Below are positions 1 through 64,000 of a DNA stretch of 64,000 nt, piece by piece. The notes beneath the pieces were generated by a model, which did no database searches, was not told the origin of the DNA, and saw only the letters and a list, made by a program, of their open reading frames with translations. The translations under genes were made by a program, and so were the position numbers. Numbering within the stretch: the stretch's first letter is position 1; the number at the start of each line of letters is the position of its first letter. Origin of the DNA: Hyphomonadaceae bacterium. GTDB taxonomy: Bacteria > Pseudomonadota > Alphaproteobacteria > Caulobacterales > Aquidulcibacteraceae. The stretch covers positions 62,001 through 126,000 of the forward strand of contig JAHDXR010000012.1 in NCBI GenBank assembly GCA_023384105.1. Reading direction: 5' to 3'.

Positions 1-1
1 G

Positions 2-280
2 ATGGCCGGCAAGCCGTTCGCGCCGATCTACGAACTGGCCTACCGCGAACTGGACGCTCTGGGCGGCGCGCCGGATCGCGCGCGCATCCTGTGCATCGGC
101 GACGGCGTCGGCACCGATGTCGCCGGCGCCAACGGACAGGGGCTCGACAGCGTGTTCATCGCCTCGGGCATGCACGGCGAAGCGCTCTGGACCAACGGCG
201 CCGCCGACGCGGCGAAAATCGAAGCGGCGCTGGCGCAGGAGAACGCGCGCGCGACCTACGCCATGGCGGCGCTGGCCTAA
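2..280 (+). CDS. HAD-family hydrolase (TIGR01459-type), C-terminal part
   Basis: This is the last 92 residues of a HAD hydrolase whose beginning lies left of the window; the first ATG seen here is probably internal. The segment CIGDGVGTDVAGANGQGLD carries the HAD motif IV GDG..TD, which binds the metal and phosphate, and the helix that follows it. The GKP near the start fits the preceding cap/core junction of the class IIA (NagD-like) subfamily. The substrate is unknown. The gene ends 10 bases before a palindromic repeat. The family assignment is good, but the precise role is open. Confidence 0.75.
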   Translation: MAGKPFAPIYELAYRELDALGGAPDRARILCIGDGVGTDVAGANGQGLDSVFIASGMHGEALWTNGAADAAKIEAALAQENARATYAMAALA

Positions 281-290
281 CGCCACGCCC

Positions 291-382
291 ATGGACCGCC
301 GGCGTCCCGCCGGCATACGGCGTTTCAACTTCACACCGCACGCAGGATGAAGCGAAGCTGCCGGCAAGACGCCGGCGGTCCA
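291..382. repeat. Family A palindromic repeat, copy 1
   Basis: The inverted arms start ATGGACCGCCGGCG and end CGCCGGCGGTCCA, with about 40 bases between them. The same arms recur at 12787-12871, 17208-17310, 50131-50340, 60827-60945 and inside dnaX (62369-62460). Half copies lie elsewhere in the window. This copy fills the gap between two convergent genes and could fold as a hairpin in the transcript, so it may act as a terminator. The end point of the right arm is approximate. Confidence 0.85.
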
Positions 383-404
383 AACGAAGCGCGAGCACTA
401 TGCC

Positions 405-1325
405 CTAATACGACTGCACGCCGAGATCGCGGTAGGTTTCACCGATATGGCGGTCGAAATCGCGGGCGAGGTTCATGTCTTCGCGGCCCGCATCTTCGCC
501 GCTGCGGCGGCGGGCGACGCCGCGCCCGAACAAGGCGGTGGGATTGCCCGGCTCCACTTCGAGCACGCGCTCGAACGAAGCGCGGGCGTTCGCCCACTCG
601 CCGCCGCGCAGCTGCAGCACGCCGCGGCACACTTGCGCTTCGACATTGTGCGGACTGGCGGCGACGGCGGCTTCCGCGTCGGTGCGGGCGCGGTCGAGAT
701 TGCGCGCGGCGTGCAGATCGAGCCAGCAGCGCCCCGCGCGCGCGTCCGCCAGCGCGCCATCGAGCCGCACGGCGGCGTCGAAGTCCGCCGCAGCGCCTTC
801 GAGATCGCCCGAACGCTGCTTGGCGCGGGCGCGGCCGGCCATCGCCGCGGCCATGCCCGGATCGAGGCGGAGCGTCGCGTCGAACGCGCTGATCGCCTGC
901 TCGAACTGGCCGCGGCTCAGCGCGATCTGGCCCAGCAGCGCGTTGGCGCGCGCCGCCCGTTCGCTCGCGCGCGCCCGTTCAAGCAGGGGCTCGGCGGCGT
1001 CGAGCTGGCCACTCTGCACCAGGATGCCGGCGCGGCCGACCAGCGCCTCGGCGTCGTTCTCGTCGAGCCGCAGCGCCGCCTCATAGTCGCGCAGCGCCGC
1101 CGTCACCTCGCCGGTTTCGAGCCGCGCGGCGGCGCGGCCGTTCAGCGCGGCGGCGCGGGCGGCGCCGTCGATGGCGGCGTCGTCGATGACGCGCGTGCAG
1201 GCGTCGATGCGGGCGGCGCGATCCGCGAGCGTGCGGCATTCGGCAAGGAGATCGGGCGGCGTCTCATCCGCGCGCTCGCACGCGGCCAGCGCCAGCAGGC
1301 CCGCCGCCACAACGATCCGCTTCAT
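405..1325 (-). CDS. Tetratricopeptide-repeat lipoprotein
   Basis: The protein has 306 residues. The start is the ATG at 1325 because it gives a clean lipoprotein signal: MKRIVV, a hydrophobic stretch, then the lipobox LAAC at about residues 15-18. A longer open frame upstream would overlap the divergent SDR gene and has no such signal. The rest is a series of helical TPR units (ALRDYEAALRLDENDAEAL, AISAFDATLRLDPGMAAAM, and others), so it probably scaffolds protein contacts at the outer membrane or periplasm. There is no catalytic domain. It is divergent from the SDR gene, with an 82-bp gap that should hold both promoters. The partner is unknown. Confidence 0.8.
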   Translation of the reverse strand: MKRIVVAAGLLALAACERADETPPDLLAECRTLADRAARIDACTRVIDDAAIDGAARAAALNGRAAARLETGEVTAALRDYEAALRLDENDAEALVGRAGILVQSGQLDAAEPLLERARASERAARANALLGQIALSRGQFEQAISAFDATLRLDPGMAAAMAGRARAKQRSGDLEGAAADFDAAVRLDGALADARAGRCWLDLHAARNLDRARTDAEAAVAASPHNVEAQVCRGVLQLRGGEWANARASFERVLEVEPGNPTALFGRGVARRRSGEDAGREDMNLARDFDRHIGETYRDLGVQSY

Positions 1326-1407
1326 TCCACCCTCCACCAGCGTCAAGCCTAGACCGCCGCGCCGGCGCCCGCCTAGAGTTCGCCTGCAGATAACAGGGAG
1401 CGCGGCG

Positions 1408-2178
1408 ATGGCCAATTTGTTCGATCTTGCGGGGAAGACCGCCATCATCACCGGCTCCTCGCGCGGCATCGGCAAGGCGATCGCCCACCGCATGGCCGAG
1501 CACGGCGCCAACGTGGTCGTCTCCTCGCGCAAGGCGGACGCCTGCGAGGCGGCGGCGGCCGAGATCAACGAGCTGGTCGGCCGCAAGGCCGCGGTCGCCA
1601 TCGCCGCCAACATCGCCAGCAAGGACGCGCTGCAGACCCTCGTCGACGAGACCAACCGCGCCTTCGGCCGGATCGACATCTGCGTCTGCAACGCCGCCTC
1701 CAACCCCTATTTCGGGCCGATGGGCGGGATTTCGGACGATCAGTTCATGAAGATCCTGCAGAACAACATCGTCTCCAATCACTGGCTGATCAACATGTGC
1801 GCGCCGCAGATGCGCGCGCGCAAGGACGGCGCGGTGATCATCATTTCATCGATCGGCGGGCTCAAGGGCTCGCCGGTGATCGGCGCCTACGACATCTCGA
1901 AAGCGGCCGACATGCAGCTCGCGCGCAACCTCGCGGTCGAGTTCGGACCCGACAATGTGCGCGTGAACACGATCGCGCCGGGCCTGGTGCAGACCGATTT
2001 CGCGCGCGCGCTGTGGGAGAATCCGGCGATCCTGAAAGCGTCGAGCGAGCGCGCGGCGCTGAAGCGGATCGGTCAGCCGGACGAGATCGCAGGCATGGCG
2101 GTGCTGCTGGCCTCGAAGGCCGGCGCCTTCCTGACCGGTCAGACGCTCATCATCGACGGCGGCGTAATGGCGTCGTAG
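1408..2178 (+). CDS. SDR family oxidoreductase
   Basis: This 256-residue classical short-chain dehydrogenase binds NAD(P) through TGSSRGIG at residues 15-22. It carries NAAS near 95, the catalytic Ser at 147/148, and Tyr161 and Lys165 in YDISK. The C-terminal LIIDGG is typical. The start at ATG 1408 follows a CAGGGAG ribosome-binding site by about 9 bases. Longer frames upstream would run into the divergent lipoprotein. Its substrate cannot be told from sequence; the nearest general resemblance is to glucose/ribitol-type and acyl-CoA-related SDRs. Its 3' end overlaps the convergent receiver-domain gene by 40 bp. Confidence 0.88.
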   Translation: MANLFDLAGKTAIITGSSRGIGKAIAHRMAEHGANVVVSSRKADACEAAAAEINELVGRKAAVAIAANIASKDALQTLVDETNRAFGRIDICVCNAASNPYFGPMGGISDDQFMKILQNNIVSNHWLINMCAPQMRARKDGAVIIISSIGGLKGSPVIGAYDISKAADMQLARNLAVEFGPDNVRVNTIAPGLVQTDFARALWENPAILKASSERAALKRIGQPDEIAGMAVLLASKAGAFLTGQTLIIDGGVMAS

Positions 2179-2558
2179 GGCGCGCCGAGCACGGAGGCGA
2201 TGTTCAGCCTCAGCGACTGCGCGTTGAACGGCTTCACGATGTAGGAGGCGGCGCCGGCGCGGCGCGCGGCGGCCTGTCCCTCGGCGCTGTCGTTGGCCAC
2301 CATCAGGAACGGCGTGTGGGCGAGGCGCGCGTCGGCGCGCACGCGCTGCAGCAGCTCGACGCCGGTCATCGGCGTCATGCTGGTGTCGGAGATCACGAGG
2401 CCGTACGGCTTGGCCCGCATCTTCGCCAGCGCTGCGGCGCCGTCATTGGCTTCGTCGATCTGGCTGAACCCGAGCTGGCGAAGCAGATTGCGCAGGATGC
2501 GGATCATCGTGTTGTAGTCGTCCACGATCAGGATCGGCATCGTCATCGATACAGACAT
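2139..2558 (-). CDS. Single-domain response regulator (CheY-like)
   Basis: The protein is a lone receiver domain of about 139 residues. It has the acidic pair in LIVDDY, the phosphoacceptor Asp at about residue 58 in VISDTSM, and the conserved Lys at about 109 in YIVKPF. The usual Thr/Ser after beta-4 is Ala (FLMVAND, about residue 88), which is unusual for a CheY-type switch. The start is uncertain: ATGs at 2573, 2558 and 2540 are all in frame, and 2558 is chosen because a GAGAGCGG precedes it. There is no output domain, so it must act by binding a partner, for example in chemotaxis or a phosphorelay. It overlaps the SDR gene tail to tail. Confidence 0.82.
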   Translation of the reverse strand: MSVSMTMPILIVDDYNTMIRILRNLLRQLGFSQIDEANDGAAALAKMRAKPYGLVISDTSMTPMTGVELLQRVRADARLAHTPFLMVANDSAEGQAAARRAGAASYIVKPFNAQSLRLNIASVLGAPYDAITPPSMMSV

Positions 2559-2597
2559 GTCCGCTCTCGTCATACCCTCCGGCGCTGTTGTCAGGAG

Positions 2598-2642
2598 ACG
2601 TCCGCCGCCGGGCCGGGGTGCGTCGGACCGGCGGCGGGACGT
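2598..2642. promoter_or_regulatory. Strong GC hairpin in ribF / receiver intergenic region
   Basis: The arms ACGTCCGCCGCCGG (2598-2611) and CCGGCGGCGGGACGT (2628-2642) pair with one bulged base around a 16-base loop. The gap runs from about 2559 to 2814, between divergent genes. The hairpin lies in the leader of the receiver gene or upstream of ribF. No U-run follows on either strand, so a simple intrinsic terminator is unlikely. The AT-rich stretch 2660-2720 is the likeliest promoter area. Function is inferred only. Confidence 0.4.
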
Positions 2643-2814
2643 TACCGGCTAAGGTTGCGCCGTGTTATGGAATTACCGATAGCAGAGGTCCGAGAATTTT
2701 CGGTAAAACAGCGCTTAAGCATGAGTGAACAGGCGCCCTTTCCACGCGCGCGGAGATACGCTTTGGCAACGGTCGGCGCCGCATTGACCGCAAACGCAAA
2801 CGCTTTGTGAACCA

Positions 2815-3744
2815 ATGTCGACGCTAGGCCCTTCCAGCACGGTTCCCGACGACGCGCGCGGCGCGGCCATCGCGCTCGGCAATTTCGACGGCGTGCATCG
2901 CGGCCATCAGGCGGTGATCGCGTCCGCGCGCGCGGTCGCGGAACAACGCGGCGTCCCCGTGGGCGTCGCCATCTTCGAGCCGCACCCGCGCCGCTTCTTT
3001 CAGCCCGACGCGCCGCCGTTCCGGCTGCAATCGTCGGCGCAGCGGGCGCGGGCGCTTGCCGCCTGCGGCGTCGCGGAAGTGTACGAGATCGGCTTCGACG
3101 AAAGCCTCGCGCGCTCCACCGACCGCGAATTCGCGCAGCGGCTGATCCACGACTGCATCGGCGCGGTGCATGTCAGCGTCGGCGCCGATTTCCGCTTCGG
3201 CCGCGGGCGCATGGGCGACGTGGAGAGCTTGAAGCGCCTGGGCGCGGAGTTCGGCTTCACCGTCGAAGCGGTGGCGCCGGTCGGCGGGGCGGAGAAGATT
3301 TCCTCGACCGCCGTGCGCGAAGCGATCGCCGCCGGCGACATGGCGCGCGCCGCGGACCTGCTCGGCCGGCCATGGGCGATCGAGGGCGAAGTGCGGCGCG
3401 GCTTCGCGCGCGGACGCGGCTTCGGCTTTCCCACCGCGAATCTCGCGCTTGGCGATTATGTGCGGCCGCGGCTGGGCATTTACGCGGTGCGCGTGGATCT
3501 CGGCGACGGCGTACTGCTGCCGGGCGTCGCCAGCGTCGGCGTGAACCCGACGGTCGGGTCGCTGCCGGCGCCGGTGCTGGAAGCGCACCTGCTCGATTTC
3601 AGCGGCGATCTGTACGGCCGGCTGATCGAGGTCGAACTCATCGCCTTCCTGCGCGACGAAGCGAAGTTCGACGACACCGACGCGCTCAAGACGCAGATGA
3701 CGCAGGACGTGATCGAAGCGCGCCGCGCGCTGATCGGCAGCTAG
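2815..3744 (+). CDS. ribF: Bifunctional riboflavin kinase / FAD synthetase
   Basis: The enzyme makes FMN from riboflavin and ATP and then adenylylates FMN to FAD in the cytoplasm. It has 309 residues, normal for RibF. The N-terminal nucleotidyltransferase has GNFDGVHRGHQ at 22-32 (the HxGH-type motif) and a late SSTAVREAI (the ISSTxxR motif). The C-terminal riboflavin-kinase domain starts near residue 185 and carries GRGFGFPTANL. It stands alone, with the receiver gene divergent upstream and a half repeat downstream. Confidence 0.95.
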   Translation: MSTLGPSSTVPDDARGAAIALGNFDGVHRGHQAVIASARAVAEQRGVPVGVAIFEPHPRRFFQPDAPPFRLQSSAQRARALAACGVAEVYEIGFDESLARSTDREFAQRLIHDCIGAVHVSVGADFRFGRGRMGDVESLKRLGAEFGFTVEAVAPVGGAEKISSTAVREAIAAGDMARAADLLGRPWAIEGEVRRGFARGRGFGFPTANLALGDYVRPRLGIYAVRVDLGDGVLLPGVASVGVNPTVGSLPAPVLEAHLLDFSGDLYGRLIEVELIAFLRDEAKFDDTDALKTQMTQDVIEARRALIGS

Positions 3745-3750
3745 CGCCGC

Positions 3751-3805
3751 ATCGGACCGCCGGCTTCCAGCCGGCATTTTCGTTTCATCCTGCACGCGGG
3801 CAGAA
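3751..3805. repeat. Family A repeat, left half
   Basis: One arm (CGGACCGCCGGCTTCCAGCC) is followed by the internal segment TTTCATCCTGC that is also seen, in opposite orientation, in the copy at 291-382. The matching right arm is absent here, but its exact complement occurs at 39813-39838. It lies between convergent genes. Confidence 0.65.
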
Positions 3806-3821
3806 GGCTAAGGCGCTCGCG

Positions 3822-4295
3822 TCAGCCCGCGCTGCGTCCGCCCGAGGCGGCGAACTTCGCCGTCAGCGCCCGCAACCCCTCGATCACGGCGCTGCGCAGC
3901 GCGCTGTCGCCGGCGACGTCCGAGCGGCGCAGCGACTTCATCGCCACCACATGCACGCGGATCGGCTCCATGTCGGAGGCGCCGTCGCGCCAGTTCGACG
4001 TGAGTTCGCACAGACTGCGGCCGGCTTCGCTGAGTTCGCTCAGGCCGAACGCGCCGGCCTCGTTCAGAATCTCGTTGGCGAGCGCATAGACGCGCGCCGG
4101 ATCCGCCTTGCCGCTCTTGGTGACCGCGTCGATCTCGGCGATCTTGACGTCGAGCGCGTCCATGCATTCATCGCGCACCTCCTCGACGGCCTGCGCGGCT
4201 TTCGCCAGCGCATCCTCGACGGTCATGCCGCCGACGGTGGAGACCGCTTTCGCAAGTTTGTTCTCGATGCGATGGGTGCGGACGATATGGGACAT
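3822..4295 (-). CDS. Helical protein resembling Caulobacterales CheE-type chemotaxis accessory protein
   Basis: The protein is 157 residues, mostly amphipathic helix, with no signal peptide or membrane segment. Its opening MSHIVRTHRIENKLAK and the later LANEILNEAGAFGLSELSEA resemble proteins annotated as CheE or chemotaxis accessory in Caulobacter relatives; that link is from memory of the family and is only moderate. The start is ATG 4295, two bases after the stop of the receiver gene upstream, so the two are co-transcribed. Pairing with a receiver domain supports a role in two-component signalling. An Hpt-like helical bundle is an alternative, but no clear phospho-His motif stands out. Confidence 0.7.
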   Translation of the reverse strand: MSHIVRTHRIENKLAKAVSTVGGMTVEDALAKAAQAVEEVRDECMDALDVKIAEIDAVTKSGKADPARVYALANEILNEAGAFGLSELSEAGRSLCELTSNWRDGASDMEPIRVHVVAMKSLRRSDVAGDSALRSAVIEGLRALTAKFAASGGRSAG

Positions 4296-4297
4296 GC

Positions 4298-4825
4298 TCA
4301 GGCGGCGCTTTCCGTATCTTCTTGGTCGATGGTGGAATCGTTGTTTCGCCGGCCGAGGCCGGTGGGCGGCTCTTCCACCTTGAAGCGGCGGTCCGGCCCC
4401 AGGTACTTGCCGACTTCGACGTAGGGTCGCCTGTCGCGGGACACCCACAGGATGCGGTCGAGCAGGGTCGCCGGCGTCAGTGGCTTGGCGACGAAGAAGT
4501 TGGCGCCGCTGTCGCGCGCGCGCCGCACGCTGGACGGGGTCGAGTGCCCCGAGACCAGGATGATCGGAATGAAGCGGTTGGGATGCTGCTCCTGCCGGCG
4601 CAGCCAGCGGATCAGCTCGACGCCGTCGCCGCTCGCGCCGGGATCGGCGATCATGAGATCGAACGGGGCTGTCGTCAGCGCGTTGCGCGCCTCTTCGACG
4701 CTGGTGCAGGCGCGAATAGTGCGGATGCCGAAGCCACGGCAGATTTGAGTCAGGATTTTGCAGCCGTGCACGCTCTCATCGAGCGTGAGCAGCGCCACCC
4801 TCTCAAGATTGATCCAGCGGCTCAA
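4298..4825 (-). CDS. Response regulator receiver-domain protein
   Basis: The protein has 175 residues. The receiver domain (about 8-130) has a predicted phosphoacceptor Asp61 in LMIADPGASG, Ser92 in ILVSGHS and Lys114 in FVAKPLTP. The first acidic pair is reduced to TLDE (Asp16). A 45-residue C-terminal tail, rich in charged residues, has no recognisable output domain. It is the first gene of a two-gene leftward operon with the CheE-like protein. A protein-protein signalling role is likely. Confidence 0.85.
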   Translation of the reverse strand: MSRWINLERVALLTLDESVHGCKILTQICRGFGIRTIRACTSVEEARNALTTAPFDLMIADPGASGDGVELIRWLRRQEQHPNRFIPIILVSGHSTPSSVRRARDSGANFFVAKPLTPATLLDRILWVSRDRRPYVEVGKYLGPDRRFKVEEPPTGLGRRNNDSTIDQEDTESAA

Positions 4826-4890
4826 CTCGCGGTCCCTGGCATGTTGACACCGGCCCCGGATGAGGCCGCCGCGTTTATGCCAGCAACTGG

Positions 4891-5349
4891 TTAAGGGATT
4901 GGCGCCTCGCCGGCGGCGGGACGAGCCGGAATTTTAACTTCCGCTTCCCCCTCCAGCACCACCGTCTCGCCGACCCGGCACGTGCAATGCAATTTGGCGC
5001 GACGGCCCTTCTCGGTGAGTTCTGTGACCTCAACGCTGGCTTCGACCGTGTCGCCGATGCGCACCGGCGCGAGGAAGCGAAGCGTTTGCGAAATGTAAAT
5101 CGCGCCGGGGCCCGGCAGGCGCGTGCCGATGACGGCCGAGATGAGGCTCGCCGTGTAGAGGCCGTGCGCGATGCGCCCGCCGAACGGGGTCTTGGCGGCG
5201 AAGTGCTCGGAGAGGTGGATCGGATTGCGGTCGCCGCTGATCTCGGCGAAGCCGACCACGTCGGACGATCTCACCTCTTTCAGGTAGGTCTCGCGCATGC
5301 CGACGCTGAGGTCTTCGAAATAGAGCGAACGCATTTCCGGGAGAGTCAT
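4891..5349 (-). CDS. MaoC family (R)-hydratase
   Basis: This is a 152-residue single hot-dog domain, the size of PhaJ-type (R)-specific enoyl-CoA hydratases, which hydrate trans-2-enoyl-CoA to (R)-3-hydroxyacyl-CoA. The catalytic Asp/His motif is seen as SGDRNPIH at about 38-45, followed by FGGRIAHG. The ATG at 5349 overlaps the tadA stop (ATGA); an internal ATG at 5334 is the alternative start. It is the last gene of a three-gene operon (ABM protein, tadA, MaoC), so its expression is coupled to tadA. Confidence 0.88.
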   Translation of the reverse strand: MTLPEMRSLYFEDLSVGMRETYLKEVRSSDVVGFAEISGDRNPIHLSEHFAAKTPFGGRIAHGLYTASLISAVIGTRLPGPGAIYISQTLRFLAPVRIGDTVEASVEVTELTEKGRRAKLHCTCRVGETVVLEGEAEVKIPARPAAGEAPIP

Positions 5350-5942
5350 TCGTGATCCTCTTCCTCGCCCCGCGCAGCGGAGGAGTGCGCCGCGAAGCGA
5401 CGGGTGGGGGACAGTCTGTCGTCGCTTGCGCGCGACCCCATGTCTCCCTCCCCTTTCCCCTCTCCCGCGCTGCGGGGCGAGGGGAAATTGCGCCTCGCCT
5501 TAAAAAAATCCTTCAGCAGCTTCGCCGCCGCCTCGGCTTCGACGCCCGACGCAACCGCCGGCTTCCAGTGACATTGAGGATGATCCCAGACTTTTGCGCC
5601 ATGCGCCACGCCGCCGCTCTTAGGGTCGCTCGCGCCATAGACGACGCGGGCGATGCGGGCGTGGCTGATGGCGCCGGCGCACATGGCGCAGGGCTCCAGC
5701 GTTACGTAAAGCGTGAGGCCCGGCCTCAAGCGATAGTTGCCGGTCGCTTCCGCCGCGCCGCGCAGCGCGAGGATTTCGGCGTGCGCGGTGGGATCGTTGC
5801 GGCCGATCGGGCCGTTGGCGGCGCTGGCGACGACCTCGCCGCTCGCCTCGTCGACGATCACGCAGCCGACCGGCGTTTCGCCGGCCGCCGCCGCCTCTTC
5901 CGCCAGCGACAGCGCCAGGCCCATATGGCGCCGGTCGCTCAT
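5346..5942 (-). CDS. tadA: tRNA-specific adenosine deaminase with repeat-derived C-terminal tail
   Basis: TadA deaminates the wobble A34 of tRNA-Arg(ACG) to inosine. A tRNA-Arg(ACG) lies at 23629 in this window. The 198-residue protein has the zinc/catalytic motifs HAE at 54-56 and PCAMC at 84-88. The start ATG 5942 overlaps the preceding stop (ATGA). Residues from about 152 to the end are not part of the family: they begin NFPSPRSAGEGKGEG and come from a palindromic repeat (about 5440-5500) read through to the ATGA overlap with the MaoC gene. The deaminase core is complete. Confidence 0.9.
   Translation of the reverse strand: MSDRRHMGLALSLAEEAAAAGETPVGCVIVDEASGEVVASAANGPIGRNDPTAHAEILALRGAAEATGNYRLRPGLTLYVTLEPCAMCAGAISHARIARVVYGASDPKSGGVAHGAKVWDHPQCHWKPAVASGVEAEAAAKLLKDFFKARRNFPSPRSAGEGKGEGDMGSRASDDRLSPTRRFAAHSSAARGEEEDHE
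5445..5500. repeat. Palindromic repeat inside the 3' end of tadA
   Basis: The segment TCCCCTTTCCCCTCTCCCGC runs into GCTGCGGGGCGAGGGGAA, an imperfect hairpin that encodes PSPRSAGEGKGEG on the minus strand. Such strings are common read-through products of small dispersed repeats in GC-rich proteobacteria. It lengthens TadA beyond the usual length of about 150 residues. Confidence 0.6.
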
Positions 5943-6259
5943 GCGCGGCGCAGTTCGAGCAGGTCGGCGACCACCGGCCCCGAAGCGATGGTCTCGAACG
6001 TGCCGGGGACGATGGCCTCGCGATACATGCGCCGGGCCTCGTCGTCGGAATGACGCATCCGCGTTTCCATCGCCTTCTTCCAGGTCGCTTCGTCGGGCCA
6101 TTGGGCGTAGGCGACGTAAACGCCCTCGCCCGCCTTATGCAGCCGCGAGCCCCAGCCGCCGAACTCCGCGGCGATGCGCTCGGTGCCGCGCTTCCAGCCG
6201 GCCTCGAATTGCGCCTCCAGCCCTGGTACGACCTGCCAACGATAGATCACGGCGAACAT
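5939..6259 (-). CDS. Antibiotic biosynthesis monooxygenase (ABM)-fold protein
   Basis: The protein has 106 residues and opens MFAVIYRWQVVPGLEAQFEA, the first strand-helix unit of the dimeric ferredoxin-like ABM fold. It is followed by the typical YVAYAQWPDEATW segment. Related small proteins degrade heme or oxidise quinones, but many have no known activity, so no substrate is assigned. The start is ATG 6259, which shares bases with the ATG of the divergent rluB-like gene (see findings). It is the first gene of the ABM-tadA-maoC operon. Confidence 0.78.
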   Translation of the reverse strand: MFAVIYRWQVVPGLEAQFEAGWKRGTERIAAEFGGWGSRLHKAGEGVYVAYAQWPDEATWKKAMETRMRHSDDEARRMYREAIVPGTFETIASGPVVADLLELRRA

Positions 6260-7013
6260 GGCCCATTCCTCTTCTCCCCCTTCTAACGCGGAAGCCGAAC
6301 GGATCGCCAAGTTTCTGGCCCGCGCCGGGATCTGCTCGCGCCGCGACGCGGAGAAGCTGATCGCCGAGGGCCGGGTGAAGCTGAACGGCAAGGTGCTGGA
6401 TACGCCGGCGGTCAAGGTGACGGCCGCGGACAAGGTGCTGGTCGACGGCCGCCCCGTCGGCGCGGCCGAGCCGACGCGGCTCTGGCGCTACCACAAGCCC
6501 GCCGGGCTTGTGACCACCCACCGCGACCCGGCCGGGCGGCCGACCGTGTTCGAGCATCTGCCCAAGAGCATGCCGCGCGTGATCTCGGTCGGCCGGCTCG
6601 ACCTCGCCTCCGAGGGCCTCCTGCTGCTGACCAATGACGGCGAGCTGGCGCGGCGGCTCGAACTGCCGTCGAACGGCTGGATCAGGCGCTATCGCGCGCG
6701 CGCGTTCGGGCGCGTCGAGCAGGGCGAACTCGACAAGCTGCGCGAGGGCGTCACGGTCGACGGCGTCCGCTACGGCCCGATCGAGGCGAAGCTCGAACGC
6801 GGCGGCGGCGCCAACGCCTGGATCGCCGTGTCGCTGAGCGAAGGCAAGAACCGCGAAGTGCGGCGCGTGCTTGATGCGCTGGGGCTGAAGGTCAACCGGC
6901 TGATCCGCGTGTCCTACGGGCCGTTCCAGCTCGGCGCGCTGGAGCCCGGCGCAGTCGAAGAAGTGCCGCGCAAAATGCTCAAGGAGCAGCTCGGCAAGGA
7001 CGCGCTGGGCTGA
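6258..7013 (+). CDS. rRNA pseudouridine synthase (RsuA/RluB/RluE/RluF family)
   Basis: The protein has 251 residues. The N-terminal S4 RNA-binding domain (about 14-60) is seen in RIAKFLARAGICSRRDAEKL. The synthase domain carries the catalytic Asp in GRLDLASEGLLLLTNDG (near 115) and the late GKNREVRRVL. RluB, which modifies U2605 of 23S rRNA, is the nearest choice by length and position of the motifs; RsuA is the alternative. The start codon overlaps the start of the divergent ABM gene by two bases, so no upstream leader separates them. Confidence 0.9.
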   Translation: MAHSSSPPSNAEAERIAKFLARAGICSRRDAEKLIAEGRVKLNGKVLDTPAVKVTAADKVLVDGRPVGAAEPTRLWRYHKPAGLVTTHRDPAGRPTVFEHLPKSMPRVISVGRLDLASEGLLLLTNDGELARRLELPSNGWIRRYRARAFGRVEQGELDKLREGVTVDGVRYGPIEAKLERGGGANAWIAVSLSEGKNREVRRVLDALGLKVNRLIRVSYGPFQLGALEPGAVEEVPRKMLKEQLGKDALG

Positions 7014-7016
7014 GCC

Positions 7017-7682
7017 TCAGTGGCCGCCGAGAAAGCCGGGCACGCCGGGGATCAGCGCCGGAAAGAAGTTGTGGCTGTCTTCCCAGACCATGCGGACGCC
7101 GGCGAACACGATGATGGCGATGCCGACCACCGCGATCCAGCGGTGCTTCTCGATGATGCGGGCGATGAAGGTCGCGGCGATCCCCATCAGCACGACCGAG
7201 AGGACCAGGCCGAACGCCATGATCACCTCGTTGTGGCGCGACACCGCGGCGACGGCGAGCACGTTGTCGAGCGACATCGACACGTCGGCGATGATGATCG
7301 TGAGCAGCGCGCTCGCGAACGTCTTCGGCTTCTTGCCACCGGAGGCGATCTCCTCGGCGATCTGTTCGCCCGCGACCGGCTCGCCGACCATCACCGGCTG
7401 GTGCTTGCGCAGATCGTCCCACATGCGCCAGGCGACCCAGAACAGCAGCAGGCCGCCGACCAGCAGCAGGCCCCTGATCTCCAGGAGCTGGATGGTGATG
7501 CCGGCGAACAGGATGCGCAGCACCAGGGCCATGACGATGCCCCAGAAGATGGCGCGCTTCTGCTGCTGCGCCGGCAGCGCCGAGGCGGCGAGGCCGACGG
7601 CGACGGCGTTGTCCCCCGCCAGGGCGAGGTCGATCAGAATGACTTGGAACAGCGCTGCGATGTCGGCGACGATCATGTCCAC
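7017..7682 (-). CDS. TerC family integral membrane protein (YjbE type)
   Basis: The 221-residue protein has about seven membrane segments. The paired acidic motifs LALAGDNAVAVGLAA (about 19-33) and ADVSMSLDNVLAVAA (near 140) are the signature of TerC/Alx proteins, which are linked to manganese or other metal export and to supply of metals to exported enzymes. A polar loop around 95-125 separates the halves. It is convergent with the rluB-like gene (3-bp gap) and divergent from rsmD. Confidence 0.9.
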   Translation of the reverse strand: MDMIVADIAALFQVILIDLALAGDNAVAVGLAASALPAQQQKRAIFWGIVMALVLRILFAGITIQLLEIRGLLLVGGLLLFWVAWRMWDDLRKHQPVMVGEPVAGEQIAEEIASGGKKPKTFASALLTIIIADVSMSLDNVLAVAAVSRHNEVIMAFGLVLSVVLMGIAATFIARIIEKHRWIAVVGIAIIVFAGVRMVWEDSHNFFPALIPGVPGFLGGH

Positions 7683-7743
7683 GGCAGCTCTACTCCTGGC
7701 GTTTTCTGGGGCCGCTCTTGTTCACGAAGGCTGACGTTTAGGT

Positions 7744-7785
7744 CAAGCGCTTGGCGGCGGGCCGTAAGCGCGACATATGGCGCTT
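7744..7785. promoter_or_regulatory. Repeated GCGCTT inverted sites between TerC and rsmD
   Basis: CAAGCGCTTG (7744-7753) is a perfect 10-bp palindrome. AAGCGC and GCGCTT (7766-7771 and 7780-7785) form a second dyad with an 8-bp spacer. Both lie in the 127-bp divergent intergenic region. They look like operator half-sites, but no regulator is known; chance in GC-rich DNA is possible. Confidence 0.35.
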
Positions 7786-7809
7786 GCCGAAGCGGAATGA
7801 AGGCGGGCG

Positions 7810-8391
7810 ATGCGCATCGTGGGGGGCAGGTTCAAAGGGCGGGCGATCGAGGCCCCCCAGGGGCGCGACACCCGCCCCACCGGCGACCGCGCGCGGGAGA
7901 GCCTGTTCAACGTGCTGGCGCACGCGTCGTGGTCGCCGGGGCTGGAGGGCCGGCGGGTGCTCGACCTGTTCGCGGGCTCCGGCGCGCTGGGGCTGGAGGC
8001 GATCTCGCGGGGCGCGGCGTTCGCCCTGTTCGTGGAGACCGAGCCCGCCGCGCGCGGAGCGATCCGCGACAATATCGAAGCGCTCGGCCTGTTCGGCGCG
8101 ACCCGCATCCATCGCCGCGACGCCGCCGATCTCGGCGTGAAGCCGGCGGGGCTGGGCGAACCGTTCGACCTCGTCTTCCTCGATCCGCCCTATCACAAGG
8201 GCCTGGGCGAACGGGCGCTGGCGCGGCTCGGCGAAGGCGGCTGGATCGCCGGCGATGCGCTGATCGTGTTCGAATGCGCCGCCGACGAGACGCCGGCGAC
8301 GCCGGGCTACGAGACGCTGGACGAACGCGCCTATGGCGCGGCGAAAGTGCTGTTCCTCCGCCGCGCGCCCGAACTCACGGCGTCGGCGTGA
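7810..8391 (+). CDS. rsmD: 16S rRNA (guanine(966)-N(2))-methyltransferase
   Basis: RsmD methylates G966 of 16S rRNA in the 30S subunit with SAM. The protein has 193 residues, the normal size. It opens MRIVGGRFKGRAIEAP, a family hallmark, followed by RPTGDRARESLFN. Motif I is LDLFAGSGALGLEA and the catalytic motif IV is LDPPYHKG. The start is ATG 7810. The 3' end overlaps the convergent TIR gene by 17 bp. Confidence 0.94.
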   Translation: MRIVGGRFKGRAIEAPQGRDTRPTGDRARESLFNVLAHASWSPGLEGRRVLDLFAGSGALGLEAISRGAAFALFVETEPAARGAIRDNIEALGLFGATRIHRRDAADLGVKPAGLGEPFDLVFLDPPYHKGLGERALARLGEGGWIAGDALIVFECAADETPATPGYETLDERAYGAAKVLFLRRAPELTASA

Positions 8392-9949
8392 CGCGCCGCT
8401 GCGCCGCATCGGGCGCCGTTTGCTGCTGCACGCGCAGGCGCGGCGCCAGTTCGACCCGCGGACGCAGCGGCGCGCGCAGCAGCTGCTGGCAGCGCTCCAG
8501 CAATTCCTGGTCGGGCGCGGCGATGTCGTGCGCCTCCTGGGCCTGACGCAGCCGCTCGCACGCTTCGCGTGTCCGGCCCGAGCGGTCGAGGGCGATGATG
8601 AGCTGCTGCGCGTCTGCGTCCAGCACCGAGGCCGCCGCCGAGTTCGGCGCGGCGGCGGCGATCCGCTCGCGCGTGCTGTAGGCTTCGGAGAAGCGCGCGC
8701 TGGCGGCGTCATAGTCGCCCCGCGCTTCGGCGATGCGGCCGAGTTCGGCCGCGACCGGCGCGCGCAACTGCGGCGCGCTGAGCTGCGGCAGCGCCTCCTG
8801 CAATTGCTGCTCGGCCTCGGCTTCGCGGCCTTCGTTCTGCGCCGCGACGGCTTCCGACACCTGCGCCACGGCGGCGGCTTCTTCGGAGCGGTTCACGCGG
8901 GCGTAGGAGCGCGACAGCATCCGCCAGACATCGGTGTTGCGGGGCTCGAGCGTCGTCGCGGCCTCCAGCGCGCGCTGGCCGAGCGGATCGTCGTTGGCTT
9001 CGCCGACGGAGCCGCAGAGCAGGTAGATCTGATCGCGTAGCGGATCGTCCGGATTGTTCTGCGCGTAGGTCCACAGCGTCTGCATCGCGGCCTGGCGCGC
9101 TTCGGGCTGAGACATCTGCGCGGCGGCGAGGCGCACCTGCGCATCCGGGTGCGCGGCCAGCGCGGCGAAGGCTCCGCGATAGGTCTCGCGCGCCGTGGCG
9201 TCGAACTGTTCTTCGGAGACGGCGGCGAGTTCGATATCGGCGGGCGCGGAGCGCGCCATCGGCGCCGCGCCCGACCCTTCGAGCGCGATCTCCTGCGTTG
9301 CGCCGAGCGCGCCGGATTCCAGGATCTGCGCAAGCTGGATCGCCTGCTCGGGCGTCAGCTTGCCTTCGGCCAGCAGCCGCAGCAGCTCCGCGCGCAGGTC
9401 TTCCTGGGTCACCTGCGCCTGCTGGTCGGGGAAGAAGATGTACTTGCCGAACGCGGCGATGCCGATGATCAGCGCGATCACGGTGAGCACCGAGACGAGC
9501 CGGATGCGCGCCATGAGACGGCGGCGCTTGCGGGCTATGGCCCCGCCGTCGACGTCGCGGCCTTCGATCTTGGCCTTGAGCGCTTCTTCGAGAATCTGCA
9601 TTTGCGGCGCGTTGGCGCCGCCGTTCCAGCGGGTGAAGTCCTCCGCCTGGAACGCGCCGAAGCCGAGCGGAATGTCGACGCGGTCGAGCATCACCGGCAC
9701 CAGCCGCCCGTCGTCGCGCGCGCGCCCGGCCTCGTCGCGCACGAACGTCGACGCCGCCGCACTTTGCGTCCAGACCACGATCACGGCCTTGGCCGCGCGC
9801 AGTTCGCGCTCGATCACGGCGGCGTAATCGTGCCCGGCGGCGAGCGAGCGGTCCCACCAGACATTGAAGCCGCGGCTCTGCAGCGCCTCGGCGAGCGGGC
9901 GGACGCGGTTACGATCCTCGCTTGCGTAGGAGATGAAGACGTCCGCCAT
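8375..9949 (-). CDS. TIR domain - transmembrane - TPR protein
   Basis: The protein has 524 residues. The TIR domain (about 1-130) opens DVFISYASEDR and has a candidate NADase glutamate, Glu73, in STFVRDEAGRA. A basic stretch KRRR precedes one membrane segment (about 150-173). The rest, presumably on the other side of the membrane, is helical: a short LLAEGKLTPEQAIQL unit, then TPR-like repeats (about 300-480). Bacterial TIR proteins can cleave NAD in defence or act as adaptors. Here the membrane anchor and TPR tail suggest sensing of, or scaffolding for, envelope partners. No typical defence gene is adjacent, so a defence role is only a possibility. Confidence 0.85.
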   Translation of the reverse strand: MADVFISYASEDRNRVRPLAEALQSRGFNVWWDRSLAAGHDYAAVIERELRAAKAVIVVWTQSAAASTFVRDEAGRARDDGRLVPVMLDRVDIPLGFGAFQAEDFTRWNGGANAPQMQILEEALKAKIEGRDVDGGAIARKRRRLMARIRLVSVLTVIALIIGIAAFGKYIFFPDQQAQVTQEDLRAELLRLLAEGKLTPEQAIQLAQILESGALGATQEIALEGSGAAPMARSAPADIELAAVSEEQFDATARETYRGAFAALAAHPDAQVRLAAAQMSQPEARQAAMQTLWTYAQNNPDDPLRDQIYLLCGSVGEANDDPLGQRALEAATTLEPRNTDVWRMLSRSYARVNRSEEAAAVAQVSEAVAAQNEGREAEAEQQLQEALPQLSAPQLRAPVAAELGRIAEARGDYDAASARFSEAYSTRERIAAAAPNSAAASVLDADAQQLIIALDRSGRTREACERLRQAQEAHDIAAPDQELLERCQQLLRAPLRPRVELAPRLRVQQQTAPDAAQRRVTPTP

Positions 9950-10287
9950 ATCGCCCGCCCTTGTCCTGGCGCGATCCTCGCACCGGTTATTGTCCCTCGC
10001 CCCTATTAGGCGCTCCTGAGCGCGGCGGGAAGATGACGCGGGTCATGGATGGGCGGAGAAAACGGAATTTCTTTTCGTAGGCAAAGAGATAAGCGCAACG
10101 CCGAAGACGCCGCGCCGCTGATAGAAGCTCACCACCCCCGCTTCCCGGCCGCAGCGCAGCGAAGAGCCGGGACCCAGGGGCGAACGCACCGTACTTCACC
10201 CCCTGGGCCCCGGATCGCACCCCCGGCTTTCGCCGGGGCTGCGTCCGGGGAGCGGGTTGGGGCGGGGTTTGCGCGACGGGACGGCGC
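9950..10287. other. 338-bp gene-free interval upstream of the TIR gene
   Basis: The first about 180 bp (9950-10130) are the likely promoter and leader of the TIR gene and hold a moderately AT-rich patch at 10070-10100. The remainder is a family B repeat. No coding sequence with family features is seen on either strand. Confidence 0.6.
10133..10262. repeat. Family B dispersed repeat, copy 1
   Basis: The element runs from CGCTTCCCGGCCGCAGCGCA to GCTGCGTCCGGGGAGCGGG. Internal inverted pieces such as GGGACCCAGGGGCGAACGCA and CCCCTGGGCCCCGGATCGCA allow a long cruciform or hairpin. The same unit occurs at 63337-63453 and, inverted, at 39648-39772, 39878-39993 and 56104-56228. It lies between the divergent starts of nothing: both neighbours end or begin leftward, so it separates the E2 gene stop from the TIR promoter region. 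Confidence 0.85.
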
Positions 10288-11757
10288 TCACCGCTCGATG
10301 AACAGCGCCGCGGGATGTTCGAGCAGGCTTTTCACGCGCTGGATGAAGGCGGCGGCGTCGTAGCCGTCGACGACGCGGTGATCGAACGACGAACTCAGGT
10401 TCATCATCTTGCGCACGACGATCTGGCCGTTCTTCACCACCGGGCGCTCCACCAGCTTGTTGACGCCGATGATCGCCACCTCCGGGTGATTGATCACCGG
10501 CGTGGTGACGATGCCGCCCAGCGCGCCGAGCGAGGTGATGGTGATGGTGGAGCCGGAAAGTTCGTCCTTCGTCGCGGCGTTGGCGCGGACGGCGGCGGCG
10601 AGGCGCGCGACTTCGGCGGCGCAGTCCCACACGTCGCGCGCCTCGGCGTGGCGCACCACCGGCACGATCAGGCCGTTCTCCGTCTGCGTGGCGATGCCGA
10701 TGTCGACATTGTCGTGACGATAGACGACGCCCTGCTCGTCGTCGAAGCGGGCGTTGATCTGCGGGAAGTCCGGCAGCGCCAGCACCAGGGCGCGCATCAG
10801 GAACGGCAGCAGCGTGAGCTTCGGCTGCTCGTTGCGCTTGGTCGCGTTCAGATGCGCGCGCAGATCCTCCAGTTCGGTGAGATCGGCTTCCTCGACATAG
10901 GCGAAGTGCGGGATGCGGCGCTTGGCGTCCTGCATCTTCTCGGCGATCTTGCGGCGCAGACCGATCACCTTCACCGGCTCGACGCCGTTCTTCTCCGTCA
11001 GCACCGCGCCGCGGCGCGCGCCCACGGCGGGCACGAGTACGGCGTCCAAGTCTTCGTGGGTGATGCGCCCGTCCGGGCCGGTGCCGCGGACTTGATTGAG
11101 ATCGACGCCAAGCTTCTGCGCGCGCGCGCGTACGGCCGGCGAAGCCTGCGCCTGGCCCCACTCCTTCACGGCCGCGTCGCGCGGTTCGGGACGGGCGACG
11201 GCTTGCGACGGCGCGGGTTGGGGCTGAGGCGCCGGCTTGCTGGCGGGCGTCGAGGCGGCGGGCACAGGGCGCGCCTGCGGCGCGGCGCCCTGCATGGCGG
11301 CCTGCACGGCGTCTTCGCTCCAGACAGCGCCCGCGGGCGCTTTGATCTTGGGCTTTGGAGCGCTTGCTCCCCCGCTTGCGGGGGAGCTGTCAGCGGAGCT
11401 GACTGAGGGGGCGGCGCGCGCTCCGGCGTCCGACGTCTGCGCGGCTGCACCCCCTCCGTCGTGAGCTTCGCTCGCGCCGCCTCCCCCGTGAACGGGAGAG
11501 GAGTTGTCTGCGTCCGCTTCCGTCTCGAACACGGCGATGGTTCCGCCGACGGGGGCCATGTCGCCGGGTTCGCCGTGGATGGCGACGATCTTGCCGGCGA
11601 CGGGCGAAGTCATCTCCACCGTCGCCTTGTCGGTCATCACGTCGACGAGCGGGGCGTCCTCCTCAACGACATCGCCCACGCGCACGTGCCAGGCGACGAT
11701 CTCGGCCTCGGCGGTGCCTTCGCCCACGTCGGGCAGCTTGAAAACGTACTGGCCCAC
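10288..11757 (-). CDS. bkdB: Branched-chain 2-oxoacid dehydrogenase E2 (dihydrolipoyl acyltransferase)
   Basis: E2 carries the acyl group on lipoate and passes it to CoA. The 489-residue protein has one lipoyl domain with the lipoylated Lys44 in DVMTDKATVEM, a long linker (about 84-200), a subunit-binding domain (ASPAVRARAQKLGVDLNQVR, near 210) and the catalytic domain ending with the active-site DHRVVDG. The linker contains a repeat-derived segment (see 11366-11503). The ATG at 11757 is one base from the E1 beta stop. No E3 (lipoamide dehydrogenase) gene follows, so E3 must be supplied from elsewhere. Confidence 0.93.
   Translation of the reverse strand: MGQYVFKLPDVGEGTAEAEIVAWHVRVGDVVEEDAPLVDVMTDKATVEMTSPVAGKIVAIHGEPGDMAPVGGTIAVFETEADADNSSPVHGGGGASEAHDGGGAAAQTSDAGARAAPSVSSADSSPASGGASAPKPKIKAPAGAVWSEDAVQAAMQGAAPQARPVPAASTPASKPAPQPQPAPSQAVARPEPRDAAVKEWGQAQASPAVRARAQKLGVDLNQVRGTGPDGRITHEDLDAVLVPAVGARRGAVLTEKNGVEPVKVIGLRRKIAEKMQDAKRRIPHFAYVEEADLTELEDLRAHLNATKRNEQPKLTLLPFLMRALVLALPDFPQINARFDDEQGVVYRHDNVDIGIATQTENGLIVPVVRHAEARDVWDCAAEVARLAAAVRANAATKDELSGSTITITSLGALGGIVTTPVINHPEVAIIGVNKLVERPVVKNGQIVVRKMMNLSSSFDHRVVDGYDAAAFIQRVKSLLEHPAALFIER
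11366..11503. repeat. Repeat element inside the E2 interdomain linker
   Basis: The element is bounded by a hairpin at 11366-11387 (eight-base arms GCTCCCCC and GGGGGAGC, loop GCTTGC) and another at about 11482-11503 (CTCCCCCGTG and CGGGAGAG). A third, GTCAGC-GGA-GCTGAC, sits at 11389-11403. Read on the minus strand it is fully open and encodes the Ser/Gly/Ala-rich linker from about residue 86 to 136. The first two hairpins resemble a repeat often found between genes in alphaproteobacteria. Confidence 0.65.
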
Positions 11758-11758
11758 G

Positions 11759-12772
11759 TCAGCCCTCCATCACGCGGCGCATGGCTTTGACGATGCGCGG
11801 CGGGGTTGGGAAATACTCCCATTCGAGCGCGTGCGGATAGGGCGTGTCGTAGCCCGTGACGCGCTGGATCGGCGCTTCGAGGTGATAGAAGCAATGCTCC
11901 TGCACCAGCGCCGAAAGTTCGGCGCCGTAGCCCGAGGTGCGGGTCGCTTCGTGGACGATGACGCAGCGCCCGGTCTTGGCGACGCTTGCGGTGATCGCCT
12001 CGATGTCGACCGGCACAAGCGTGCGCAGGTCGATGATCTCGGCGTCGAGGCCGGACACTTCCGCCGCCGCGAGCGCGACGTGCACCATCGTGCCGTAGGC
12101 GAGCACGGTGACGTCCTGGCCGGCGCGCGCGACGTTCGCCTTGCCGAGCGGAATCCTGTAATAGCCCTCCGGCACGTCGCTGGCCGGGTGCTTCGACCAG
12201 GGCTGCACCGGGCGGTCGCGGCGGCCGTCGAACGGGCCGTTATAGACGCGCTTCGGCTCCATGAAGATGACCGGATCGTCGTCCTCGATGGCGGCGATCA
12301 GCAGTCCCTTGGCGTCGTACGGCGTCGATGGGATCACCGTCTTCAGGCCGGCGACGTGGGTGAACAGCGCTTCCGGCGACTGGCTGTGGGTCTGGCCGCC
12401 ATAGATGCCCCCGCCATAGGGCATGCGCACGGTGAGCGGCACGGTGTAGTCGTTGACCGAACGATAGCGGATGCGCGCCGCTTCCGAGACCAATTGGTCG
12501 TAGGCCGGATACATGTAGTCGGCGAACTGGATCTCGATCACCGGGCGCAGGCCGTAGACGGCCATGCCGATCGCGGCGGCGGCGATGCCGCACTCGTTGA
12601 TCGGCGCGTCGAAGCAGCGCTTCGCGCCGTGTTTCTGCTGCAGATGCTCGGTGACTTTGAACACGCCGCCGAAATAGCCGACGTCCTCGCCGAAGGTAAG
12701 CACCTTCGGATCGCGCTCCATCATGGTGTCGAGCGCCGAGTTCAGCGCCTGGATCATGGTCATCGCGGCCAT
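11759..12772 (-). CDS. bkdA2: Branched-chain 2-oxoacid dehydrogenase E1 subunit beta
   Basis: This is the beta half of the thiamine-diphosphate E1 heterotetramer that decarboxylates branched 2-oxoacids. The 337-residue protein shows GEDVGYFGGVFKVT near 28, the INECGIAAAAIGMA helix, and the C-terminal transketolase domain with DLRTLVPVDIEAI. Strong similarity of these segments to BkdA2 rather than PdhB separates it from pyruvate dehydrogenase. It follows the alpha gene after a 114-bp gap filled by a family A repeat and is one base from the E2 gene. Confidence 0.93.
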   Translation of the reverse strand: MAAMTMIQALNSALDTMMERDPKVLTFGEDVGYFGGVFKVTEHLQQKHGAKRCFDAPINECGIAAAAIGMAVYGLRPVIEIQFADYMYPAYDQLVSEAARIRYRSVNDYTVPLTVRMPYGGGIYGGQTHSQSPEALFTHVAGLKTVIPSTPYDAKGLLIAAIEDDDPVIFMEPKRVYNGPFDGRRDRPVQPWSKHPASDVPEGYYRIPLGKANVARAGQDVTVLAYGTMVHVALAAAEVSGLDAEIIDLRTLVPVDIEAITASVAKTGRCVIVHEATRTSGYGAELSALVQEHCFYHLEAPIQRVTGYDTPYPHALEWEYFPTPPRIVKAMRRVMEG

Positions 12773-12786
12773 GTTAGACGTCGCTT

Positions 12787-12871
12787 TCTTGGACCGCCGG
12801 CGTCCTCGCCGGCGTGTGTGCTTGATCGGTCGGTGCGGCGGCTCGCCGGCGAGGACGCCGGCGGTCCAAGA
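12787..12871. repeat. Family A palindromic repeat, copy 2, inside the bkd operon
   Basis: The two arms at 12787-12813 and 12845-12871 are 27-bp perfect inverted repeats (outer ends TCTTGGACCGCC and GGCGGTCCAAGA) with a 31-base loop. It is the only long gap in the operon. In the mRNA it would fold into a very stable hairpin between the alpha and beta genes, which may affect mRNA decay or their relative expression. Confidence 0.92.
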
Positions 12872-12886
12872 GAGAAGATCGGCGCA

Positions 12887-15160
<2,274 letters not shown>

Positions 15161-15164
<4 letters not shown>

Positions 15165-16948
15165 TGAATCGGCTCTTCCAGCAGAAGTTGGCGAGCGAAG
15201 CGGCCCGGCGGCGACCCGAACGACAGCACGCCGTCATGATAGCGCTTCAGGTTGAAATCGCCGCCCCAGCGGCGCTCCGCCTCGGCGCGGGTTTCCAGGT
15301 GCTCCTGGAAGCCGACGAAATAGGTCGAGAGCTGCGTGAACGAGAGCTGCGCGCGCCGCCACTTGCCCGCCGCCTCGCGCTCTTCCTGGAACGCGGTGTG
15401 CGTGAGCAGATGCATCATCTCATCGCGGCTCATGCCGTCGACATGGATGGCCTGGTCGATGATGGCGTTGGTGATGGTGCGCAGCTGCACCTTGAGCTGC
15501 GACAGCCGGTAGAGCGGATCGTCGGCGCGGAAGCCCTGCTCGATCATCATCTCTTCGGCATAGACCGCCCAGCCCTCGACGAACGAGCCCGACGACAGCA
15601 CCGCGCGCAGCACCGAGGGATAGGCGTTCGCATGCCAGAGCTGCACGTAATGGCCGGGCGAGCTTTCATGCACGGCGATGTCGAGGATGCCGCGATTGTT
15701 GTACTCGCGCAGGAACGACACGGCCTGCTCGTCGCTCCAGTCGTCCGGGATCGGCGAGACCGCGTAGAACGAGCCGAGGTCGCGCTCCAGCGGCCCCGGC
15801 GCGTCGAGATAGGCGACGGCGAAGCCGCGCTGGAACTCCGGCATCAGGATCACGCGCACCGGCTGCGGCGGCATGGCGATGATGTCGCGCGCATTGAGGA
15901 ACGCATCCGCTTCGGCGACGCCGGCCGTGGCGACTTCGACCAGCCGGTCGCGCGCGGGCCTGTCCGCGGCGGCGAGATCGAGCGCGGCGCGGATGGCGGC
16001 CTGCTGCTGCTCGGGGCTCGGATTGTCCGGCGTCGGCGGCGCATCGGTGCGGCCGGCGAGCGCCTGCCGGGCGACGCGATACATCTCCTCGCGCACGCCG
16101 ATCACGGCGGCGTCGGCGCGGCGGCGGATTTCGGCGCGCGAGAGATCGGATTGCAGCGTGAAACGCAGCTGGGTGTCGAACACCTCGGCGCCGACGCGGA
16201 AGTCCGCCTGCGCGGCGGGGACGAGCACGCCCTCGATCCAGGCCTGGTGCTCGTCGACGGCGGCGTTGAACGCGGCGATGGCGCGCTCCATGCGCCGCTG
16301 ATCGGCGGCGGAGAGTTCGCCCTTGTGCGGCTCGATCATGTCGGTGACGATCGACTTCAAGCCCCGGTTCTGCGCCGCGTAGGTTTCGGCGTGCGGCGCC
16401 GGCACGCGCGCGGGCTGCAATTCCCGGCGCGTCTTGCGCAGCAGTTCCGGAATAAGCTCCATCCGCGCAATGGCCGCGCGCAGCCGCTGCGGCAGCGGCG
16501 CGAACTCGCGCGCCATCAGCCCATAGAGCGCGCCGCCGGCGACGCCCTGATAGCCCAGCGGATTCCAGGCCCAGCTCTGCAGCGTCTCGGTGCGCCAGAT
16601 CTCGGCGCGGAGCGCGTTTTCGAGCAGCGCGTAATCGACCTGGTTGGCGCGCGAGAGCGCGCCGCGGTCGATGCGCTCGAGCTGGCGCAGCGTGTCGTGG
16701 GTGAAGCGCAGCGCCGCCGCGCGCCCGGCGGCGCTGACGTCGTCGATGCGGTTGTCGTAGCGGTGGTCGCCGATCTGCGTCGCCGACACCGGCGAAAAGC
16801 GCATCGAGCGGTCGAGCCAGCGCCGGCCCAGCGCTTCGAAGGCGCGGTCGGCGCGGCTTGACGTCTGGGCGAGGGCGTCGGCCGCGGCGAGCGGCGCGAG
16901 CATGGCGGATCCGAGCGCGAGAACGACCCGGCGGCGCGAGGTTTTCAT
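15161..16948 (-). CDS. Exported DUF885 protein, predicted metallopeptidase
   Basis: The protein has 595 residues from ATG 16948. The N-terminus MKTSRRRVVLALGSAMLAP is a twin-arginine-like signal ending ADALAQ, so the protein is exported. The family motif is AVHESSPGHYVQLWHAN (an HExxxGH arrangement), followed by SFVEGWAVYAEEMM, both expected for zinc-binding DUF885 enzymes. Its place as first gene of the leucine dehydrogenase-bkd operon suggests that it releases amino acids from peptides that the operon then degrades; this is inference. An upstream in-frame ATG at 17008 is less likely because it hides the signal. Confidence 0.88.
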
Positions 16949-17371
16949 GATGGACGCTTCACTCCCGGAGGGTCCGCGCCCGGCGCGGCCTCCTGATTTG
17001 GCGCGCAAAATACCCAGGCGCGTATTTGACGCAATATCCGGGCCAAAACCCGATCATATTTGCCGATATCTATTGTTTTGTGGTATGAATTGCCCCGCTA
17101 ACAACTTTGCGTCGAAAATTTATGTTGCTGCACTGCACACATTCCTGCATGTCCTGGAACCGAGGTCCCGCCCGCGGGATTGGCGCTGGTGCAGCGCGCT
17201 TGCGCACTATGGAGCGCCGGCGCCCTCGCCGGCACGCGCCCTATCGAACAAGCGCCGACGCGTGTCGGTAGCGGTTGCGCCGCGCCGGCGAGGGCGCCGG
17301 CGCTCCATATTTGCCGCGCGCCCGATATTCGGCGCGGTGCGCTAAGATAAAACGCCCAGGACGGAGACCGC
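16949..17371. other. 423-bp divergent intergenic region
   Basis: This is the promoter region of the bkd operon (leftward) and exoD (rightward). The part 17025-17130 is clearly AT-rich against its surroundings and is the likely site of promoters and operators. A family A repeat occupies 17208-17310. No protein-coding sequence with family features was found. Confidence 0.6.
17208..17310. repeat. Family A palindromic repeat, copy 3
   Basis: The arms at 17208-17233 and 17284-17309 are 26-bp perfect inverted repeats (TATGGAGCGCCGGC outer left, GCCGGCGCTCCATA outer right) with a 50-base loop. This variant has GGAGCGCC where other copies have GGACCGCC, and the change is compensated in both arms. 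Confidence 0.92.
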
Positions 17372-17989
17372 ATGGCGAAGGGCCGCGCACAGTCGGAAAT
17401 TCACAACCTGTCGTCGCTGCTCGACGTGCTGCAGCGGAAGATCGACGACGACCAGAACAATGGCGGCCCCGACAAGATCGCGATCCGCGACGTGCTCGAA
17501 ACCGTCGGCACGCGCGCCTACGGGCCGCTGCTGCTCATCATCGGCCTGGTGTCGATCTCGCCGGCGACGATCATTCCCGGCGCCACCTGGGCGTTCGCGG
17601 CGCTGACGCTGATGGTGGCGATCCAGCTGGCGCTGCACAAGGACACGCCATGGATGCCGCGCAAGGCGCTGGAGATGGAAGTCTCCGAACGCCAGCTCGC
17701 CAGCTTCATCCGCGCAACCCGGCCGACGGCCGCGGCCATCGACAAGGTGGTGAAGCCGCGGTTCGGCTTCCTGGTGCGCCGGCCGTGGACGTTCGGGGTG
17801 GCGGCGCTGATCGTGCTCGCGGCGCTGATCACGTTTCCGCTCGGGCTCATCCCGGTCGCGCCGCTGCTGCCCGGCGTCGCCATCTGCCTGCTCGGCCTCG
17901 GCCTCACCGCGCGCGACGGCGTCCTGCTGGGCGTCGGCGCCGGCCTCGTCGGCGGCGCCTTCTGGCTCGTATTCGCCCGCCTGCTCTGA
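17372..17989 (+). CDS. exoD: Exopolysaccharide synthesis protein ExoD family
   Basis: The 205-residue membrane protein opens with a soluble helical part (1-55), then YGPLLLIIGLVSISPATIIPG, the ExoD signature, and about four membrane segments in all. In rhizobia ExoD affects exopolysaccharide production and alkali tolerance; the molecular role is not known. The start is ATG 17372, preceded by AGGACGGAGA. It is monocistronic. Confidence 0.85.
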   Translation: MAKGRAQSEIHNLSSLLDVLQRKIDDDQNNGGPDKIAIRDVLETVGTRAYGPLLLIIGLVSISPATIIPGATWAFAALTLMVAIQLALHKDTPWMPRKALEMEVSERQLASFIRATRPTAAAIDKVVKPRFGFLVRRPWTFGVAALIVLAALITFPLGLIPVAPLLPGVAICLLGLGLTARDGVLLGVGAGLVGGAFWLVFARLL

Positions 17990-18092
17990 ACCGCGCCGCG
18001 GCGGCCGTCTCCAAACTCACGGCTCATAGGGCGAGTGCCGCATACGCGCCTTTTCCTTGCCTCCGGCGGCGCGCGCCCGGTAGGCTGGCGCG

Positions 18093-19124
18093 TTGGAGGC
18101 GGTGATGCTGGCGCTGGACAAAAGCGCGATAAGCGCCCTGGGCGATCAAGTGATCGAACAGCCGCGCGACGTGTTCGTCAGCGCCGAGCAATCGGCGTTC
18201 GTCGACCGCTTCACCGCGCCGGCGCGCCAAAAGCAGATCGGACACGTCGCGTTCTGCGAGCAGATCGGCGCGGGCCATGTCGAGTTCATGGAGTTCGACC
18301 CCGATTTCGTCGCCGTCGTTCCGCGGCTGAATTTCTCCGCGCCGGTGCCGATCCGCTTCGCCGACACGAAATGGATCCGGATGCATTTCCGCGTCGGCGG
18401 GCGCAACACCACCTGGTTCGACCGGGAGCGGCGCGACATCGAAGGCGCGCTCTGCAATCTGATGCGGCTTCCCGAAGGCATGGTCTCGACCGAGCTGCAC
18501 GCCGATGAACAGGTGCATTGGCTCACCGTGTTCGCCAAGCCGGATTTCCTGATGCGCGAATTCGGGCTCGATCAGGTGGCGCTGCCGGCGCCGCTGCGCA
18601 GCGCGTTCAAGGCGAGCGCCGACCGCCTGGTGCTGGAAAGCGCGCCGCTGCCGGCGCCGGCCTGGCGGCTGCTGGCCGATCTGCACGAGGACGCGCGCAC
18701 CTCTCCCTTCGCCATGGCGCGCTGCCGATCGGCGGTGACGGAGCTGATCTGCCTGCTGCTGGAAAGCCTCACCAATCCGGCCGAACCCAGCGCGCGCTAT
18801 TCGCCTCAGGAGCGCGAACGGCTGCAGCGCGCGCGAGAGATGATCCTGGAAAACCTCGAAGCGCCGCCAACGATCGCGGAACTGGCGCGGGCGGTGGGCA
18901 CCAACCGCACGACGCTGGCGCAGAACTTCAAGGACTATTTCGGCAAGTCGATCTATCACACGATCAAGACCGAGCGGATGGGCCAGGCCGTGCGCCTGTT
19001 GCAGGACGGCGTGAGCGTCGCCGAAACGGCGCGGCGGCTCGGCTATGGCGGAGCGGCGGCGTTTTCCTATGCGTTCAAGCGCCATTTCGGCGTGGCGCCG
19101 AGCCAGACGCGCGCGCAGGACTGA
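18093..19124 (+). CDS. AraC family transcriptional regulator
   Basis: The protein has 343 residues, or 339 if the ATG at 18105 is used. The C-terminal AraC domain (about 235-340) has two helix-turn-helix units: PPTIAELARAVGTNRTTLAQ and SVAETARRLGYGGAAAFSYA, followed by KRHFGVAPSQTR. The N-terminal part is an effector or dimer domain without a clear match. It faces the deacetylase and TonB receptor genes convergently, so it may control them or the receptor, but no operator was identified. Confidence 0.88.
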   Translation: MEAVMLALDKSAISALGDQVIEQPRDVFVSAEQSAFVDRFTAPARQKQIGHVAFCEQIGAGHVEFMEFDPDFVAVVPRLNFSAPVPIRFADTKWIRMHFRVGGRNTTWFDRERRDIEGALCNLMRLPEGMVSTELHADEQVHWLTVFAKPDFLMREFGLDQVALPAPLRSAFKASADRLVLESAPLPAPAWRLLADLHEDARTSPFAMARCRSAVTELICLLLESLTNPAEPSARYSPQERERLQRAREMILENLEAPPTIAELARAVGTNRTTLAQNFKDYFGKSIYHTIKTERMGQAVRLLQDGVSVAETARRLGYGGAAAFSYAFKRHFGVAPSQTRAQD

Positions 19125-19130
19125 AACGCC

Positions 19131-20048
19131 TCACGCCGGGCGGTGCTTGCGCCAGTGCGCGGCGATTTCCCCGCGCGTGCAGACCCAGGCCTTGCCGCGC
19201 GACTGGACGTAGTCGAGAAACTTCGCCAGCGCCGCGGCGCGGCCGGGCCGGCCCGACACGCGCGGATGCAGGCCGATCGACATCATCTTCGGCTGGCGCC
19301 GGCCCTCCTCGTAGAGCAAATCGAAGCTGGCCTTGAGATAGGCGAAGAAATCCTCCCCGCTCGTCCAGCCCGGCGTCATGGCGTAGCGGAAGTCGTTGCA
19401 GTCGAGCTGATAGGGAATGATGAGGTAGGGCTTGCCTTCGACGCTGCGCCAATAGGGCAGTTCGTCGTCATAGGCGTCCGACTCCCAGAGGAAGCCGCCC
19501 TCTTCGGCCGCCAGCCGGCGCGTATTGGGGCTGACGCGTCCGCCATAAAAGCCCGTGGGCCGCTGGCCCACCGCGTTCTCCACGGCGGCGATCGCCTTCT
19601 GGATGTGCGCGCGCTCTTCCGTCTCGGGCACGCCCCAGTAATTGATGAAGCGATAATGATGACTGGCGATTTCCCAGCCGCTGGCGTGCAGCGCTTTCAC
19701 CGGCGCAGGGTTCAGCTCCACCGCCTGGCCGACGGCGTAGACCGTACCCTTCATGCGGCGCGCGGCGAAAATCTCCTGCAAGCGATAGGCGCCGACGCGC
19801 GCGCCGTAATCGTAGAGCGACTCCGCGCCGAACAGACGAAAGCCCGGCGGCAGCGCCGCGCCCCAGACAACTTCCGCCAGATAGGTCTCGGAGGCCTCAT
19901 CGCCGGCGGGGAAGGAATATTCCGCGCCCTCCTCGTAATTGATCACGAAGCTGACGGCGATGCGCGCGCCATCGGGCCATTTGGGCGCGGGCGGGCGCGC
20001 GCCGTAGCCGACAAGATCGCGCTCATGCGTTTCGACGCGCCGCGTCAT
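19131..20048 (-). CDS. Polysaccharide deacetylase family protein (PuuE/allantoinase type)
   Basis: This NodB-fold protein has 305 residues. It opens with FVINYEEGAEYSFPAGD and continues with SHHYRFINYWGVPE, a pattern seen in the PuuE-like branch, which hydrolyses allantoin, rather than in true chitin deacetylases. The metal-site residues are partly visible: IASHHYR and the late SIGLHPRVSGRPGR. There are no other purine-catabolism genes nearby, so the substrate is uncertain. It follows the TonB receptor by 10 bases, suggesting one operon. Confidence 0.82.
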   Translation of the reverse strand: MTRRVETHERDLVGYGARPPAPKWPDGARIAVSFVINYEEGAEYSFPAGDEASETYLAEVVWGAALPPGFRLFGAESLYDYGARVGAYRLQEIFAARRMKGTVYAVGQAVELNPAPVKALHASGWEIASHHYRFINYWGVPETEERAHIQKAIAAVENAVGQRPTGFYGGRVSPNTRRLAAEEGGFLWESDAYDDELPYWRSVEGKPYLIIPYQLDCNDFRYAMTPGWTSGEDFFAYLKASFDLLYEEGRRQPKMMSIGLHPRVSGRPGRAAALAKFLDYVQSRGKAWVCTRGEIAAHWRKHRPA

Positions 20049-20058
20049 CGGCCCGGCC

Positions 20059-22197
20059 TCAAAAGCGCGCGCGCAGCTCGGCGCCGTATGTGCGCGGCTG
20101 GCCGTAAAGGCTGAATGGAATGCCGAGGAAGCTGACGCCGCGATTTACGCGATAGACCTCGTCCGTCAGGTTGCGTCCCCACACGCCGACGCCCCAGGTC
20201 TCGTTGATGTCGATATCGAGCGAGGCGTTCCAGAGCCCGTAGCCGCCCTGGCGCGTGCGCGCGCGGTTGTCCGGATTGAAATATTGCTCGCCGCGATAGG
20301 AATGGTTGAGCGCAACGCTGCCTTCCAGAGCGCCGAGGCTCCAGTGGTGGCGCGCGGTGATGCTTGAGGTGAAGCGCGGCGCGCGCGGCAGCACATTGCC
20401 GGCAATATTGATCGGCACGCCGAAATCATCGGTGGCGCCGCCGGGGAAATCATCGAACTCGGCTTCGGCATAGCCCATGCCGTAGCTGATTGAGAACGCA
20501 TCGGTGAGGCGGGCGAACCCCTCCATTTCGACGCCCTGCGTCGTCACTTCGGCTGCGTTGGAGGCGATCAGCAGCGTGGCGGGACCCACAGTCTGGAACT
20601 GGAACACCTGGAAATCGCTGTATTCGGCGTGGAAGGCGGCGATGTTGAGTCGCATGCGCCCATCGAAGAGATCGAGCTTCACGCCCGCCTCGAAACTATC
20701 GACGGATTCAGAATCGAACGGAATGAAGGAAGCGTCGCCGACGAAGTCGACATTGTAGCCTCCGCTCTTGTGCCCGCGCGCATACGAAGCGTAGAGCAGC
20801 GCATCCGAATTGAGCTGGTATTGCAGGCTGAGCGTGGCGGTGACGCTGTCGTCGTCCAGCGTATCGGCGTAGCCGGTGAAATCGCCGAGGCCGGCGGGCG
20901 AGGCGAACTGGCTGATGCGCGCATCCTTTTCTTCTTCGGTGTAGCGCACGCCCCCGCTCAGCGTCAGCTGATCGCTGATGTCGAGATTGGCGTTGGCGAA
21001 CACGGCCCATGAATCGGTATCGACGGTGGCGGTGTTCGTGGCGGCGAGCGTGCCGTCAGGCGCGCCGAAGGCCGAGCCGAAATAGCCGTTGCGCGATTGC
21101 GAGCCATCCTGGCGGAAATAGTAGGCGCCGAGAACGTAGCGGAAGCGGTCGGCGCCGGGAGAGGCGAGGCGCACTTCCTGCGTCAGATGCTGAAACTCGT
21201 CATTGAAATAGGCGACATGCAGTCCGTAGCCGGGCGAGCCGTCCTCATCGCTGCCGACGCGGCGCTCGGCGCTGCGATAGCCGGTGATCGAGGTGAGGAC
21301 GAAATCGTTGCTGAAGGCGTAGGTGGCGGTCAGCCCAATGCCCCAGCCGTCATTGCGGTCGATGAGCGGCCCATCCTGAGCGACGCTGAAACGCTCGGGC
21401 GCGAAGGGGTCGGGCTCGGGCTCGAAGAACAGCGCGCTGTTGTTCTGACGGCGCACATCGGCGGAGACATCGATGGTCAGCGCATCGCTCGGCGCCATGC
21501 GGATGCGCGCACGCGCCAGTTCGTGATTGTTGGAGAGCAAGTCCTCGCCGGTGGCGAGATTTTCGACATAGCCGTCCTGACGTTGGCCGACCAGGGAGAC
21601 GCGCGCCGCAGCGTGCGCGCCCAGCGGCAGGTTGAAAATGGCCGAACCGTAGGTCGTATCGAAATTGCCGCCGCCGACCTGGAGCTCGGCGCTCGTTTCA
21701 GCGAGTTGGGGCGCCTGAGTAGTGATCGAGATGACGCCGGAGGAAGAGTTCTTGCCGAACAACGTGCCCTGCGGGCCGCGCAGCACATCCACCTGCGCGA
21801 CATCGACAAGCCCCTGATCCACCGCCAGCGACTGGCCGGCGAACACGCCGTCAATATAGACGCCCACGCGCGTATCGAAGCCGATATTGCGCGAGAAATC
21901 GCCGATGCCGCGCATCCCCACATGGGTTTCGCCGGAAGATCCGCTTTCGCCGAACACCAGGTTCGGCACAGAATACTCAACCTCCTGCAGCGTATCGATG
22001 CGCGCTTCGGCCAGCGCATCGGCGCCGACGCTGGTGATGGCGATGGGCACGCGCTGGGCGCTTTCCGCGCGCTGGCGCGCTGTGACGACGATTTCCTCTT
22101 CCGCCGTTTGCGCCGCCGCAGGTGCGATGCCGAACAAAATGGCCCCAAAGGCGGCTGCGCAATAAAGCGCAGGACGCTTGTTCTTCGTGTTCGGCAC
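20059..22197 (-). CDS. TonB-dependent outer-membrane receptor
   Basis: The protein has 712 residues from a GTG at 22197. That start is chosen because GGGAGGGAT lies 4 bases upstream and because the protein then begins with a good signal peptide (PNTKNKRPALYCAAAFG... APAAAQ). The TonB box region EEEIVVTARQR follows, then the plug (VGVYIDGVF, VDVLRGPQGTLFGKN) and a beta-barrel ending in the aromatic/charged C-terminus YGAELRARF. The substrate is unknown. It is co-directional with the deacetylase and divergent from an amidohydrolase, which hints at uptake of an amide- or acyl-containing nutrient. Confidence 0.9.
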   Translation of the reverse strand: MPNTKNKRPALYCAAAFGAILFGIAPAAAQTAEEEIVVTARQRAESAQRVPIAITSVGADALAEARIDTLQEVEYSVPNLVFGESGSSGETHVGMRGIGDFSRNIGFDTRVGVYIDGVFAGQSLAVDQGLVDVAQVDVLRGPQGTLFGKNSSSGVISITTQAPQLAETSAELQVGGGNFDTTYGSAIFNLPLGAHAAARVSLVGQRQDGYVENLATGEDLLSNNHELARARIRMAPSDALTIDVSADVRRQNNSALFFEPEPDPFAPERFSVAQDGPLIDRNDGWGIGLTATYAFSNDFVLTSITGYRSAERRVGSDEDGSPGYGLHVAYFNDEFQHLTQEVRLASPGADRFRYVLGAYYFRQDGSQSRNGYFGSAFGAPDGTLAATNTATVDTDSWAVFANANLDISDQLTLSGGVRYTEEEKDARISQFASPAGLGDFTGYADTLDDDSVTATLSLQYQLNSDALLYASYARGHKSGGYNVDFVGDASFIPFDSESVDSFEAGVKLDLFDGRMRLNIAAFHAEYSDFQVFQFQTVGPATLLIASNAAEVTTQGVEMEGFARLTDAFSISYGMGYAEAEFDDFPGGATDDFGVPINIAGNVLPRAPRFTSSITARHHWSLGALEGSVALNHSYRGEQYFNPDNRARTRQGGYGLWNASLDIDINETWGVGVWGRNLTDEVYRVNRGVSFLGIPFSLYGQPRTYGAELRARF

Positions 22198-22342
22198 GCG
22201 ATCCCTCCCGATTTTTCCGTGGCCGAGCCTAGCACCGGGCGCTGCGCGCGGCGTTTCGAGGGCGTCCGCTTTCGTTTGGAGATCGTCAAAACCGGCAGGA
22301 ACCGGCTGGGCGCCGGCGCGGGAAGGCCGAAACTCATCGGCC

Positions 22343-23506
22343 ATGACGCGCCCCCGTCCCGCCCGCGCCCTCGCCCGCTTCACCGCGCTGCGGCGCGATT
22401 TGCACGCCCATCCCGAGCTTGGTTTCGCCGAACGCCGCACGGCCGCCATCGTGGCCCGGACGCTGCGCGAGTTCGGCTACGCGGTGACCGAGCGCGTCGG
22501 CGGAACCGGCGTTGTCGGCACGCTGAGCAAGGGCGAAGGGCGCGCCATCGGCCTGCGCGCGGACATGGACGCGCTGCCGATCGAGGAGCAGAACAGCTTC
22601 GCACACCGCTCAACGCGGCCGGGCGTGTTTCACGGCTGCGGCCATGACGGGCACACGGCGATGCTGCTGGCGGGCGCTGAAGCGATCGCGGCGCAAGCGT
22701 TCCAAGGCACGGTGCATCTCATCTTCCAGCCGGCGGAGGAAGGATTGGGCGGCGCCGAGGCGATGATCGCCGACGGCGTGTTCGAGCGCTTTCCGTGCGC
22801 GCTGATTTTCGGGATGCACAATTTCCCCGGCTTGCCGCTGGGCCGGTTCGCCATCCGCCGCGGGCCGTTTCTCGCGAGCAATGACCGCTTCGAACTGCGT
22901 CTCGTCGGGCGCGGCGGGCATGTGGGGATGCCGCATTTGACCGCCGATCCGGTCGCAGTCGCGGCGCAGATCGTCACCGGCTGGTACGGGCTGACGGCGC
23001 GGCGCGCCGATCCGGCGCAGCCGACGACGCTGAGCGTGACCGCTATCGCGGGCGGGGAAACCGACAACGCCATCGCCAGCAGCGCGCGCGTGGCGGGCTC
23101 GATCCGCACCACCGATCCCGGCACGCAGCGCGAGATCGAAGGCTGGATGCGCGCGCTGGCCGAGGGGGTAGCCAGCGCGCACGGCGTGCACGCGGAGTTC
23201 ACGCGCGAGACCGTCAGCCCCGCGCTCGTCAACGATCCGGAAGCGACAGCCATCGCCGTCGCGGCGGCGGAGCGCGTGGCCGGCCGCGACAAGGTGGAAA
23301 CGGAAAGCGACCGGCTGATGGGCGCGGAGGACTTCGCCGCCATGCTGCGCGTGCGCCCCGGCGCCTACATGCTGATCGGCGCGGGCGACGGCGCGCACCG
23401 ATGCATGGTCCACGACCCGACCTATGACTTCAACGACGCGCTCATCCCGATCGGGGCGGCGTATTGGGCGGCGCTGACGCGCAAGGCGCTGGGCGCGGGA
23501 CGTTAA
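22343..23506 (+). CDS. M20 family amidohydrolase (hippurate hydrolase-like)
   Basis: The protein has 387 residues. It opens LRRDLHAHPELGFAERRTAA, then LRADMDALPIEEQN, HGCGHDGHTAMLLAG and FQPAEEGLGGAEAM, which together give the metal ligands and catalytic acid of the M20D group (IAA-amino acid and hippurate hydrolases). These cleave N-acyl amino acids in the cytoplasm. The start ATG 22343 is chosen because the frame further left runs into the receptor leader. It may act on what the divergent TonB receptor imports. Confidence 0.9.
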   Translation: MTRPRPARALARFTALRRDLHAHPELGFAERRTAAIVARTLREFGYAVTERVGGTGVVGTLSKGEGRAIGLRADMDALPIEEQNSFAHRSTRPGVFHGCGHDGHTAMLLAGAEAIAAQAFQGTVHLIFQPAEEGLGGAEAMIADGVFERFPCALIFGMHNFPGLPLGRFAIRRGPFLASNDRFELRLVGRGGHVGMPHLTADPVAVAAQIVTGWYGLTARRADPAQPTTLSVTAIAGGETDNAIASSARVAGSIRTTDPGTQREIEGWMRALAEGVASAHGVHAEFTRETVSPALVNDPEATAIAVAAAERVAGRDKVETESDRLMGAEDFAAMLRVRPGAYMLIGAGDGAHRCMVHDPTYDFNDALIPIGAAYWAALTRKALGAGR

Positions 23507-23523
23507 CCGCCGCCCCGGGGGGG

Positions 23524-23561
23524 GGGCCCCCCGCCCATGGGGCCCCATGGGCGGGGGGCCC
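23524..23561. repeat. Perfect 38-bp palindrome upstream of tRNA-Arg
   Basis: The 19-base half GGGCCCCCCGCCCATGGGG is followed directly by its exact reverse complement with no loop. It is preceded by a run of ten G. It could act as a terminator for the amidohydrolase gene, but the lack of any loop or U-run is unusual; the sequence itself is certain as given. Confidence 0.8.
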
Positions 23562-23628
23562 TTCCCTATACTCTAACCGTCGACCCGCCTTGCAACAGCC
23601 GCAAGGGACGGCTATGCACGCGCCCTTC

Positions 23629-23705
23629 GCGCCCGTAGCTCAGCTGGATAGAGCACCAGACTACGAATCTGGGGGTCAGGAGTTCGAATCTCTTCGGGCG
23701 CGCCA
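23629..23705 (+). tRNA. tRNA-Arg (anticodon ACG)
   Basis: The 77-base gene has a seven-base acceptor stem (GCGCCCG with CGGGCGC), D arm GCTC...GAGC, anticodon stem CCAGA/TCTGG with loop CTACGAA (anticodon ACG), T arm AGGAG-TTCGAAT-CTCTT, discriminator G and an encoded CCA. A34 would be edited to inosine by TadA (5346-5942). The 3' part from 23659 is the attachment site of the integrative element, which leaves the tRNA gene intact. Confidence 0.97.
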
Positions 23706-23711
23706 TCCATC
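23659..23711. mobile_element. attL, 53-bp core repeat
   Basis: The repeat starts in the anticodon stem (GACTACGAATCTGGGGGTCA), includes the T arm, acceptor strand and CCA of tRNA-Arg, and ends TCCATC just beyond the gene. It is identical over all 53 bases to 36625-36677. The base before and after differs between the two copies (A/G and G/A), which fixes its limits. Confidence 0.96.
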
Positions 23712-23773
23712 GCTTTGAAACTACAATTGTTTTCGGTCTGCGGGACCGGCTGTTGCAGCAAGCGCTTTCGCGG

Positions 23774-23794
23774 GAGTCGCCGCGGAGTCGCCGC
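23774..23794 (+). promoter_or_regulatory. Putative integrase arm sites, left (P') end
   Basis: Two direct copies of GAGTCGCCGC start at 23774 and 23785, exactly 11 bp apart, 63 bp inside attL. The same pair with the same spacing and orientation lies near the other end at 36487 and 36498, and the bases after the pair are also alike (GCATGTTCG and ACATTCG). In the excised circle these would flank the attP core on both sides, as arm-type integrase or excisionase sites do. Confidence 0.7.
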
Positions 23795-23929
23795 GCATGT
23801 TCGGCCGCGCCGGCTTGGGCGCCGTGCGCGCGGGTCAGGTCGCGTAGTGCGGACGTTCGGGCGAGCGTGTTGTTCGAAGGGAACTCGCCGACTAGTGTTC
23901 GCAATCTGGGGTAGTTGGGAGCGGGGTTG

Positions 23930-25294
23930 ATGGCGGCGATTGAGCGTAAGGCGGACGCAAACCCGACGAAGGCGTTCTTCGTCCGGATCATCACCAAGGA
24001 CATTAGCCTCGAAGATTGCATCCTCGACCTCATCGACAACAGCGTTGACGGCGCTTGGAGATGCGAGGGTAGCCGACCGATCGGACTACAAGATGGGACT
24101 GACCTGTCGAAATACTCGATCATGATCGAAGCAACGCCTGACAAGTTTTCGATCATCGATAACTGTGGCGGCATGAGCCTCGACGACGCCGTTGAACACG
24201 CCTTCAGTTTCGGCCGCGAGGCAACTGAGGACCACGACGACTACAGCATCGGCGTTTACGGCATCGGCATGAAGCGCGCGGTGTTTAAGCTTGGCGGAAA
24301 CATCCGCGTCCGTAGCACCTATGACGACAAAGGCACGCGCAGCGCCTTCGCCGTTCCGATAAACGTGAGCAAGTGGCTCTCCAATGATAAACCGCCCTGG
24401 GATTTCGATATTGAAGAAGACGAACTCTTACCCAACAACGGCGTGGAGATTGTCGTGCAAGAGCTTACGCCGGGGGCGGCCGGCGCGTTCGAGAGCCCTG
24501 CATTTCTCCAGGGCCTAAGGCGGACGATTGCGCGCGACTATGCGCTTCACTTAAATCGGGGCCTCCGCATTTCGTTGAATGGCTCTGAGATTTCCGGTTG
24601 GAAGATTGAACTTCGGCAGAGCGAAGATTTTCAACCGATGCGCCTTGAATACAAAGACAAGGCAGACAACGAAGAAGTTTCTATCGAAATCATCGGCGGG
24701 ATGGCGGCGCCCCCTCCAGAGAGCAATGACCCGGAGGAAGAGGCAGACAACGAGAAACAGCCGCACGGCTGGTACGTCGTTTGTAACGGTCGCATCGTAT
24801 TGGCTGGCGATAAAACTGCGATTTCTGGTTGGGGTACGGACGATTGGCCGAATTGGCACCCTCAATACGCGGGCTTCATCGGGATTATCTTGTTTACTGC
24901 CGCCAACGCCGCGGCTTTGCCACTAACGACGACAAAGCGCAGCGTGGACATCACTTCGGACATTTATCGCCGCGCGCGCCCAAAGATGCGCGAGGTCTCC
25001 ACCAAATGGATCGCCTACACAAATCAACGCAAGCAAGCCGCGGATGAAGCCAAGGCGAAGGAAGCGCTGGCGGTGCCCGTGTCGATCTACTCGGTCGCGA
25101 AACGCGCGACAGTCGCACTGCCGGCACTAGTTTCGCGCCCTGCCGGCGAGCGCCTTGCGAACGTGCACTACTCTGTACCTGTTTCGAGACTCAAGAAGCT
25201 CGCTAAGGAATTGGGCGGCATCAACATGTCCAACCGCGAGGTCGGGTTGAAATCCTTCAATTACACATATGACGACCTTGTCGGGGGCGAGTGA
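23930..25294 (+). CDS. GHKL-fold ATPase (MutL/MORC/Hsp90-like)
   Basis: The protein has 454 residues. The GHKL ATP-binding domain (about 10-200) has the N box EDCILDLIDNSVDGA (the Asn and Asp that hold Mg), the G1 box DNCGGM and the G2 box IGVYGIGMKRAVF. An S5-like second domain follows and carries the late LTTTKRSVD, a likely ATP-contacting lysine. The Glu/Asp-rich insert at about 260-285 is a linker. ATG 23930 is preferred over TTG 23915 because GGGAGCGGGG precedes it. It is the first gene of the cassette and overlaps the next by one base (TGATG). Related ATPases are known in restriction-modification operons. The clamp or sensor role here is inference. Confidence 0.88.
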   Translation: MAAIERKADANPTKAFFVRIITKDISLEDCILDLIDNSVDGAWRCEGSRPIGLQDGTDLSKYSIMIEATPDKFSIIDNCGGMSLDDAVEHAFSFGREATEDHDDYSIGVYGIGMKRAVFKLGGNIRVRSTYDDKGTRSAFAVPINVSKWLSNDKPPWDFDIEEDELLPNNGVEIVVQELTPGAAGAFESPAFLQGLRRTIARDYALHLNRGLRISLNGSEISGWKIELRQSEDFQPMRLEYKDKADNEEVSIEIIGGMAAPPPESNDPEEEADNEKQPHGWYVVCNGRIVLAGDKTAISGWGTDDWPNWHPQYAGFIGIILFTAANAAALPLTTTKRSVDITSDIYRRARPKMREVSTKWIAYTNQRKQAADEAKAKEALAVPVSIYSVAKRATVALPALVSRPAGERLANVHYSVPVSRLKKLAKELGGINMSNREVGLKSFNYTYDDLVGGE

Positions 25295-26238
25295 TGGGCT
25301 CGTTCAATGTGGTCAACTACAGCCTGCGTCCGAGCAAAAGTGTCCAGCGGCAGATCATCTTCGAGGGCGTGAGGCTGCTCCACGACCATCTCGACTTGGA
25401 TGGCCAAGTGTACGTCGGGTTCGGCTCGGTATGGTTCACGGATTTCGTGCTTGCGCATAAGCTTCTCGGCATTCGCGACATGGTCTCGATCGAGGCAGAC
25501 GATGTTGGATTTCGACGTGCGAAGTTCAACGCGCCATACGCCACCGTTCGCGTCGTGCATGGACGGTCAACGACGGTTTTGCCCGAACTTTACAAGGACG
25601 AACTCATCACGAACCGGCCTTGGCTGATTTGGATGGACTTCGACTACGAGTTTGACGAGTCAATGAAGGACGATATTCGCGCGCTGATCGAAAACGCGAC
25701 GGAAAACAGCATTCTGATTGCCACCTTCAACGGCAACGAGATGAAGTACGGAAACGCGCCCGAAAGACCCGAGAGATTGCGAGAGCTCTTCGGCTCGGTG
25801 GTTCCGGATGAGCTCTCGAAGAAGGCGTGCAAAGATGAGCGAATGCAACAGACGCTTGCTGACCTTTCGCTTGACTTCATGCGCTCAGTCGCGGCGGAGC
25901 AGCGACGTCCGGGCGGTTTCGTTCCCGCATTTCGCGCCATCTATAAAGACACAACGCCGATGGTTACCGTTGGGGGTATTCTGCCGGCAAAAGGCGCTGC
26001 GCGCGTAGCGAGCGATGTCGTGAAACGAGAGTCATGGCCTTGCTGGCTGAGCAAACCGATCGTGGCTCCGCACCTCACCACGCGCGAGGCGGCGGTGCTA
26101 CAAGCGCAGTTGCCACGGGCCGGCAAGTTGTCGCGAGCGCTCGTGCAGTCCCTGGGTTTTGATCTTGAAGACGATCAAATCGAGGCCTTCGAAGCGTACT
26201 ACAAACACTACCCGGCCTTCGCTCAGGTCATTTCGTAA
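25294..26238 (+). CDS. Uncharacterised protein, predicted class I SAM-methyltransferase fold
   Basis: I do not recognise a named family. The 314-residue protein has a Rossmann-like order: VYVGFGSVWFTDFVLAHKLL (near 40-58, a motif I-like Gly-rich loop), an acidic residue after the next strand (VSIEADD), then LIWMDFDYEF (motif IV-like) and SILIATFNGNEM. This suggests a methyltransferase-like or degenerate nucleotide-binding fold. The C-terminal third has TVGGILPA and a helical end. ATG 25294 shares its A with the ATPase stop (TGATG), so the two proteins are probably made in fixed ratio and work together. Substrate and activity are unknown. Confidence 0.8.
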   Translation: MGSFNVVNYSLRPSKSVQRQIIFEGVRLLHDHLDLDGQVYVGFGSVWFTDFVLAHKLLGIRDMVSIEADDVGFRRAKFNAPYATVRVVHGRSTTVLPELYKDELITNRPWLIWMDFDYEFDESMKDDIRALIENATENSILIATFNGNEMKYGNAPERPERLRELFGSVVPDELSKKACKDERMQQTLADLSLDFMRSVAAEQRRPGGFVPAFRAIYKDTTPMVTVGGILPAKGAARVASDVVKRESWPCWLSKPIVAPHLTTREAAVLQAQLPRAGKLSRALVQSLGFDLEDDQIEAFEAYYKHYPAFAQVIS

Positions 26239-26314
26239 GCGAAGCAAACGCGCGATCGCCAACGCCGTTCTTCCGTGTTACAAATCAATAGTGCTTCGCT
26301 CGGCGCCGGATGAC

Positions 26315-27394
26315 ATGAACTTAGTTGACCTTTTCTCAGGGTGCGGCGGATTCTCGCTAGGCGCGCGTCAGGCTGGATTTCGCGTCGTCAGCGCATACGA
26401 CAACGATAGGATTCTATCGTCCTCCTATTCGTTGAACTTCCCTGAGAGCAATCTGCATCTCAAGAATATTGCCAAGCTGTCTGGCGCCGAAGTTCGACGC
26501 GAGGCTAGGCAAAGCATCGACGGAATTTTTGGCGGACCGCCTTGCCAAGGGTTCAGCGACATCGGAAAGCGAGAGCCTCGCGACCCGCGGCGGCAACTCC
26601 TAGGGCATTTTTTCCGCATCGTTAACGAGGTCGAACCGACCTTCTTCGTTATGGAGAACGTGCGAGGGCTCGCGTATGCCGACGCACGGGTTGTGCTTGA
26701 TCGCGCGTTACGTCGTGTGAGCGATCGCTATGCGATTCTAGGGCCGCAAATTTGGGAGGCGTCTGACTTCGGGGCAGCCACGAAGAGGCCTCGCCTTTTT
26801 GTGATCGGTGTTCATAAGGATCGCGGCGACGCGATCGAAGCCCGGGACATTGAGGCGCTTAAGTGCCCGGCGCCTACAGTGAAGGCCGCGATTGCTGACC
26901 TGGCCGGAGCAGAGGACCTGGGCGAGATCGACGGCTTCGATACCTGGAGGATTACGCATCCGGGCAGGCCTAGTGATTACGCGCGAATGCTGCGTGCGGC
27001 CGACGGTAGATTCACCGGGCAAAAATCTACCGCGCACACTCCGACTGTCATCAAGCGCTTTAGCAAGGTGCACCCGGGCTCCACTGACGTTGTGGGGCGC
27101 CACCCAAGACTTTCATGGGATGGTCTGTGCCCGACCCTTCGAGCCGGAACGGGGGCTGATCGGGGATCGTATCAGTCTGTTCGGCCGATCCATCCGGAGG
27201 AAAACCGCGTAATTACCGTTCGCGAAGCAGCCCGCCTGCAAGGCTTTCCGGATGCACATCGATTTCATCCTACGGTCTGGCACTCGTTTCGAATGATCGG
27301 AAACAGCGTATCCCCGTTCATGGCGAAGGCCATATTCTCTGCAATTCAAAAGAAGCTCGGGGTGGCGCAGGGGCATTCGATCGCCGCAGAATAG
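26315..27394 (+). CDS. DNA (cytosine-5-)-methyltransferase
   Basis: The 359-residue protein has all main C5-methylase motifs in order: I DLFSGCGGFSLG (5-16), IV GGPPCQGFSD with the catalytic Cys (near 81), VI MENVRG, VIII ATKRPRLFVIG, then a target-recognition region, IX with LCPTLRAGTG and REAARLQGFPD, and X MIGNSVSP. The start at ATG 26315 puts motif I near the N-terminus as usual; a GTG at 26291 is the alternative. The short target-recognition region fits a single recognition sequence, which cannot be told here. It is followed by vsr after 4 bases. Confidence 0.95.
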   Translation: MNLVDLFSGCGGFSLGARQAGFRVVSAYDNDRILSSSYSLNFPESNLHLKNIAKLSGAEVRREARQSIDGIFGGPPCQGFSDIGKREPRDPRRQLLGHFFRIVNEVEPTFFVMENVRGLAYADARVVLDRALRRVSDRYAILGPQIWEASDFGAATKRPRLFVIGVHKDRGDAIEARDIEALKCPAPTVKAAIADLAGAEDLGEIDGFDTWRITHPGRPSDYARMLRAADGRFTGQKSTAHTPTVIKRFSKVHPGSTDVVGRHPRLSWDGLCPTLRAGTGADRGSYQSVRPIHPEENRVITVREAARLQGFPDAHRFHPTVWHSFRMIGNSVSPFMAKAIFSAIQKKLGVAQGHSIAAE

Positions 27395-27398
27395 CGGC

Positions 27399-27818
27399 AT
27401 GGATCACATCTCGCCGGCGCGTCGCTCGTGGCTCATGGCGCAGGTGGCGTCAAAGAACACCTCGCCAGAGATTCGCGTCCGAAAGGCCGCGCACGGGCTG
27501 GGGCTGCGCTTTCGATTGCATCGGCACGATCTTCCTGGGAAACCCGACCTGGTCTTTGCCAAGCACTCTACAGTCGTGTTCGTCCACGGATGCTTTTGGC
27601 ATAGACACCCTGGCTGCGTTAAAGCCAGCACTCCCAAGTCGCGAACGACGTTCTGGTGCGAAAAGTTCGACAAGAATGTCGAGCGGGATCGATTGACGAA
27701 CAATGCGCTGCGCAGGCTGGGTTGGAGAGTGGCGACGATTTGGGAGTGTCAGACGAAGTCACCCAAATTGCTGCATCGTCGATTGCAGAGGATTTTTGGC
27801 GGTCAGATAGGCAGATAA
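27399..27818 (+). CDS. vsr: Very short patch repair (Vsr-type) endonuclease
   Basis: Vsr nicks 5' of T in T:G mismatches left by deamination of 5-methylcytosine, so it protects the sites of the neighbouring methylase. The 139-residue protein has RSWLMAQVASKNTSPEIRVR, the catalytic LPGKPDLVFAKH, GCFWHRHPGC, and the FWCEKFDKNVERD segment, all as in Vsr. The length is normal. Vsr-type proteins in R-M operons may also act as nickases in restriction. It lies 4 bases after the methylase stop and 6 bases before the HNH gene. Confidence 0.95.
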   Translation: MDHISPARRSWLMAQVASKNTSPEIRVRKAAHGLGLRFRLHRHDLPGKPDLVFAKHSTVVFVHGCFWHRHPGCVKASTPKSRTTFWCEKFDKNVERDRLTNNALRRLGWRVATIWECQTKSPKLLHRRLQRIFGGQIGR

Positions 27819-27824
27819 CCCGCA

Positions 27825-28691
27825 ATGAAGGCCGTGTTCGATACAAAGGCGAGCTCAGCATATGACGATGACGTCACTCGCCGATATCATTTTCCGGGAC
27901 GGTATCTCGATATTGTTTCGAGAACTGTAGGTGACTTTGTCGTATTCCGTGAACCGCGCGATGGCGGAGGGAGCAAAGCGTACTTCGCAACGGCGCGCGT
28001 CGATCGCGTGGAGCCGGACGCCACTACTTCCGGGCATTATTACGCGTTTGTCTCGGATTATTTGACATTTGCCCGACCCGTCCCCTGGCGGGTCAACGGC
28101 CGCTACTTTGAAGGGTCTCTGAGGGCAATCGAGAACGTGCCCCAGGTCGGTCTGTATCTTCGCGGCCGTTCTGTCCGCGAGATAAGTGAAGACGACTATC
28201 GCGACATTGCAATGATTGGGCTTAACAGCGCGATTGAAGCAGCGGGTATTGATCTTGCGCAAGTCAGTCCCGACCGGCGTGTAGCGCAGTGTCTTGTAAG
28301 CAGGCCTGTTCGAGATGCTGCTTTCCGAATTGCGGTTTGCTCCGCATATGACAACCGGTGCGCCTTTCTCGGCTGGAAGATTTGCGATCGGTTGGGGCGC
28401 TTTGAATCGCAGGCCGCGCACGTCCTACCGGTGGCACTTGGTGGACCCGATATCATTCAGAACGGCATCGCCTTGTCAGCGACTATGCACTGGTTATTTG
28501 ATCGACATTTGGTGTCTGTGTCCGACGACTATCGATTGCTCGTGAGCGATGCCGTGCCGTTAGAGGTTCGCCGCCTCATCGAACAGCCGGAGGGGCGGAT
28601 TGAGCTACCGAGAGACAGAGGCTTATGGCCTAGTCAAACCTACCTTGCGCAACACCGGCATAGTTTCGCCATGACGGCGCAGCGGGCATAG
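27825..28691 (+). CDS. HNH endonuclease with PUA/EVE-like N-terminal domain
   Basis: The protein has 288 residues. The C-terminal HNH nuclease (about 165-225) shows YDNRCAFLGW, SQAAHVLPVALGGPDI, QNGIALSATMHWLFD: His, Asn and His at the expected spacing. The N-terminal region (about 20-95), with YHFPGRYLDIVSRTVGDFVV and HYYAFVSDYLTF, resembles the EVE/PUA-like sensor part seen in similar putative restriction enzymes; such domains often bind modified bases. It is the most likely restriction nuclease of the cassette, but a modification-dependent activity is possible too. It is the last gene of the rightward run. Confidence 0.87.
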   Translation: MKAVFDTKASSAYDDDVTRRYHFPGRYLDIVSRTVGDFVVFREPRDGGGSKAYFATARVDRVEPDATTSGHYYAFVSDYLTFARPVPWRVNGRYFEGSLRAIENVPQVGLYLRGRSVREISEDDYRDIAMIGLNSAIEAAGIDLAQVSPDRRVAQCLVSRPVRDAAFRIAVCSAYDNRCAFLGWKICDRLGRFESQAAHVLPVALGGPDIIQNGIALSATMHWLFDRHLVSVSDDYRLLVSDAVPLEVRRLIEQPEGRIELPRDRGLWPSQTYLAQHRHSFAMTAQRA

Positions 28692-28815
28692 CATAGAGGA
28701 TCACGGGCAGCCGAAAGCCCGCGCCTCATCGCCGTGCCTCGCCAACCAACCGGAATCAGCGTTTCTCTCCAATCATGCGCACTAGGTTGTATCCACATCG
28801 CATGGCGACGCTCGC

Positions 28816-29124
28816 GTGAGCGGGCTCGTCGTGCTCGCCTTTGCCGCTGCGGTCACGGCAATCGCCGGCGCCGTGTGTTCGCTCAAAGCGGCTAATATCA
28901 AAAATGAGCGCCTTGCCGTTTACGATATGCTCGAACAGAGCGTCGGCTCCCGCCCCGACAACGCTGCTGGCGACGCGATGACTTACGCTCTTCTGGGAAG
29001 AGAAGATGCTCGCATCGCCGCGAAGAATGCGGCGGAAACTGCGCCCTGGAATCGGGCGGCGGCCGGTCTTGCTATCGTGTCCGCCGTGCTGAGCCTCGCA
29101 GCCGGCCTTATGGCTACAACGTAG
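28816..29124 (+). CDS. Small two-segment membrane protein
   Basis: The predicted protein has 102 residues from a GTG start: a first hydrophobic segment (LVVLAFAAAVTAIAGAVCSL), a central soluble part, and a second segment (AAAGLAIVSAVLSLAAGLMA). There is no recognisable family and no strong ribosome-binding site. It lies 124 bp after the HNH gene and could be a late member of the cassette, as small membrane proteins in defence modules often are effectors. That is speculation. A long minus-strand frame in the same place looks like a shadow. Confidence 0.5.
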   Translation: MSGLVVLAFAAAVTAIAGAVCSLKAANIKNERLAVYDMLEQSVGSRPDNAAGDAMTYALLGREDARIAAKNAAETAPWNRAAAGLAIVSAVLSLAAGLMATT

Positions 29125-29306
29125 CTTCACCTCGTTTCTGCACGTTCTCAGAAATATCGGCTCGCGGCCGCTGTGCATGCTCTTCTCCGCATGCGTCGCC
29201 GTTTGCTCCTTTCCGGCTTCGCGCACCGCCGGTCATTTCTGCGGGCCGGCGGACTCGGAGGGACGGGCGTCAGCGTTGCAGCACACGCTGGCGCCCGTTT
29301 TTCCTC
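29125..29306. other. Gap between convergent element genes
   Basis: This is the 182-bp meeting point between the rightward cassette and the leftward backbone genes of the element. No gene, tRNA or clear terminator hairpin is seen, although termination of both sets is expected here. Confidence 0.4.
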
Positions 29307-29525
29307 TCAGGCAGCGCGCGGCCCGAAGCGAGCGGCTAACAGGCGCTCTGCGTCGGCGTCTTGGGCATGCTCGTGCTTACGCTCACGCGGACCAAGGGTG
29401 CGAAGAAGAATGCACTCCGCGTCGAAATCAGCGCGTGCGTCGGTGCGGTCGCGCTCGGTCTTGGCCGCTTCAAAGCGACGGGCGAAGTTAGCGACAAGAT
29501 CGGAATAGGCTTTGGATGGGGTCAT
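29307..29525 (-). CDS. Small hypothetical element protein
   Basis: This 72-residue soluble, charged, helical protein begins MTPSKAYSDLVANFARRFEA. ATG 29525 is preferred to the in-frame ATG at 29573 because an AAGGAT lies close upstream and the longer N-terminus is not protein-like. There is no known family. It is one of three small leftward genes beyond the iteron array. Confidence 0.55.
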   Translation of the reverse strand: MTPSKAYSDLVANFARRFEAAKTERDRTDARADFDAECILLRTLGPRERKHEHAQDADAERLLAARFGPRAA

Positions 29526-29607
29526 GGCGGCAATCCTTGCGTTGCCGCTGAGTGTCCCATGTGCGGCGAGCAAGACTCAACACCGCACACCGAGATTATT
29601 CTCGCAA

Positions 29608-29832
29608 TCAAAAGCCCTTGTTCGTCGCTACGACGGCCAAGGCTCGCTGCCGGGCTCCCCAGCGCCGGCGCCAAGCTACCAGCAACGCGCTGTCGAACCC
29701 GCCGGCCTCATCTTGCTCTTCGACAATAGCGTGTGCTTCCTCTTCGCCGGCTTCGTCGCGAAGGGCGAGGTCTTCCATTTCATCTAGGAACGCGACGAAA
29801 CGCGGGTCGTCGTCTTCTTGAACGTCTGCCAT
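29608..29832 (-). CDS. Small acidic hypothetical element protein
   Basis: This 74-residue protein has a strongly acidic first half (ADVQEDDDPRFVAFLDEMED, then DEAGEEEAHAIVEEQDEAGG) and a basic end. Acidic small proteins of phages and satellites can be DNA mimics or anti-defence factors; nothing here proves that. No good ribosome-binding site is seen upstream. Confidence 0.5.
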   Translation of the reverse strand: MADVQEDDDPRFVAFLDEMEDLALRDEAGEEEAHAIVEEQDEAGGFDSALLVAWRRRWGARQRALAVVATNKGF

Positions 29833-30086
29833 AGGTGGCGCGGTGCAACCTGCGTGCCGAAGCGATTAACCCTCGCTCGGGGTCCCTGTTGGCCGAGTCG
29901 TCGTCCGGGGGTGGCGCAGAGCCCCGGTTCGTAAGATTTTTCGGCGGCTCCCATAGAGCATCCCTGTGACGGACATTGGGCTTCGCACGGCATTTCGAGT
30001 GAGCACGCGCAAATTGGCTGAACTCCGGCGGCGCAAGTTCGCCATCCTAAGCAATCGCGAAGTTTCGAGTTCGTCGCGGGGCCGTT

Positions 30087-30326
30087 TCAGAGCCCTAGCG
30101 CGATGCGTAGCAAGTCACGCGCGATCAATCGCTGCTCCTGGCGCACGGGCGGGGTTTGCGTGGTCGGAGCCGGCTTCGGAGAAGATTCCTTTGCTGCCAC
30201 GGCGCGGGCTCGGCGCTTGGCGAGCTTGTCTGTCTTTCTCGCGCGGTCGCGGTTTTTTGCACGCCAAGCGGCCTTGCGTGCTCGGTCGCGCGCGCGGAGC
30301 GCTTCTCGAATATCAGGTTCGATCAT
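30087..30326 (-). CDS. Small basic hypothetical element protein
   Basis: The 79-residue protein has a very basic helical core (ALRARDRARKAAWRAKNRDR and onwards), likely a coiled coil or nucleic-acid binder. ATG 30326 follows GGAGTGCCC, a suitable ribosome-binding site; the ATG at 30410 is an alternative. The interval 29833-30086 downstream of it holds no convincing gene. Confidence 0.5.
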   Translation of the reverse strand: MIEPDIREALRARDRARKAAWRAKNRDRARKTDKLAKRRARAVAAKESSPKPAPTTQTPPVRQEQRLIARDLLRIALGL

Positions 30327-30465
30327 GGGCACTCCGTCTCTTCGTCGAATTGATTCGTAATTTGCTTCACGGGCTCGAACGTCGCGGCTCAGAGTCCCCG
30401 CAACCGGCACCGCAGGCGAAGGACCCGCCCATTGTGTCCGTCACACTCGGCCAAGCGTGGAAACG

Positions 30466-30624
30466 GTGCGCGGGTTCGTTTGGTGGTTCGATGCCCAAAG
30501 ACGTGGTGCACACGGTGCGCGGGTAGTTAGTCCCATCAATAGGGACTACTACCCCCGCAAGCCCTGCGCAGTGTGCGCGGGTAGTTGTGCGCGAGTTCAA
30601 AACCAACCCGCGCAACCCGCGCAC
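30466..30624. other. Iteron cluster, probable replication origin of the element
   Basis: The 11-mer GTGCGCGGGTT/A occurs directly at 30466, 30515, 30573 and, with one change, 30587. It occurs inverted at 30605 and 30614. Between copies lies a dyad, TAGTCCC-ATCAATA-GGGACTA (about 30527-30547). The array sits just downstream of the replication gene, in a 237-bp gap without genes. Repeats of one short motif beside a replication protein are typical of iteron origins. The assignment as origin is inference. Confidence 0.7.
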
Positions 30625-30647
30625 ATTTAATGGGCATCGCGAGTCCG

Positions 30648-32837
30648 TCACGGCGTCGCCTCCGACCCAAGCAGGTCGGCGAGCGAGCGCTTGGGGCGGA
30701 CCTTCACAATTGGCACGGGCTTGCGCTCTTCGTTTTTGCCGGCGCCACGGATCAGCCAACCCGCTTGGAGCGCGGCCTTGATCTTGGCCTTCACTTCCGC
30801 CTTGGCCTGCGGATCGTCCAAGTCGAGACCAAGCGCCTGCGCGAATGCCTCGCCAACCCAATCCTTTTTCGAGAGCGCGTGTTCGCGCCACTCCGGCTTT
30901 ACCGACATGGCTGCAACAATCTTCGCGCGCTCGGCGTCCGTGGTGCTGGCGATGTCCGGCGGCTCCCATGCAACGGTCACGCCGATGCGGTCTCCATCGT
31001 CTTTCTCGAAGCTCCCGTTATTCAAGGGGACCGATTTCAGGTGACGCCAGACGGCCGCGCCGAGCGGCGCCAAGTTGGCCTTCCCGGAGTCCACGCGGAA
31101 ATAGGCCCATGCGTCAGACGGGGCGACGCCGAGCTTGGGCGCTTCTTCCGGGCTCATCTTGTTGAGCACGCGGGCATAGCGGCAAGCGGCGATCATGGCG
31201 CCAGCGCCCAATGAATCGTCCACGCGGTAGTCCGTCTGCCCCGGCGCGCCCTTGCGCGTGTGGTGGACAAGCATGACGGCGCAATTCGCTTCCTTCGCGA
31301 TGCGCCCCCACACGCCGCGAACGATCTTGCCGATGGCGTCGTTATCGTTCCCTTGGACCGCATGCGTGGCAATGAATGGGTCCACGATTAGCACGTCAAT
31401 CTTGAGCTTGATCAGCCAAGCGACGAATTTCTTGATCAGCTTCTTATTGAGGATCACGGCGCCGCGGTCGGTGTGCGCGACCACAAGGGGGCTATCCACC
31501 GCCTTGACCACTAGGCGGCCCTCATAGCCTGTGCCTTCAATCTTGGATTCGAATTCGATGCGCGCGGCGTGAAAGCGGCGGTGTTGCTCTTCCATGTCGT
31601 CCTCGGCTTGCCAGTAGCAGACGCGCAAAGGACCGTCCGGCGCGTCGCCAATGAGATTGACGCCGCTAATCATCGCCATCACTTCGCTGACAAGGCATGA
31701 GCTTTTGCCCATGCCGCCGGGGCCAATCGTGGCGCTGACATATCCGCGCGTGTAGGCGCTGCCCGCGTAGAGCATTTGTCGGCGCGGGACCTTAGCCGCT
31801 TCTTTCCAGTCCATGATCGGTAGGAAGGGCGAAGCTGAATTGGAATCCTCATCGCCGAACGAGTCGAAGCCTACATCCGGCGCGGCCTTCCATTCCTTAT
31901 CGCAGGCAGAGCTAATCTCATCCTTGCTAAGGTCGATGATGTCGGGATCATGGGCGACGGTCGCTAGGAATTGCCCATTGCTTTTTCCCGCAATCGCGGC
32001 TTCGCGTGCGTGCTTGTGAATGCGCGCCTTAGCCCACGCGCGATTCAGGGCGCGCTCGGCGTCCGCCTGCCGCTCAACATGCGCCGATGCGTCGGCGTCA
32101 GCTGCCACGGCGTCGGTGAAACCCTCACGATCCTTCGAAAACACACATTCGCGCGCCAGATTAAAAAGCGCCGCCGAGCCGCTTCCGTCCTTTACGCGCT
32201 CGCGGTCGCGGTCCCCGTCCCGCTCGCGGGGCTTGGTGCGCTTGGGGAGCGCGCCAGCATCAAGATCGTCGCAATCGTCAATGTAGCGGCCTTCGGCAAA
32301 CACCGGTGCCGGATGATCCGCGCCGGTCGGGCGTCCATAGAAGCTCGCCTGCGAAAGCGTGAAGCTGGCGTGCTGATCAATCTCGCCGTCGAACAACCCG
32401 TTGACCCAAGATGCGTAGCGGTCACGTTCGGCCGGCTCGCGTTCTGAGCGGAACGGAAGGTATGCGTGCCAAGACGGGTTATCGTGGCTGTAAGAGGCCG
32501 AAGGCACGATTAGCGCGGCAACTTCCGCGCGCTCAAATATCTTGCGGGCGCGTTCCATCGTGATCTTCTTGGCGGCGGCGGATTCGCCATTGCAATCGTA
32601 GTCGATCTCGAGGCCCGTAACCGTCCGCACGTTGGCGTTGTTGCGGAGACTGCCGTGCTCTGAACGCTTGTCGCCATAGGTTTGCAGTTTGATCGAAGGC
32701 AACTGCTCCTTGGTCTCACGTTCAGTGCGCTGAATCTCGAAGCTGAGTTCACGCAAGCTCATCTTGAGTGATTGCTTCGACTTACCCTTGCGGCTTGGGA
32801 AGCGGGTCATTTTCAGCGGCTTATCCAAAGGGGTCAT
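30648..32837 (-). CDS. Replication protein: primase-like N-terminus with RepA/AAA_25-type helicase ATPase
   Basis: The 729-residue protein has a RecA-like ATPase at about 345-560: Walker A GPGGMGKSSCL, Walker B DVLIVDPFIATH and a downstream VMLVHHTRKG, as in RepA-type and phage D5/AAA_25 helicases. The N-terminal 200 residues (TGLEIDYDC, IVPSASYSHDNPSWHAYLPF) resemble archaeo-eukaryotic primase or prim-pol domains used by phages and satellites. The C-terminal helical part may bind the iterons at 30466-30624. Its ATG overlaps the previous stop (ATGA at 32834-32837), so it is translated from the backbone operon. The role is replication of the excised element. Confidence 0.85.
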   Translation of the reverse strand: MTPLDKPLKMTRFPSRKGKSKQSLKMSLRELSFEIQRTERETKEQLPSIKLQTYGDKRSEHGSLRNNANVRTVTGLEIDYDCNGESAAAKKITMERARKIFERAEVAALIVPSASYSHDNPSWHAYLPFRSEREPAERDRYASWVNGLFDGEIDQHASFTLSQASFYGRPTGADHPAPVFAEGRYIDDCDDLDAGALPKRTKPRERDGDRDRERVKDGSGSAALFNLARECVFSKDREGFTDAVAADADASAHVERQADAERALNRAWAKARIHKHAREAAIAGKSNGQFLATVAHDPDIIDLSKDEISSACDKEWKAAPDVGFDSFGDEDSNSASPFLPIMDWKEAAKVPRRQMLYAGSAYTRGYVSATIGPGGMGKSSCLVSEVMAMISGVNLIGDAPDGPLRVCYWQAEDDMEEQHRRFHAARIEFESKIEGTGYEGRLVVKAVDSPLVVAHTDRGAVILNKKLIKKFVAWLIKLKIDVLIVDPFIATHAVQGNDNDAIGKIVRGVWGRIAKEANCAVMLVHHTRKGAPGQTDYRVDDSLGAGAMIAACRYARVLNKMSPEEAPKLGVAPSDAWAYFRVDSGKANLAPLGAAVWRHLKSVPLNNGSFEKDDGDRIGVTVAWEPPDIASTTDAERAKIVAAMSVKPEWREHALSKKDWVGEAFAQALGLDLDDPQAKAEVKAKIKAALQAGWLIRGAGKNEERKPVPIVKVRPKRSLADLLGSEATP

Positions 32838-33145
32838 TGGTCAAACCCATATTCTTCGGCGAAACGCTCGAAGCACTCGCGCTCAATCGTTTCGCTAATG
32901 TCGCGTTCGGAGCCATTGAGTCCCTCAACGCTATGGACCAGGCCAAACGTAATTCCGGCCGGCGACTTGAGAGCGATTAGTTGAAATGCCGTGACGCTCG
33001 GCAGAAGACGCATGAGGCGCGCCGCTTGAGCGGCACACTTGTTAGCGGCAACGCGAGCTTCGCGCTTGGAAACTAGCTTCGCCGCGCGAATGCGGGTTTC
33101 AAAGCGCTTCGCTAGATCGTCGCGGGATGGGGCAATGACGATCAT
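32834..33145 (-). CDS. Hypothetical protein of the element backbone
   Basis: The protein has 103 residues, soluble, with a basic helical first half (RFETRIRAAKLVSKREARVA) and an acidic end (ISETIERECFERFAEEYG). No family is recognised. It overlaps the gene before (ATGA 33142-33145) and the replication gene after (ATGA 32834-32837), so it belongs to the operon. Confidence 0.7.
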   Translation of the reverse strand: MIVIAPSRDDLAKRFETRIRAAKLVSKREARVAANKCAAQAARLMRLLPSVTAFQLIALKSPAGITFGLVHSVEGLNGSERDISETIERECFERFAEEYGFDQ

Positions 33146-33492
33146 TTCTGCGCCTCACGCGAGCGGCGCGCTTCCAGTTCGCGCAAGCGCACTTCGCCAG
33201 AAGCCGGCTTCGTACGGCGGACGCTATTGCGACCACGTAGGCGCACAAAGTCGCGCATGAGCTTCACATCCTTGTGCGACGCGCCGTGCGAAAGAATGCG
33301 GTGAAGGCGCTCGGCGCCGATGGCGTCACCGAGCATGTCCAAGCCCGATAGGTCGGAGTCGCACGCCAGCTTGAGAATCTTCGACGTGCGAGAGAATGCG
33401 GCGGCCTTATTCGTCGCGCGCCAAATCTCGTTGGCGAGTCGTTGCGATGCGCGCGCGGATTCGCTACGTTGCTTTGTCACTGCAATCTCCAT
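33142..33492 (-). CDS. Hypothetical protein of the element backbone
   Basis: The 116-residue helical, basic protein starts MEIAVTKQRSESARASQRLA at ATG 33492; the longer frame upstream is not protein-like and would overlap the previous gene. The segment SKILKLACDSDLSGLDMLGD is a likely helical hairpin. No family is recognised. It is ATGA-coupled to the next gene. Confidence 0.65.
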   Translation of the reverse strand: MEIAVTKQRSESARASQRLANEIWRATNKAAAFSRTSKILKLACDSDLSGLDMLGDAIGAERLHRILSHGASHKDVKLMRDFVRLRGRNSVRRTKPASGEVRLRELEARRSREAQK

Positions 33493-33538
33493 CGAGCGCC
33501 GTTCCCGTTGCCAGCGGGCGCGGCGCTTTCTCTTTGGG

Positions 33539-33898
33539 CTAGCGGAAGCTCGCATCCATTCGGATGACGAACTTCGATAGTGTGCGCGTGTCCGGGTCGA
33601 GCACCCAATCGGGGCCGCCATGGGGAAACGTGATACCGACAGCTTCGGCCTTGGCCCAACGCAATGCGTGGCGCTTTACATCTCGTGCGCTGCGGCTCGC
33701 GAGCGCCCAGGCATCGTATTGCATGCTGGCAAGCGGGACAGGCTCGAAGCCGCGCCCGCACTTCGTGCGACGGAGTGGAACGCAGCCCACGACGTCGCTG
33801 GTAAGCGCGCTGGCGATCTCTTCTGCCGTTGCGTCTTTAGGGAGCGACTTCGCGGCCATTTCGACGCCGCGCATGAGTTGTTGCGGAAGGAGTTTCAT
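33539..33898 (-). CDS. Hypothetical protein of the element backbone
   Basis: The protein has 119 residues with an N-terminal helical part and a C-terminal part with several aromatic and basic residues (RTLSKFVIRMDASFR). It has no known family. Its ATG overlaps the stop of the AlpA-like gene (ATGA 33895-33898). A 46-bp gap separates it from the next gene. Confidence 0.65.
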   Translation of the reverse strand: MKLLPQQLMRGVEMAAKSLPKDATAEEIASALTSDVVGCVPLRRTKCGRGFEPVPLASMQYDAWALASRSARDVKRHALRWAKAEAVGITFPHGGPDWVLDPDTRTLSKFVIRMDASFR

Positions 33899-34116
33899 CG
33901 GCCGCCTCCCACCAACAGCGACTCCGCGTAGGCTTCGAGGTCGCTCACGCGATAGAGCACCTTGCGCCCAAAGCGCATGAACGGCGGGCCATGCTCGGCT
34001 TCGAGATAGCGAAGCTTTTCGAGGTATTGCGGAGAGACGCCAAGCAGCTTGGCGGCCCCCTGAGTATCGACCGCCAACGGAGCCGGCGGCGCTATGGTTT
34101 CAGCGTCGATTTTCAC
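33895..34116 (-). CDS. AlpA/excisionase-like helix-turn-helix protein
   Basis: The 73-residue protein carries a MerR/AlpA-type winged HTH: DTQGAAKLLGVSPQYLEKLR followed by PPFMRFGRKVLYRVSDLEAY. GTG 34116 is chosen as start because GTTGGAGAG lies 5 bases upstream. Proteins of this type act as excisionases or activators in prophages and satellites. It is likely to bind near the ends of the element or its own promoter. The 90-bp gap before it (34117-34206) may hold a second promoter. Confidence 0.85.
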   Translation of the reverse strand: MKIDAETIAPPAPLAVDTQGAAKLLGVSPQYLEKLRYLEAEHGPPFMRFGRKVLYRVSDLEAYAESLLVGGGR

Positions 34117-34206
34117 TTGGACTCTCCAACTGGCCCTGACGGCCATTGGATTGTCCTTCTCACGTATCAGCGCGGCTTTGGGCTATTTCTGCGAACCTGC
34201 AATTGG

Positions 34207-35043
34207 CTAGCCCGCGTCCCTTATGAGCAGCGGTGCCGGCGATCCGTCCGCGTTCTGGGCCAACGTCCATCGCTCCCACTGCCCATCGGAAAGCACTTCC
34301 AGAATTCGCTGTGAGACGGCGTGCGGTGTTTGGACTTTGAACCACAATGGGCGCGGCTGGACCCCTCGCGGGTCTCGTAGGTTGCGGCCTGCAATGGCAG
34401 CGGCTACCTCAGATTCAAATGCGCAGACGAAACGCACAGCGCTATCGGTGCGCTCCTTGCCGTCCTTATCCTCGCGTCGGCGCTTACTCGCCGCGCTGTC
34501 GGTGGGCTTGACCCAGAAGAGGAGATTGAAGACAGCAAGCAGTTGGGCTGTCCACACCATGCGTTCGCGTTCTTTGTGACGCGGGCGCCCACCCGTGGCG
34601 TGACATGCGAGCGCATCCGCTAGCCAACGCTCAAACGCCGCCGCGCCGTCGAAGTTGTCTCGAATGTCGAAGGGAGATGGAATTGGGCCAAGGCGGCCTT
34701 TGCCGGCTGCATTGTCGATTGCCGCCATTACCTTCTCTCGCGTCTGTTGTGTGGGGTTCGCCTTATGACGGCGCCACGCCAAAACCAGCGGATCAAGGTC
34801 ATGTCGTTTTGATAACTGAGGTCCGGCGAATGCGCGATGCGCGGCTTGCTCCGCGAGCGTCTCTAACACCATGAAGCAAGCCGTTTCGACTGCCTCCGGC
34901 GCCGCGATGTCGAGATTGGCGCTGTTCGCGATTCGCAGGATTGCGTCACCATCTAGGAGTCGCGGCGTCGAGCGCGCCCATGCGGCGGCTGTCAGCCGCG
35001 CGCGCATTTCACGCGATATCGGGGCTTCGTTCCATCCGCTCAA
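34207..35043 (-). CDS. Hypothetical protein next to the integrase
   Basis: The protein has 278 residues, soluble, mostly helical, with no motif I recognise. Features seen are a central PIPSPFDIRDNFDG and a C-terminal segment with HAVSQRILEVLSDGQWERWT. Its ATG overlaps the integrase stop (ATGA 35040-35043), so it is translated with the integrase. Proteins in this position sometimes assist recombination or replication control; there is no evidence for either here. Confidence 0.7.
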   Translation of the reverse strand: MSGWNEAPISREMRARLTAAAWARSTPRLLDGDAILRIANSANLDIAAPEAVETACFMVLETLAEQAAHRAFAGPQLSKRHDLDPLVLAWRRHKANPTQQTREKVMAAIDNAAGKGRLGPIPSPFDIRDNFDGAAAFERWLADALACHATGGRPRHKERERMVWTAQLLAVFNLLFWVKPTDSAASKRRREDKDGKERTDSAVRFVCAFESEVAAAIAGRNLRDPRGVQPRPLWFKVQTPHAVSQRILEVLSDGQWERWTLAQNADGSPAPLLIRDAG

Positions 35044-36449
35044 GAGTCGCGGCCGTGCATCGGGATGACCGCAGCGCTTTTGCCGGTCATCTGAGCTTGA
35101 ATTTTGAGTGCGATGGCATCGCCCGCGCGGCGCACCGGGTCAGTTTCAAGATGGCTGTATTTCTGCGTGGTCTTCACGTCCGCATGTCCAAGCAACTTGC
35201 CAACGATGGGCAAACCCATGCCACCGCCGACGCCAACCGACGCGAAGGAATGGCGTAGATCGTGGATTCGCAGATCACTCAGCTTGGCATGTGCCGTGAT
35301 GCGCGCCCAAGGGCGGTGTAGATCGGCGCGCGGGGTTTCGTCCTTCGCGCCCGCCGACTCCGATGCGATCACGTAGCGACCAACGCGCGGAAGACCGGCG
35401 AGCACTTCCAGCGCGGGCGCCGTCAAGATGAGAGGCTTCTTGCCCGTCTTGCTGTCGGGCAGAAACGCAAGGCCGCGCTCGGTATCAACTTGCGACCATT
35501 CGAGATGCAGAATCTCGCGAAGGCGCGCCCCGGTGAAGATGAGCAAGCGCACGGCCGCGACCGCGAACGGATCGACCATGACGTGACGGTTTTTCTCTTT
35601 CGGTGCGTGCTTCGCTTTCGGGCCGGGACGCGGTCCCCACATCAAGCCTTCCGTCTCGGCTAAGCGCAGTGTTTCGCCGAGACGCGCGAACTCTTCCGTT
35701 TTCAAGAAGCGCTCGCGCGAGTTTTCGGGGAAGCGCTCAATCGCCTTCGCCGGGTTGCGGTGATCTTCGGGCAACGCTCCGTGCTTCGCGCCCCATGCGT
35801 AGGCTGCCGCAATCAGCGTAACGGTCGCGTTCGCCGTGCGCGGCTGCGTCTTGCCCATCTCGCGGTGCAGCTTCGCCACATCCTGACGCGTCAGCGCGAT
35901 CGCCTTCTTTCCGCCGAGCGCACCGGGCAAGAGTGGGCTGCTTGGGTCCTTCTTGTCCTGACGCGGCGCGATGAAGCTTTTCAGATACCCCTCATAGAGC
36001 GCCAGCGTCGCCGGCTTGCGCTTGGGCTTCACGTGTTCGTCAAGATAAGCGCGGATCAATTGTGAAAGCGTCTCGGCGCGGCGCGCGGCCTGTCGCTCTT
36101 CCATTGGATCACGGCCAAGGCGGACTTCGGCGCGCATATCCTTTGCGACCTGTTTCGCATCTTCAAGCGTCATGGTGCCAACGGCCGCAATGGTGATGCG
36201 TTTCTTGGGCGCGTCACGGCCGCCGTTCACCGGGCGATATTCGAGGATGAAGGCCGCCTTGCGGGACGCGTGAAAGCGGACGCCGAACCCTTTCACCTTG
36301 GAGTCGAAGAACGTCACGGCCTCGCCCGGTGTGAAGCGCACGCCTGCGTCCGGCTTTCCTTCTTCGGCGCAGAGCGTCACGGCGCGACCGTCGCGGGCTG
36401 CGTCCGTAAGCGCCTTCAATTCGCGGCGTCCAAGGTTGATCGTGGGCAT
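35040..36449 (-). CDS. int: Tyrosine recombinase (integrase) of the element
   Basis: The integrase moves the element between attP and the tRNA-Arg site. The protein has 469 residues. The N-terminal DUF4102-type arm-binding part has SKVKGFGVRFHASRKAAFIL. The core-binding SAM-like domain spans about 120-210. The catalytic domain shows Arg in FTGARLREILHLEW, HDLRHSFASVG, LGHADVKTTQKYSH with His and the nucleophile Tyr. It lies 175 bp from attR, at the usual end of such elements, and is the first gene of the leftward backbone operon. Confidence 0.95.
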   Translation of the reverse strand: MPTINLGRRELKALTDAARDGRAVTLCAEEGKPDAGVRFTPGEAVTFFDSKVKGFGVRFHASRKAAFILEYRPVNGGRDAPKKRITIAAVGTMTLEDAKQVAKDMRAEVRLGRDPMEERQAARRAETLSQLIRAYLDEHVKPKRKPATLALYEGYLKSFIAPRQDKKDPSSPLLPGALGGKKAIALTRQDVAKLHREMGKTQPRTANATVTLIAAAYAWGAKHGALPEDHRNPAKAIERFPENSRERFLKTEEFARLGETLRLAETEGLMWGPRPGPKAKHAPKEKNRHVMVDPFAVAAVRLLIFTGARLREILHLEWSQVDTERGLAFLPDSKTGKKPLILTAPALEVLAGLPRVGRYVIASESAGAKDETPRADLHRPWARITAHAKLSDLRIHDLRHSFASVGVGGGMGLPIVGKLLGHADVKTTQKYSHLETDPVRRAGDAIALKIQAQMTGKSAAVIPMHGRDS

Positions 36450-36468
36450 GGGCGAACTCGCTCTGAGT

Positions 36469-36507
36469 GTGGCGACTCAGACTGCGGAGTCGCCGCCGAG
36501 TCGCCGC
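36469..36507. promoter_or_regulatory. Putative integrase arm sites, right (P) end
   Basis: GAGTCGCCGC occurs at 36487 and 36498 in direct orientation, 11 bp apart, and once inverted with one mismatch at 36469-36478 (GTGGCGACTC). The pair matches the one at 23774/23785. The sites are 118 bp from attR and just upstream of int, so integrase could also repress its own gene through them. Confidence 0.68.
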
Positions 36508-36555
36508 ACATTCGTAAAAGCAAGTAGCGAGCCATGGGGCTGCATGCAATTAAAT

Positions 36556-36573
36556 GCACCTAAAAACAGGTGC
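36556..36573. promoter_or_regulatory. Hairpin or operator between int and attR
   Basis: GCACCT-AAAAAC-AGGTGC is a perfect six-base dyad, and TGCATGCA lies 8 bases further left (36541). It sits in the AT-rich strip between the arm sites and the core. It might bind the AlpA-like protein or a host factor, but this is not tested. Confidence 0.4.
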
Positions 36574-36624
36574 TTATGGAGACGCTGTAGGGCGCCATAG
36601 GCCCCGGTAAAAGGTTCAAAATCG

Positions 36625-36677
36625 GACTACGAATCTGGGGGTCAGGAGTTCGAATCTCTTCGGGCGCGCCATCCATC
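36625..36677. mobile_element. attR, 53-bp core repeat with tRNA-Arg 3' fragment
   Basis: The copy is identical to 23659-23711. It contains the 3' half of tRNA-Arg from the anticodon stem to CCA (36625-36671), without a 5' half, so it is not a functional tRNA. It marks the chromosomal side of the right boundary. Confidence 0.96.
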
Positions 36678-36772
36678 AGCTGAAATTCCATAGGATTTCG
36701 CCGCCCGCCCCTGCTGCGCGCCGGCGGCGCGTTGAGCGTTCCGAACGCCGGCGCTTCGGCGTCCCGGCGCGG

Positions 36773-37786
36773 TCAGGCCAGGTCGCGCCAGGCTTTGTGG
36801 GGGCCGACGCTTTCGGCGGCGTGGACGCCGCGGGCGATGGCGCGGGCGAGGCAGTCGGCGGCGAGCGCGCCGAGACGGGCGAGCGTCAGCGCGCGCGGTT
36901 CGGCGCAGGCGCGCGCGGCGGTGGCGAGCGCAAACACCACGTCGCCGTCGAACGGGGCGAACACCGGGCGGATCGCACGCGCCAGCCCGGCGCTGGCCAT
37001 CTGCGCCAGGCGCTTGGTCTCGGCCGGCGTGAGCGCGGCGTCGGTGGTGACGCAGGCGATCGTGGTGTTGGCGCGCGGGGGCGGATTGAGCTTGGCCGCG
37101 CCCCAGTCCTCGGCGTCGAAGCGCTGCGTGTAGTCGGGCGCGACGGCGCCGAACTCGCCGTCGATCTCGAACGGATGCGCCCAGAACGCGCGCTGGTTCG
37201 GCAGCGTGACCGAGCCGAACGCATTGACGCACGCAAGCGCCGCGACCGTGTAGCCGTCGTCCGTGACGATGCTGGCGCCGCCCTGCCCGCCCTTCAGCGC
37301 GCCGGCGAGCGCGCCGAGGCCGGCGCCGGCGTTGCCGAGCGGCGTCTCGCGCGAGCGCGCGGCGTACGCCTTGCGGCCGAGCGCGGCGTAAGGCGGCGCA
37401 TCGCCCCAGGCCTTGTCGCCGCCATTGGCGAGATCGTAGAGGATCGCGGCCGGCGCCACCGGCGAAGGCGGAACGCCCGGCAGATCGCGCAGCACGAAGC
37501 CCCGGCCCTCCGCGCCCATCGCCGCGACCACGCCGTCGGCGGCGGCGAGGCCATAGACGGAGCCGCCCGCAAGCACCACCGCGTCGACCGCATCGACCAG
37601 CATCTCGGGCGCGAGCGCATCGGTCTCGCGCGTGCCGGGGCCGCCGCCGCGCACGTCGACGCCGCACACGGCGCGCGCGTCCGGCACGATCACGGTGACG
37701 CCCGTCAGCGCGCGGGCGTCCTCGGCGCAGCCTATGGACAAACCCTGGACATCGCTCAAAGAATTGTATGGGCCGGGACGCGCCAT
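36773..37786 (-). CDS. P1 family peptidase (DmpA/aminopeptidase-like)
   Basis: The 337-residue protein belongs to the self-processing Ntn-like P1 family. It shows GVTVIVPD, GGGPGTRETDAL, LAGGSVYGLAAADGV and the nucleophile region RANTTIACVTTDA; cleavage before a Thr here would give the two mature chains. The usual GAGTGA is GAGLGA. Members cleave N-terminal D- or beta-amino acids or act on peptide amides; the exact substrate is unknown. The start is ATG 37786. It is divergent from ggt with a 53-bp gap. Confidence 0.88.
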   Translation of the reverse strand: MARPGPYNSLSDVQGLSIGCAEDARALTGVTVIVPDARAVCGVDVRGGGPGTRETDALAPEMLVDAVDAVVLAGGSVYGLAAADGVVAAMGAEGRGFVLRDLPGVPPSPVAPAAILYDLANGGDKAWGDAPPYAALGRKAYAARSRETPLGNAGAGLGALAGALKGGQGGASIVTDDGYTVAALACVNAFGSVTLPNQRAFWAHPFEIDGEFGAVAPDYTQRFDAEDWGAAKLNPPPRANTTIACVTTDAALTPAETKRLAQMASAGLARAIRPVFAPFDGDVVFALATAARACAEPRALTLARLGALAADCLARAIARGVHAAESVGPHKAWRDLA

Positions 37787-37839
37787 GGCGGGTCTTTCGC
37801 GTTTGTCCAATCGACCTCGCCCTCGTAAGAAGCCTCCCC

Positions 37840-39585
37840 ATGTTTGACAAGCTGACCGATTTCAAGCGCCTCTGCGCGCCGCTCCTGGCCCTGCTGCTCG
37901 CCGCCTGCGCGGCGACGCAGACAACCGGCGGCGCCGTTCCGCGCGGCGAAGCGATGGCGACGGCGGCCAATCCTTACGCGGTGGAGGCGGCGCTCGAAAT
38001 CCTGCGCGAAGGCGGCGGCGCGGTCGACGCCGCGATCGCGGCTGAGGCGGTGCTCGGCCTGGTCGAGCCGCAATCGTCGGGCATCGGCGGCGGCGGCTTC
38101 CTGCTGGTCTACGATGCGCGCAGCGAGCGCATCGGCGGCTATGACGGGCGCGAATGGGCGCCCGCCGGCGCGACGCCGACCATGTTCCTGGACAATCGCG
38201 GCCAGCCGCTCCCTTTTCTCGATGCGCGCACCAGCGGGCGCGCCACCGGCGCGCCGCTGCTGGTGGCGATGCTGAAGCTTGCGCACGAGGATCATGGGCG
38301 CCTGCCGTGGGCGCGGCTGTTCGAGCCGGCTGAACGCCTCGCCCGCGAAGGCTTTACGGTTTCGCCGCGCCTGGCGCGGCTGGTGGAGCACCAGGGCCGC
38401 AACGGGCGCCTGCGCGCCGACTTCCAGGCCCGCGCCTATTTCTTCGACCGTCAGGGCAATCCGATCCAGGCCGGCGCGACGCTGCGCAATCCGCAATACG
38501 CCGAGACGATGCGCGCCATCGCCGAGCAGGGCCCGGACGCGCTGCGCGCCGGGCCGATCGCCGAAGGCGTCGTCGCCGCCGTGCAGCGCAATCCGCGCGG
38601 CGGGACGCTGAGCTTGGCCGATCTGCAGGCGGCGCAGGCGCGGCGGTTCGAGCCGGTGTGCGGCGCGTTCCGCGTCTATCGCGTCTGCACCACGGCGCCG
38701 CCGGCCTCGGGCGCGGCGGTGCTGCAGATTCTCGGCGTCTACGAACGGCTGCGGCCCGAGCCCGCAGGCGCGGGCGACGCCGACGATTGGGCGGCGTATC
38801 TGTGGGCGAGCCGTCTCGGCTACGCCGACCGCGATCATTACGTCGCCGACGATCAGTTCGTCCCGGTGCCCACCCAGGAGATGATCGCGCCGGGCTATCT
38901 CGCCGCGCGCGCGGGGCTTGCCGACCTTTCGCGCGCGCCGGCGCGCGTCCCCGCGGGGATGCCGGGCGGCGAGGATCTCTACAATTACTGGGGCCGCGAC
39001 GACGGGCCGGAGAACGGCACCACCCACCTCGCCATCGTCGACGCCTGGGGCAATGCGGCGTCGCTGACCGCGACCATCGAAGGCGTGTTCGGCTCGCAGC
39101 GGATGACGCACGGCTTCCTGCTCAACAACCAGCTCACCGATTTCTCGTTCGAGCCGACGCTGAACGGACGCCCAGTCGCGAACGCCGTCGAGCCGCGCAA
39201 GCGGCCGCGCTCGTCCATGTCGCCGACCATCGTCACCGACCGCAACGGCGAACTGGTGCTGGCGATCGGCTCGCCGGGCGGCTCCTCGATCGTGGGCTAT
39301 GTCGCGCGCGCGACCATCGGCATCCTCGACTGGAATCTGCCGGTGCGGGACGCGATCGCTCTCAGCAACGCCACCGCGCGCGGCTCGCCGGTCAATATCG
39401 AGGAAGAGCGCATGCCGGCGGGCGTCGCCGACGAGCTGCGTCGGCGCGGCTGGCAATTCCGCGATGTCAGCGGGCTCGAGGAAAGCGGCCTGCACGCAAT
39501 CCGCGTGACGCCAAACGGCCTGGAAGGCGGCGCCGATCCGCGCCGCGAAGGCGTCGTCGGCCGCATCCCCGCGCCCGCGCCCTAA
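37840..39585 (+). CDS. ggt: Gamma-glutamyltransferase
   Basis: The enzyme cleaves or transfers the gamma-glutamyl group of glutathione in the periplasm. The 581-residue precursor starts at ATG 37840 with a lipoprotein-like signal ending LLAAC. The proenzyme cleavage and nucleophile site is NGTTHLAIVD. The oxyanion and substrate loops SSGIGGGGF and GSPGGSSI are present. The substrate Arg region lies in GYDGREWAP. The divergent P1 peptidase would suit joint peptide or glutathione breakdown. Confidence 0.92.
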   Translation: MFDKLTDFKRLCAPLLALLLAACAATQTTGGAVPRGEAMATAANPYAVEAALEILREGGGAVDAAIAAEAVLGLVEPQSSGIGGGGFLLVYDARSERIGGYDGREWAPAGATPTMFLDNRGQPLPFLDARTSGRATGAPLLVAMLKLAHEDHGRLPWARLFEPAERLAREGFTVSPRLARLVEHQGRNGRLRADFQARAYFFDRQGNPIQAGATLRNPQYAETMRAIAEQGPDALRAGPIAEGVVAAVQRNPRGGTLSLADLQAAQARRFEPVCGAFRVYRVCTTAPPASGAAVLQILGVYERLRPEPAGAGDADDWAAYLWASRLGYADRDHYVADDQFVPVPTQEMIAPGYLAARAGLADLSRAPARVPAGMPGGEDLYNYWGRDDGPENGTTHLAIVDAWGNAASLTATIEGVFGSQRMTHGFLLNNQLTDFSFEPTLNGRPVANAVEPRKRPRSSMSPTIVTDRNGELVLAIGSPGGSSIVGYVARATIGILDWNLPVRDAIALSNATARGSPVNIEEERMPAGVADELRRRGWQFRDVSGLEESGLHAIRVTPNGLEGGADPRREGVVGRIPAPAP

Positions 39586-39647
39586 CGCGGCGCTTATGGA
39601 GCGCCGACGTCCTCGCCGGCGCGAAACGCGGAAACGTCGCATCCGAT

Positions 39648-39772
39648 GCGCCCCGCTCCCCGGACGCAGCCCCGGCGAAAGCCGGGGTGCGAGCCGGGGC
39701 CCAGGGGGATGAAGCGCTGTGCGTTCGCCCCTGGGTCCCGGCTCTCCGCTGCGCTGCGGCCGGGAAGCGGGT
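39648..39772. repeat. Family B dispersed repeat, copy 2
   Basis: The element runs from GCTCCCCGGACGCAGCCCCG to GCTGCGGCCGGGAAGCGGGT. It is in the opposite orientation to copies 1 and 5. It lies between the left and right halves of a family A palindrome. Confidence 0.85.
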
Positions 39773-39877
39773 TGCTCCCGTTTCATCCTGAAGACGGCTC
39801 GAAGCTGCCCCGCATGCCGGCTGGAAGCCGGCGGTCCGAAACGGCGCCGCGTCGGACATTTCTCCCGCCCCCGCTCC

Positions 39878-39993
39878 CCGGCCGCAGCCCCAGCGAAAGC
39901 CGGGGTGCGAGCCGGGGGCCAGGGGGTGAAGCGCGCTGCGGTTCGCCCCTGGGTCACGGCTCTCCGCTGCGCTGCGGCCGGGAAGCGGGTTGC
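39878..39993. repeat. Family B dispersed repeat, copy 3
   Basis: This is a second copy in the same orientation as copy 2, starting about 105 bp after it. It runs from GCTCCCCGGCCGCAGCCCCA to CGGCCGGGAAGCGGGTTGCG. Small differences from copy 2 (for example CCCTGGGTCACGG) show that it is not a recent exact duplication. Confidence 0.85.
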
Positions 39994-40013
39994 GGACGCC
40001 GGCGGTCCGAAGC

Positions 40014-40514
40014 TCAGCGCGAGAGCAGGTCGAGCAGGAGGCCGTATTCGTCTTCCATCAGGCCGTTGGCGCGGGCGCGGGCGACGGCCTCGCGGCCCTG
40101 CGCGGCCGTGCGCGGCGCCCACGCGGCCAGCGCCTCGCACCGCTGCGCGGACGGCGCCGGACGCCGGTCGACGGCGAGACGCACGAGCTGGCCGACATAG
40201 TCGCGCACGCCTTCGCGGATCTCGCGCTCGCCGCCGCGGCTGGCGGCGGCGTTCATCGCCGCGATCTCCAGCGCGCCGACCAAGCCGGCGTCGATCACCT
40301 GGCGCGTCGGCACGCGGCAGGCGAAGCTGTCGCCCAGCGCCCGCGACCACGCTTCGCTCGCTTGCGTCACCTGCGCCGCCGTCGGACGGCCGGCGAAGAA
40401 CGAGGCGAACGCGCCGCGGCTCGCGGCGTCGGCGTAACGCGGCGACGGCAGCGAGCCGGCCGTGGTGGCGCAGGCCGCGAGCGCGGCGGCGGCGATGAAC
40501 ACGGCAAGGCGCAT
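40014..40514 (-). CDS. Hypothetical lipoprotein
   Basis: The protein has 166 residues: signal MRLAVFIAAAALAAC with the lipobox LAAC at 12-15, then a helical periplasmic part with two further Cys (ACRV, QRCEAL) that may form a disulfide. No domain is recognised. It is preceded by AGGAGAGAAAGA, a good ribosome-binding site, and followed by the repeat interval. It may be co-transcribed with the upstream kinase gene (45-bp gap). Confidence 0.75.
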   Translation of the reverse strand: MRLAVFIAAAALAACATTAGSLPSPRYADAASRGAFASFFAGRPTAAQVTQASEAWSRALGDSFACRVPTRQVIDAGLVGALEIAAMNAAASRGGEREIREGVRDYVGQLVRLAVDRRPAPSAQRCEALAAWAPRTAAQGREAVARARANGLMEDEYGLLLDLLSR

Positions 40515-40559
40515 CTCTTTCTCTCCTTACTCAGCGCAACGCCCTTGGACGGGCGAAGT

Positions 40560-42002
40560 TCACGCCGCGGGCAGCGTGATCTGAAACGTCGTGCCCTCCG
40601 CGCCCGTGCGCGTCAGCACCAGCTCGCCGCCCATTGCGCGCGTGAGTTCGCGCGCAATGGCGAGCCCCAGCCCGGTGCCGCCGGCTTCGGGCGCGGCGGA
40701 AACGAACGGCTCGAACAGGCGCGCGCGCAGATTTTCGCGCACGCCGGGGCCGTGATCGATCACCTCGATCTCGCAGCGGCCTTCCATGCGCCACGCGCGG
40801 ATCACCAGCGTCTTGTCCTTGCGGTTGTGCTCGGCCATCGCCTGCCCGGCGTTGCGGATCAGGTTCACCAGGATGCGGTGCAGGTGATCGGGGTCGGCGA
40901 CGCAGGCGAGGCCCCTTTCGATGTCGGGCTTGAACTTGACCGCCGGGAAAGAGATCAGCGCATCGGCGGCCGCCTCCTCGACCGCGTCCGCGACGACGAC
41001 CTTGCCCAGCACCGGCGGCTGCTCGTCGGCGCGGCCGTACTTCAGCGTCGACGCGGCAAGGCCGGCGGCGCGGTCGATGGTGCGCTCCAGGCGCGGCGCG
41101 AGTTGGCGCACCGCCGGGTCCTGCGATTGCGCCAGGCGGTCGGCCACCAATTGCGCGGTCGAGAGCATGTTGCGCAGATCGTGGCCGATGCGCGCCACCG
41201 CGGCGCCGAGCGCGGCCAGCCTTTCCTTCTGCCGCAGCGCGTTGCGCACCTGTTCGGCCATGTCCGCGGCGGCGCGCTGGGCGCGGCCGATCTCGTCGCT
41301 GCGCGAACTGCGCGGGAACGCGATCGAGACGTCCTCGGGCCGGTCGCGGAACCGCTCGATGGCCTGGGTCAGCTCCCGCATCGGCCGCACGAAGGCGGCG
41401 GTGAGCGCGATGTAGATCAGCGTGCCGGCGAAGATCAGGATCAGCATCGAGACGCGCGCGAACCGCTCGGCGAAGTCCCCCAGCGCGCGCTTCAGCGGCG
41501 CCTCGTTGAGCACGATCTCGATGAACTCGGCGTCCTCGAAGCGCGGACGCGCCAGCACCCGCAGCACCCGCCCGGGCGGTGCGAAGAAGGTCTCCACCGC
41601 CCACTTGAAGCGCTGATAGCCGCTGGCGTTGGTGTAATCGTAGGTGACGAGCTTTTCGGTGACCGGCGCGTTGGGGTCCTCCAGCAGCAGGATCCGCTCG
41701 CCTTCCCGCTGCAGCGCCACGCGCTGCACCTCGGCGTTGTTGAGCAGGTCGAACTCGAGCGACTCCGCCATGTCGATGTCGGTCGGCACGCTCAGCGCCA
41801 GCGACGCGATCTGGGCCAGATTGATCCGCTCGCGCAGCCAGGCCTCGTGGAACCCCGCCAGCGCCGGGGCGAACACGAAAATCTCCCCGATCAGCACCGC
41901 CAGCGCCGTCAGTCCCAGCAGACGGCCGGCGAGGCTGTCGATGAACTCGCGCGCGCGCCGCCAGGGGCCGCTCCGCTGCGCAGGGTCGCCGGAAACCGTC
42001 AT
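40560..42002 (-). CDS. Sensor histidine kinase
   Basis: The 480-residue protein has two membrane segments (about 25-50 and 185-207) around a periplasmic sensor loop, a HAMP domain (about 208-262), the H box IGHDLRNMLS with the phosphoacceptor His, the N box NLIRNAGQAM, and the G boxes DHGPGV and GGTGLGLAIA. No response regulator gene is adjacent, so it is an orphan; the lone receivers at 2139 and 4298 are far away. The signal is unknown. The start at ATG 42002 gives a short basic N-terminus before the first segment. Confidence 0.92.
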   Translation of the reverse strand: MTVSGDPAQRSGPWRRAREFIDSLAGRLLGLTALAVLIGEIFVFAPALAGFHEAWLRERINLAQIASLALSVPTDIDMAESLEFDLLNNAEVQRVALQREGERILLLEDPNAPVTEKLVTYDYTNASGYQRFKWAVETFFAPPGRVLRVLARPRFEDAEFIEIVLNEAPLKRALGDFAERFARVSMLILIFAGTLIYIALTAAFVRPMRELTQAIERFRDRPEDVSIAFPRSSRSDEIGRAQRAAADMAEQVRNALRQKERLAALGAAVARIGHDLRNMLSTAQLVADRLAQSQDPAVRQLAPRLERTIDRAAGLAASTLKYGRADEQPPVLGKVVVADAVEEAAADALISFPAVKFKPDIERGLACVADPDHLHRILVNLIRNAGQAMAEHNRKDKTLVIRAWRMEGRCEIEVIDHGPGVRENLRARLFEPFVSAAPEAGGTGLGLAIARELTRAMGGELVLTRTGAEGTTFQITLPAA

Positions 42003-42129
42003 TCGCCGCCAGTGCTAGCCCATGCGGGGCCGCGCTGTCGCCGGGGCGGGCGCTCCGCGCTGAAACCAACCATAAGTTCATTTCGGTTCCCGGCGCCTTG
42101 GGGGTAACCTGTGAACATCGCTGGTGCCG

Positions 42130-42240
42130 ATGGAGCGTTCCGTGCGCCGTTCCTTCCTTCAACGCCATGCCGCCCTCTGGTTCGGCTCGCTCTGGGCCGC
42201 CGCGGTCGTGTTCGTGATCGCCGGCGTCATCCTGGGCTGA
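42130..42240 (+). CDS. 36-residue single-span membrane protein
   Basis: The open frame encodes a basic N-terminus (MERSVRRSFLQRHAALW) and one hydrophobic segment ending VFVIAGVILG. It lies between the kinase and rpmH. The basic-then-hydrophobic pattern suggests a real small membrane protein. There is no clear ribosome-binding site and no known family, so chance is possible. Confidence 0.45.
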   Translation: MERSVRRSFLQRHAALWFGSLWAAAVVFVIAGVILG

Positions 42241-42248
42241 GGCTCGCC

Positions 42249-42277
42249 TTGACGGGCTGGGACCGCTGGGGTAAGCC
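42249..42277 (+). promoter_or_regulatory. Possible rpmH promoter
   Basis: TTGACG (42249-42254) is followed after 17 bases by TAAGCC (42272-42277), about 43 bases before the rpmH GTG. The -35 match is good and the -10 match weak. It is in the expected place for the rpmH-rnpA-yidC transcript. Confidence 0.35.
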
Positions 42278-42319
42278 CCGCGCCTTCATTTTCTGCCCCA
42301 GAAAGCATCGAGGCGCGTC

Positions 42320-42460
42320 GTGAGCACCAAGCGGACCTATCAGCCGAGCCGGCTCGTGAGGAAGCGCCGTCATGGTTTCCGCGCCCGCATGGCGACCAAG
42401 GGCGGCCAAAAGGTGCTGGCGCGCCGCCGCGCCAAGGGCCGCAAGAGGCTCTCGGCCTGA
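42320..42460 (+). CDS. rpmH: 50S ribosomal protein L34
   Basis: The protein is 46 residues from a GTG start: [20 protein letters not shown] and onwards, ending RKRLSA, a textbook L34. The usual MKRTYQPS start is extended by two residues. GAGGCG lies a few bases upstream. It opens the rpmH-rnpA-yidC-engB-argB cluster found near the origin region in many bacteria. Confidence 0.96.
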
Positions 42461-42513
42461 TCGGCCTTGCGCCGGCGGCCTGAAGCCGCCATCCCGGCCG
42501 CCGAGCCGGACCC

Positions 42514-42927
42514 ATGACGTCTCCGCCTTCCATCCAGCGCCTGAGGAAACGGGCGCAGTTCCTGTTCGTGCGCCGCGGCGTGCGGGCGGTGCGGCCGAAC
42601 GTGCTGATCGAGGCCCGCCGGCGCTCCGGCGCCGGCCCGCCCGGAGCCGGCTTTACCGCCAGCAAGAAGGTCGGCGGGGCGGTGCTCCGCAACCGGGCGC
42701 GCCGGCGCTTGCGCGAGGCCGCCCGCCAGCTTCTGCCCGAACTGGGACTGCCCGGGGTCGACTACGTGTTCGTGGCGCAGCCCCAGACCCCGGACGCGCC
42801 CTGGGAGGCGTTGCTTGACGATATCAGAAACGCGCTGATAAGGCTCCGCGCCGACTTGGAAGGCGGCTCCCGCCGCGCCCGGCAAGCGCGCTCGCCGCAG
42901 CGCAGCCCATCTACCGAAAGCGATTGA
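42514..42927 (+). CDS. rnpA: Ribonuclease P protein component
   Basis: RnpA helps the RNase P RNA bind and cleave pre-tRNA 5' leaders. The 137-residue protein has the N-terminal LRKRAQFLFVRRG, the RNR-type motif GGAVLRNRARRRLREA and the DYVFVAQPQT strand. The C-terminal tail is basic and Ser/Arg-rich. It is 53 bases after rpmH and runs to within 5 bases of the yidC ATG. No yidD gene lies between rnpA and yidC, although many bacteria have one there. Confidence 0.95.
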   Translation: MTSPPSIQRLRKRAQFLFVRRGVRAVRPNVLIEARRRSGAGPPGAGFTASKKVGGAVLRNRARRRLREAARQLLPELGLPGVDYVFVAQPQTPDAPWEALLDDIRNALIRLRADLEGGSRRARQARSPQRSPSTESD

Positions 42928-42932
42928 ATCCG

Positions 42933-44801
42933 ATGCAGAACCCCGGCGGCCCGGGCCCGAACGACACCCGCAACGTCATCGTCGCAATCGTGATCTCGGC
43001 CCTGATCCTGCTCGGCTGGGAGTTCTTCTACAACGCCCCGCTCCGGCGCGAGCTGGCGCAGGAGCAGGCGCAGGCCGAGCAGCAGGTCGAAGCCGAACGG
43101 CCGGCCGCCGGCGCCGAGACCCCGTCCGCCGCCGCCGGGCCGCGCCCGCGCGAGGAGGTGCTGGGTGAAACCGTCCAGGCGCGCATCGCCATCGACACCG
43201 CCGCCGTCGACGGCTCGATCTCGCTCGAGGGCGCGCGCATCGACGATCTCAGCCTGCGCGACTATCGCCGCACCGTCGATCCGAACAGCCCGGAAGTGAC
43301 GCTGCTGTCGCCGATGTCGGCGAGCTTCGGCCACGACGTCTTCTTCGGCTGGGAGATGCAGCGCGGGCCGGACGTCGCCACCGTGGCCGATGCGTTCAGC
43401 CGCTGGCAGGCGCCGGACGACGCGCGCCTCACGCCGCAGACCCCGGTCACGCTCACGCTCGACGCCGGCGAAGGGCGCAGCATCGAGCGCACCATCTCGA
43501 TCGACGAGCACTACATGTTCACGATCACCGACGTGGTGCGCAACGATGCCGCCACGCCGATGTCGGTGCGTCCGTTCGGCACGGTGCGCCGCCAAGGCAA
43601 GCCGGAAGACTTCCGCCAGAACCAGATCGTCCATCAGGGCATGATCGGCGTCGTCGGCAACAATCTGCGCCAGGCCACCTACAACAACGCCGACAAGCAC
43701 GCCCGCGACCGCACGCGCGGGCGCGTCGGCCTGGATGAGCGTCTTGAAACGCTGCAAGGCGAAGCGAGCTGGCTCGGCATCACCGACCACTACTGGCTGG
43801 CCGCGATCGTCCCGGCGGGCGACGAGAGCATCTCGGCCTATTTCGACGCCCGCACGGAGCCGGGCGGCAACGACTATCGCGCCGCCTATCGCGGCGAATG
43901 GCATGAGGTGCCGGCCGGCGGCGAGGTCACGTACACGCAGCGCCTGTTCGCCGGCGCCAAGCGGTACGAGCTGCTGCGCACCTATGAGCGCGAGCTTTCG
44001 ATCCCGCGCTTCGACGACGCCATCGACTGGGGCAATTTCTGGTTCCTGACGCGTCCGTTCTTCGCGATGCTGCACTGGTTCGGCCAGCTGTTCGCAAGCT
44101 GGGGCATCGTGTTCAATTTCGGCCTGGCGATCCTCGCCTCGACCGTCATCATCAAGCTGCTGCTGTTCCCGCTCGTCTACCAGTCGTTCAAGGCGATGGC
44201 GAAGATGCGCGGCCTGCAGCCGAAGATGAAGGACATCCAGGAGCGCTACGCCGCCGACAAGCAGCGCCAGCAGCAGGAAATGCTGAAGCTCTACCAGACC
44301 GAGAAGATCAATCCGGTCGCCGGCTGCGTGCCGATCCTGCTGCAGATCCCGGTGTTCTTCGCGCTCTACAAGACGCTGACCGTCACCATCGAAATGCGCC
44401 ACGAGCCGTTCGTGGGCTGGATCAACGATCTGTCGGCGCGCGATCCGACCTCGATCTTCAACCTGTTCGGGCTGCTGCCGTACGACCCGACCGGCATTCC
44501 GCTCATCGGCGCGGCGCTGATGATCGGCGCCTGGCCGATCATGTACGGCGTCTCGATGTGGGCGCTGCAGGGGCTGTCGCCGCCGCCGACCGATCCGGTG
44601 CAGAAGCAGATTTTCGGCCTGCTGCCGATCCTGTTCACGTTCATGTTCGCCGGCTTCCCGGCGGGCCTCGTGATCTACTGGACCTGGTCGAACACGCTCT
44701 CGATCCTGCAGCAGTACGTGATCATGCGCCGCCAGGGCGTGGAGACGCAGTTCGACAAGCTGCTCGCGAAACTGCAGCAGCCCAAGGCGGCGGCGGAGTA
44801 G
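42933..44801 (+). CDS. yidC: Membrane protein insertase YidC
   Basis: YidC inserts and folds inner-membrane proteins with or without SecYEG. The 622-residue protein has an N-terminal span (VIVAIVISALILLGWEFFY), a linker, the periplasmic beta-sandwich domain (about 60-350) and five conserved spans from about 375, including GLAILASTVIIKLLLFPLVY (with the groove arginine replaced by the Lys in VIIKLLLFP), AGCVPILLQIPVFFALYK and GLVIYWTWSN. ATG 42933 is preferred to TTG 42924, which overlaps the rnpA stop. Confidence 0.95.
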   Translation: MQNPGGPGPNDTRNVIVAIVISALILLGWEFFYNAPLRRELAQEQAQAEQQVEAERPAAGAETPSAAAGPRPREEVLGETVQARIAIDTAAVDGSISLEGARIDDLSLRDYRRTVDPNSPEVTLLSPMSASFGHDVFFGWEMQRGPDVATVADAFSRWQAPDDARLTPQTPVTLTLDAGEGRSIERTISIDEHYMFTITDVVRNDAATPMSVRPFGTVRRQGKPEDFRQNQIVHQGMIGVVGNNLRQATYNNADKHARDRTRGRVGLDERLETLQGEASWLGITDHYWLAAIVPAGDESISAYFDARTEPGGNDYRAAYRGEWHEVPAGGEVTYTQRLFAGAKRYELLRTYERELSIPRFDDAIDWGNFWFLTRPFFAMLHWFGQLFASWGIVFNFGLAILASTVIIKLLLFPLVYQSFKAMAKMRGLQPKMKDIQERYAADKQRQQQEMLKLYQTEKINPVAGCVPILLQIPVFFALYKTLTVTIEMRHEPFVGWINDLSARDPTSIFNLFGLLPYDPTGIPLIGAALMIGAWPIMYGVSMWALQGLSPPPTDPVQKQIFGLLPILFTFMFAGFPAGLVIYWTWSNTLSILQQYVIMRRQGVETQFDKLLAKLQQPKAAAE

Positions 44802-44805
44802 AATT

Positions 44806-44921
44806 GGGGTCTAGGGTCTGGGGTCTAGGGATTAGGGATTGGGGCGGCGGGCCGCCTCGACGCTTGGCGGCTCATACATGACAGACTCCCCCAATCCCCA
44901 ATCCCCAATCCCCGATCCCCA
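44806..44921. repeat. G-rich and C-rich simple repeats around the engB start
   Basis: On the + strand 44806-44843 is made of GGGGTCTAGGG and GGGATTAGGG-type units. At 44890-44921 the complementary CCCCAATCCCCAATCCCC units occur, inside the coding sequence. The two blocks can pair and would enclose the start codon at 44878 in a loop of about 45 bases. The second block encodes the low-complexity [10 protein letters not shown] at the EngB N-terminus. Confidence 0.7.
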
Positions 44922-45546
44922 AGACGACCGCATCGAATCCGGCCGCCTCCTGTTCGCCGGGCCGGCGGCGTTCGAGCGCGGCGTCGTCGACATGGCGCAG
45001 CTGCCGGACGCGGAGCTGCCCGAGGTGGCGTTCGCCGGGCGCTCGAATGTCGGCAAGTCGTCGCTGATCAATGCGCTGACCGGGCGCAACAAGCTCGCGC
45101 GCGCCTCGACCGAGCCGGGACGCACGCGCGAACTCAACTTCTTCCGCATGGGCGACCGGCTGCGTCTGGTGGACCTGCCGGGCTACGGCTACGCCAAGGC
45201 GTCCAAGTCGGCGATCGGGCGCTGGACGGCGCTGACGCGCGACTATCTGCGCGGGCGCCCCAGCCTGAAGCGCGTCATCCTGCTGATCGACGCCCGCCAC
45301 GGCCTGAAGCCGGATGACAAGGATGTCATGGACGCGCTCGACCAGGCGGCGGTGAGCTACCAGCTGGTGCTGACCAAGGGCGACAAGGTCAAGCCGACCG
45401 AGGTCGCCGAGACCAGGGCCCGCACCGCCGCCGCCATCGCCAAGCGCCCGGCGGCGCACCCGGAGATCGTCATCACGTCAAGCGAAACCGGCCTGGGGAT
45501 CGCCGAGCTGCGGGCCGAGATCGCGGCCTTGGCCGCCGCCCCTTAG
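44878..45546 (+). CDS. engB: Ribosome biogenesis GTP-binding protein EngB (YsxC/YihA)
   Basis: EngB is a GTPase needed for late 50S assembly and, in several bacteria, for division. The 222-residue protein has G1 [11 protein letters not shown]3 [11 protein letters not shown]4 LTKGDKVKP and G5 TSSETG. The N-terminal 25 residues are low-complexity and encoded by a simple repeat. ATG 44878 is used; a frame upstream to 44839 lacks conservation. It lies 76 bp after yidC. Confidence 0.94.
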
Positions 45547-45547
45547 T

Positions 45548-45580
45548 CCGTCCAGATCGCGCTCCGCGCGTCTGAAATGA
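45548..45580. repeat. Fragment of the inner repeat of 50165-50280
   Basis: The segment GTCCAGATCGCGCTCCGCGC followed by GTCTGAAATGACTC closely matches the right end of the repeat at 50246-50278 (TCCGGATCGCGCTGCGCGCG, TCCGGAATGACTCG). It is a decayed partial copy between engB and argB. Confidence 0.5.
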
Positions 45581-45653
45581 CTCTGTGCGTATCGGCCGGG
45601 CCTCAAGCCGCTCGCCCTTGGCGCAGCCGCCCGAACCGCTTAGGAACCGCTTC

Positions 45654-46586
45654 GTGACGAAGCTCCCCGCAAAAGACCGCCTCGCGGCGCTCGAAGAAGG
45701 CCTGACCAAGGCGAAGACGCTCGCCGAGGCGCTGCCCTTCATTCAGATCTACGACCGCGAAGTCGTCGTCGTGAAATATGGCGGCCACGCCATGGGCGAC
45801 ACCGAAACCGCGCGCAAGTTCGCGGCCGACGTCGTGCTGCTGAAGCTGGTCGGCATTCACCCGGTCGTGGTGCATGGCGGGGGCCCGCAGATCAGCCGCA
45901 TGCTCGACCGCGCCGGCGTCAAGTCGCAATTCGTGGACGGGCTGCGCGTCACCGACGCCGCGACCATGGAGGTCGCCGAAATGGTGCTCTCCGGCAGCGT
46001 CAACAAGGAGCTTGCGCATCTGATCACGGCGGCGGGCCGCGAAGCGGACGTGCGCGGCGTCGGCCTTTCCGGCAAGGACGCGCGGCTGATCACGGTCGAA
46101 AAAGCCGTGCGCACGCGCAGGGATCCCGACAGCATGATCGAACAGGTGGTCGATCTCGGTTTTGTCGGCGAGCCGGCGGAAGTCGATCCCACGCTGATCC
46201 AGGCGCTGATCAACGCGCCGGAAGATTACATTCCCGTGATCGCGCCGATCGGCGTCGCCGAGGACGGCGCCACCTACAACATCAACGCCGACACCGCCGC
46301 GGGCGCCATCGCCAAGGCGTTGTCGGCAAAGCGCTTCCTGCTGCTCTCCGACGTCGCCGGCGTGCTCGACGCCAACGGCGAACTGATCCGCGAGATGTCG
46401 GTGGCGGACGCCAAGACGGCGATCGAGACGGGCGTCGCGACCGGCGGCATGATTCCGAAGCTTGAAACTTGCATCGCCGCGCTCGACAACGGCGTAGAAG
46501 CTGCGGTCATCCTCGACGGGCGCACGCCGCACGTCCTGCTCATGGAATTGTTCACCGAACATGGCGCTGGCACGCTCATCCAGTAA
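45654..46586 (+). CDS. argB: Acetylglutamate kinase
   Basis: ArgB phosphorylates N-acetylglutamate, the second step of arginine synthesis. The 310-residue protein has [23 protein letters not shown] and the ATP-site [13 protein letters not shown] 45654 is used as start: TAGGAA precedes it and the length fits the family. The GTG at 45585 would add a repeat-derived N-terminus. The N-terminal helix before KYGGHA is of the type seen in arginine-feedback-inhibited enzymes. The 3' end overlaps the next gene by 26 bp. Confidence 0.94.
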
Positions 46587-47733
46587 GCTCGGCCTCGCCG
46601 CCTCCCTCGTGTGCGCCGCATTCGCGGCGCTGTTTGCGTTCAGCGGCGGCGCCGCCGCGCAGCAGCAGCAGCGCCAGCCGAGCGGCTGGCAGATCTGCAA
46701 CGAGACCAGCTTCGTGCTCGAAGCCGCGAGCGGGCGCCCCGACGGGCGCTCCATCCAGGTGCAGGGCTGGACGCGGCTGCGTCCGGGCGAGTGCCGCACC
46801 GCCGTCAGCGCCCCGCTCGCGCGCGGCACGCACTATCTCTACGCGCGCACATCGAGCGCCCACCGCGGCGGACGCCGGCAATGGGGCGGCGACGCCATCC
46901 TCTGCGTCGATCCCTCCGATCAGTTCCAGATCGAGAACCCGCCGCGCTGCACCGACGCTTACGAGGAGCGCCGTTTCCGCCGCGTGCAGATCAACAAGCG
47001 CGACAGCTGGCGCACGTCGTTCTCGGAAGCGACCAGCTACACGCTGGCGCGCGCGCGCCAGGCCGGGCTGCAGCGTCTGCTGATCGATGCCGGCTACGAT
47101 CTGCGCGAAGGCCGCCGCGGCGCCGATCCGCGCCGCATCGCCCAGGCCATCGCCGAGTTCCGCGCCACCGCGCGGCTGGCGCCCAACGCCACCGAAGACC
47201 AGCTGATCGACGCGCTCGAAACCGCCGCCCGCCGCCGCGCGGGGCAAGTGGGCCTCACGCTCTGCAACCGCACGCGCGCGCGGGTGTGGACCGCCGTCGC
47301 GCGCCGCCGCGGCGAAGGCTGGGAGAGCCGCGGCTGGTGGCCGCTCAACGCCGGCGGCTGCGTGCGCACCATCGACGAGCCGCTGATGCAGGAGCGCTAC
47401 TACGTCTACGCCAGCATGGATACGCCGGAAGGCCCGCGCTACCTGACCGCCGGCGAGCCGTTCTGCACCAGCCCGGCGCGCTTCGCGATTCTCGGCCGCA
47501 GCAATTGCGAGCGGCGCTATTATCGCACCGACCTGTTCGCGCCGATCGGCGTGCGCAACCGCCAGGGCCTCGTGGTCGAGTTCGAGGAGCGCGACTTCCT
47601 CGACGTCGGCGTGCAGCCGCGCCGCCTCGACGCCAACGCCGCCGAACTCGACGTGCGCTCCACCTCGGAGGCGCCGCGCCGCGGCCTCGCCCCGCGCGAC
47701 GCGCCGACGCAAGACCGGCCGGCGGCGCAATGA
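46561..47733 (+). CDS. Exported protein with two DUF1036 domains
   Basis: The protein has 390 residues: an N-terminal signal ([20 protein letters not shown], cleaved after GGAAAQ), a first DUF1036 unit ([33 protein letters not shown]) and a second ([30 protein letters not shown]). Each unit keeps paired Cys that probably form disulfides. Between them is a helical spacer (about 140-230). DUF1036 proteins are periplasmic and have no known function. The start lies inside argB in another frame, and the end is ATGA-coupled to the next gene. Confidence 0.85.
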
Positions 47734-48377
47734 GCCCTGTCGCGCGGATTCGCGACTGGGTGTTCGATCTCGACAACACGCTCTACCCGGCGCCGGCGCT
47801 CTACGACGAGATCGGCGAGCGCATGACCGACTACATCGCCCGCGCGGTGGGCGTCGACCGCGCCCGCGCGCTGGAGCTGCGCGAGCACTACTTCCACGAA
47901 CACGGCGCGACCGTGGTCGGCCTCACGCTGACGCACGGCGTCGATGCGCGCGACTTCATGGCCTATGTCCACGACGCCGACTATTCCGTGCTGACGCCCG
48001 ATCCGGCGCTCGCGGCGCTGGTCGCCGCCCTGCCCGGCCGCAAGATCGTCTTCACCAATGGCGGCGGCGGCCACGCCGAGCGCACGCTCAAGGCGCTGGG
48101 GCTGGACCGGGCGTTCGACCTGATCTTCGATCTCGACGCCGCCGGTTACGCGCCGAAGCCGCAGCGCGCGGCGTACGAGCGGCTGCTCGGCGCGTTCGGC
48201 GTCACCCCGGCGCACGCCATGCTGGTCGAAGACACGCTGCGCAATCTGGAGCCGGCGCACGAGTTGGGCTTCGCCACCGCGCTCGTCGGCCCGGTTCATC
48301 CCGAACCGCGCCCGCCCTACGTCGACCACTACGCGCACGACGTCCACACGCTGCTGCGCGCCTGGCTTAAAGCTTAA
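47730..48377 (+). CDS. Pyrimidine 5'-nucleotidase (HAD family)
   Basis: The 215-residue protein has HAD motif I as FDLDNTLYP (nucleophile and acid Asp), motif II IVFTNGGGGH, the lysine in YAPKPQRAAY and motif IV MLVEDTLRNLE. The DNTLYP form is typical of the Sdt1/YjjG-like pyrimidine nucleotidases that dephosphorylate UMP and CMP. Its ATG overlaps the stop of the DUF1036 gene (ATGA 47730-47733). Confidence 0.9.
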   Translation: MSPVARIRDWVFDLDNTLYPAPALYDEIGERMTDYIARAVGVDRARALELREHYFHEHGATVVGLTLTHGVDARDFMAYVHDADYSVLTPDPALAALVAALPGRKIVFTNGGGGHAERTLKALGLDRAFDLIFDLDAAGYAPKPQRAAYERLLGAFGVTPAHAMLVEDTLRNLEPAHELGFATALVGPVHPEPRPPYVDHYAHDVHTLLRAWLKA

Positions 48378-48394
48378 AGCGCCGACGGCGCGCT

Positions 48395-49180
48395 TCAAGC
48401 GCGCTCCATCGGATTGCGCGCATCGCCGAGCTGCGAGCCGCCGTCGCATTCGAGGATCGTTCCGGTGATGTAGGCGGCGGAGTCGCTGCACAGGAACACC
48501 GCGCTCTCCGCGATCTCGTCGATCTCGCCGAAGCGGCGCAGCGCAATGCGCCCGGTGATCGCCTTCGTCACGGCTTCGTTCGGCGCCAGGCGCGCCATGC
48601 CCTCGGTTCCCGCGATCGGCCCCGGCGAAACGCCGTTCACGCGCACGCCTTCCGGCCCCCACTCCATCGCCAGCACGCGGACCACCTGGTTGACGCCGGC
48701 TTTCGCGGCGCAGGCGTGAATCTGCAGCATCGTCGGGTTCACCGCCTGCCCCGCCGTGATGGCGATGAGCGAGGCGCCCGGCTTGGCGATCAGATCGTAG
48801 CAGCCGCGGAACACGTTGAACGTGCCGAGCAGATCGATGTCGACCACGGTCTTGAAGCCGTTGGCCGAAAGCCCCGCCGCCGGCGCCAGGAAGTTGCCGG
48901 CCGCGCCGGAGACGACGATGTGCATCGGCCCCCACGCGGCGTGGATCTGCTCCATCGCCGCGCGCGTCGCAGCGTAATCGCGCACGTCGCAGGAATAGCC
49001 CGCGGCGCCGCGTCCGATCTCGGCGGCGGCGCGCCGGGCCTTCTCCGGATCGCGCCCCGCCACGGCCACCCGCGCGCCAAGCTCGGCCATGCGCTTGGCG
49101 ATGCCCAGATTGATTCCGCTGGTGCCGCCGGCGATGAACGCCGTCCTGCCTTCGAGCAGCCCGTCCCTGAATGCGCTCAT
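48395..49180 (-). CDS. SDR oxidoreductase, 2,4-dienoyl-CoA reductase (DECR2-like)
   Basis: The protein has 261 residues with the NADPH motif AGGTSGINLGIA near 20. The active-site Tyr of normal SDRs is not there: the YxxxK position reads HACAAK. The sequence IHACAAKAGVNQVVRVLAMEWGPEGVRVNGVSPGPIAGTEG closely follows peroxisomal-type 2,4-dienoyl-CoA reductases, which also lack this Tyr; this supports a role in degrading unsaturated fatty acids. ATG 49180 is used. It is convergent with the nucleotidase gene. Confidence 0.85.
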   Translation of the reverse strand: MSAFRDGLLEGRTAFIAGGTSGINLGIAKRMAELGARVAVAGRDPEKARRAAAEIGRGAAGYSCDVRDYAATRAAMEQIHAAWGPMHIVVSGAAGNFLAPAAGLSANGFKTVVDIDLLGTFNVFRGCYDLIAKPGASLIAITAGQAVNPTMLQIHACAAKAGVNQVVRVLAMEWGPEGVRVNGVSPGPIAGTEGMARLAPNEAVTKAITGRIALRRFGEIDEIAESAVFLCSDSAAYITGTILECDGGSQLGDARNPMERA

Positions 49181-49272
49181 CGCGTTCTCTCCCTTGTCGC
49201 CCGCGACTATCGGGCCGCGCACGCGCGCTGTCGATCCTTGCCACGGCGCCGGGCGGAAGCTAGGTCCGGCGT

Positions 49273-50118
49273 ATGAGCACGTCCGATCTCGCCGCCCAAA
49301 TCGAAGCCGCCTGGGAGCGGCGCGCCGAACTTTCGCCCGCCAGCAAAGGCGCCGACGTGGAAGCGATCGAAGCGGCGCTCGACCTGCTCGACAGCGGCCA
49401 GGCGCGCGTCGCCTCGCGCGGCGAGGACGGCGCCTGGACGACGCATCAATGGCTCAAGAAGGCGGTGCTGCTGTCCTTCCGCGTCACCGGGAACCAGCTG
49501 ATCGGCGCCGCCGGCGGCAACGGCGATCCCTCGCCCGGCCCGTACTGGGACAAGGTGCATTCGAAATTCCTCGGCTGGGGCGCGCATGCGTTCGAGCAGG
49601 CCGGCTTCCGCGCCGTGCCGGGCGCCGTCGCGCGCCGCGGCAGTTTCATCGGCAGGAACGTAGTGCTGATGCCGAGCTTCGTGAACATCGGCGCCTATGT
49701 CGACGAAGGCGCGATGGTGGACACCTGGGCCACCGTCGGCTCCTGCGCCCAGATCGGCAAGAACGTCCACATCTCCGGCGGCGCCGGAATCGGCGGGGTG
49801 CTGGAGCCGCTCCAGGCCAACCCCACCATCATCGAGGACGGCTGCTTCATCGGCGCGCGCTCGGAAGTGGCCGAGGGCGTGATCGTGCGCGAGGGCGCGG
49901 TGCTGGCGATGGGCACGTTCATCAGCCAGTCGACCAAGATCGTCGACCGCGCCACCGGCGAGATCGCGCGCGGCGAGGTGCCGGCCTATGCGGTGATCGT
50001 CCCCGGCGCGCTGCCGGACCCCAATGGCGGCCCGAGCCTCGCCTGCGCCGTGATCGTCAAGCGCGTCGACGCGCAGACGCGCGCCAAGACCGGCGTCAAC
50101 GAGCTGCTGCGGGACTGA
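49273..50118 (+). CDS. dapD: 2,3,4,5-tetrahydropyridine-2,6-dicarboxylate N-succinyltransferase
   Basis: DapD succinylates tetrahydrodipicolinate in the lysine and meso-DAP pathway; DapE at 52469 removes the group later. The 281-residue protein has an N-terminal helical domain and the left-handed beta-helix of hexapeptide repeats ([40 protein letters not shown]). The start ATG 49273 is 92 bp from the divergent SDR. Confidence 0.96.
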
Positions 50119-50130
50119 AGCGCCGCCAAC

Positions 50131-50340
50131 ATGGACCGCCGGCGCCTTCGCCGGCCCACAAGCTCGCGAGTCATTCCGGGCGGAGGCGCGGTACGCGCCG
50201 TAGACCCGGAACCCAGGGCGACCGGCAGTTCGTTTGCCCTGAGTTCCGGATCGCGCTGCGCGCGTCCGGAATGACTCGCGCGATGCGAAGCACGACGCCA
50301 TTTGCGCGTCGCGCATGCCGGCGGGACGCCGGCGGTCCAT
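50131..50340. repeat. Family A repeat, copy 4, with another palindrome nested inside
   Basis: The outer arms are ATGGACCGCCGGCGCCTTCG (50131) and GACGCCGGCGGTCCAT (to 50340). Inside lies a second inverted repeat with perfect 15-bp arms, CGCGAGTCATTCCGG (50165-50179) and CCGGAATGACTCGCG (50266-50280), which itself contains GACCCGGAACCCAGGG-type sequence. It sits between convergent dapD and CMD genes. Confidence 0.9.
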
Positions 50341-50341
50341 G

Positions 50342-50698
50342 CTAAGCGTCGCCGGCTTGCGCCGCATACTGGTCGAACGCTTCCAGCGCCTGCGCGGCGT
50401 ACATCACGCTCGGCCCCGCGCCCATGTACACCGCCATGCCCAGCGCTTCGGCGACTTCCTCACGCGAGGCGCCGTACTTCTGCGCCGCCTTGGCGTGGAA
50501 GGTGATGCAGGCGTCGCACCGCACCGCGACCGACACGGCGAACGCGATCAGCTCCTTGGTCTTGGCGTCGAGCGCGCCCGACTTCGTCGCCGACTGCGCC
50601 ATTTGCGAGAACGCGCGCATGACGTCGGGCTGGCTCTGCCGCAGCGCCGCGACCAGCGGATTCAGTTCGGCCGCCATTTCCGGCCAGTTCTTGTGCAT
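50342..50698 (-). CDS. Carboxymuconolactone decarboxylase (CMD) / AhpD-like family protein
   Basis: This 118-residue helical protein has the AhpD-type redox motif VRCDACITFH (CxxC followed by His). It lacks the features of true gamma-carboxymuconolactone decarboxylase, so a peroxide or thiol redox role is more likely. The nearest gene upstream is a separate small secreted protein. It is monocistronic. Confidence 0.85.
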   Translation of the reverse strand: MHKNWPEMAAELNPLVAALRQSQPDVMRAFSQMAQSATKSGALDAKTKELIAFAVSVAVRCDACITFHAKAAQKYGASREEVAEALGMAVYMGAGPSVMYAAQALEAFDQYAAQAGDA

Positions 50699-50787
50699 GG
50701 AAAGCGCTCCTTTGCGCCTCAGCTGGGCGCAGAGGAGCGCGGCGATCCATGATCCGGCTCAAGCGGTCCCGCGACTTAGCGTCCCGC

Positions 50788-51165
50788 TCAGTGCGCGTGC
50801 CCGTGCGCATGCGAGTCCGCGCGGCCCGCCTCGATCGTGACGGTAATGACGGAGCCGTCGGTCGCGGTCTGCGTCCAGGTGTCGCCGACGTTCTTGCCGC
50901 CGACATATCCGGTGCAGGCGCGCTCGCCGCCGTTCGGCGTCAGGCAGACTTGATCGCCTTCGATCGCGTAAACGCCCATCACGCGGCTGCCGTCCGGGGC
51001 GTGAAGCCCGAACGTGTTGTCGGCGTTGAAGTGATAGCGCGCGCTGGCGCCGTTCGGATAGGTGATGACGATGGTGTTGCCGTAGGCGTTCTCCATCGTG
51101 TCGGCGAACGCCGCGCCGCTCAAGAGCGCGACGCCGAACGCCGCCACAGCCGCGAGTTTCTTCAT
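50788..51165 (-). CDS. Hypothetical periplasmic protein with His-rich tail
   Basis: The 125-residue protein has a signal peptide (MKKLAAVAAFGVALLSGAAF, cleaved near AFA-D) and a small beta-rich domain with two Cys (QVCLTPNGGERAC), probably a disulfide. The C-terminus SHAHGHAH could bind metal. No family is named. The start at ATG 51165 follows GGAGGAAAC. It lies 20 bp after the DUF418 gene and is probably co-transcribed. Confidence 0.78.
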   Translation of the reverse strand: MKKLAAVAAFGVALLSGAAFADTMENAYGNTIVITYPNGASARYHFNADNTFGLHAPDGSRVMGVYAIEGDQVCLTPNGGERACTGYVGGKNVGDTWTQTATDGSVITVTIEAGRADSHAHGHAH

Positions 51166-51185
51166 GTCGTTTCCTCCACCACGCC

Positions 51186-52418
51186 TCAAGCGAGCGCCGC
51201 TCTGGCCATAGCGAGCGGCTTGCCGTAACTCAAGCGCCGCCACAGCCATTCGAGCGGCCCCATCTGGAACCGCGCCAGCCACAGCGGCGACCAGATCAGC
51301 TGCAGCGCCCACACCGCGACGACGACGCCCCACAAGCTCACGCGGTCGACTTCGCCGAACAGGCCGAAGCCGCGTCCGCCCCAGAACAGCGTCGTCATGA
51401 TCAGCGACTGGGCGATGTAGTTGGTGAACGCCATCCGCCCCACCGCCGCGAGCGGCCCGGTGACGACGCGCAGGCCGGCTTTCACCAGCAGAATGAGCGC
51501 CGCCGCATAGCCGATCGAAACCAGGATCGAGAGCGTGACGTTGACCATGATCCCGCCGGTCAGCATGTGCACCGTGTCGAACCGCGCATCCCAGTTGAGC
51601 ATGGCCTGATAGCCGATCAGCGCGAGCGCGACGGCGGCGACGGCGATGCACAGCGCGTAGAGCCAGTTCGGCGCCTTGCCGCTCAGGAAGCCCCACTTGA
51701 ACAAGGCCATGCCGATCATCATCACGCCGGCGGTGCGGATCACCAGGCCGAGGACGGAATTGGCGACGATCATCGCCCAGGTGTCGAAGTTCTCGCTCAG
51801 CCCGGCCAGCAGGCCGCCCTGATAGGCCGCCTGCACGCGCGCAAGCTCTTCGGCGGACGGCGCGAAGATCGCTTCCAGCTGCTGCACGATAGGCGCGCGC
51901 TGATCGGGCGGGATGACGTCCCACACCGCGCCCAGCACGCCCTGCAAGGCGATAGAGACCAGCAGCAGAACCACGCCGACGATCGTCAGCGTCGCCGGCC
52001 TCCACGCGCGCGCGAACATCACGATGAGCCCGGTGATGGCGTAGGTGACGAGAATGTCGCCGTACCAGATCAGCAGCGCGTGGATGAGGCCGAACACGAG
52101 CAGCCAGAGCAGCCGGCGCGTCAGCACGCCGCCGCGCGCCTTGTCGGTCCGGTCGCCGCCCACGAGATAGACGCTGACGCCGAACAGCATCGAGAACAGC
52201 GTGATGCACTTGAACTCGAAGAAGACGTGCGTCACGAACCATGACCACATGGTCTGCTCGGTCACGTCGAGCGGCGGCAGCAGCGGGTTCTGCGACGTCT
52301 GCCAGGGCGCCGCGAAGAAGGCGGCGTTGACCGCAAGGATGCCCAGCAGCGCGAAGCCGCGAATGACGTCGAGGCTCTGGATCCGGTTCTGCTCCTGAAC
52401 GGGTGCGATATCCGACAT
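51186..52418 (-). CDS. DUF418 integral membrane protein
   Basis: The 410-residue protein has about ten membrane segments. The N-terminus has the acyltransferase-3-like IQSLDVIRGFALLGILAVN and the C-terminal DUF418 part has FTNYIAQSLIMTTLFWGGRG and GPLEWLWRRLSYG. Family members are thought to be transporters or acyl-group transferases, with no proof. The ATG at 52418 is 51 bp from the divergent dapE. Confidence 0.88.
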   Translation of the reverse strand: MSDIAPVQEQNRIQSLDVIRGFALLGILAVNAAFFAAPWQTSQNPLLPPLDVTEQTMWSWFVTHVFFEFKCITLFSMLFGVSVYLVGGDRTDKARGGVLTRRLLWLLVFGLIHALLIWYGDILVTYAITGLIVMFARAWRPATLTIVGVVLLLVSIALQGVLGAVWDVIPPDQRAPIVQQLEAIFAPSAEELARVQAAYQGGLLAGLSENFDTWAMIVANSVLGLVIRTAGVMMIGMALFKWGFLSGKAPNWLYALCIAVAAVALALIGYQAMLNWDARFDTVHMLTGGIMVNVTLSILVSIGYAAALILLVKAGLRVVTGPLAAVGRMAFTNYIAQSLIMTTLFWGGRGFGLFGEVDRVSLWGVVVAVWALQLIWSPLWLARFQMGPLEWLWRRLSYGKPLAMARAALA

Positions 52419-52468
52419 CGGCGACCTCCCCCTTTTTCCCCGCCGCGGGCGCGGCTAGACCGTCCCTA

Positions 52469-53617
52469 ATGGACGCCCGCACCCTAACCGACCCTATTCC
52501 CCTCGCCCAAGCCCTGATGCGGCGCCCGTCCGTGACGCCGGCGGAGGCAGGCGCGCTCGACGTGGCCGAACAGGCGCTCGCGGCGCTCGGTTTCCGCACC
52601 GAGCGGCTGAAATTCGGCGCCGTCGACAATCTCTATGCGCGGCTCGGCGCGGCGCGGCCGAACTTCTGCTTCGCCGGCCATGTCGACGTGGTGCCGCCCG
52701 GCGCGGGCTGGACCAGCGATCCGTTCGCCGCCGACATCCGCAACGGCCTGCTCTATGGCCGCGGCGCCGCCGACATGAAGACCGCGATCGCGGCCATGAT
52801 CGCGGCGACGCAGGATTTTCTCGCCGCCGGCGGCGCGCCCGGCGGCTCGATCTCGTTCCTGCTGACGTGCGACGAGGAGGGCCCCGCCGTCGACGGCACC
52901 AAGGCGGCGCTCGCAGCGCTCGCAGCAAGGGGCGAAGCGCTCGACCATTGCCTCGTCGGCGAGCCGACCAGCGAGGAGCGCGTCGGCGACACGATCAAGA
53001 ACGGGCGCCGCGGCAGCTTGAACGTCGTGCTCGCGGTCGACGGCAGGCAAGGCCACGTCGCCTACCCGCAGCGCGCCGTCAATCCGGTGACGGCGATGGC
53101 GGAGATCGCCGCCGCGCTCAAGGCCCGCAAGCTGGACGACGGCGCGCCGGGCTTCGCCCCGTCCAACCTTGAGATCACCACCATCGACGTCGGCAACCCC
53201 GCGCACAACGTCATCCCGCAGCGCGCGACGGCCAAGCTGAACGTCCGCTTCAACACGGCGCACACTGCCGAGGAGCTGTTCGCCTGGATCGAGGAGACGG
53301 CGCAAAGCGTCGCCGCGCGCTTCGGCGCGACGGCGCAGGCGCAGATCGCCTCGTTCAGCGTCCCTTTCTACACCGAGCCGGGCGCGTTCACCGATCTGGT
53401 CGGCGCAGCGGTGCGCGAGAGCTTCGGCCTGACGCCCGCGCTCGCCACCACGGGCGGCACCTCCGACGCCCGCTACATCAAGGATTACTGCCCGGTGGTC
53501 GAACTCGGCCTGCGCAACGCGACCGCGCACATGGTCGACGAGCACTGCGCCGTCGAAGACGTGCGCACGCTCGCGCGCTGCTACGAAGCCGTGCTGCGCA
53601 GATACTTCGCGCGCTAA
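52469..53617 (+). CDS. dapE: Succinyl-diaminopimelate desuccinylase
   Basis: DapE is a di-zinc M20A hydrolase that releases LL-DAP. The 382-residue protein shows FAGHVDVVPPG (His and Asp), YGRGAADMKTAIA, TCDEEGPAVDGT (the catalytic Glu pair), GEPTS and the late TGGTSDAR. The start ATG 52469 lies after a CCCTA-rich leader; a frame to 52403 has no conservation. It forms the lysine pathway pair with dapD 2.4 kb to the left. Confidence 0.96.
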   Translation: MDARTLTDPIPLAQALMRRPSVTPAEAGALDVAEQALAALGFRTERLKFGAVDNLYARLGAARPNFCFAGHVDVVPPGAGWTSDPFAADIRNGLLYGRGAADMKTAIAAMIAATQDFLAAGGAPGGSISFLLTCDEEGPAVDGTKAALAALAARGEALDHCLVGEPTSEERVGDTIKNGRRGSLNVVLAVDGRQGHVAYPQRAVNPVTAMAEIAAALKARKLDDGAPGFAPSNLEITTIDVGNPAHNVIPQRATAKLNVRFNTAHTAEELFAWIEETAQSVAARFGATAQAQIASFSVPFYTEPGAFTDLVGAAVRESFGLTPALATTGGTSDARYIKDYCPVVELGLRNATAHMVDEHCAVEDVRTLARCYEAVLRRYFAR

Positions 53618-53629
53618 TACGCACCGCCA

Positions 53630-53690
53630 ATATGGACCGCCGGCGCCCTCGCCGGCACGGCGCGACAGCTGCCGGCAAGCGCAGGCGCTC
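53630..53690. repeat. Family A repeat, left half
   Basis: A complete left arm (ATATGGACCGCCGGCGCCCT from 53630) is followed by a short GCTGCCGGCAAGCGC in place of a full right arm. It lies between the convergent dapE and truA genes, so it may mark transcription termination. Confidence 0.7.
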
Positions 53691-53739
53691 GTTCGATAAG
53701 GCGCAGGCCAGCAGCACCTCGCGCCGGCGGCGTCGCGCT

Positions 53740-54474
53740 TCAATAGTCCACCCGCACCAGATAGAGCCCGTCCGGCGGCGCGACCGGGCCGCAGCGCGCG
53801 CGGTCCGCGGCGGCGAGCGCGGCCGCCAATTCGTCCGGCGTCATCTTGCCCAGGCCGACCTCGACCAGCGTGCCCACCATCGAGCGCACCTGCCGATGCA
53901 AAAAGCTCTGCGCCTCGAACGAGAACGAGACCCGGCCCGCATCGCCGCGCACGGCGGCGACATCAAGCGTCTTCACCGGCGATTTCGCCTGACACTGGCT
54001 GTCGCGAAAGGTGGTGAAGTCGTGCCTGCCGGTCAGCCGCTCCGCCGCCGCGCTCATGGCGTCGATGTCGAGCGGACGCGGCACGCGCCAGACGAAGCCG
54101 CGCTGCAGCGTCAGCGGCGCGCGGCGGCAGATCGCGTTGTAGAGATAGACCCGCCGCCTGGCGTCGAAGCGGGCGTGAAAGTCCGCCGCGGCGTCCTCCG
54201 CCTTCAGCACCGCGATCGGATGCGGACGCAGATGCGCGTTGAGCGCATCGCACAGGCGCTGCGGCTCGAACGGTCTGTCGATGTCGACATGCGCGACCTG
54301 CCCGTACGCATGCACGCCCGCATCGGTGCGGCCGGCGCCGACCACGTCCGCGCGCGCGCCGGTGAGCGTCTCGACCGCATCCTCCAGCGCGCCCTGCACG
54401 CTCGGCCCTTCGGCCAGGCGCTGCCAGCCCTGGTAGGGACCGCCGTCATACTCGATGGTCAGCTTGTAGCGCAT
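53740..54474 (-). CDS. truA: tRNA pseudouridine(38-40) synthase
   Basis: TruA modifies positions 38-40 in the anticodon arm. The 244-residue protein opens [18 protein letters not shown] and has the catalytic Asp in [16 protein letters not shown]. The C-terminal [19 protein letters not shown] is also standard. ATG 54474 gives the normal length. It is followed by a repeat and preceded by a lipoprotein gene 8 bp away. Confidence 0.95.
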
Positions 54475-54482
54475 CGCGCTCC

Positions 54483-55052
54483 TTACGAGCGGCGATAGTC
54501 CAGCATCGGGCACGCGCGCGCCCCGGCCGCGCCCGGCGCGCCGCCGACGAGGCCCAACAGCTTCATGCCGGCCTCGCCCGGCCCCGACGGCTCCCACAGC
54601 ACGATATGGTCCGGCGTCTCCTCGCCGCACACGCCGCGGCCGTCCGGCTTGGTCTCGTTGGCGATGCGATAGACCAGCACCTGCGGCTCCTCGACCGGAA
54701 TGTTGAGCAGCGCCCTGAGCGTCTGCCCCTGCACCTGCGTGGCCGGCGACACCGCCCCGGCGATCTGCGCTTCGACGATCACGCCATTGGCGCCCAACAG
54801 CGTCAGCGTCTCTTGCGCGTCCGCGCTGGCGTCGCTCGCATCGGGCAGGCGCAGCGTGATCGCGACATTGAGCTGTCCGGTCGCCGCGCTCGCCGCATCG
54901 TTGGCGGGCGCGAACACGCGCGAAGGCTCGGTCTCCGGCGCGGGCGCGTCGAGCTGCGGCCCGGCGGGGCCTTCCGCGTCCGTGGCCGCGGTCTGTTGAT
55001 TGCATCCCGCGAGAAGCAGAGCCGCCGCCGCAAACGCAACGCGCATGAACAT
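54483..55052 (-). CDS. Hypothetical lipoprotein between fmt and truA
   Basis: The 189-residue (or 187) protein has the lipobox LLAGC near residue 17, an Ala/Pro-rich stretch, then a beta-rich domain with two late Cys (GVCGEE, RACPML). The ATG at 55046 is a possible shorter start. The family is unknown. It lies in the fmt-truA operon by position (53 bp after fmt, 8 bp before truA). Confidence 0.75.
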
Positions 55053-55105
55053 CCCTCCATACTTGCCGTGTCTTAGCCGCGCGGGAGCATGGCTTCAATG
55101 ACGGC

Positions 55106-56026
55106 CTAACCGAGGCGCGCGCCGGCTTCGACCGGGGTTCCGCGCAGAAACACGTCCGCATCCATGGGCCCTTTGCCCTCCCGCTGCACGCGCAGCAGGC
55201 GAACCGCGCCCTCGCCGCACGCGATCAGCAGCTTGTCGTCCAGCGCCTCGCCCGGCGCGCCGGCGCCCTGGCCGAGGCGCGAATGCAGCGCTTTCACGCG
55301 CGCGCCGCCGAGTTCGAACCACGCGCCCGGCGCGGGCGCAAGGCCGCGTATCATGCAGTCGATCTCCCGCGCCGGCCGCGACCAATCAATGCGCGTCTCC
55401 GCCGGCGTGATCTTGTGGGCGTAGGTGACGCCCGCTTCGCCCTGCGGCGTCTCCACCGCCTCTCCGCGCTCGATCTTCTCCAGCGTCTCCGCCAGCAGCC
55501 GGGCGCCGAGTGCGGACAACCGGTCGTGCACGGTGGCGGCGTTGTCGTCGACGTCGATCGGCGTCTCGGCGGCGGCGAGAACCGGGCCGGTGTCGAGCCC
55601 TTCCTCCATGCGCATCACCTGCACGCCGGTGATCCTGTCGCCGGCCATGATCGCCCGCTGGATCGGCGCGGCGCCGCGCCAGCGCGGCAGCAGCGAGCCG
55701 TGCAGGTTGAACGCGCCGAGCCGGGGCGCATCGAGGATCGGCTTCGGCAGGATCAGCCCGTACGCCACGACGATCGCCGCATCGAGCTTCAGCGCCGCGA
55801 AACGCGCCTGCTCCTCCGCATGCTTCAGGCTTCTCGGCGTGCGCACCTCGAGCCCGCGCGCGGCGGCGAATGCGTGCACCGGCGTCGGCCGCTCCTGCTT
55901 GCCGCGCCCGGCCGGACGCGGCGGCTGCGAATAGACGCAGGCGATGTCGTGTCCCGCCTCGATCAGCGCCTGGAGCGGCGCCAGCGCGAAGGTCGGAGAG
56001 CCCATGAAAGCGAGGCGCAGCGTCAT
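55106..56026 (-). CDS. fmt: Methionyl-tRNA formyltransferase
   Basis: Fmt formylates initiator Met-tRNA, and the product is later removed by Def (57036). The 306-residue protein has [17 protein letters not shown], the folate-site [17 protein letters not shown] with Asn/His, and the catalytic Asp in GLDTGPVL. The C-terminal tRNA-binding domain is present. ATG 56026 is used. def is normally next to fmt, but here a CADD-like gene and repeats lie between them. Confidence 0.95.
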
Positions 56027-56060
56027 GGGCCGGACATGCACGTTTGCCGCCGCGCCGGCA

Positions 56061-56100
56061 ATATGGACCGCCGGCGCCCTCGCCGGCCTGCGCGAACCTA
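56061..56100. repeat. Family A repeat, left half
   Basis: The left arm ATATGGACCGCCGGCGCCCT and the following CTGCGCGAAC match the left part of the complete copy at 60827-60945. The right part is missing and a family B copy begins at once, as if B had replaced it. Confidence 0.75.
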
Positions 56101-56103
56101 TTC

Positions 56104-56228
56104 CGCCCCGCTCCCCGGACGCAGCCCCGGCCTTGAGCCGGGGTGCGAGCCGGGGTCCAGGGGTGAAGCGCGCTGCGTTTGCTCCTGGGTCCCGGCTCTT
56201 CGCTGCGCTGCGGCCGGGAAGCGGGTTG
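56104..56228. repeat. Family B dispersed repeat, copy 4
   Basis: The element runs from CGCCCCGCTCCCCGGACGCA to CGGCCGGGAAGCGGGTTGCA, in the same orientation as the copies at 39648 and 39878. Together with the half family A copy it fills the fmt/CADD gap. Confidence 0.85.
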
Positions 56229-56251
56229 CATACGCGGCGCTCTAGCCGCGG

Positions 56252-56947
56252 CTAACGCACCATGCCGGTCTGGCGCTGCATGCCGGTCAGGAACAGGCGC
56301 AGCGCGTCCGCAAGCTCGCAGGCGGCGGCGTGCGCTTCCTCGCGCTGCTCGGCCGGCAGCGCATCGAGCAGTTCGCGGCAGACGTCCGAGTGCTCGACGT
56401 CGGCGATTTCGTGCACCTCGAAGAATTCGAGCGCGCGCGGCTCGTTGACGCCGTAACGCTCGACCAGCCCCTTGATCTTGGCGCGCGCGACCGCCGGCAG
56501 CTGGCTCTCATACGCGTAGAGCGCGGCGAGCCCGGAGGCGTAGGAACGGCGCGACAGCGCCTGGAACGTGTCGATCAGCGCCTGCGTCTCCGCGTTCATG
56601 GCGACGCCGCGCACGTCGGCTTCATCGGCGCCCAGCGAAACGGCGAAGTTCATCCACAGCGTGGCGTGATCGTCCTTGCCCGAGCCCAGACCTTCCTCCT
56701 CGGCGAGATTCTCCGTCAACAGGCGCCGGCCGACCGCATCGGGGCAGTTGGCGTGAACGGCGCTGATCGCGCGCGGGAACGCTTCGACATGGTGGAAGTA
56801 CTGCTTGGCGTACGCGCGCAGCGCGTCCTTGGTCAGCGTTCCCTTTTCCCAGGCCTGGTAGAAGGGATGGGCGAGCATGGCGCGATCCTCGATCGCCGCG
56901 TCGATCGCCGCCGACGTGCATACATACCCGCGAAACGCATCCGTCAT
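56252..56947 (-). CDS. CADD-like TenA/PqqC-fold protein (putative para-aminobenzoate synthase)
   Basis: This 231-residue helical protein is of the haem-oxygenase-like diiron fold. The metal motif HEIADVEH (His179, Asp183, His186) and YESQLP (Glu147) match the spacing of the chlamydial CADD ligands, and FYQAWEKG holds a Tyr30 near the position used for self-sacrificing pABA synthesis in Chlamydia. In bacteria with the classical pabABC route such a gene would be a second source of pABA for folate. TenA thiaminase is the alternative but fits less well. ATG 56947 is used. Confidence 0.8.
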   Translation of the reverse strand: MTDAFRGYVCTSAAIDAAIEDRAMLAHPFYQAWEKGTLTKDALRAYAKQYFHHVEAFPRAISAVHANCPDAVGRRLLTENLAEEEGLGSGKDDHATLWMNFAVSLGADEADVRGVAMNAETQALIDTFQALSRRSYASGLAALYAYESQLPAVARAKIKGLVERYGVNEPRALEFFEVHEIADVEHSDVCRELLDALPAEQREEAHAAACELADALRLFLTGMQRQTGMVR

Positions 56948-57035
56948 CGGCGACCCCTTTATATGCGCGTTATGCGCCTTTGTTGGCGCGCACATTACCG
57001 GCTTTACGCAATTGCGAAAGGGGGAACGGAGCCGC

Positions 57036-57554
57036 TCAGAGCGCCGCTTCGCGCTTGGCCTTCCTCAGCTTCGCCAGCGCCTTTTCGCGCTTCAGGCGCG
57101 AGAGGTGGTCGATGAAGAGCACGCCTTCGAGGTGATCCATCTCGTGCTGGATGCAGACGGCGTAGAGGCCTTCGGCCTCTTCCTCGATCCGCTCGCCGTG
57201 ATAATTCAGGTAGCGGATTTTCACCCGAGCCGGACGCTCGACGTCGTCGTAATAATCCGGCACCGAAAGGCAGCCTTCCTCGTACGGCAGCACCTCCTCG
57301 GAGGCCCAGAGGATTTCCGGGTTCACGAAATGGCGCGGCTGCTTGGGCTCGCCCTCGCGGGCGAGGTCCATGACGATGATCCGGACGGGCTCGCCGATCT
57401 GGATCGCCGCCAGGCCGATGCCGGGGGCGTCGTACATGGTCTCCAGCATGTCATCCATCAGCGCCCGATGCGCGTCGGTCACCGGCCCTTCGACCGGCTT
57501 GGACGTCTGCTTCAGGCGCGGATCGGGCGCGACGAGGATGGGGCGGATGGCCAT
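57036..57554 (-). CDS. def: Peptide deformylase
   Basis: Def removes the N-formyl group from new proteins. The 172-residue protein shows the three motifs [17 protein letters not shown] and QHEMDHLEG with the Fe/Zn ligands Cys, His and His. ATG 57554 is used; the frame reaches further left without conservation. It is 88 bp upstream of the CADD-like gene in the same direction. Confidence 0.96.
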
Positions 57555-57685
57555 GGCCTGGAGGTATGAAGAGCCGGCGGCGGCGTCAAGCAAGCGCGGC
57601 GGCGGAACCCCGGCGCGCCGGCCGTCCGGGCCGCCCGCTCCCGATTAAGGTTGAACCGCGCCGGCGCCCGGCCTAGCTGGCGGCC

Positions 57686-58192
57686 ATGTCGCCCCGCCAG
57701 CTTTACCGCCTCGCCGCCATAGCCGCCGTCGCCGGCGGCGGCGCGCGCATTTTTTCGGCCTTTCCGCTGCTCCCCGACCCGATCGCGCTCGAATGGCTCT
57801 ATGCCGCGATCGACGCGCTGCTGCTGTTCGGCCTGATCGGCGTCTATCTCAAGCGCGCGGCGCGGCTGGGCTATCTGGGGCTCGCCAGTTTCGCGGTGGC
57901 GGCGGCCGCTCTCTCCTTCATCGGCGGGCCGGACGCCGATCCGTTCGGCTTCTCCACCTACGAAGAAGGCGCCGCCGCGCTGGCGATCGCGATGGTGGCG
58001 CTGAGCCTCGCCTGGGTGCGCGGCGGCGAGCGCCCGCTCTGGGCGCCGCTGTGCTGGTTCGCCAGCGTGGTGGCGGCGGGCGTGCTGGCCATGCTGCCCG
58101 CGCCGCTGCCGGACCACGGCTTCGCCGCCGCGGGCGTGCTGTTCGGGGCGGGATTCGTGCTCGCCGGCTGGGACCTCTGGACCCGCGCCTGA
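57686..58192 (+). CDS. Hypothetical four- to five-span membrane protein
   Basis: The 168-residue protein has hydrophobic segments near 8-25, 37-54, 62-80, 98-112 and 125-165. No motif is recognised. It is divergent from def (131-bp gap) and ends 38 bp before the SRP RNA. The codon pattern is that of a real gene. Confidence 0.75.
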   Translation: MSPRQLYRLAAIAAVAGGGARIFSAFPLLPDPIALEWLYAAIDALLLFGLIGVYLKRAARLGYLGLASFAVAAAALSFIGGPDADPFGFSTYEEGAAALAIAMVALSLAWVRGGERPLWAPLCWFASVVAAGVLAMLPAPLPDHGFAAAGVLFGAGFVLAGWDLWTRA

Positions 58193-58230
58193 ACCGCCCG
58201 GCTTGCGCTCGGCCGGTCCGGTTGCGATAT

Positions 58231-58337
58231 GGGCGGCGCAGGCAGGCGGCGGACGGCCGCCCCGCCAACCCGGTCAGGTCCGGAAGGAAGCAGCCGTAAC
58301 GGGTTGCGTACGGGTCGCCGTCCTGTCTGCACCTCCC
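58231..58337 (+). ncRNA. ffs: 4.5S signal recognition particle RNA
   Basis: The conserved tip is seen as GGTCAGGTCCGGAAGGAAGC near 58273-58292, with the AGCCGTAAC that follows. The outer stem pairs GGCGGCGCAGGCAGGCGGCG (from 58232) with CGTCCTGTCTGCACCTCCC (to 58337) across most of its length. The RNA binds Ffh and directs ribosomes to the membrane. Its place near dnaX-ybaB-recR is common. The exact ends are estimated from the stem. Confidence 0.95.
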
Positions 58338-58386
58338 AAAGCATCGCGCGCCCAATATGGAGCGAGAGGCCGGCCGCCGGTTCCTC

Positions 58387-59727
58387 TCAAGCTGCGCGCT
58401 GTTCGGCGCTCAGCTCGCGGGCCCGGCGCGCGAGGCGCCCGGCCCAGGGACTTTGCGGCTTGTGCGCGAGACGCTCGATCGCGATGGCTTCGGCGGTGGC
58501 GGCGAAGCCGCCGCGCAGCGCCGCGTGCAGCGCCGTCAGCGTGAGGATGTCGCGCTGCGCGTGGCTGCCGCCGAAGCGCTGGGCGACGCCGCGCGTCGTC
58601 ATGATCTTCTCGACGCATTCGCCGTAGCGGCCGGCCTCGAACGCCACGAACGCCTCGGCCAGCGGCAGCCCGACGCGGCGCGTCATGTGGCCGTTGTCGC
58701 CGCCGTCGGCCGCTGCGCTGCGCATCGCTTTGAGCGTGCGCTCGGCGTCCGCCGCGCGGCCCGCGCCCAGGAAGGCCATGACCGCGTGCAGATCGTTGAA
58801 CGCGTAGAACGCGTCCTCGCCCGCGCGCGCCCAGCACGCCGCCAGCTGCGCGAAGCGGGCGCCGACATCGGCGCCTTCCAGATGCAGCCGCCACAGCAGC
58901 GCCGACGCGTCGATCCATTCGAGCATCACCTGCGCGTTCACGTCCGGGCGCACCTTCTCGTCGTAGAGCGCGAGCGCCTGGGCGGTGTCGCCCTTGTCGA
59001 GATAGAGCAGCGCGAGGTGCCACCAATTGTGATAGGCGAAGCCGCTGTCCGGCGCCCAATGCTGCGCGCCGTTCGCAAGCCACGGAATGCCGGCGTCGAG
59101 ATCGCCGCGCATCTCGTTGACGTGCGCCACCGCATGCACCGCCCAGCCGTCGCGCGGATCGGCCTCGACGGCCTGGCGCCCGCAAATGTCGGCGCGGGCG
59201 TAGTCGCCGCATTCCTCGAGCCCGAACGCGGCCATGCCCTGGATGTAGCTGAAGCCGTCCTCGCCGGTCTTGAACGCGCGCAGCGCCTGCAGCGGCCAGT
59301 CGCGCAGTTCGCTCTGCATGCCGACGAAGAAGCAGCCGACATGCGCGTATTGCAGCGCCAGCGCGTCGCGCGGGTTCTCCTGGGCGATGCGCCCGTAGCG
59401 CATCGTGCCGTCGATGAAGCGGCCTTCGGCCCAATCCTGCGCCGCCTGCAGATGCAGGCGTTCGCGCTCGTTCAGACGGGCGGCGGCGCCGGCGCGCAGG
59501 CTCTTGGCGGTCTCTTCGGCGTAGGCCTTGTCGGTGGCGGTGACGAGCAGGCCCGCCCGCGCCGCCCAGGCGCCGCCGAAATCCGGGTCCTCGGCCAGCG
59601 CCGCATCGAGCGCCGCGACCGGATCGCCGCGATAGAGCCGGATCAGATCGAGCGCCGCATTATAGTTCTCCAGCGCGGCGCGCGACTGGGTCGAGACCGG
59701 GTTGCCGTAGCGGTCGGTCAATGCCAT
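58387..59727 (-). CDS. TPR protein similar to tetratricopeptide repeat protein 38
   Basis: The 446-residue cytoplasmic-type protein has no signal peptide or membrane segment. It is built of helical pairs; the segments FIDGTMRYGRIAQENPRDAL, GWAVHAVAHVNEMRGDLDAG and FAYHNWWHLALLYLDKGDTA recall the TTC38 family. The start ATG 59727 follows AGGAGATTTCC. The function is unknown. It may be co-transcribed with the small membrane peptide gene upstream (58-bp gap). Confidence 0.82.
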   Translation of the reverse strand: MALTDRYGNPVSTQSRAALENYNAALDLIRLYRGDPVAALDAALAEDPDFGGAWAARAGLLVTATDKAYAEETAKSLRAGAAARLNERERLHLQAAQDWAEGRFIDGTMRYGRIAQENPRDALALQYAHVGCFFVGMQSELRDWPLQALRAFKTGEDGFSYIQGMAAFGLEECGDYARADICGRQAVEADPRDGWAVHAVAHVNEMRGDLDAGIPWLANGAQHWAPDSGFAYHNWWHLALLYLDKGDTAQALALYDEKVRPDVNAQVMLEWIDASALLWRLHLEGADVGARFAQLAACWARAGEDAFYAFNDLHAVMAFLGAGRAADAERTLKAMRSAAADGGDNGHMTRRVGLPLAEAFVAFEAGRYGECVEKIMTTRGVAQRFGGSHAQRDILTLTALHAALRGGFAATAEAIAIERLAHKPQSPWAGRLARRARELSAEQRAA

Positions 59728-59785
59728 TGGAAATCTCCTTTCGGGCCGCGCTCGAAGCGGCGGCCATGAACAGCTCATGTTCTGG

Positions 59786-59884
59786 TCAGGACCAGGGGCC
59801 GGAATAGACGGTCAGCGAAAGTGCAACCGCCGCGCTGTGCCAGAACACGACGATGGACACCAAGATTGCGAGGCCGCGAGACAT
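59786..59884 (-). CDS. 32-residue membrane peptide downstream of a structured leader
   Basis: The peptide begins MSRGLAILVSIVVFWHSAA and has one hydrophobic span. ATG 59884 is preceded by GAGAGAAGGAAAAGCGTC, a strong ribosome-binding site, which supports translation. A longer start at 59905 adds seven residues. It resembles in size the small accessory subunits of sodium symporters, but no transporter gene is adjacent and the match is weak. Its leader has a possible RNA switch (59898-59990). Confidence 0.6.
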   Translation of the reverse strand: MSRGLAILVSIVVFWHSAAVALSLTVYSGPWS

Positions 59885-59897
59885 GACGCTTTTCCTT

Positions 59898-59990
59898 CTC
59901 TCCATTGTCCGGACGCTGGCGTCCGATGCCTGAGAGATGTATCGGCGCGGCTTCCACGACGATAGAAAACTCGTGGTGCGGCGCCTGCAC
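59898..59990 (-). promoter_or_regulatory. Structured leader with glycine-riboswitch-like 3' signature
   Basis: On the minus strand the leader holds GGCGCC...GCGCCGA, then CTCTCAGGCA followed by GGAC, the strongest sequence hallmark of the glycine aptamer. A GGAC-GCCAGC-GTCC hairpin and GGAGAG just before the ribosome-binding site follow. CTCTC and GGAGAG can pair and would hide the GAGAGAAGGA ribosome-binding site. The 5' GGAGAG strand and the GAAGG-GCAA part of a normal glycine riboswitch are not seen, so this is either a degenerate or variant aptamer or a chance match. Confidence 0.4.
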
Positions 59991-60137
59991 ATTTTTGAAT
60001 TTCCGTGCGCCTACAGTCTGTTACGCGCGTCACACGACATCGGAGCGCGCCTCTGCGAGATGACAGGCGCGTGAGAACCGCACTCGAAGTACAGTACTCA
60101 TGGTATGGTTTTGAGAGCCCAGAGCGGAGGCCCCGGC

Positions 60138-60767
60138 ATGGCCAGCGTCCAGACACTCAGCAAAGGCGAACAGACGCGCGAACGCATTCTCGCCATCGCG
60201 CAGGACGCCGTGCTGCACAAAGGCTTCGCCGCCACCTCGATCGACGAGATCATCTGCGAAGCCGGCATCACCAAGAGCGGCTTCTTCTACCATTTCCGCG
60301 ACAAGAACGATCTCGCGAAGTCGCTGCTGCTGCGCTACCTCGACAACGAATGGACGGTGTTCGACCGGCTGTTCAAGCAGGCCGACGAACTCAGCGACGA
60401 CCCTCTGCACAGCTACCTGATCTTCCTGAAGCTGTTCGCCGACGTGATGGGCGATCTGCCGAACGGGCATCCGGGCTGTCTGGTCGCGTCCTATGTCTAT
60501 CAGGATTATTTGTTCAGTCAGGACGTCCGCGACATGACGACGGAAGGGCACCGCATCTGGCGGCGGCGCTTCCGCGAACGGCTCGACCGCATCGCCGAAC
60601 GCTACCCGCCGCGGATCGAGGTCAGTCTCGACGACATGGCCGACATGCTCTCCTCGGTCGCCGACGGCGGCATCATCCTGTCCAAGAGCCTGCACGATCC
60701 GCAGGTGCTGCCGCGCCAGATCATGCAGTACCGCAATTACGTGAAGCTGGTCTTCCTGGGCAATTGA
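60138..60767 (+). CDS. TetR/AcrR family transcriptional regulator
   Basis: The 209-residue protein has an N-terminal HTH (about 12-58): TRERILAIAQDAVLHKGFAA, then SIDEIICEAGITKSGFFYHF and KNDLAKSLL. The C-terminal ligand domain is without a named match. ATG 60138 follows GCGGAGG by 8 bases. No target gene is clear; the peptide gene on the other strand (254 bp away) shares the upstream region. Confidence 0.9.
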   Translation: MASVQTLSKGEQTRERILAIAQDAVLHKGFAATSIDEIICEAGITKSGFFYHFRDKNDLAKSLLLRYLDNEWTVFDRLFKQADELSDDPLHSYLIFLKLFADVMGDLPNGHPGCLVASYVYQDYLFSQDVRDMTTEGHRIWRRRFRERLDRIAERYPPRIEVSLDDMADMLSSVADGGIILSKSLHDPQVLPRQIMQYRNYVKLVFLGN

Positions 60768-60784
60768 GGCGGTAAGCTGGCGGT

Positions 60785-60979
60785 ATGAGCGAATCGGAAC
60801 TGCGCGCTAAATTCGACGCAACCCTAATATGGACCGCCGGCGCCCTCGCCGGCCTGCGCGAACGTCTAAAGAGGGAGCGCGCGGCTTCTGCCGCACTCCC
60901 TTTCAAAAGTCGCGCCAAGCCGGCGAGGGCGCCGGCGGTCCATATTGGCGACGCTTCAAGCTCTCGGCCGGCGCCGTGA
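60785..60979 (+). pseudogene. Short open frame running into a family A repeat
   Basis: The frame begins MSESELRAKFDAT, protein-like and preceded by a weak GGCGGTAAG, then reads through the family A repeat for the remaining 50 residues. It may be the stump of a gene cut by the repeat, or chance. No homologous domain is recognisable in the 14 unique residues. Confidence 0.3.
60827..60945. repeat. Family A palindromic repeat, copy 5
   Basis: The arms at 60827-60853 and 60919-60945 are 27-bp perfect inverted repeats (outer ends ATATGGACCGCC and GGCGGTCCATAT) with a 65-base centre. It is the longest and best-kept copy. The centre contains its own smaller dyad, GGGAGCGCGCGGC with GCCGCACTCCC. Confidence 0.93.
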
Positions 60980-61034
60980 ACGCTGCACCTCGCAGCCCGG
61001 CTGCTCCTGCGCTATATGTCCCTGTGAGGCCGCC

Positions 61035-61178
61035 ATGTTCGAAGAGCCCTGGATCACCTTTATCCTTCTGTTCGCCAGCGCTGGCGGGATCGTCGCGGTG
61101 GCGCTCGGCCATATGTGGTTCCAGGAGCGCGCCGCGGCGCGTAGAGAGCGGACCGCCGCGTCGCATCCGGCGGAATAA
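61035..61178 (+). CDS. 47-residue single-span membrane protein upstream of dnaX
   Basis: The protein begins MFEEPWITFILLFASAGGIV with a single hydrophobic segment and ends in a basic tail (RAAARRERTAASHPAE). ATG 61035 is preceded by GTGAGG. It ends two bases before the dnaX start, so it is translated with dnaX. No family is recognised. Confidence 0.6.
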   Translation: MFEEPWITFILLFASAGGIVAVALGHMWFQERAAARRERTAASHPAE

Positions 61179-61180
61179 GA

Positions 61181-62914
61181 TTGGCTAGCGAAACCTCCCT
61201 GTTTGGCGATGATGCGCCCGGCGCCGGCTATCTTGTGCTGGCGCGGAAATACCGTCCGCGCACCTTCGCCGACCTGATCGGCCAGGAGGCGATGGTGCGC
61301 ACCATCGCCAACGCGTTCGCGCTCGGGCGCATCCCGCACGCCACCATGCTGACCGGCGTCCGCGGCGTCGGCAAAACCACCACGGCGCGGCTCCTGGCGC
61401 GCGCGCTCAACTACAGGCGCGGCGACGTCGACGCCCCCCAGATCGAGCTTGAGCCGCCGGGCGAGCATTGCCAGGCGATCATGGAGAGCCGCCATCCCGA
61501 CGTGTTCGAGATGGACGCCGCCTCGCGCACCGGCATCAACGACATCCGCGAGATTCTGGATTCCGTGCGCTATGCGCCGGTGATGGCGCGGCACAAGGTC
61601 TATATCATCGACGAAGTGCACATGCTTTCGACGGCCGCGTTCAACGGCCTGCTGAAGACGCTCGAAGAGCCGCCGCCGCACGTGAAGTTCATCTTCGCCA
61701 CGACGGAAATCCGCAAAGTGCCGGTCACCGTGCTGTCGCGCTGCCAGCGCTTCGATCTGAAGCGCATCGACAGCGAACGCCTCGCCGCGCACCTCGCCGG
61801 CATCTGCGCCAAGGAAGGCGTCGAGGTCGAACCGGACGGCGTTGCGCTGATCGCGCGCGCCGCGGAGGGCTCGGCGCGCGACGGCCTGTCGCTGCTCGAC
61901 CAGGCGCTGGTGCAGAAGCCGGGCGAGACCGTCACCGCGGCGGACGTGCGCGAGATGCTGGGCCTCGCCGACCGCGGCCGCGTGCTCGACCTGTTCGAGG
62001 CGGTCGCGCGCGGCGATGCGAAGACGGCGATCGCCGAGGCGCGCGCGCAGTACGACAGCGGCGCCGACCCGGCCCTGATCCTGCGCGATCTCCTGGACAT
62101 CGGCCACGAAGCCGCGCGCGCCCAGGCGCTCGGGCAGGACGCGCGCATCATCGGCGGCGCCGACTGGGTCGCGCGCGTGCGCGGGCTGGCCGACAAGCTC
62201 AGCCCGGCGCAGCTGTCGCGGCTGTGGCAGATGCTGCTGAAGGCGCTCGAAGAAGCCGGCAAGGCGCCCGATCCGATCGCCGCCGTGGAAATGGCGATGG
62301 TGCGCCTGTGCGCCGCGCAATCGCTGCCGCCGCCGGAAGACGCCGCGCGCCTGCTGCGCGAGGGCGCCGCTTGGACCGCCGGCGCACCCGTCGGCGAAGC
62401 CCCGCCGAAGCAGAGCGGCAGCCCGACCGTCAACGCCGGCGAGGCGCCGGCGGTGCAAGAGGCGGCATTCGCCAGTTTCGAAGCTGTCGCCGCCGCCGTC
62501 GCCGCCGAGCGCGACATCGAACTCGAACTGGCGCTGGAGCGCATGAAGATCGTGCGCTTTTCGCCGCAGGGCGAGATCGTGTTCGTGCAGACGCCGGAGC
62601 AGCCGCGCGATCTGGTGCGGCGGTTGAAGGCGTTTCTGGAAGAACGCACGCCGTTCGAGTGGACCATCCGCGCCACCGGCGAAACCGCCGCGCCCGTCGA
62701 GAGCATCGCCGAACGGCGCCGGCGCGAGGACGAACGCAAGCTGGAGGAGCTGAAACGCGAGCCGTTCGTCGCCGAGGCGCTGAAGCATTTCCCCAACGCC
62801 GAGGTCGCCGCCGTGCGCCAGCCGGTCGATGAGAACGGCGGCGACGTGGCGCCGTTCCCGCAGAAGCCGACGCCCGCGCCGCAAGCGCCGCGCAAGAAGG
62901 AAGCCGACCGATGA
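61181..62914 (+). CDS. dnaX: DNA polymerase III subunit gamma/tau
   Basis: The clamp-loader ATPase has 577 residues from a TTG start (61181). It has [16 protein letters not shown], Walker [12 protein letters not shown] (59-69), Walker [10 protein letters not shown], sensor 1 FIFATTE and SRC with the arginine finger in LSRCQRF. The zinc module usually seen after Walker A keeps only one Cys (GEHCQAI); this reduced form also occurs in Caulobacter relatives. Residues about 397-427 are encoded by an in-frame palindromic repeat in the linker before the tau C-terminal domain. It overlaps ybaB by ATGA. Confidence 0.94.
62369..62460. repeat. Family A palindromic repeat inside dnaX
   Basis: Left arm TTGGACCGCCGGCGCACCCG (62371) and right arm GCCGGCGAGGCGCCGGCGGT (62435) match the intergenic copies with a few changes. 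It is read in frame and encodes [18 protein letters not shown] and [10 protein letters not shown]. The frame is the same one in which the copy at 60827 would read TAGALAG and ARAPAVH. The changes keep the frame open. Confidence 0.85.
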
Positions 62915-63234
62915 AGGACATCTCCCAGATCATGCGCCAGGCCCAGGCCATGCAGGCCAAGATCACCGAGGCGCAGAAGAAGCTGGAGGCGATGGAGGTC
63001 GAGGGCACGGCCGGCGGCGGCATGGTGAAGCTGCGCCTGTCGGGCAAGAACGCGCTCCTGGGCGTGGCGATCGATCCCTCGCTGATGGCCGCCGACGAGC
63101 GCGAAATCCTCGAAGACTTGATCAAGGCCGCCCACGACGACGCGCGCCGCAAACTGGAAGACGCCCAGAACGAAGAGATGAAAGGCCTAAGCGGCGGTCT
63201 CGGAATCCTGCCCGGCTTCAAGATGCCGTTCTAA
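62911..63234 (+). CDS. ybaB: YbaB/EbfC nucleoid-associated protein
   Basis: The protein has 107 residues, the usual size, and binds DNA as a dimer. It opens [20 protein letters not shown], has [15 protein letters not shown], and ends [12 protein letters not shown], all as in the family. The ATG overlaps the dnaX stop (ATGA 62911-62914), the usual dnaX-ybaB-recR arrangement. Confidence 0.96.
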
Positions 63235-63336
63235 GCCGGCCCTTCTTGCCCGGAGCGACGCGAAGCGCCGGGACTGCGTCCGAGGCGGAGAAAGCGCGAC
63301 GCGAAGCCCTTCGCCGAAAGCGTGTCAGCCTCCCAC

Positions 63337-63453
63337 GCTTCCCGGCCGCAGCGCAGCGGAGAGCCGGGACCCAGGAGCAAACGCAGCGCGCTTCACCCCC
63401 TGGACCCCGGCTCGCACCCCGGCTTTCGCGTCCGGGGAGCGGGCTCCGCCGCG
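63337..63453. repeat. Family B dispersed repeat, copy 5
   Basis: The element runs from CGCTTCCCGGCCGCAGCGCA to TTTCGCGTCCGGGGAGCGGG, same orientation as copy 1 (10133). It lies between ybaB and recR, which are normally close, so its insertion has opened a gap of 263 bp in this operon. A related short stretch GCCCGGAGCGACGCGAAGCG lies at 63248. Confidence 0.85.
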
Positions 63454-63497
63454 CATGGGCTCTCGCATCGACGCGGCGCAGCCGCTACATCCCGCCC

Positions 63498-64000
63498 ATG
63501 CGCTCCAAATCCGCCACCGCCGCGCCTGAGATCGAGGCGCTGATTGCGCTGCTCGCCAAGGTGCCGGGGCTGGGGCCGCGCTCGGCGCGGCGCGCGGCGC
63601 TGCAATTGCTGAAGAAGAAGGACCAGCTCATGGTCCCGCTCGCCGCCGCGCTCGGCGAAGCGGCGGCGAAGGTGCGCGCCTGCTCCGCGTGCGGCGCGCT
63701 CGACACCCAGGACCCGTGCGCGCTGTGCAGCAATCCCGAGCGCGACGACGGCCTGATCTGCGTCGTCGCCGAGGTCGGCGACGTCTGGGCGCTCGAACGC
63801 GCCGGCGCGTTCAAGGGCCGCTACCATGTGCTGGGCGGCGTGCTCTCGGCGCTCGACGGCGTGCGTCCCGAGGATCTGCGCATCGCCCGGCTGATCGAAC
63901 GCGCCGGCGCGCCGGGCGTGCGCGAAGTGATCCTGGCGCTCTCGGCCACGGTCGACGGACAGACCACGGCGCACTATCTCGCCGAGCGCCTTCAGCCGCT
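63498..64000 (+). CDS. recR: Recombination protein RecR, N-terminal part
   Basis: RecR acts with RecO and RecF in loading RecA at gaps. The frame opens at ATG 63498 and is still open at the window end, giving 167 residues. It has the helix-hairpin-helix [20 protein letters not shown], the zinc finger [16 protein letters not shown], and the Toprim start [19 protein letters not shown]. The C-terminal part lies beyond the window. Confidence 0.93.

Follow-up and report, generated by a model that had tools for sequence, protein, structure and literature searches.

Five rightward open reading frames (ORFs) lie in close order at 23,930–28,691 of the window, the 64,000-nucleotide stretch of Hyphomonadaceae DNA that was analysed (Table 1). 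Their coordinates agree with those of an initial annotation of this DNA and bear out its gene order and spacing. The ATPase and partner genes have one base in common at a TGATG junction, the cytosine-5 (C5) methylase starts 76 bp past the partner end, vsr lies 4 bp past the methylase and the HNH gene 6 bp past vsr.

Table 1. Coordinates of the cassette genes and of features of the element that carries them (position 1 is the first letter of the window)
Feature	Position	Strand	Evidence
tRNA-Arg(ACG), integration target; the complete gene is at the element's left end	23629..23705	+	ARAGORN
Left attachment repeat, 53 bp	23659..23711	+	exact direct repeat with 36625–36677
MORC-type GHKL-S5 ATPase, 454 aa	23930..25294	+	HATPase_c_3; MORC S5 motif; predicted fold
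Methyltransf_35 partner, 314 aa, Trm1-like class-I SAM fold	25294..26238	+	PF20553; predicted fold
DNA cytosine-5 methyltransferase, 359 aa	26315..27394	+	PF00145 and TIGR00675 over cut-off; PDB 3g7u
Vsr-type mismatch endonuclease, 139 aa (add-on)	27399..27818	+	TIGR00632
HNH_2 endonuclease, 288 aa (add-on; candidate restriction enzyme)	27825..28691	+	PF13391; TagI-like HNH part
Element AAA_25 ATPase, possibly a replication protein	30648..32837	-	PF13481, E 1.5e-27
Element integrase, tyrosine recombinase with arm-type domain	35040..36449	-	PF00589, E 9.3e-19; PF13356
Right attachment repeat, 53 bp	36625..36677	+	exact direct repeat with 23659–23711

The methylase matches the Pfam family DNA_methylase (E 1.3e-56) and the PDB sequence 3g7u (E 2e-80). 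The Vsr protein matches Pfam Vsr (E 1.5e-28) and TIGR00632 (143.5 bits; cut-off 97.85), and the last protein matches HNH_2 (E 2.9e-7), its HNH part resembling TagI (E 8.8e-4). For the first two proteins, HATPase_c_3 (E 2.3e-11) and Methyltransf_35 (E 1e-90, 304.7 bits against a curated cut-off of 27, residues 3–312) were the sole Pfam matches in a scan to E 0.5. The initial annotation was right to see here a restriction-modification-like cassette with a MORC/MutL-like ATPase and a SAM-fold partner that are foreign to ordinary type II systems.

The cassette is carried by an element of about 13 kb integrated at a tRNA-Arg gene. The mobile setting that had been claimed is borne out by the paired 53-bp repeats, the left one of which overlaps the 3' part of the tRNA gene, and by the tyrosine integrase. 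In a same-genus comparison (29 other genomes searched, 11 loci read), eight loci gave no element match and carried a complete tRNA-Arg gene close to the right flank; the tRNA gene lay within 124 bp of the flank in five (L102, L106, L108, L109 and L111) and about 440–710 bp away in three (L103, L107 and L110).

The window ATPase has a MORC S5 motif (GWYVVCNGRIV) at residue 280 and a Lys-finger motif (PLTTTK) at residue 331. The S5 pattern that defines MORC proteins, GhXhhpXXRhl (Iyer et al., 2008), was found in 54 of 55 ATPases including that of the window (exception: L077), compared with 9 of 453 other ORFs of at least 300 aa and 5 of 1100 shuffled ATPases. The Lys finger, P-x-[TNS]-[TS]-[TSA]-K, is likewise present in 54 of 55 (all but the broken L023). 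An N box of the form D-[LF]-x-D-N occurs in 54 of 55; its first place is Glu in MORC and Hsp90. An AF2 model of the ATPase (pLDDT 86.2) had MORC3 as its best VIA match (5ix2; Z 22.9, rmsd 3.5 over 296), and residues 11–395 align to MORC3, MORC4 and MORC2 with Z 21–23. Matches to Hsp90 and TRAP1 came within about 1 Z unit of those to MORC, so that MORC cannot be told apart by fold alone. For ATPase and partner, sequence searches of PADLOC and the PDB returned nothing informative, and an ATPase profile met topoisomerase VI-B and MORC in the PDB at E 0.1–0.5 only. By its motifs and modelled fold, the protein is a bacterial relative of the gene-silencing MORC proteins of animals and plants, most like MORC3, MORC4 and MORC2.

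The partner was modelled with a pLDDT of 91.2 and is closest to the tRNA methylase Trm1 (3axs; Z 16.2, rmsd 4.2 over 227). The model confidently predicts a class-I SAM-methyltransferase fold, as the initial annotation had proposed. A motif-I-like pattern is present in 47 of 49 partners, the exceptions (L010 and L023) being N-terminally incomplete, and by eye, in the two alignments inspected, every row that reaches residue 67 has E or D there. This SAM-binding loop and acid place the predicted fold within the class-I methyltransferases, and methyl transfer is a predicted activity. The idea of a hidden nuclease was rejected on the predicted class-I fold, with no nuclease among the 50 matches listed or in the structure comparison that gave Trm1.

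To define the conserved unit, we assembled 54 sequence clusters of relatives, anchored on ATPase motifs. The motifs were derived from 12 aligned seed sequences, each from a PF20553-bearing locus, and the methylase profile was built on 10 sequences of those loci, so that the census figures describe this subfamily; the genomes searched for the pair were Pseudomonadota. The partner is present in 48 of 54 clusters and a C5 methylase in 49, but Vsr is present in 14 and an HNH match in 4, of which L015 alone has a full-length HNH. Using these profiles, 31 clusters comprise ATPase, partner and methylase only. All five kinds of gene were found by these profiles in just two other clusters, L016 and L025, the HNH match of L025 (43 bits) lying about 5 kb away, and we do not take the five genes together to be the natural unit. 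On these sequence counts, the conserved unit is MORC ATPase, Methyltransf_35 protein and m5C methylase, and Vsr and HNH are add-ons of the window copy. The initial annotation would have given up its cassette if the first two genes usually occurred apart from methylase and nucleases; the link to the methylase stands and that to the nucleases does not.

Pairing of the first two genes is close. The partner lies strictly downstream on the same strand in 46 of 54 clusters, and the ORFs overlap in 40 of these, a figure that may be overstated since first possible starts were used. Among viral loci found by ATPase patterns alone, the partner adjoins the ATPase in 70 of 76. A PF20553-based search recovered nine distinct genomes, seven with the ATPase gene directly upstream; in the other two, the contig starts inside the partner gene (G705) or the copy is broken (G956). 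A single-protein scan gave two loci in genome contigs and none in viral contigs. In six clusters no partner was found next to the ATPase; the contig end truncates one of these, L090, and the ATPase is longer in the other five. A terminal HEPN domain in the longer partner-less ATPases was not confirmed: Pfam to E 5 gave no such domain, and R-x4-6-H occurred in three of six, not at one aligned place.

A C5 methylase was found within about 7 kb round the ATPase gene in 40 of 42 viral cluster representatives, and none of at least 80 bits in the remaining 390,614 bp of the same contigs; the association is therefore more than chance. In 20 of 54 clusters the operon of the core genes showed no additional ORF (3 of the 20 near a contig edge; L053 lacks the C5 methylase and L084 the partner). 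The proposal that the ATPase is a clamp gating linked nucleases is unlikely as a general explanation, because these 20 clusters have no further operon gene to gate. Absence of nucleases was judged by the Vsr profile, an HNH profile built from two sequences, operon reading and a Pfam tally of the families listed (25 of 51 and 25 of 43); among 48 neighbours scanned, the families listed included one HNH_5/HNH protein. A nuclease encoded elsewhere may contribute.

Of the neighbour proteins within 3 kb (368 in all), those whose families recur in at least three clusters are phage genes (assigned partly by Pfam, otherwise by eye), except for a 259–277-aa ORF in L010, L018 and L075. P2-like prophage copies sit between portal and gpA, and the pair also occurs in lambdoid and Pf phage settings. 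One version of the three-gene unit was found in 173 of 5,426 E. coli genomes, and about 4% of the complete genomes searched for this species have the three-gene set; the methylase of one E. coli version has a solved structure (3g7u). The flanks of two annotated loci in E. coli consist of phage and host-type genes only. The L071-type cassette was not found in the E. coli genomes searched, nor was the PfAC20 pair in E. coli genomes by DNA search. Elsewhere, in single loci, the pair lies within the DISARM locus of a Microvirga (L009; drmA, drmB, drmC) and, in Colwellia, beside dndB, dndE and dndC/D-type genes. L023 was weighed as a second Dnd context and set aside as weak, having one DndE-like domain just under cut-off and no dndB–D among the neighbours scanned.

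Across 41 systems, ATPase and partner distances correlate with r 0.92, and those of either protein with the methylase with r 0.50–0.52. L018 and L056 share 61% identity in the ATPase and 34% in the methylase, while L018 and L075 share 26% and 71%, respectively. ATPase and partner thus co-diverge while the methylase is exchanged. Since one kind of pair is served by methylases of several lineages, recognition of the target sequence is probably not a task of the pair.

From the genes, predicted folds, pairing, co-divergence, methylase exchange and mobile or prophage locations observed, we infer that the three genes, carried by phages and mobile elements, probably serve to distinguish self from foreign DNA. 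The reading we prefer, at a probability of a little under one half, is a modification-coupled anti-invader system with MORC ATPase, Methyltransf_35 protein and C5 methylase as its core and the pair as its acting, restricting half. The methylase, judging by its family, would mark resident DNA. The ATPase, by fold an ATP-dependent dimer clamp, would form the acting half with the partner and engage DNA that lacks the mark; closure on that DNA may block, damage or silence it, the Trm1-fold subunit serving as effector or as SAM-dependent switch. The pair would more likely take its specificity from the methylase, as where one methyltransferase serves both modification and restriction. In the window copy, Vsr would repair T:G mismatches created by m5C and HNH would add a conventional nuclease.

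The strongest competitor, though an unlikely one, is the initial annotation's own view of an ordinary type II system of methylase, HNH and Vsr, with the MORC pair as an accessory that stimulates the nuclease or gates it spatially, close to a DNA-looping proposal of 2008 (PMC2292703). The tight spacing of vsr and HNH behind the window methylase fits this account, as do an HNH gene preceding the pair in L003, L015 and L016 and the methylase/Vsr/259–277-aa ORF set that adjoins distant pairs in L010, L018 and L075. It is at odds with the 31 clusters of core genes only, with the flanks of the two E. coli loci and with the nearest relatives (L014, L019 and L002), which have no HNH match, although L014 has a 260-aa ORF without Pfam match at that place.

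A more doubtful proposal is that the system works without a nuclease and is the bacterial equivalent of MORC/DNA-methylation silencing in eukaryotes. The clamp would close on DNA without the resident m5C (or other) mark and shut it down by compaction or through the Trm1-fold effector acting on nucleic acid. The same pair would plug into m5C, phosphorothioate and DISARM marks, because it would sense what state the marking enzyme is in instead of reading a sequence.

Still less probable is an abortive, toxin-like form, in which the ATPase guards the mark and, when the mark is missing, lets go of the Trm1-fold protein, which then modifies tRNA or other RNA and stops growth. The folds closest to the partner include several RNA methyltransferases (Trm1, METTL16, RsmD and CmoM), and related ATPases occur with PD-(D/E)xK nuclease (VcSduA; PMC12137116), HEPN (PMC3710099) and TIR (PMC2292703) effectors. 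However, the fold is silent on substrate, rank among class-I methyltransferases carries little weight and small-molecule enzymes appear in the same list. An effector swap within the subfamily is likewise unsupported, since the longer partner-less ATPases have no informative Pfam match in their C-terminal part.

It is improbable that the partner adds a second layer of modification, methylating DNA or existing m5C with the ATPase as its DNA clamp and no restriction by the pair. The conserved SAM-binding features would suit such a role, but 48 of 49 partners have W-[LMF]-D-[YF] after strand 4, not the [SDN]PP[FYW] or PC of known DNA methylases. The [SDN]PP[FYW] form is also quoted in PMC10853773. 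Least plausible by far is a selfish addiction or lysogeny-related gene set without a defence role, brought together by shared hotspots: prophage and integrative-element locations agree with it, but the link between pair and methylase persists from one element to another, with most of the genes around them differing.

The biochemistry of bacterial MORC proteins has been described as poorly understood (PMC8011034), and a small three-gene set makes a MORC role in policing DNA modification directly testable. The partner is covered by neither the defence catalogue (PADLOC) nor the PDB sequences searched. The subfamily also suggests that, at loci filed as orphan or incomplete methylases, the other half of the system may be present after all.

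We found no report on the activity of any family member in the open-licence literature searched. The passages of PMC12458937, PMC10853773 and PMC9519451 with GHKL/MORC terms, and of PMC9122126 with methylase and HATPase terms, contain no match to this pair. DISARM (drmA, drmB, drmC) and Dnd genes are absent from the five cassette proteins and seven element ORFs. Of the parts of a type II system, the window has a DNA methylase; its HNH_2 gene is a candidate for the endonuclease of the same specificity.

VcSduA (Shedu type I-D), whose antiphage activity was shown experimentally, also has a GHKL ATPase, there of the paraMORC3 kind and proposed to control the effector (PMC12137116). In VcSduA the nuclease is fused in one protein and no methylase partner was seen in the text consulted, whereas the window cassette consists of separate genes, with no DUF4263 nuclease domain fused to its ATPase in a Pfam scan. 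The gene order of ATPase, partner and C5 methylase recurs in the PfAC20 'incomplete' RM system; in the passages concerned, its cytosine methyltransferase alone is named as a defence gene (PMC11878078). The HEF_HK/Response_reg_2 systems (Bellieny-Rabelo, 2021; PMC8011034, which cites Furuta 2010 for RM-linked ATPases) have the same architecture, a GHKL protein and dedicated partner by a C5 methylase, to which Vsr or HNH_2 is often added. Their ATPase has HEF_HK and their partner is PF19192, whereas the window partner is PF20553; PF19191 and PF19192 were absent from the window pair in the Pfam scan to E 0.5. Also close in theme are the prokaryotic MORC and paraMORC restriction-modification operons of Iyer, Abhiman and Aravind (2008; PMC2292703), which agree with the initial annotation that GHKL ATPases were already known in such operons. 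There too, MORC-motif GHKL-S5 ATPases adjoin cytosine methylases and Vsr, and HNH occurs with paraMORC1. About 70% of those MORC neighbourhoods include an SFII helicase, which the window cassette lacks, and a helicase-free minority was noted; the text consulted makes no mention of a Methyltransf_35-like partner. MORC-plus-RM operons have thus been known since 2008, and a search of the main text of open-licence papers did not turn up the partner, the co-divergence or the nuclease-poor form.

The initial annotation described five rightward genes forming a cassette on a mobile element. All five were found in the window, with the coordinates and spacings it proposed (table), and in gene order they belong to the Pfam families HATPase_c_3, Methyltransf_35, DNA_methylase, Vsr and HNH_2; dcm and vsr score above the NCBIfam cut-offs. 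The cassette is the leftmost part of an element of 12,966 bp, measured between the starts of its two flanking repeats. These are copies of an exact 53-bp repeat, which overlaps a tRNA-Arg; an integrase is encoded at the opposite end. Eleven same-genus loci were compared. Eight of them have no match to the element and carry a complete tRNA-Arg close to the right flank, five within 124 bp and three at ~440-710 bp; L101 and L105 show no tRNA. In L104, another same-genus genome, a sequence 66% alike to the integrase region adjoins the same tRNA-Arg flank, which suggests repeated use of the site. A search of 12 further genomes from the genus gave no hit to PF20553 (Methyltransf_35). A long G/C-rich palindrome, seen by eye between the end of an ORF (23506) and the tRNA-Arg gene, is possibly a terminator.

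Coordinates of the cassette genes and of features in related loci
Feature	Source	Coordinates	Strand
MORC-type GHKL ATPase	window	23930-25294	+
Methyltransf_35 partner	window	25294-26238	+
C5 methylase	window	26315-27394	+
Vsr	window	27399-27818	+
HNH	window	27825-28691	+
G/C-rich palindrome	window	23508-23563	
259-277-aa ORF adjoining methylase and Vsr, in systems with distantly related pairs	L010	10861-11655	
same	L018	6508-7341	
same	L075	7127-7906	
Three-gene unit on filamentous phage	L008, Pseudomonas phage PfAC20	280-4035	
Pair with DISARM genes	L009, Microvirga terrae plasmid (NZ_CP102847.1)	1-17592	
Pair with dnd-type genes	L003, Colwellia sp. TT2012	315-16786	
Broken pair	L023, genome G956	9211-11533	

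A PF20553-anchored search was positive in 1 of 21 genomes (own and relatives), in 5 of 398 from the phylum, in 5 of 385 from the class and in 2 of 369 from the class to which a further genome, G112, belongs, giving 9 distinct genomes once repeats were removed. The ATPase gene lies immediately upstream in seven of these; the G705 contig starts inside the partner gene, and in G956 the ATPase gene is split over two frames and the partner gene has an in-frame stop, reflecting either decay or an assembly error. A C5 methylase is nearby in seven of the nine, with none near in G318 and G956. Two plasmid sequences and a single phage sequence matched by tblastn, and a search anchored on the ATPase motifs yielded 76 viral loci (partner in 70, C5 methylase in 74). 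Viral and earlier loci together (88) formed 54 clusters at 85% ATPase identity, a set that leaves out the window as well as L020, where an ATPase gene is missing. By the profiles used, pair and methylase occur alone in 31 clusters, with Vsr in 10, with Vsr and an HNH hit in 2, and with HNH but no Vsr in 1; ATPase and methylase occur without the partner in 4, and with Vsr in 1 more. The remaining 5 clusters have no C5 methylase (L003, L017, L023, L053 and L090). Five of the six clusters lacking the partner have longer ATPases (573-631 aa; L084, L087, L088, L089, L094), whose C-terminal part has no Pfam name and which have repetitive linkers in L087 and L088; the sixth, L090, is truncated by a contig end. 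As a control, 40 of 42 viral representatives carried a C5 methylase in the ~7 kb around the ATPase, and no methylase of at least 80 bits was found in the other 390,614 bp of these contigs.

Over 41 complete systems, window included, ATPase and partner distances correlated at 0.92, and methylase distances at 0.50 with the ATPase and 0.52 with the partner (permutation P 0.0005 for each). The methylase has been exchanged under the pair: L018 and L056 share 61% ATPase but 34% methylase identity, whereas L018 and L075 share 26% and 71%. Within 85% clusters no full swap was seen, the lowest methylase identity listed being 79% under 88% ATPase identity. Such low identities suggest that the exchanged methylases differ in target; if so, the swap would be fatal to a pair that cut at a sequence of its own.

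Few nucleases were recognised beside the unit. In 20 of the 54 clusters (three of which lie close to the edge of a contig), no further ORF of at least 50 aa shares the operon with the core genes. Of the families among 368 proteins encoded within 3 kb, those recurring in at least three clusters look phage-like, except a 259-277-aa ORF in L010, L018 and L075. With its E...QAK stretch, reminiscent of a PD-(D/E)xK enzyme, this ORF looks by eye like a restriction enzyme; the two members scanned (L010, L018) gave no Pfam match. A tally of Pfam families covered 118 of 120 neighbour proteins from 20 clusters (18 of those without a further ORF, plus L095 and L002). The families listed (the first 25 of 51 and 25 of 43) were mostly of phage or housekeeping type, but included an AbiEii-like AAA_21 and a single HNH_5/HNH protein. 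For the window HNH, the loci contain just one full-length relative, that of L015 (39% over 292 aa).

The AlphaFold2 model of the window ATPase (pLDDT 86.2) best matched MORC3 (5ix2; Z 22.9, r.m.s.d. 3.5 over 296 residues), MORC4 and MORC2 in VIA-align 2; Hsp90/TRAP1, SMCHD1 and topoisomerase VI-B followed closely. Because Foldseek ranked TRAP1 first and MORC3 37th, the modelled fold alone would assign the protein to the GHKL-S5 class. The S5 motif specific to MORC proteins (Iyer et al., PMC2292703) is present in 54 of 55 ATPases, including that of the window. Chance matches numbered 9 in 453 unrelated ORFs and 5 in 1100 shuffles. The Lys-finger motif is likewise retained in 54 of 55, and as many have an N-box Asp at the place occupied in MORC and Hsp90 by the catalytic Glu.

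PF20553 carries only the name 'putative O-methyltransferase'. The confident partner model (pLDDT 91.2, pTM 0.89) best matched the tRNA G26 methylase Trm1 (3axs; Z 16.2, r.m.s.d. 4.2 over 227 residues, within residues 4-307); by title, nearly all other entries of the best 50 are SAM methyltransferases, many acting on RNA, or spermidine synthases. A motif-I-like loop was seen in 47 of the 49 partners, and strand 4 is followed by W-[LMF]-D-[YF] in 48 of the 49. The partner likely binds SAM.

DISARM or Dnd genes accompany the pair at single loci. The Microvirga plasmid combines DISARM genes (DrmD, MmeI-like, DrmA, DUF1998, DrmC), pair, C5 methylase and Vsr in a single gene run. Three of the five loci without a C5 methylase have other notable neighbours: in Colwellia (L003), pair and HNH face dndB-, dndC-, dndD- and dndE-type genes, adjoining a 2413-aa protein of HerA-like look (by eye); L017 has a SNF2-type helicase, NOV_C and an N6/N4 methylase; L053 has a PLD-helicase and an MmeI-like methylase.

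In E. coli one copy of the unit lies in a lambdoid prophage and another in a P2-like prophage between portal and replication endonuclease, a place we read as the antiviral-gene hotspot known in P2-like phages (PMC9122126). Among 5,426 complete genomes, the L067 unit occurs in 173 at ≥99% identity (172 with ≥80% coverage), and an L039-like unit in 47 in the 60-80% band (45 with ≥80% coverage; 78% among the matches listed). RefSeq names the three genes ATP-binding protein, O-methyltransferase and DNA cytosine methyltransferase; the L067 methylase is the protein of PDB 3g7u, differing over 367 aligned residues only at the first and last.

The simplest interpretation is a modification-coupled exclusion system, in which the methylase would mark self DNA and the MORC ATPase and partner would act on DNA without the mark. 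That the units are nuclease-poor suggests direct action by the pair, and the exchange of methylases suggests its sequence-independence; single loci are the basis for its plug-in use with other marks. The partner may be an effector, a SAM-dependent switch or a second modifier, and we give most weight to the first two.

The initial annotation allowed that the general theme was not new, and operons joining MORC/paraMORC to DCM, Vsr and HNH have indeed been published, with DNA looping between recognition and cleavage sites proposed in 2008 (PMC2292703). The searches of open-licence papers did not turn up the Methyltransf_35 partner, the near-constancy and co-divergence of its pairing, the three-gene form poor in nucleases or the E. 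coli prophage frequency. The PfAC20 system has been classed as incomplete RM (PMC11878078), and DNA entrapment and condensation are reported for a nematode MORC (PMC8277788). The HEF_HK and Response_reg_2 system described in 2021 (PMC8011034) is a sibling pair in which the partner differs.
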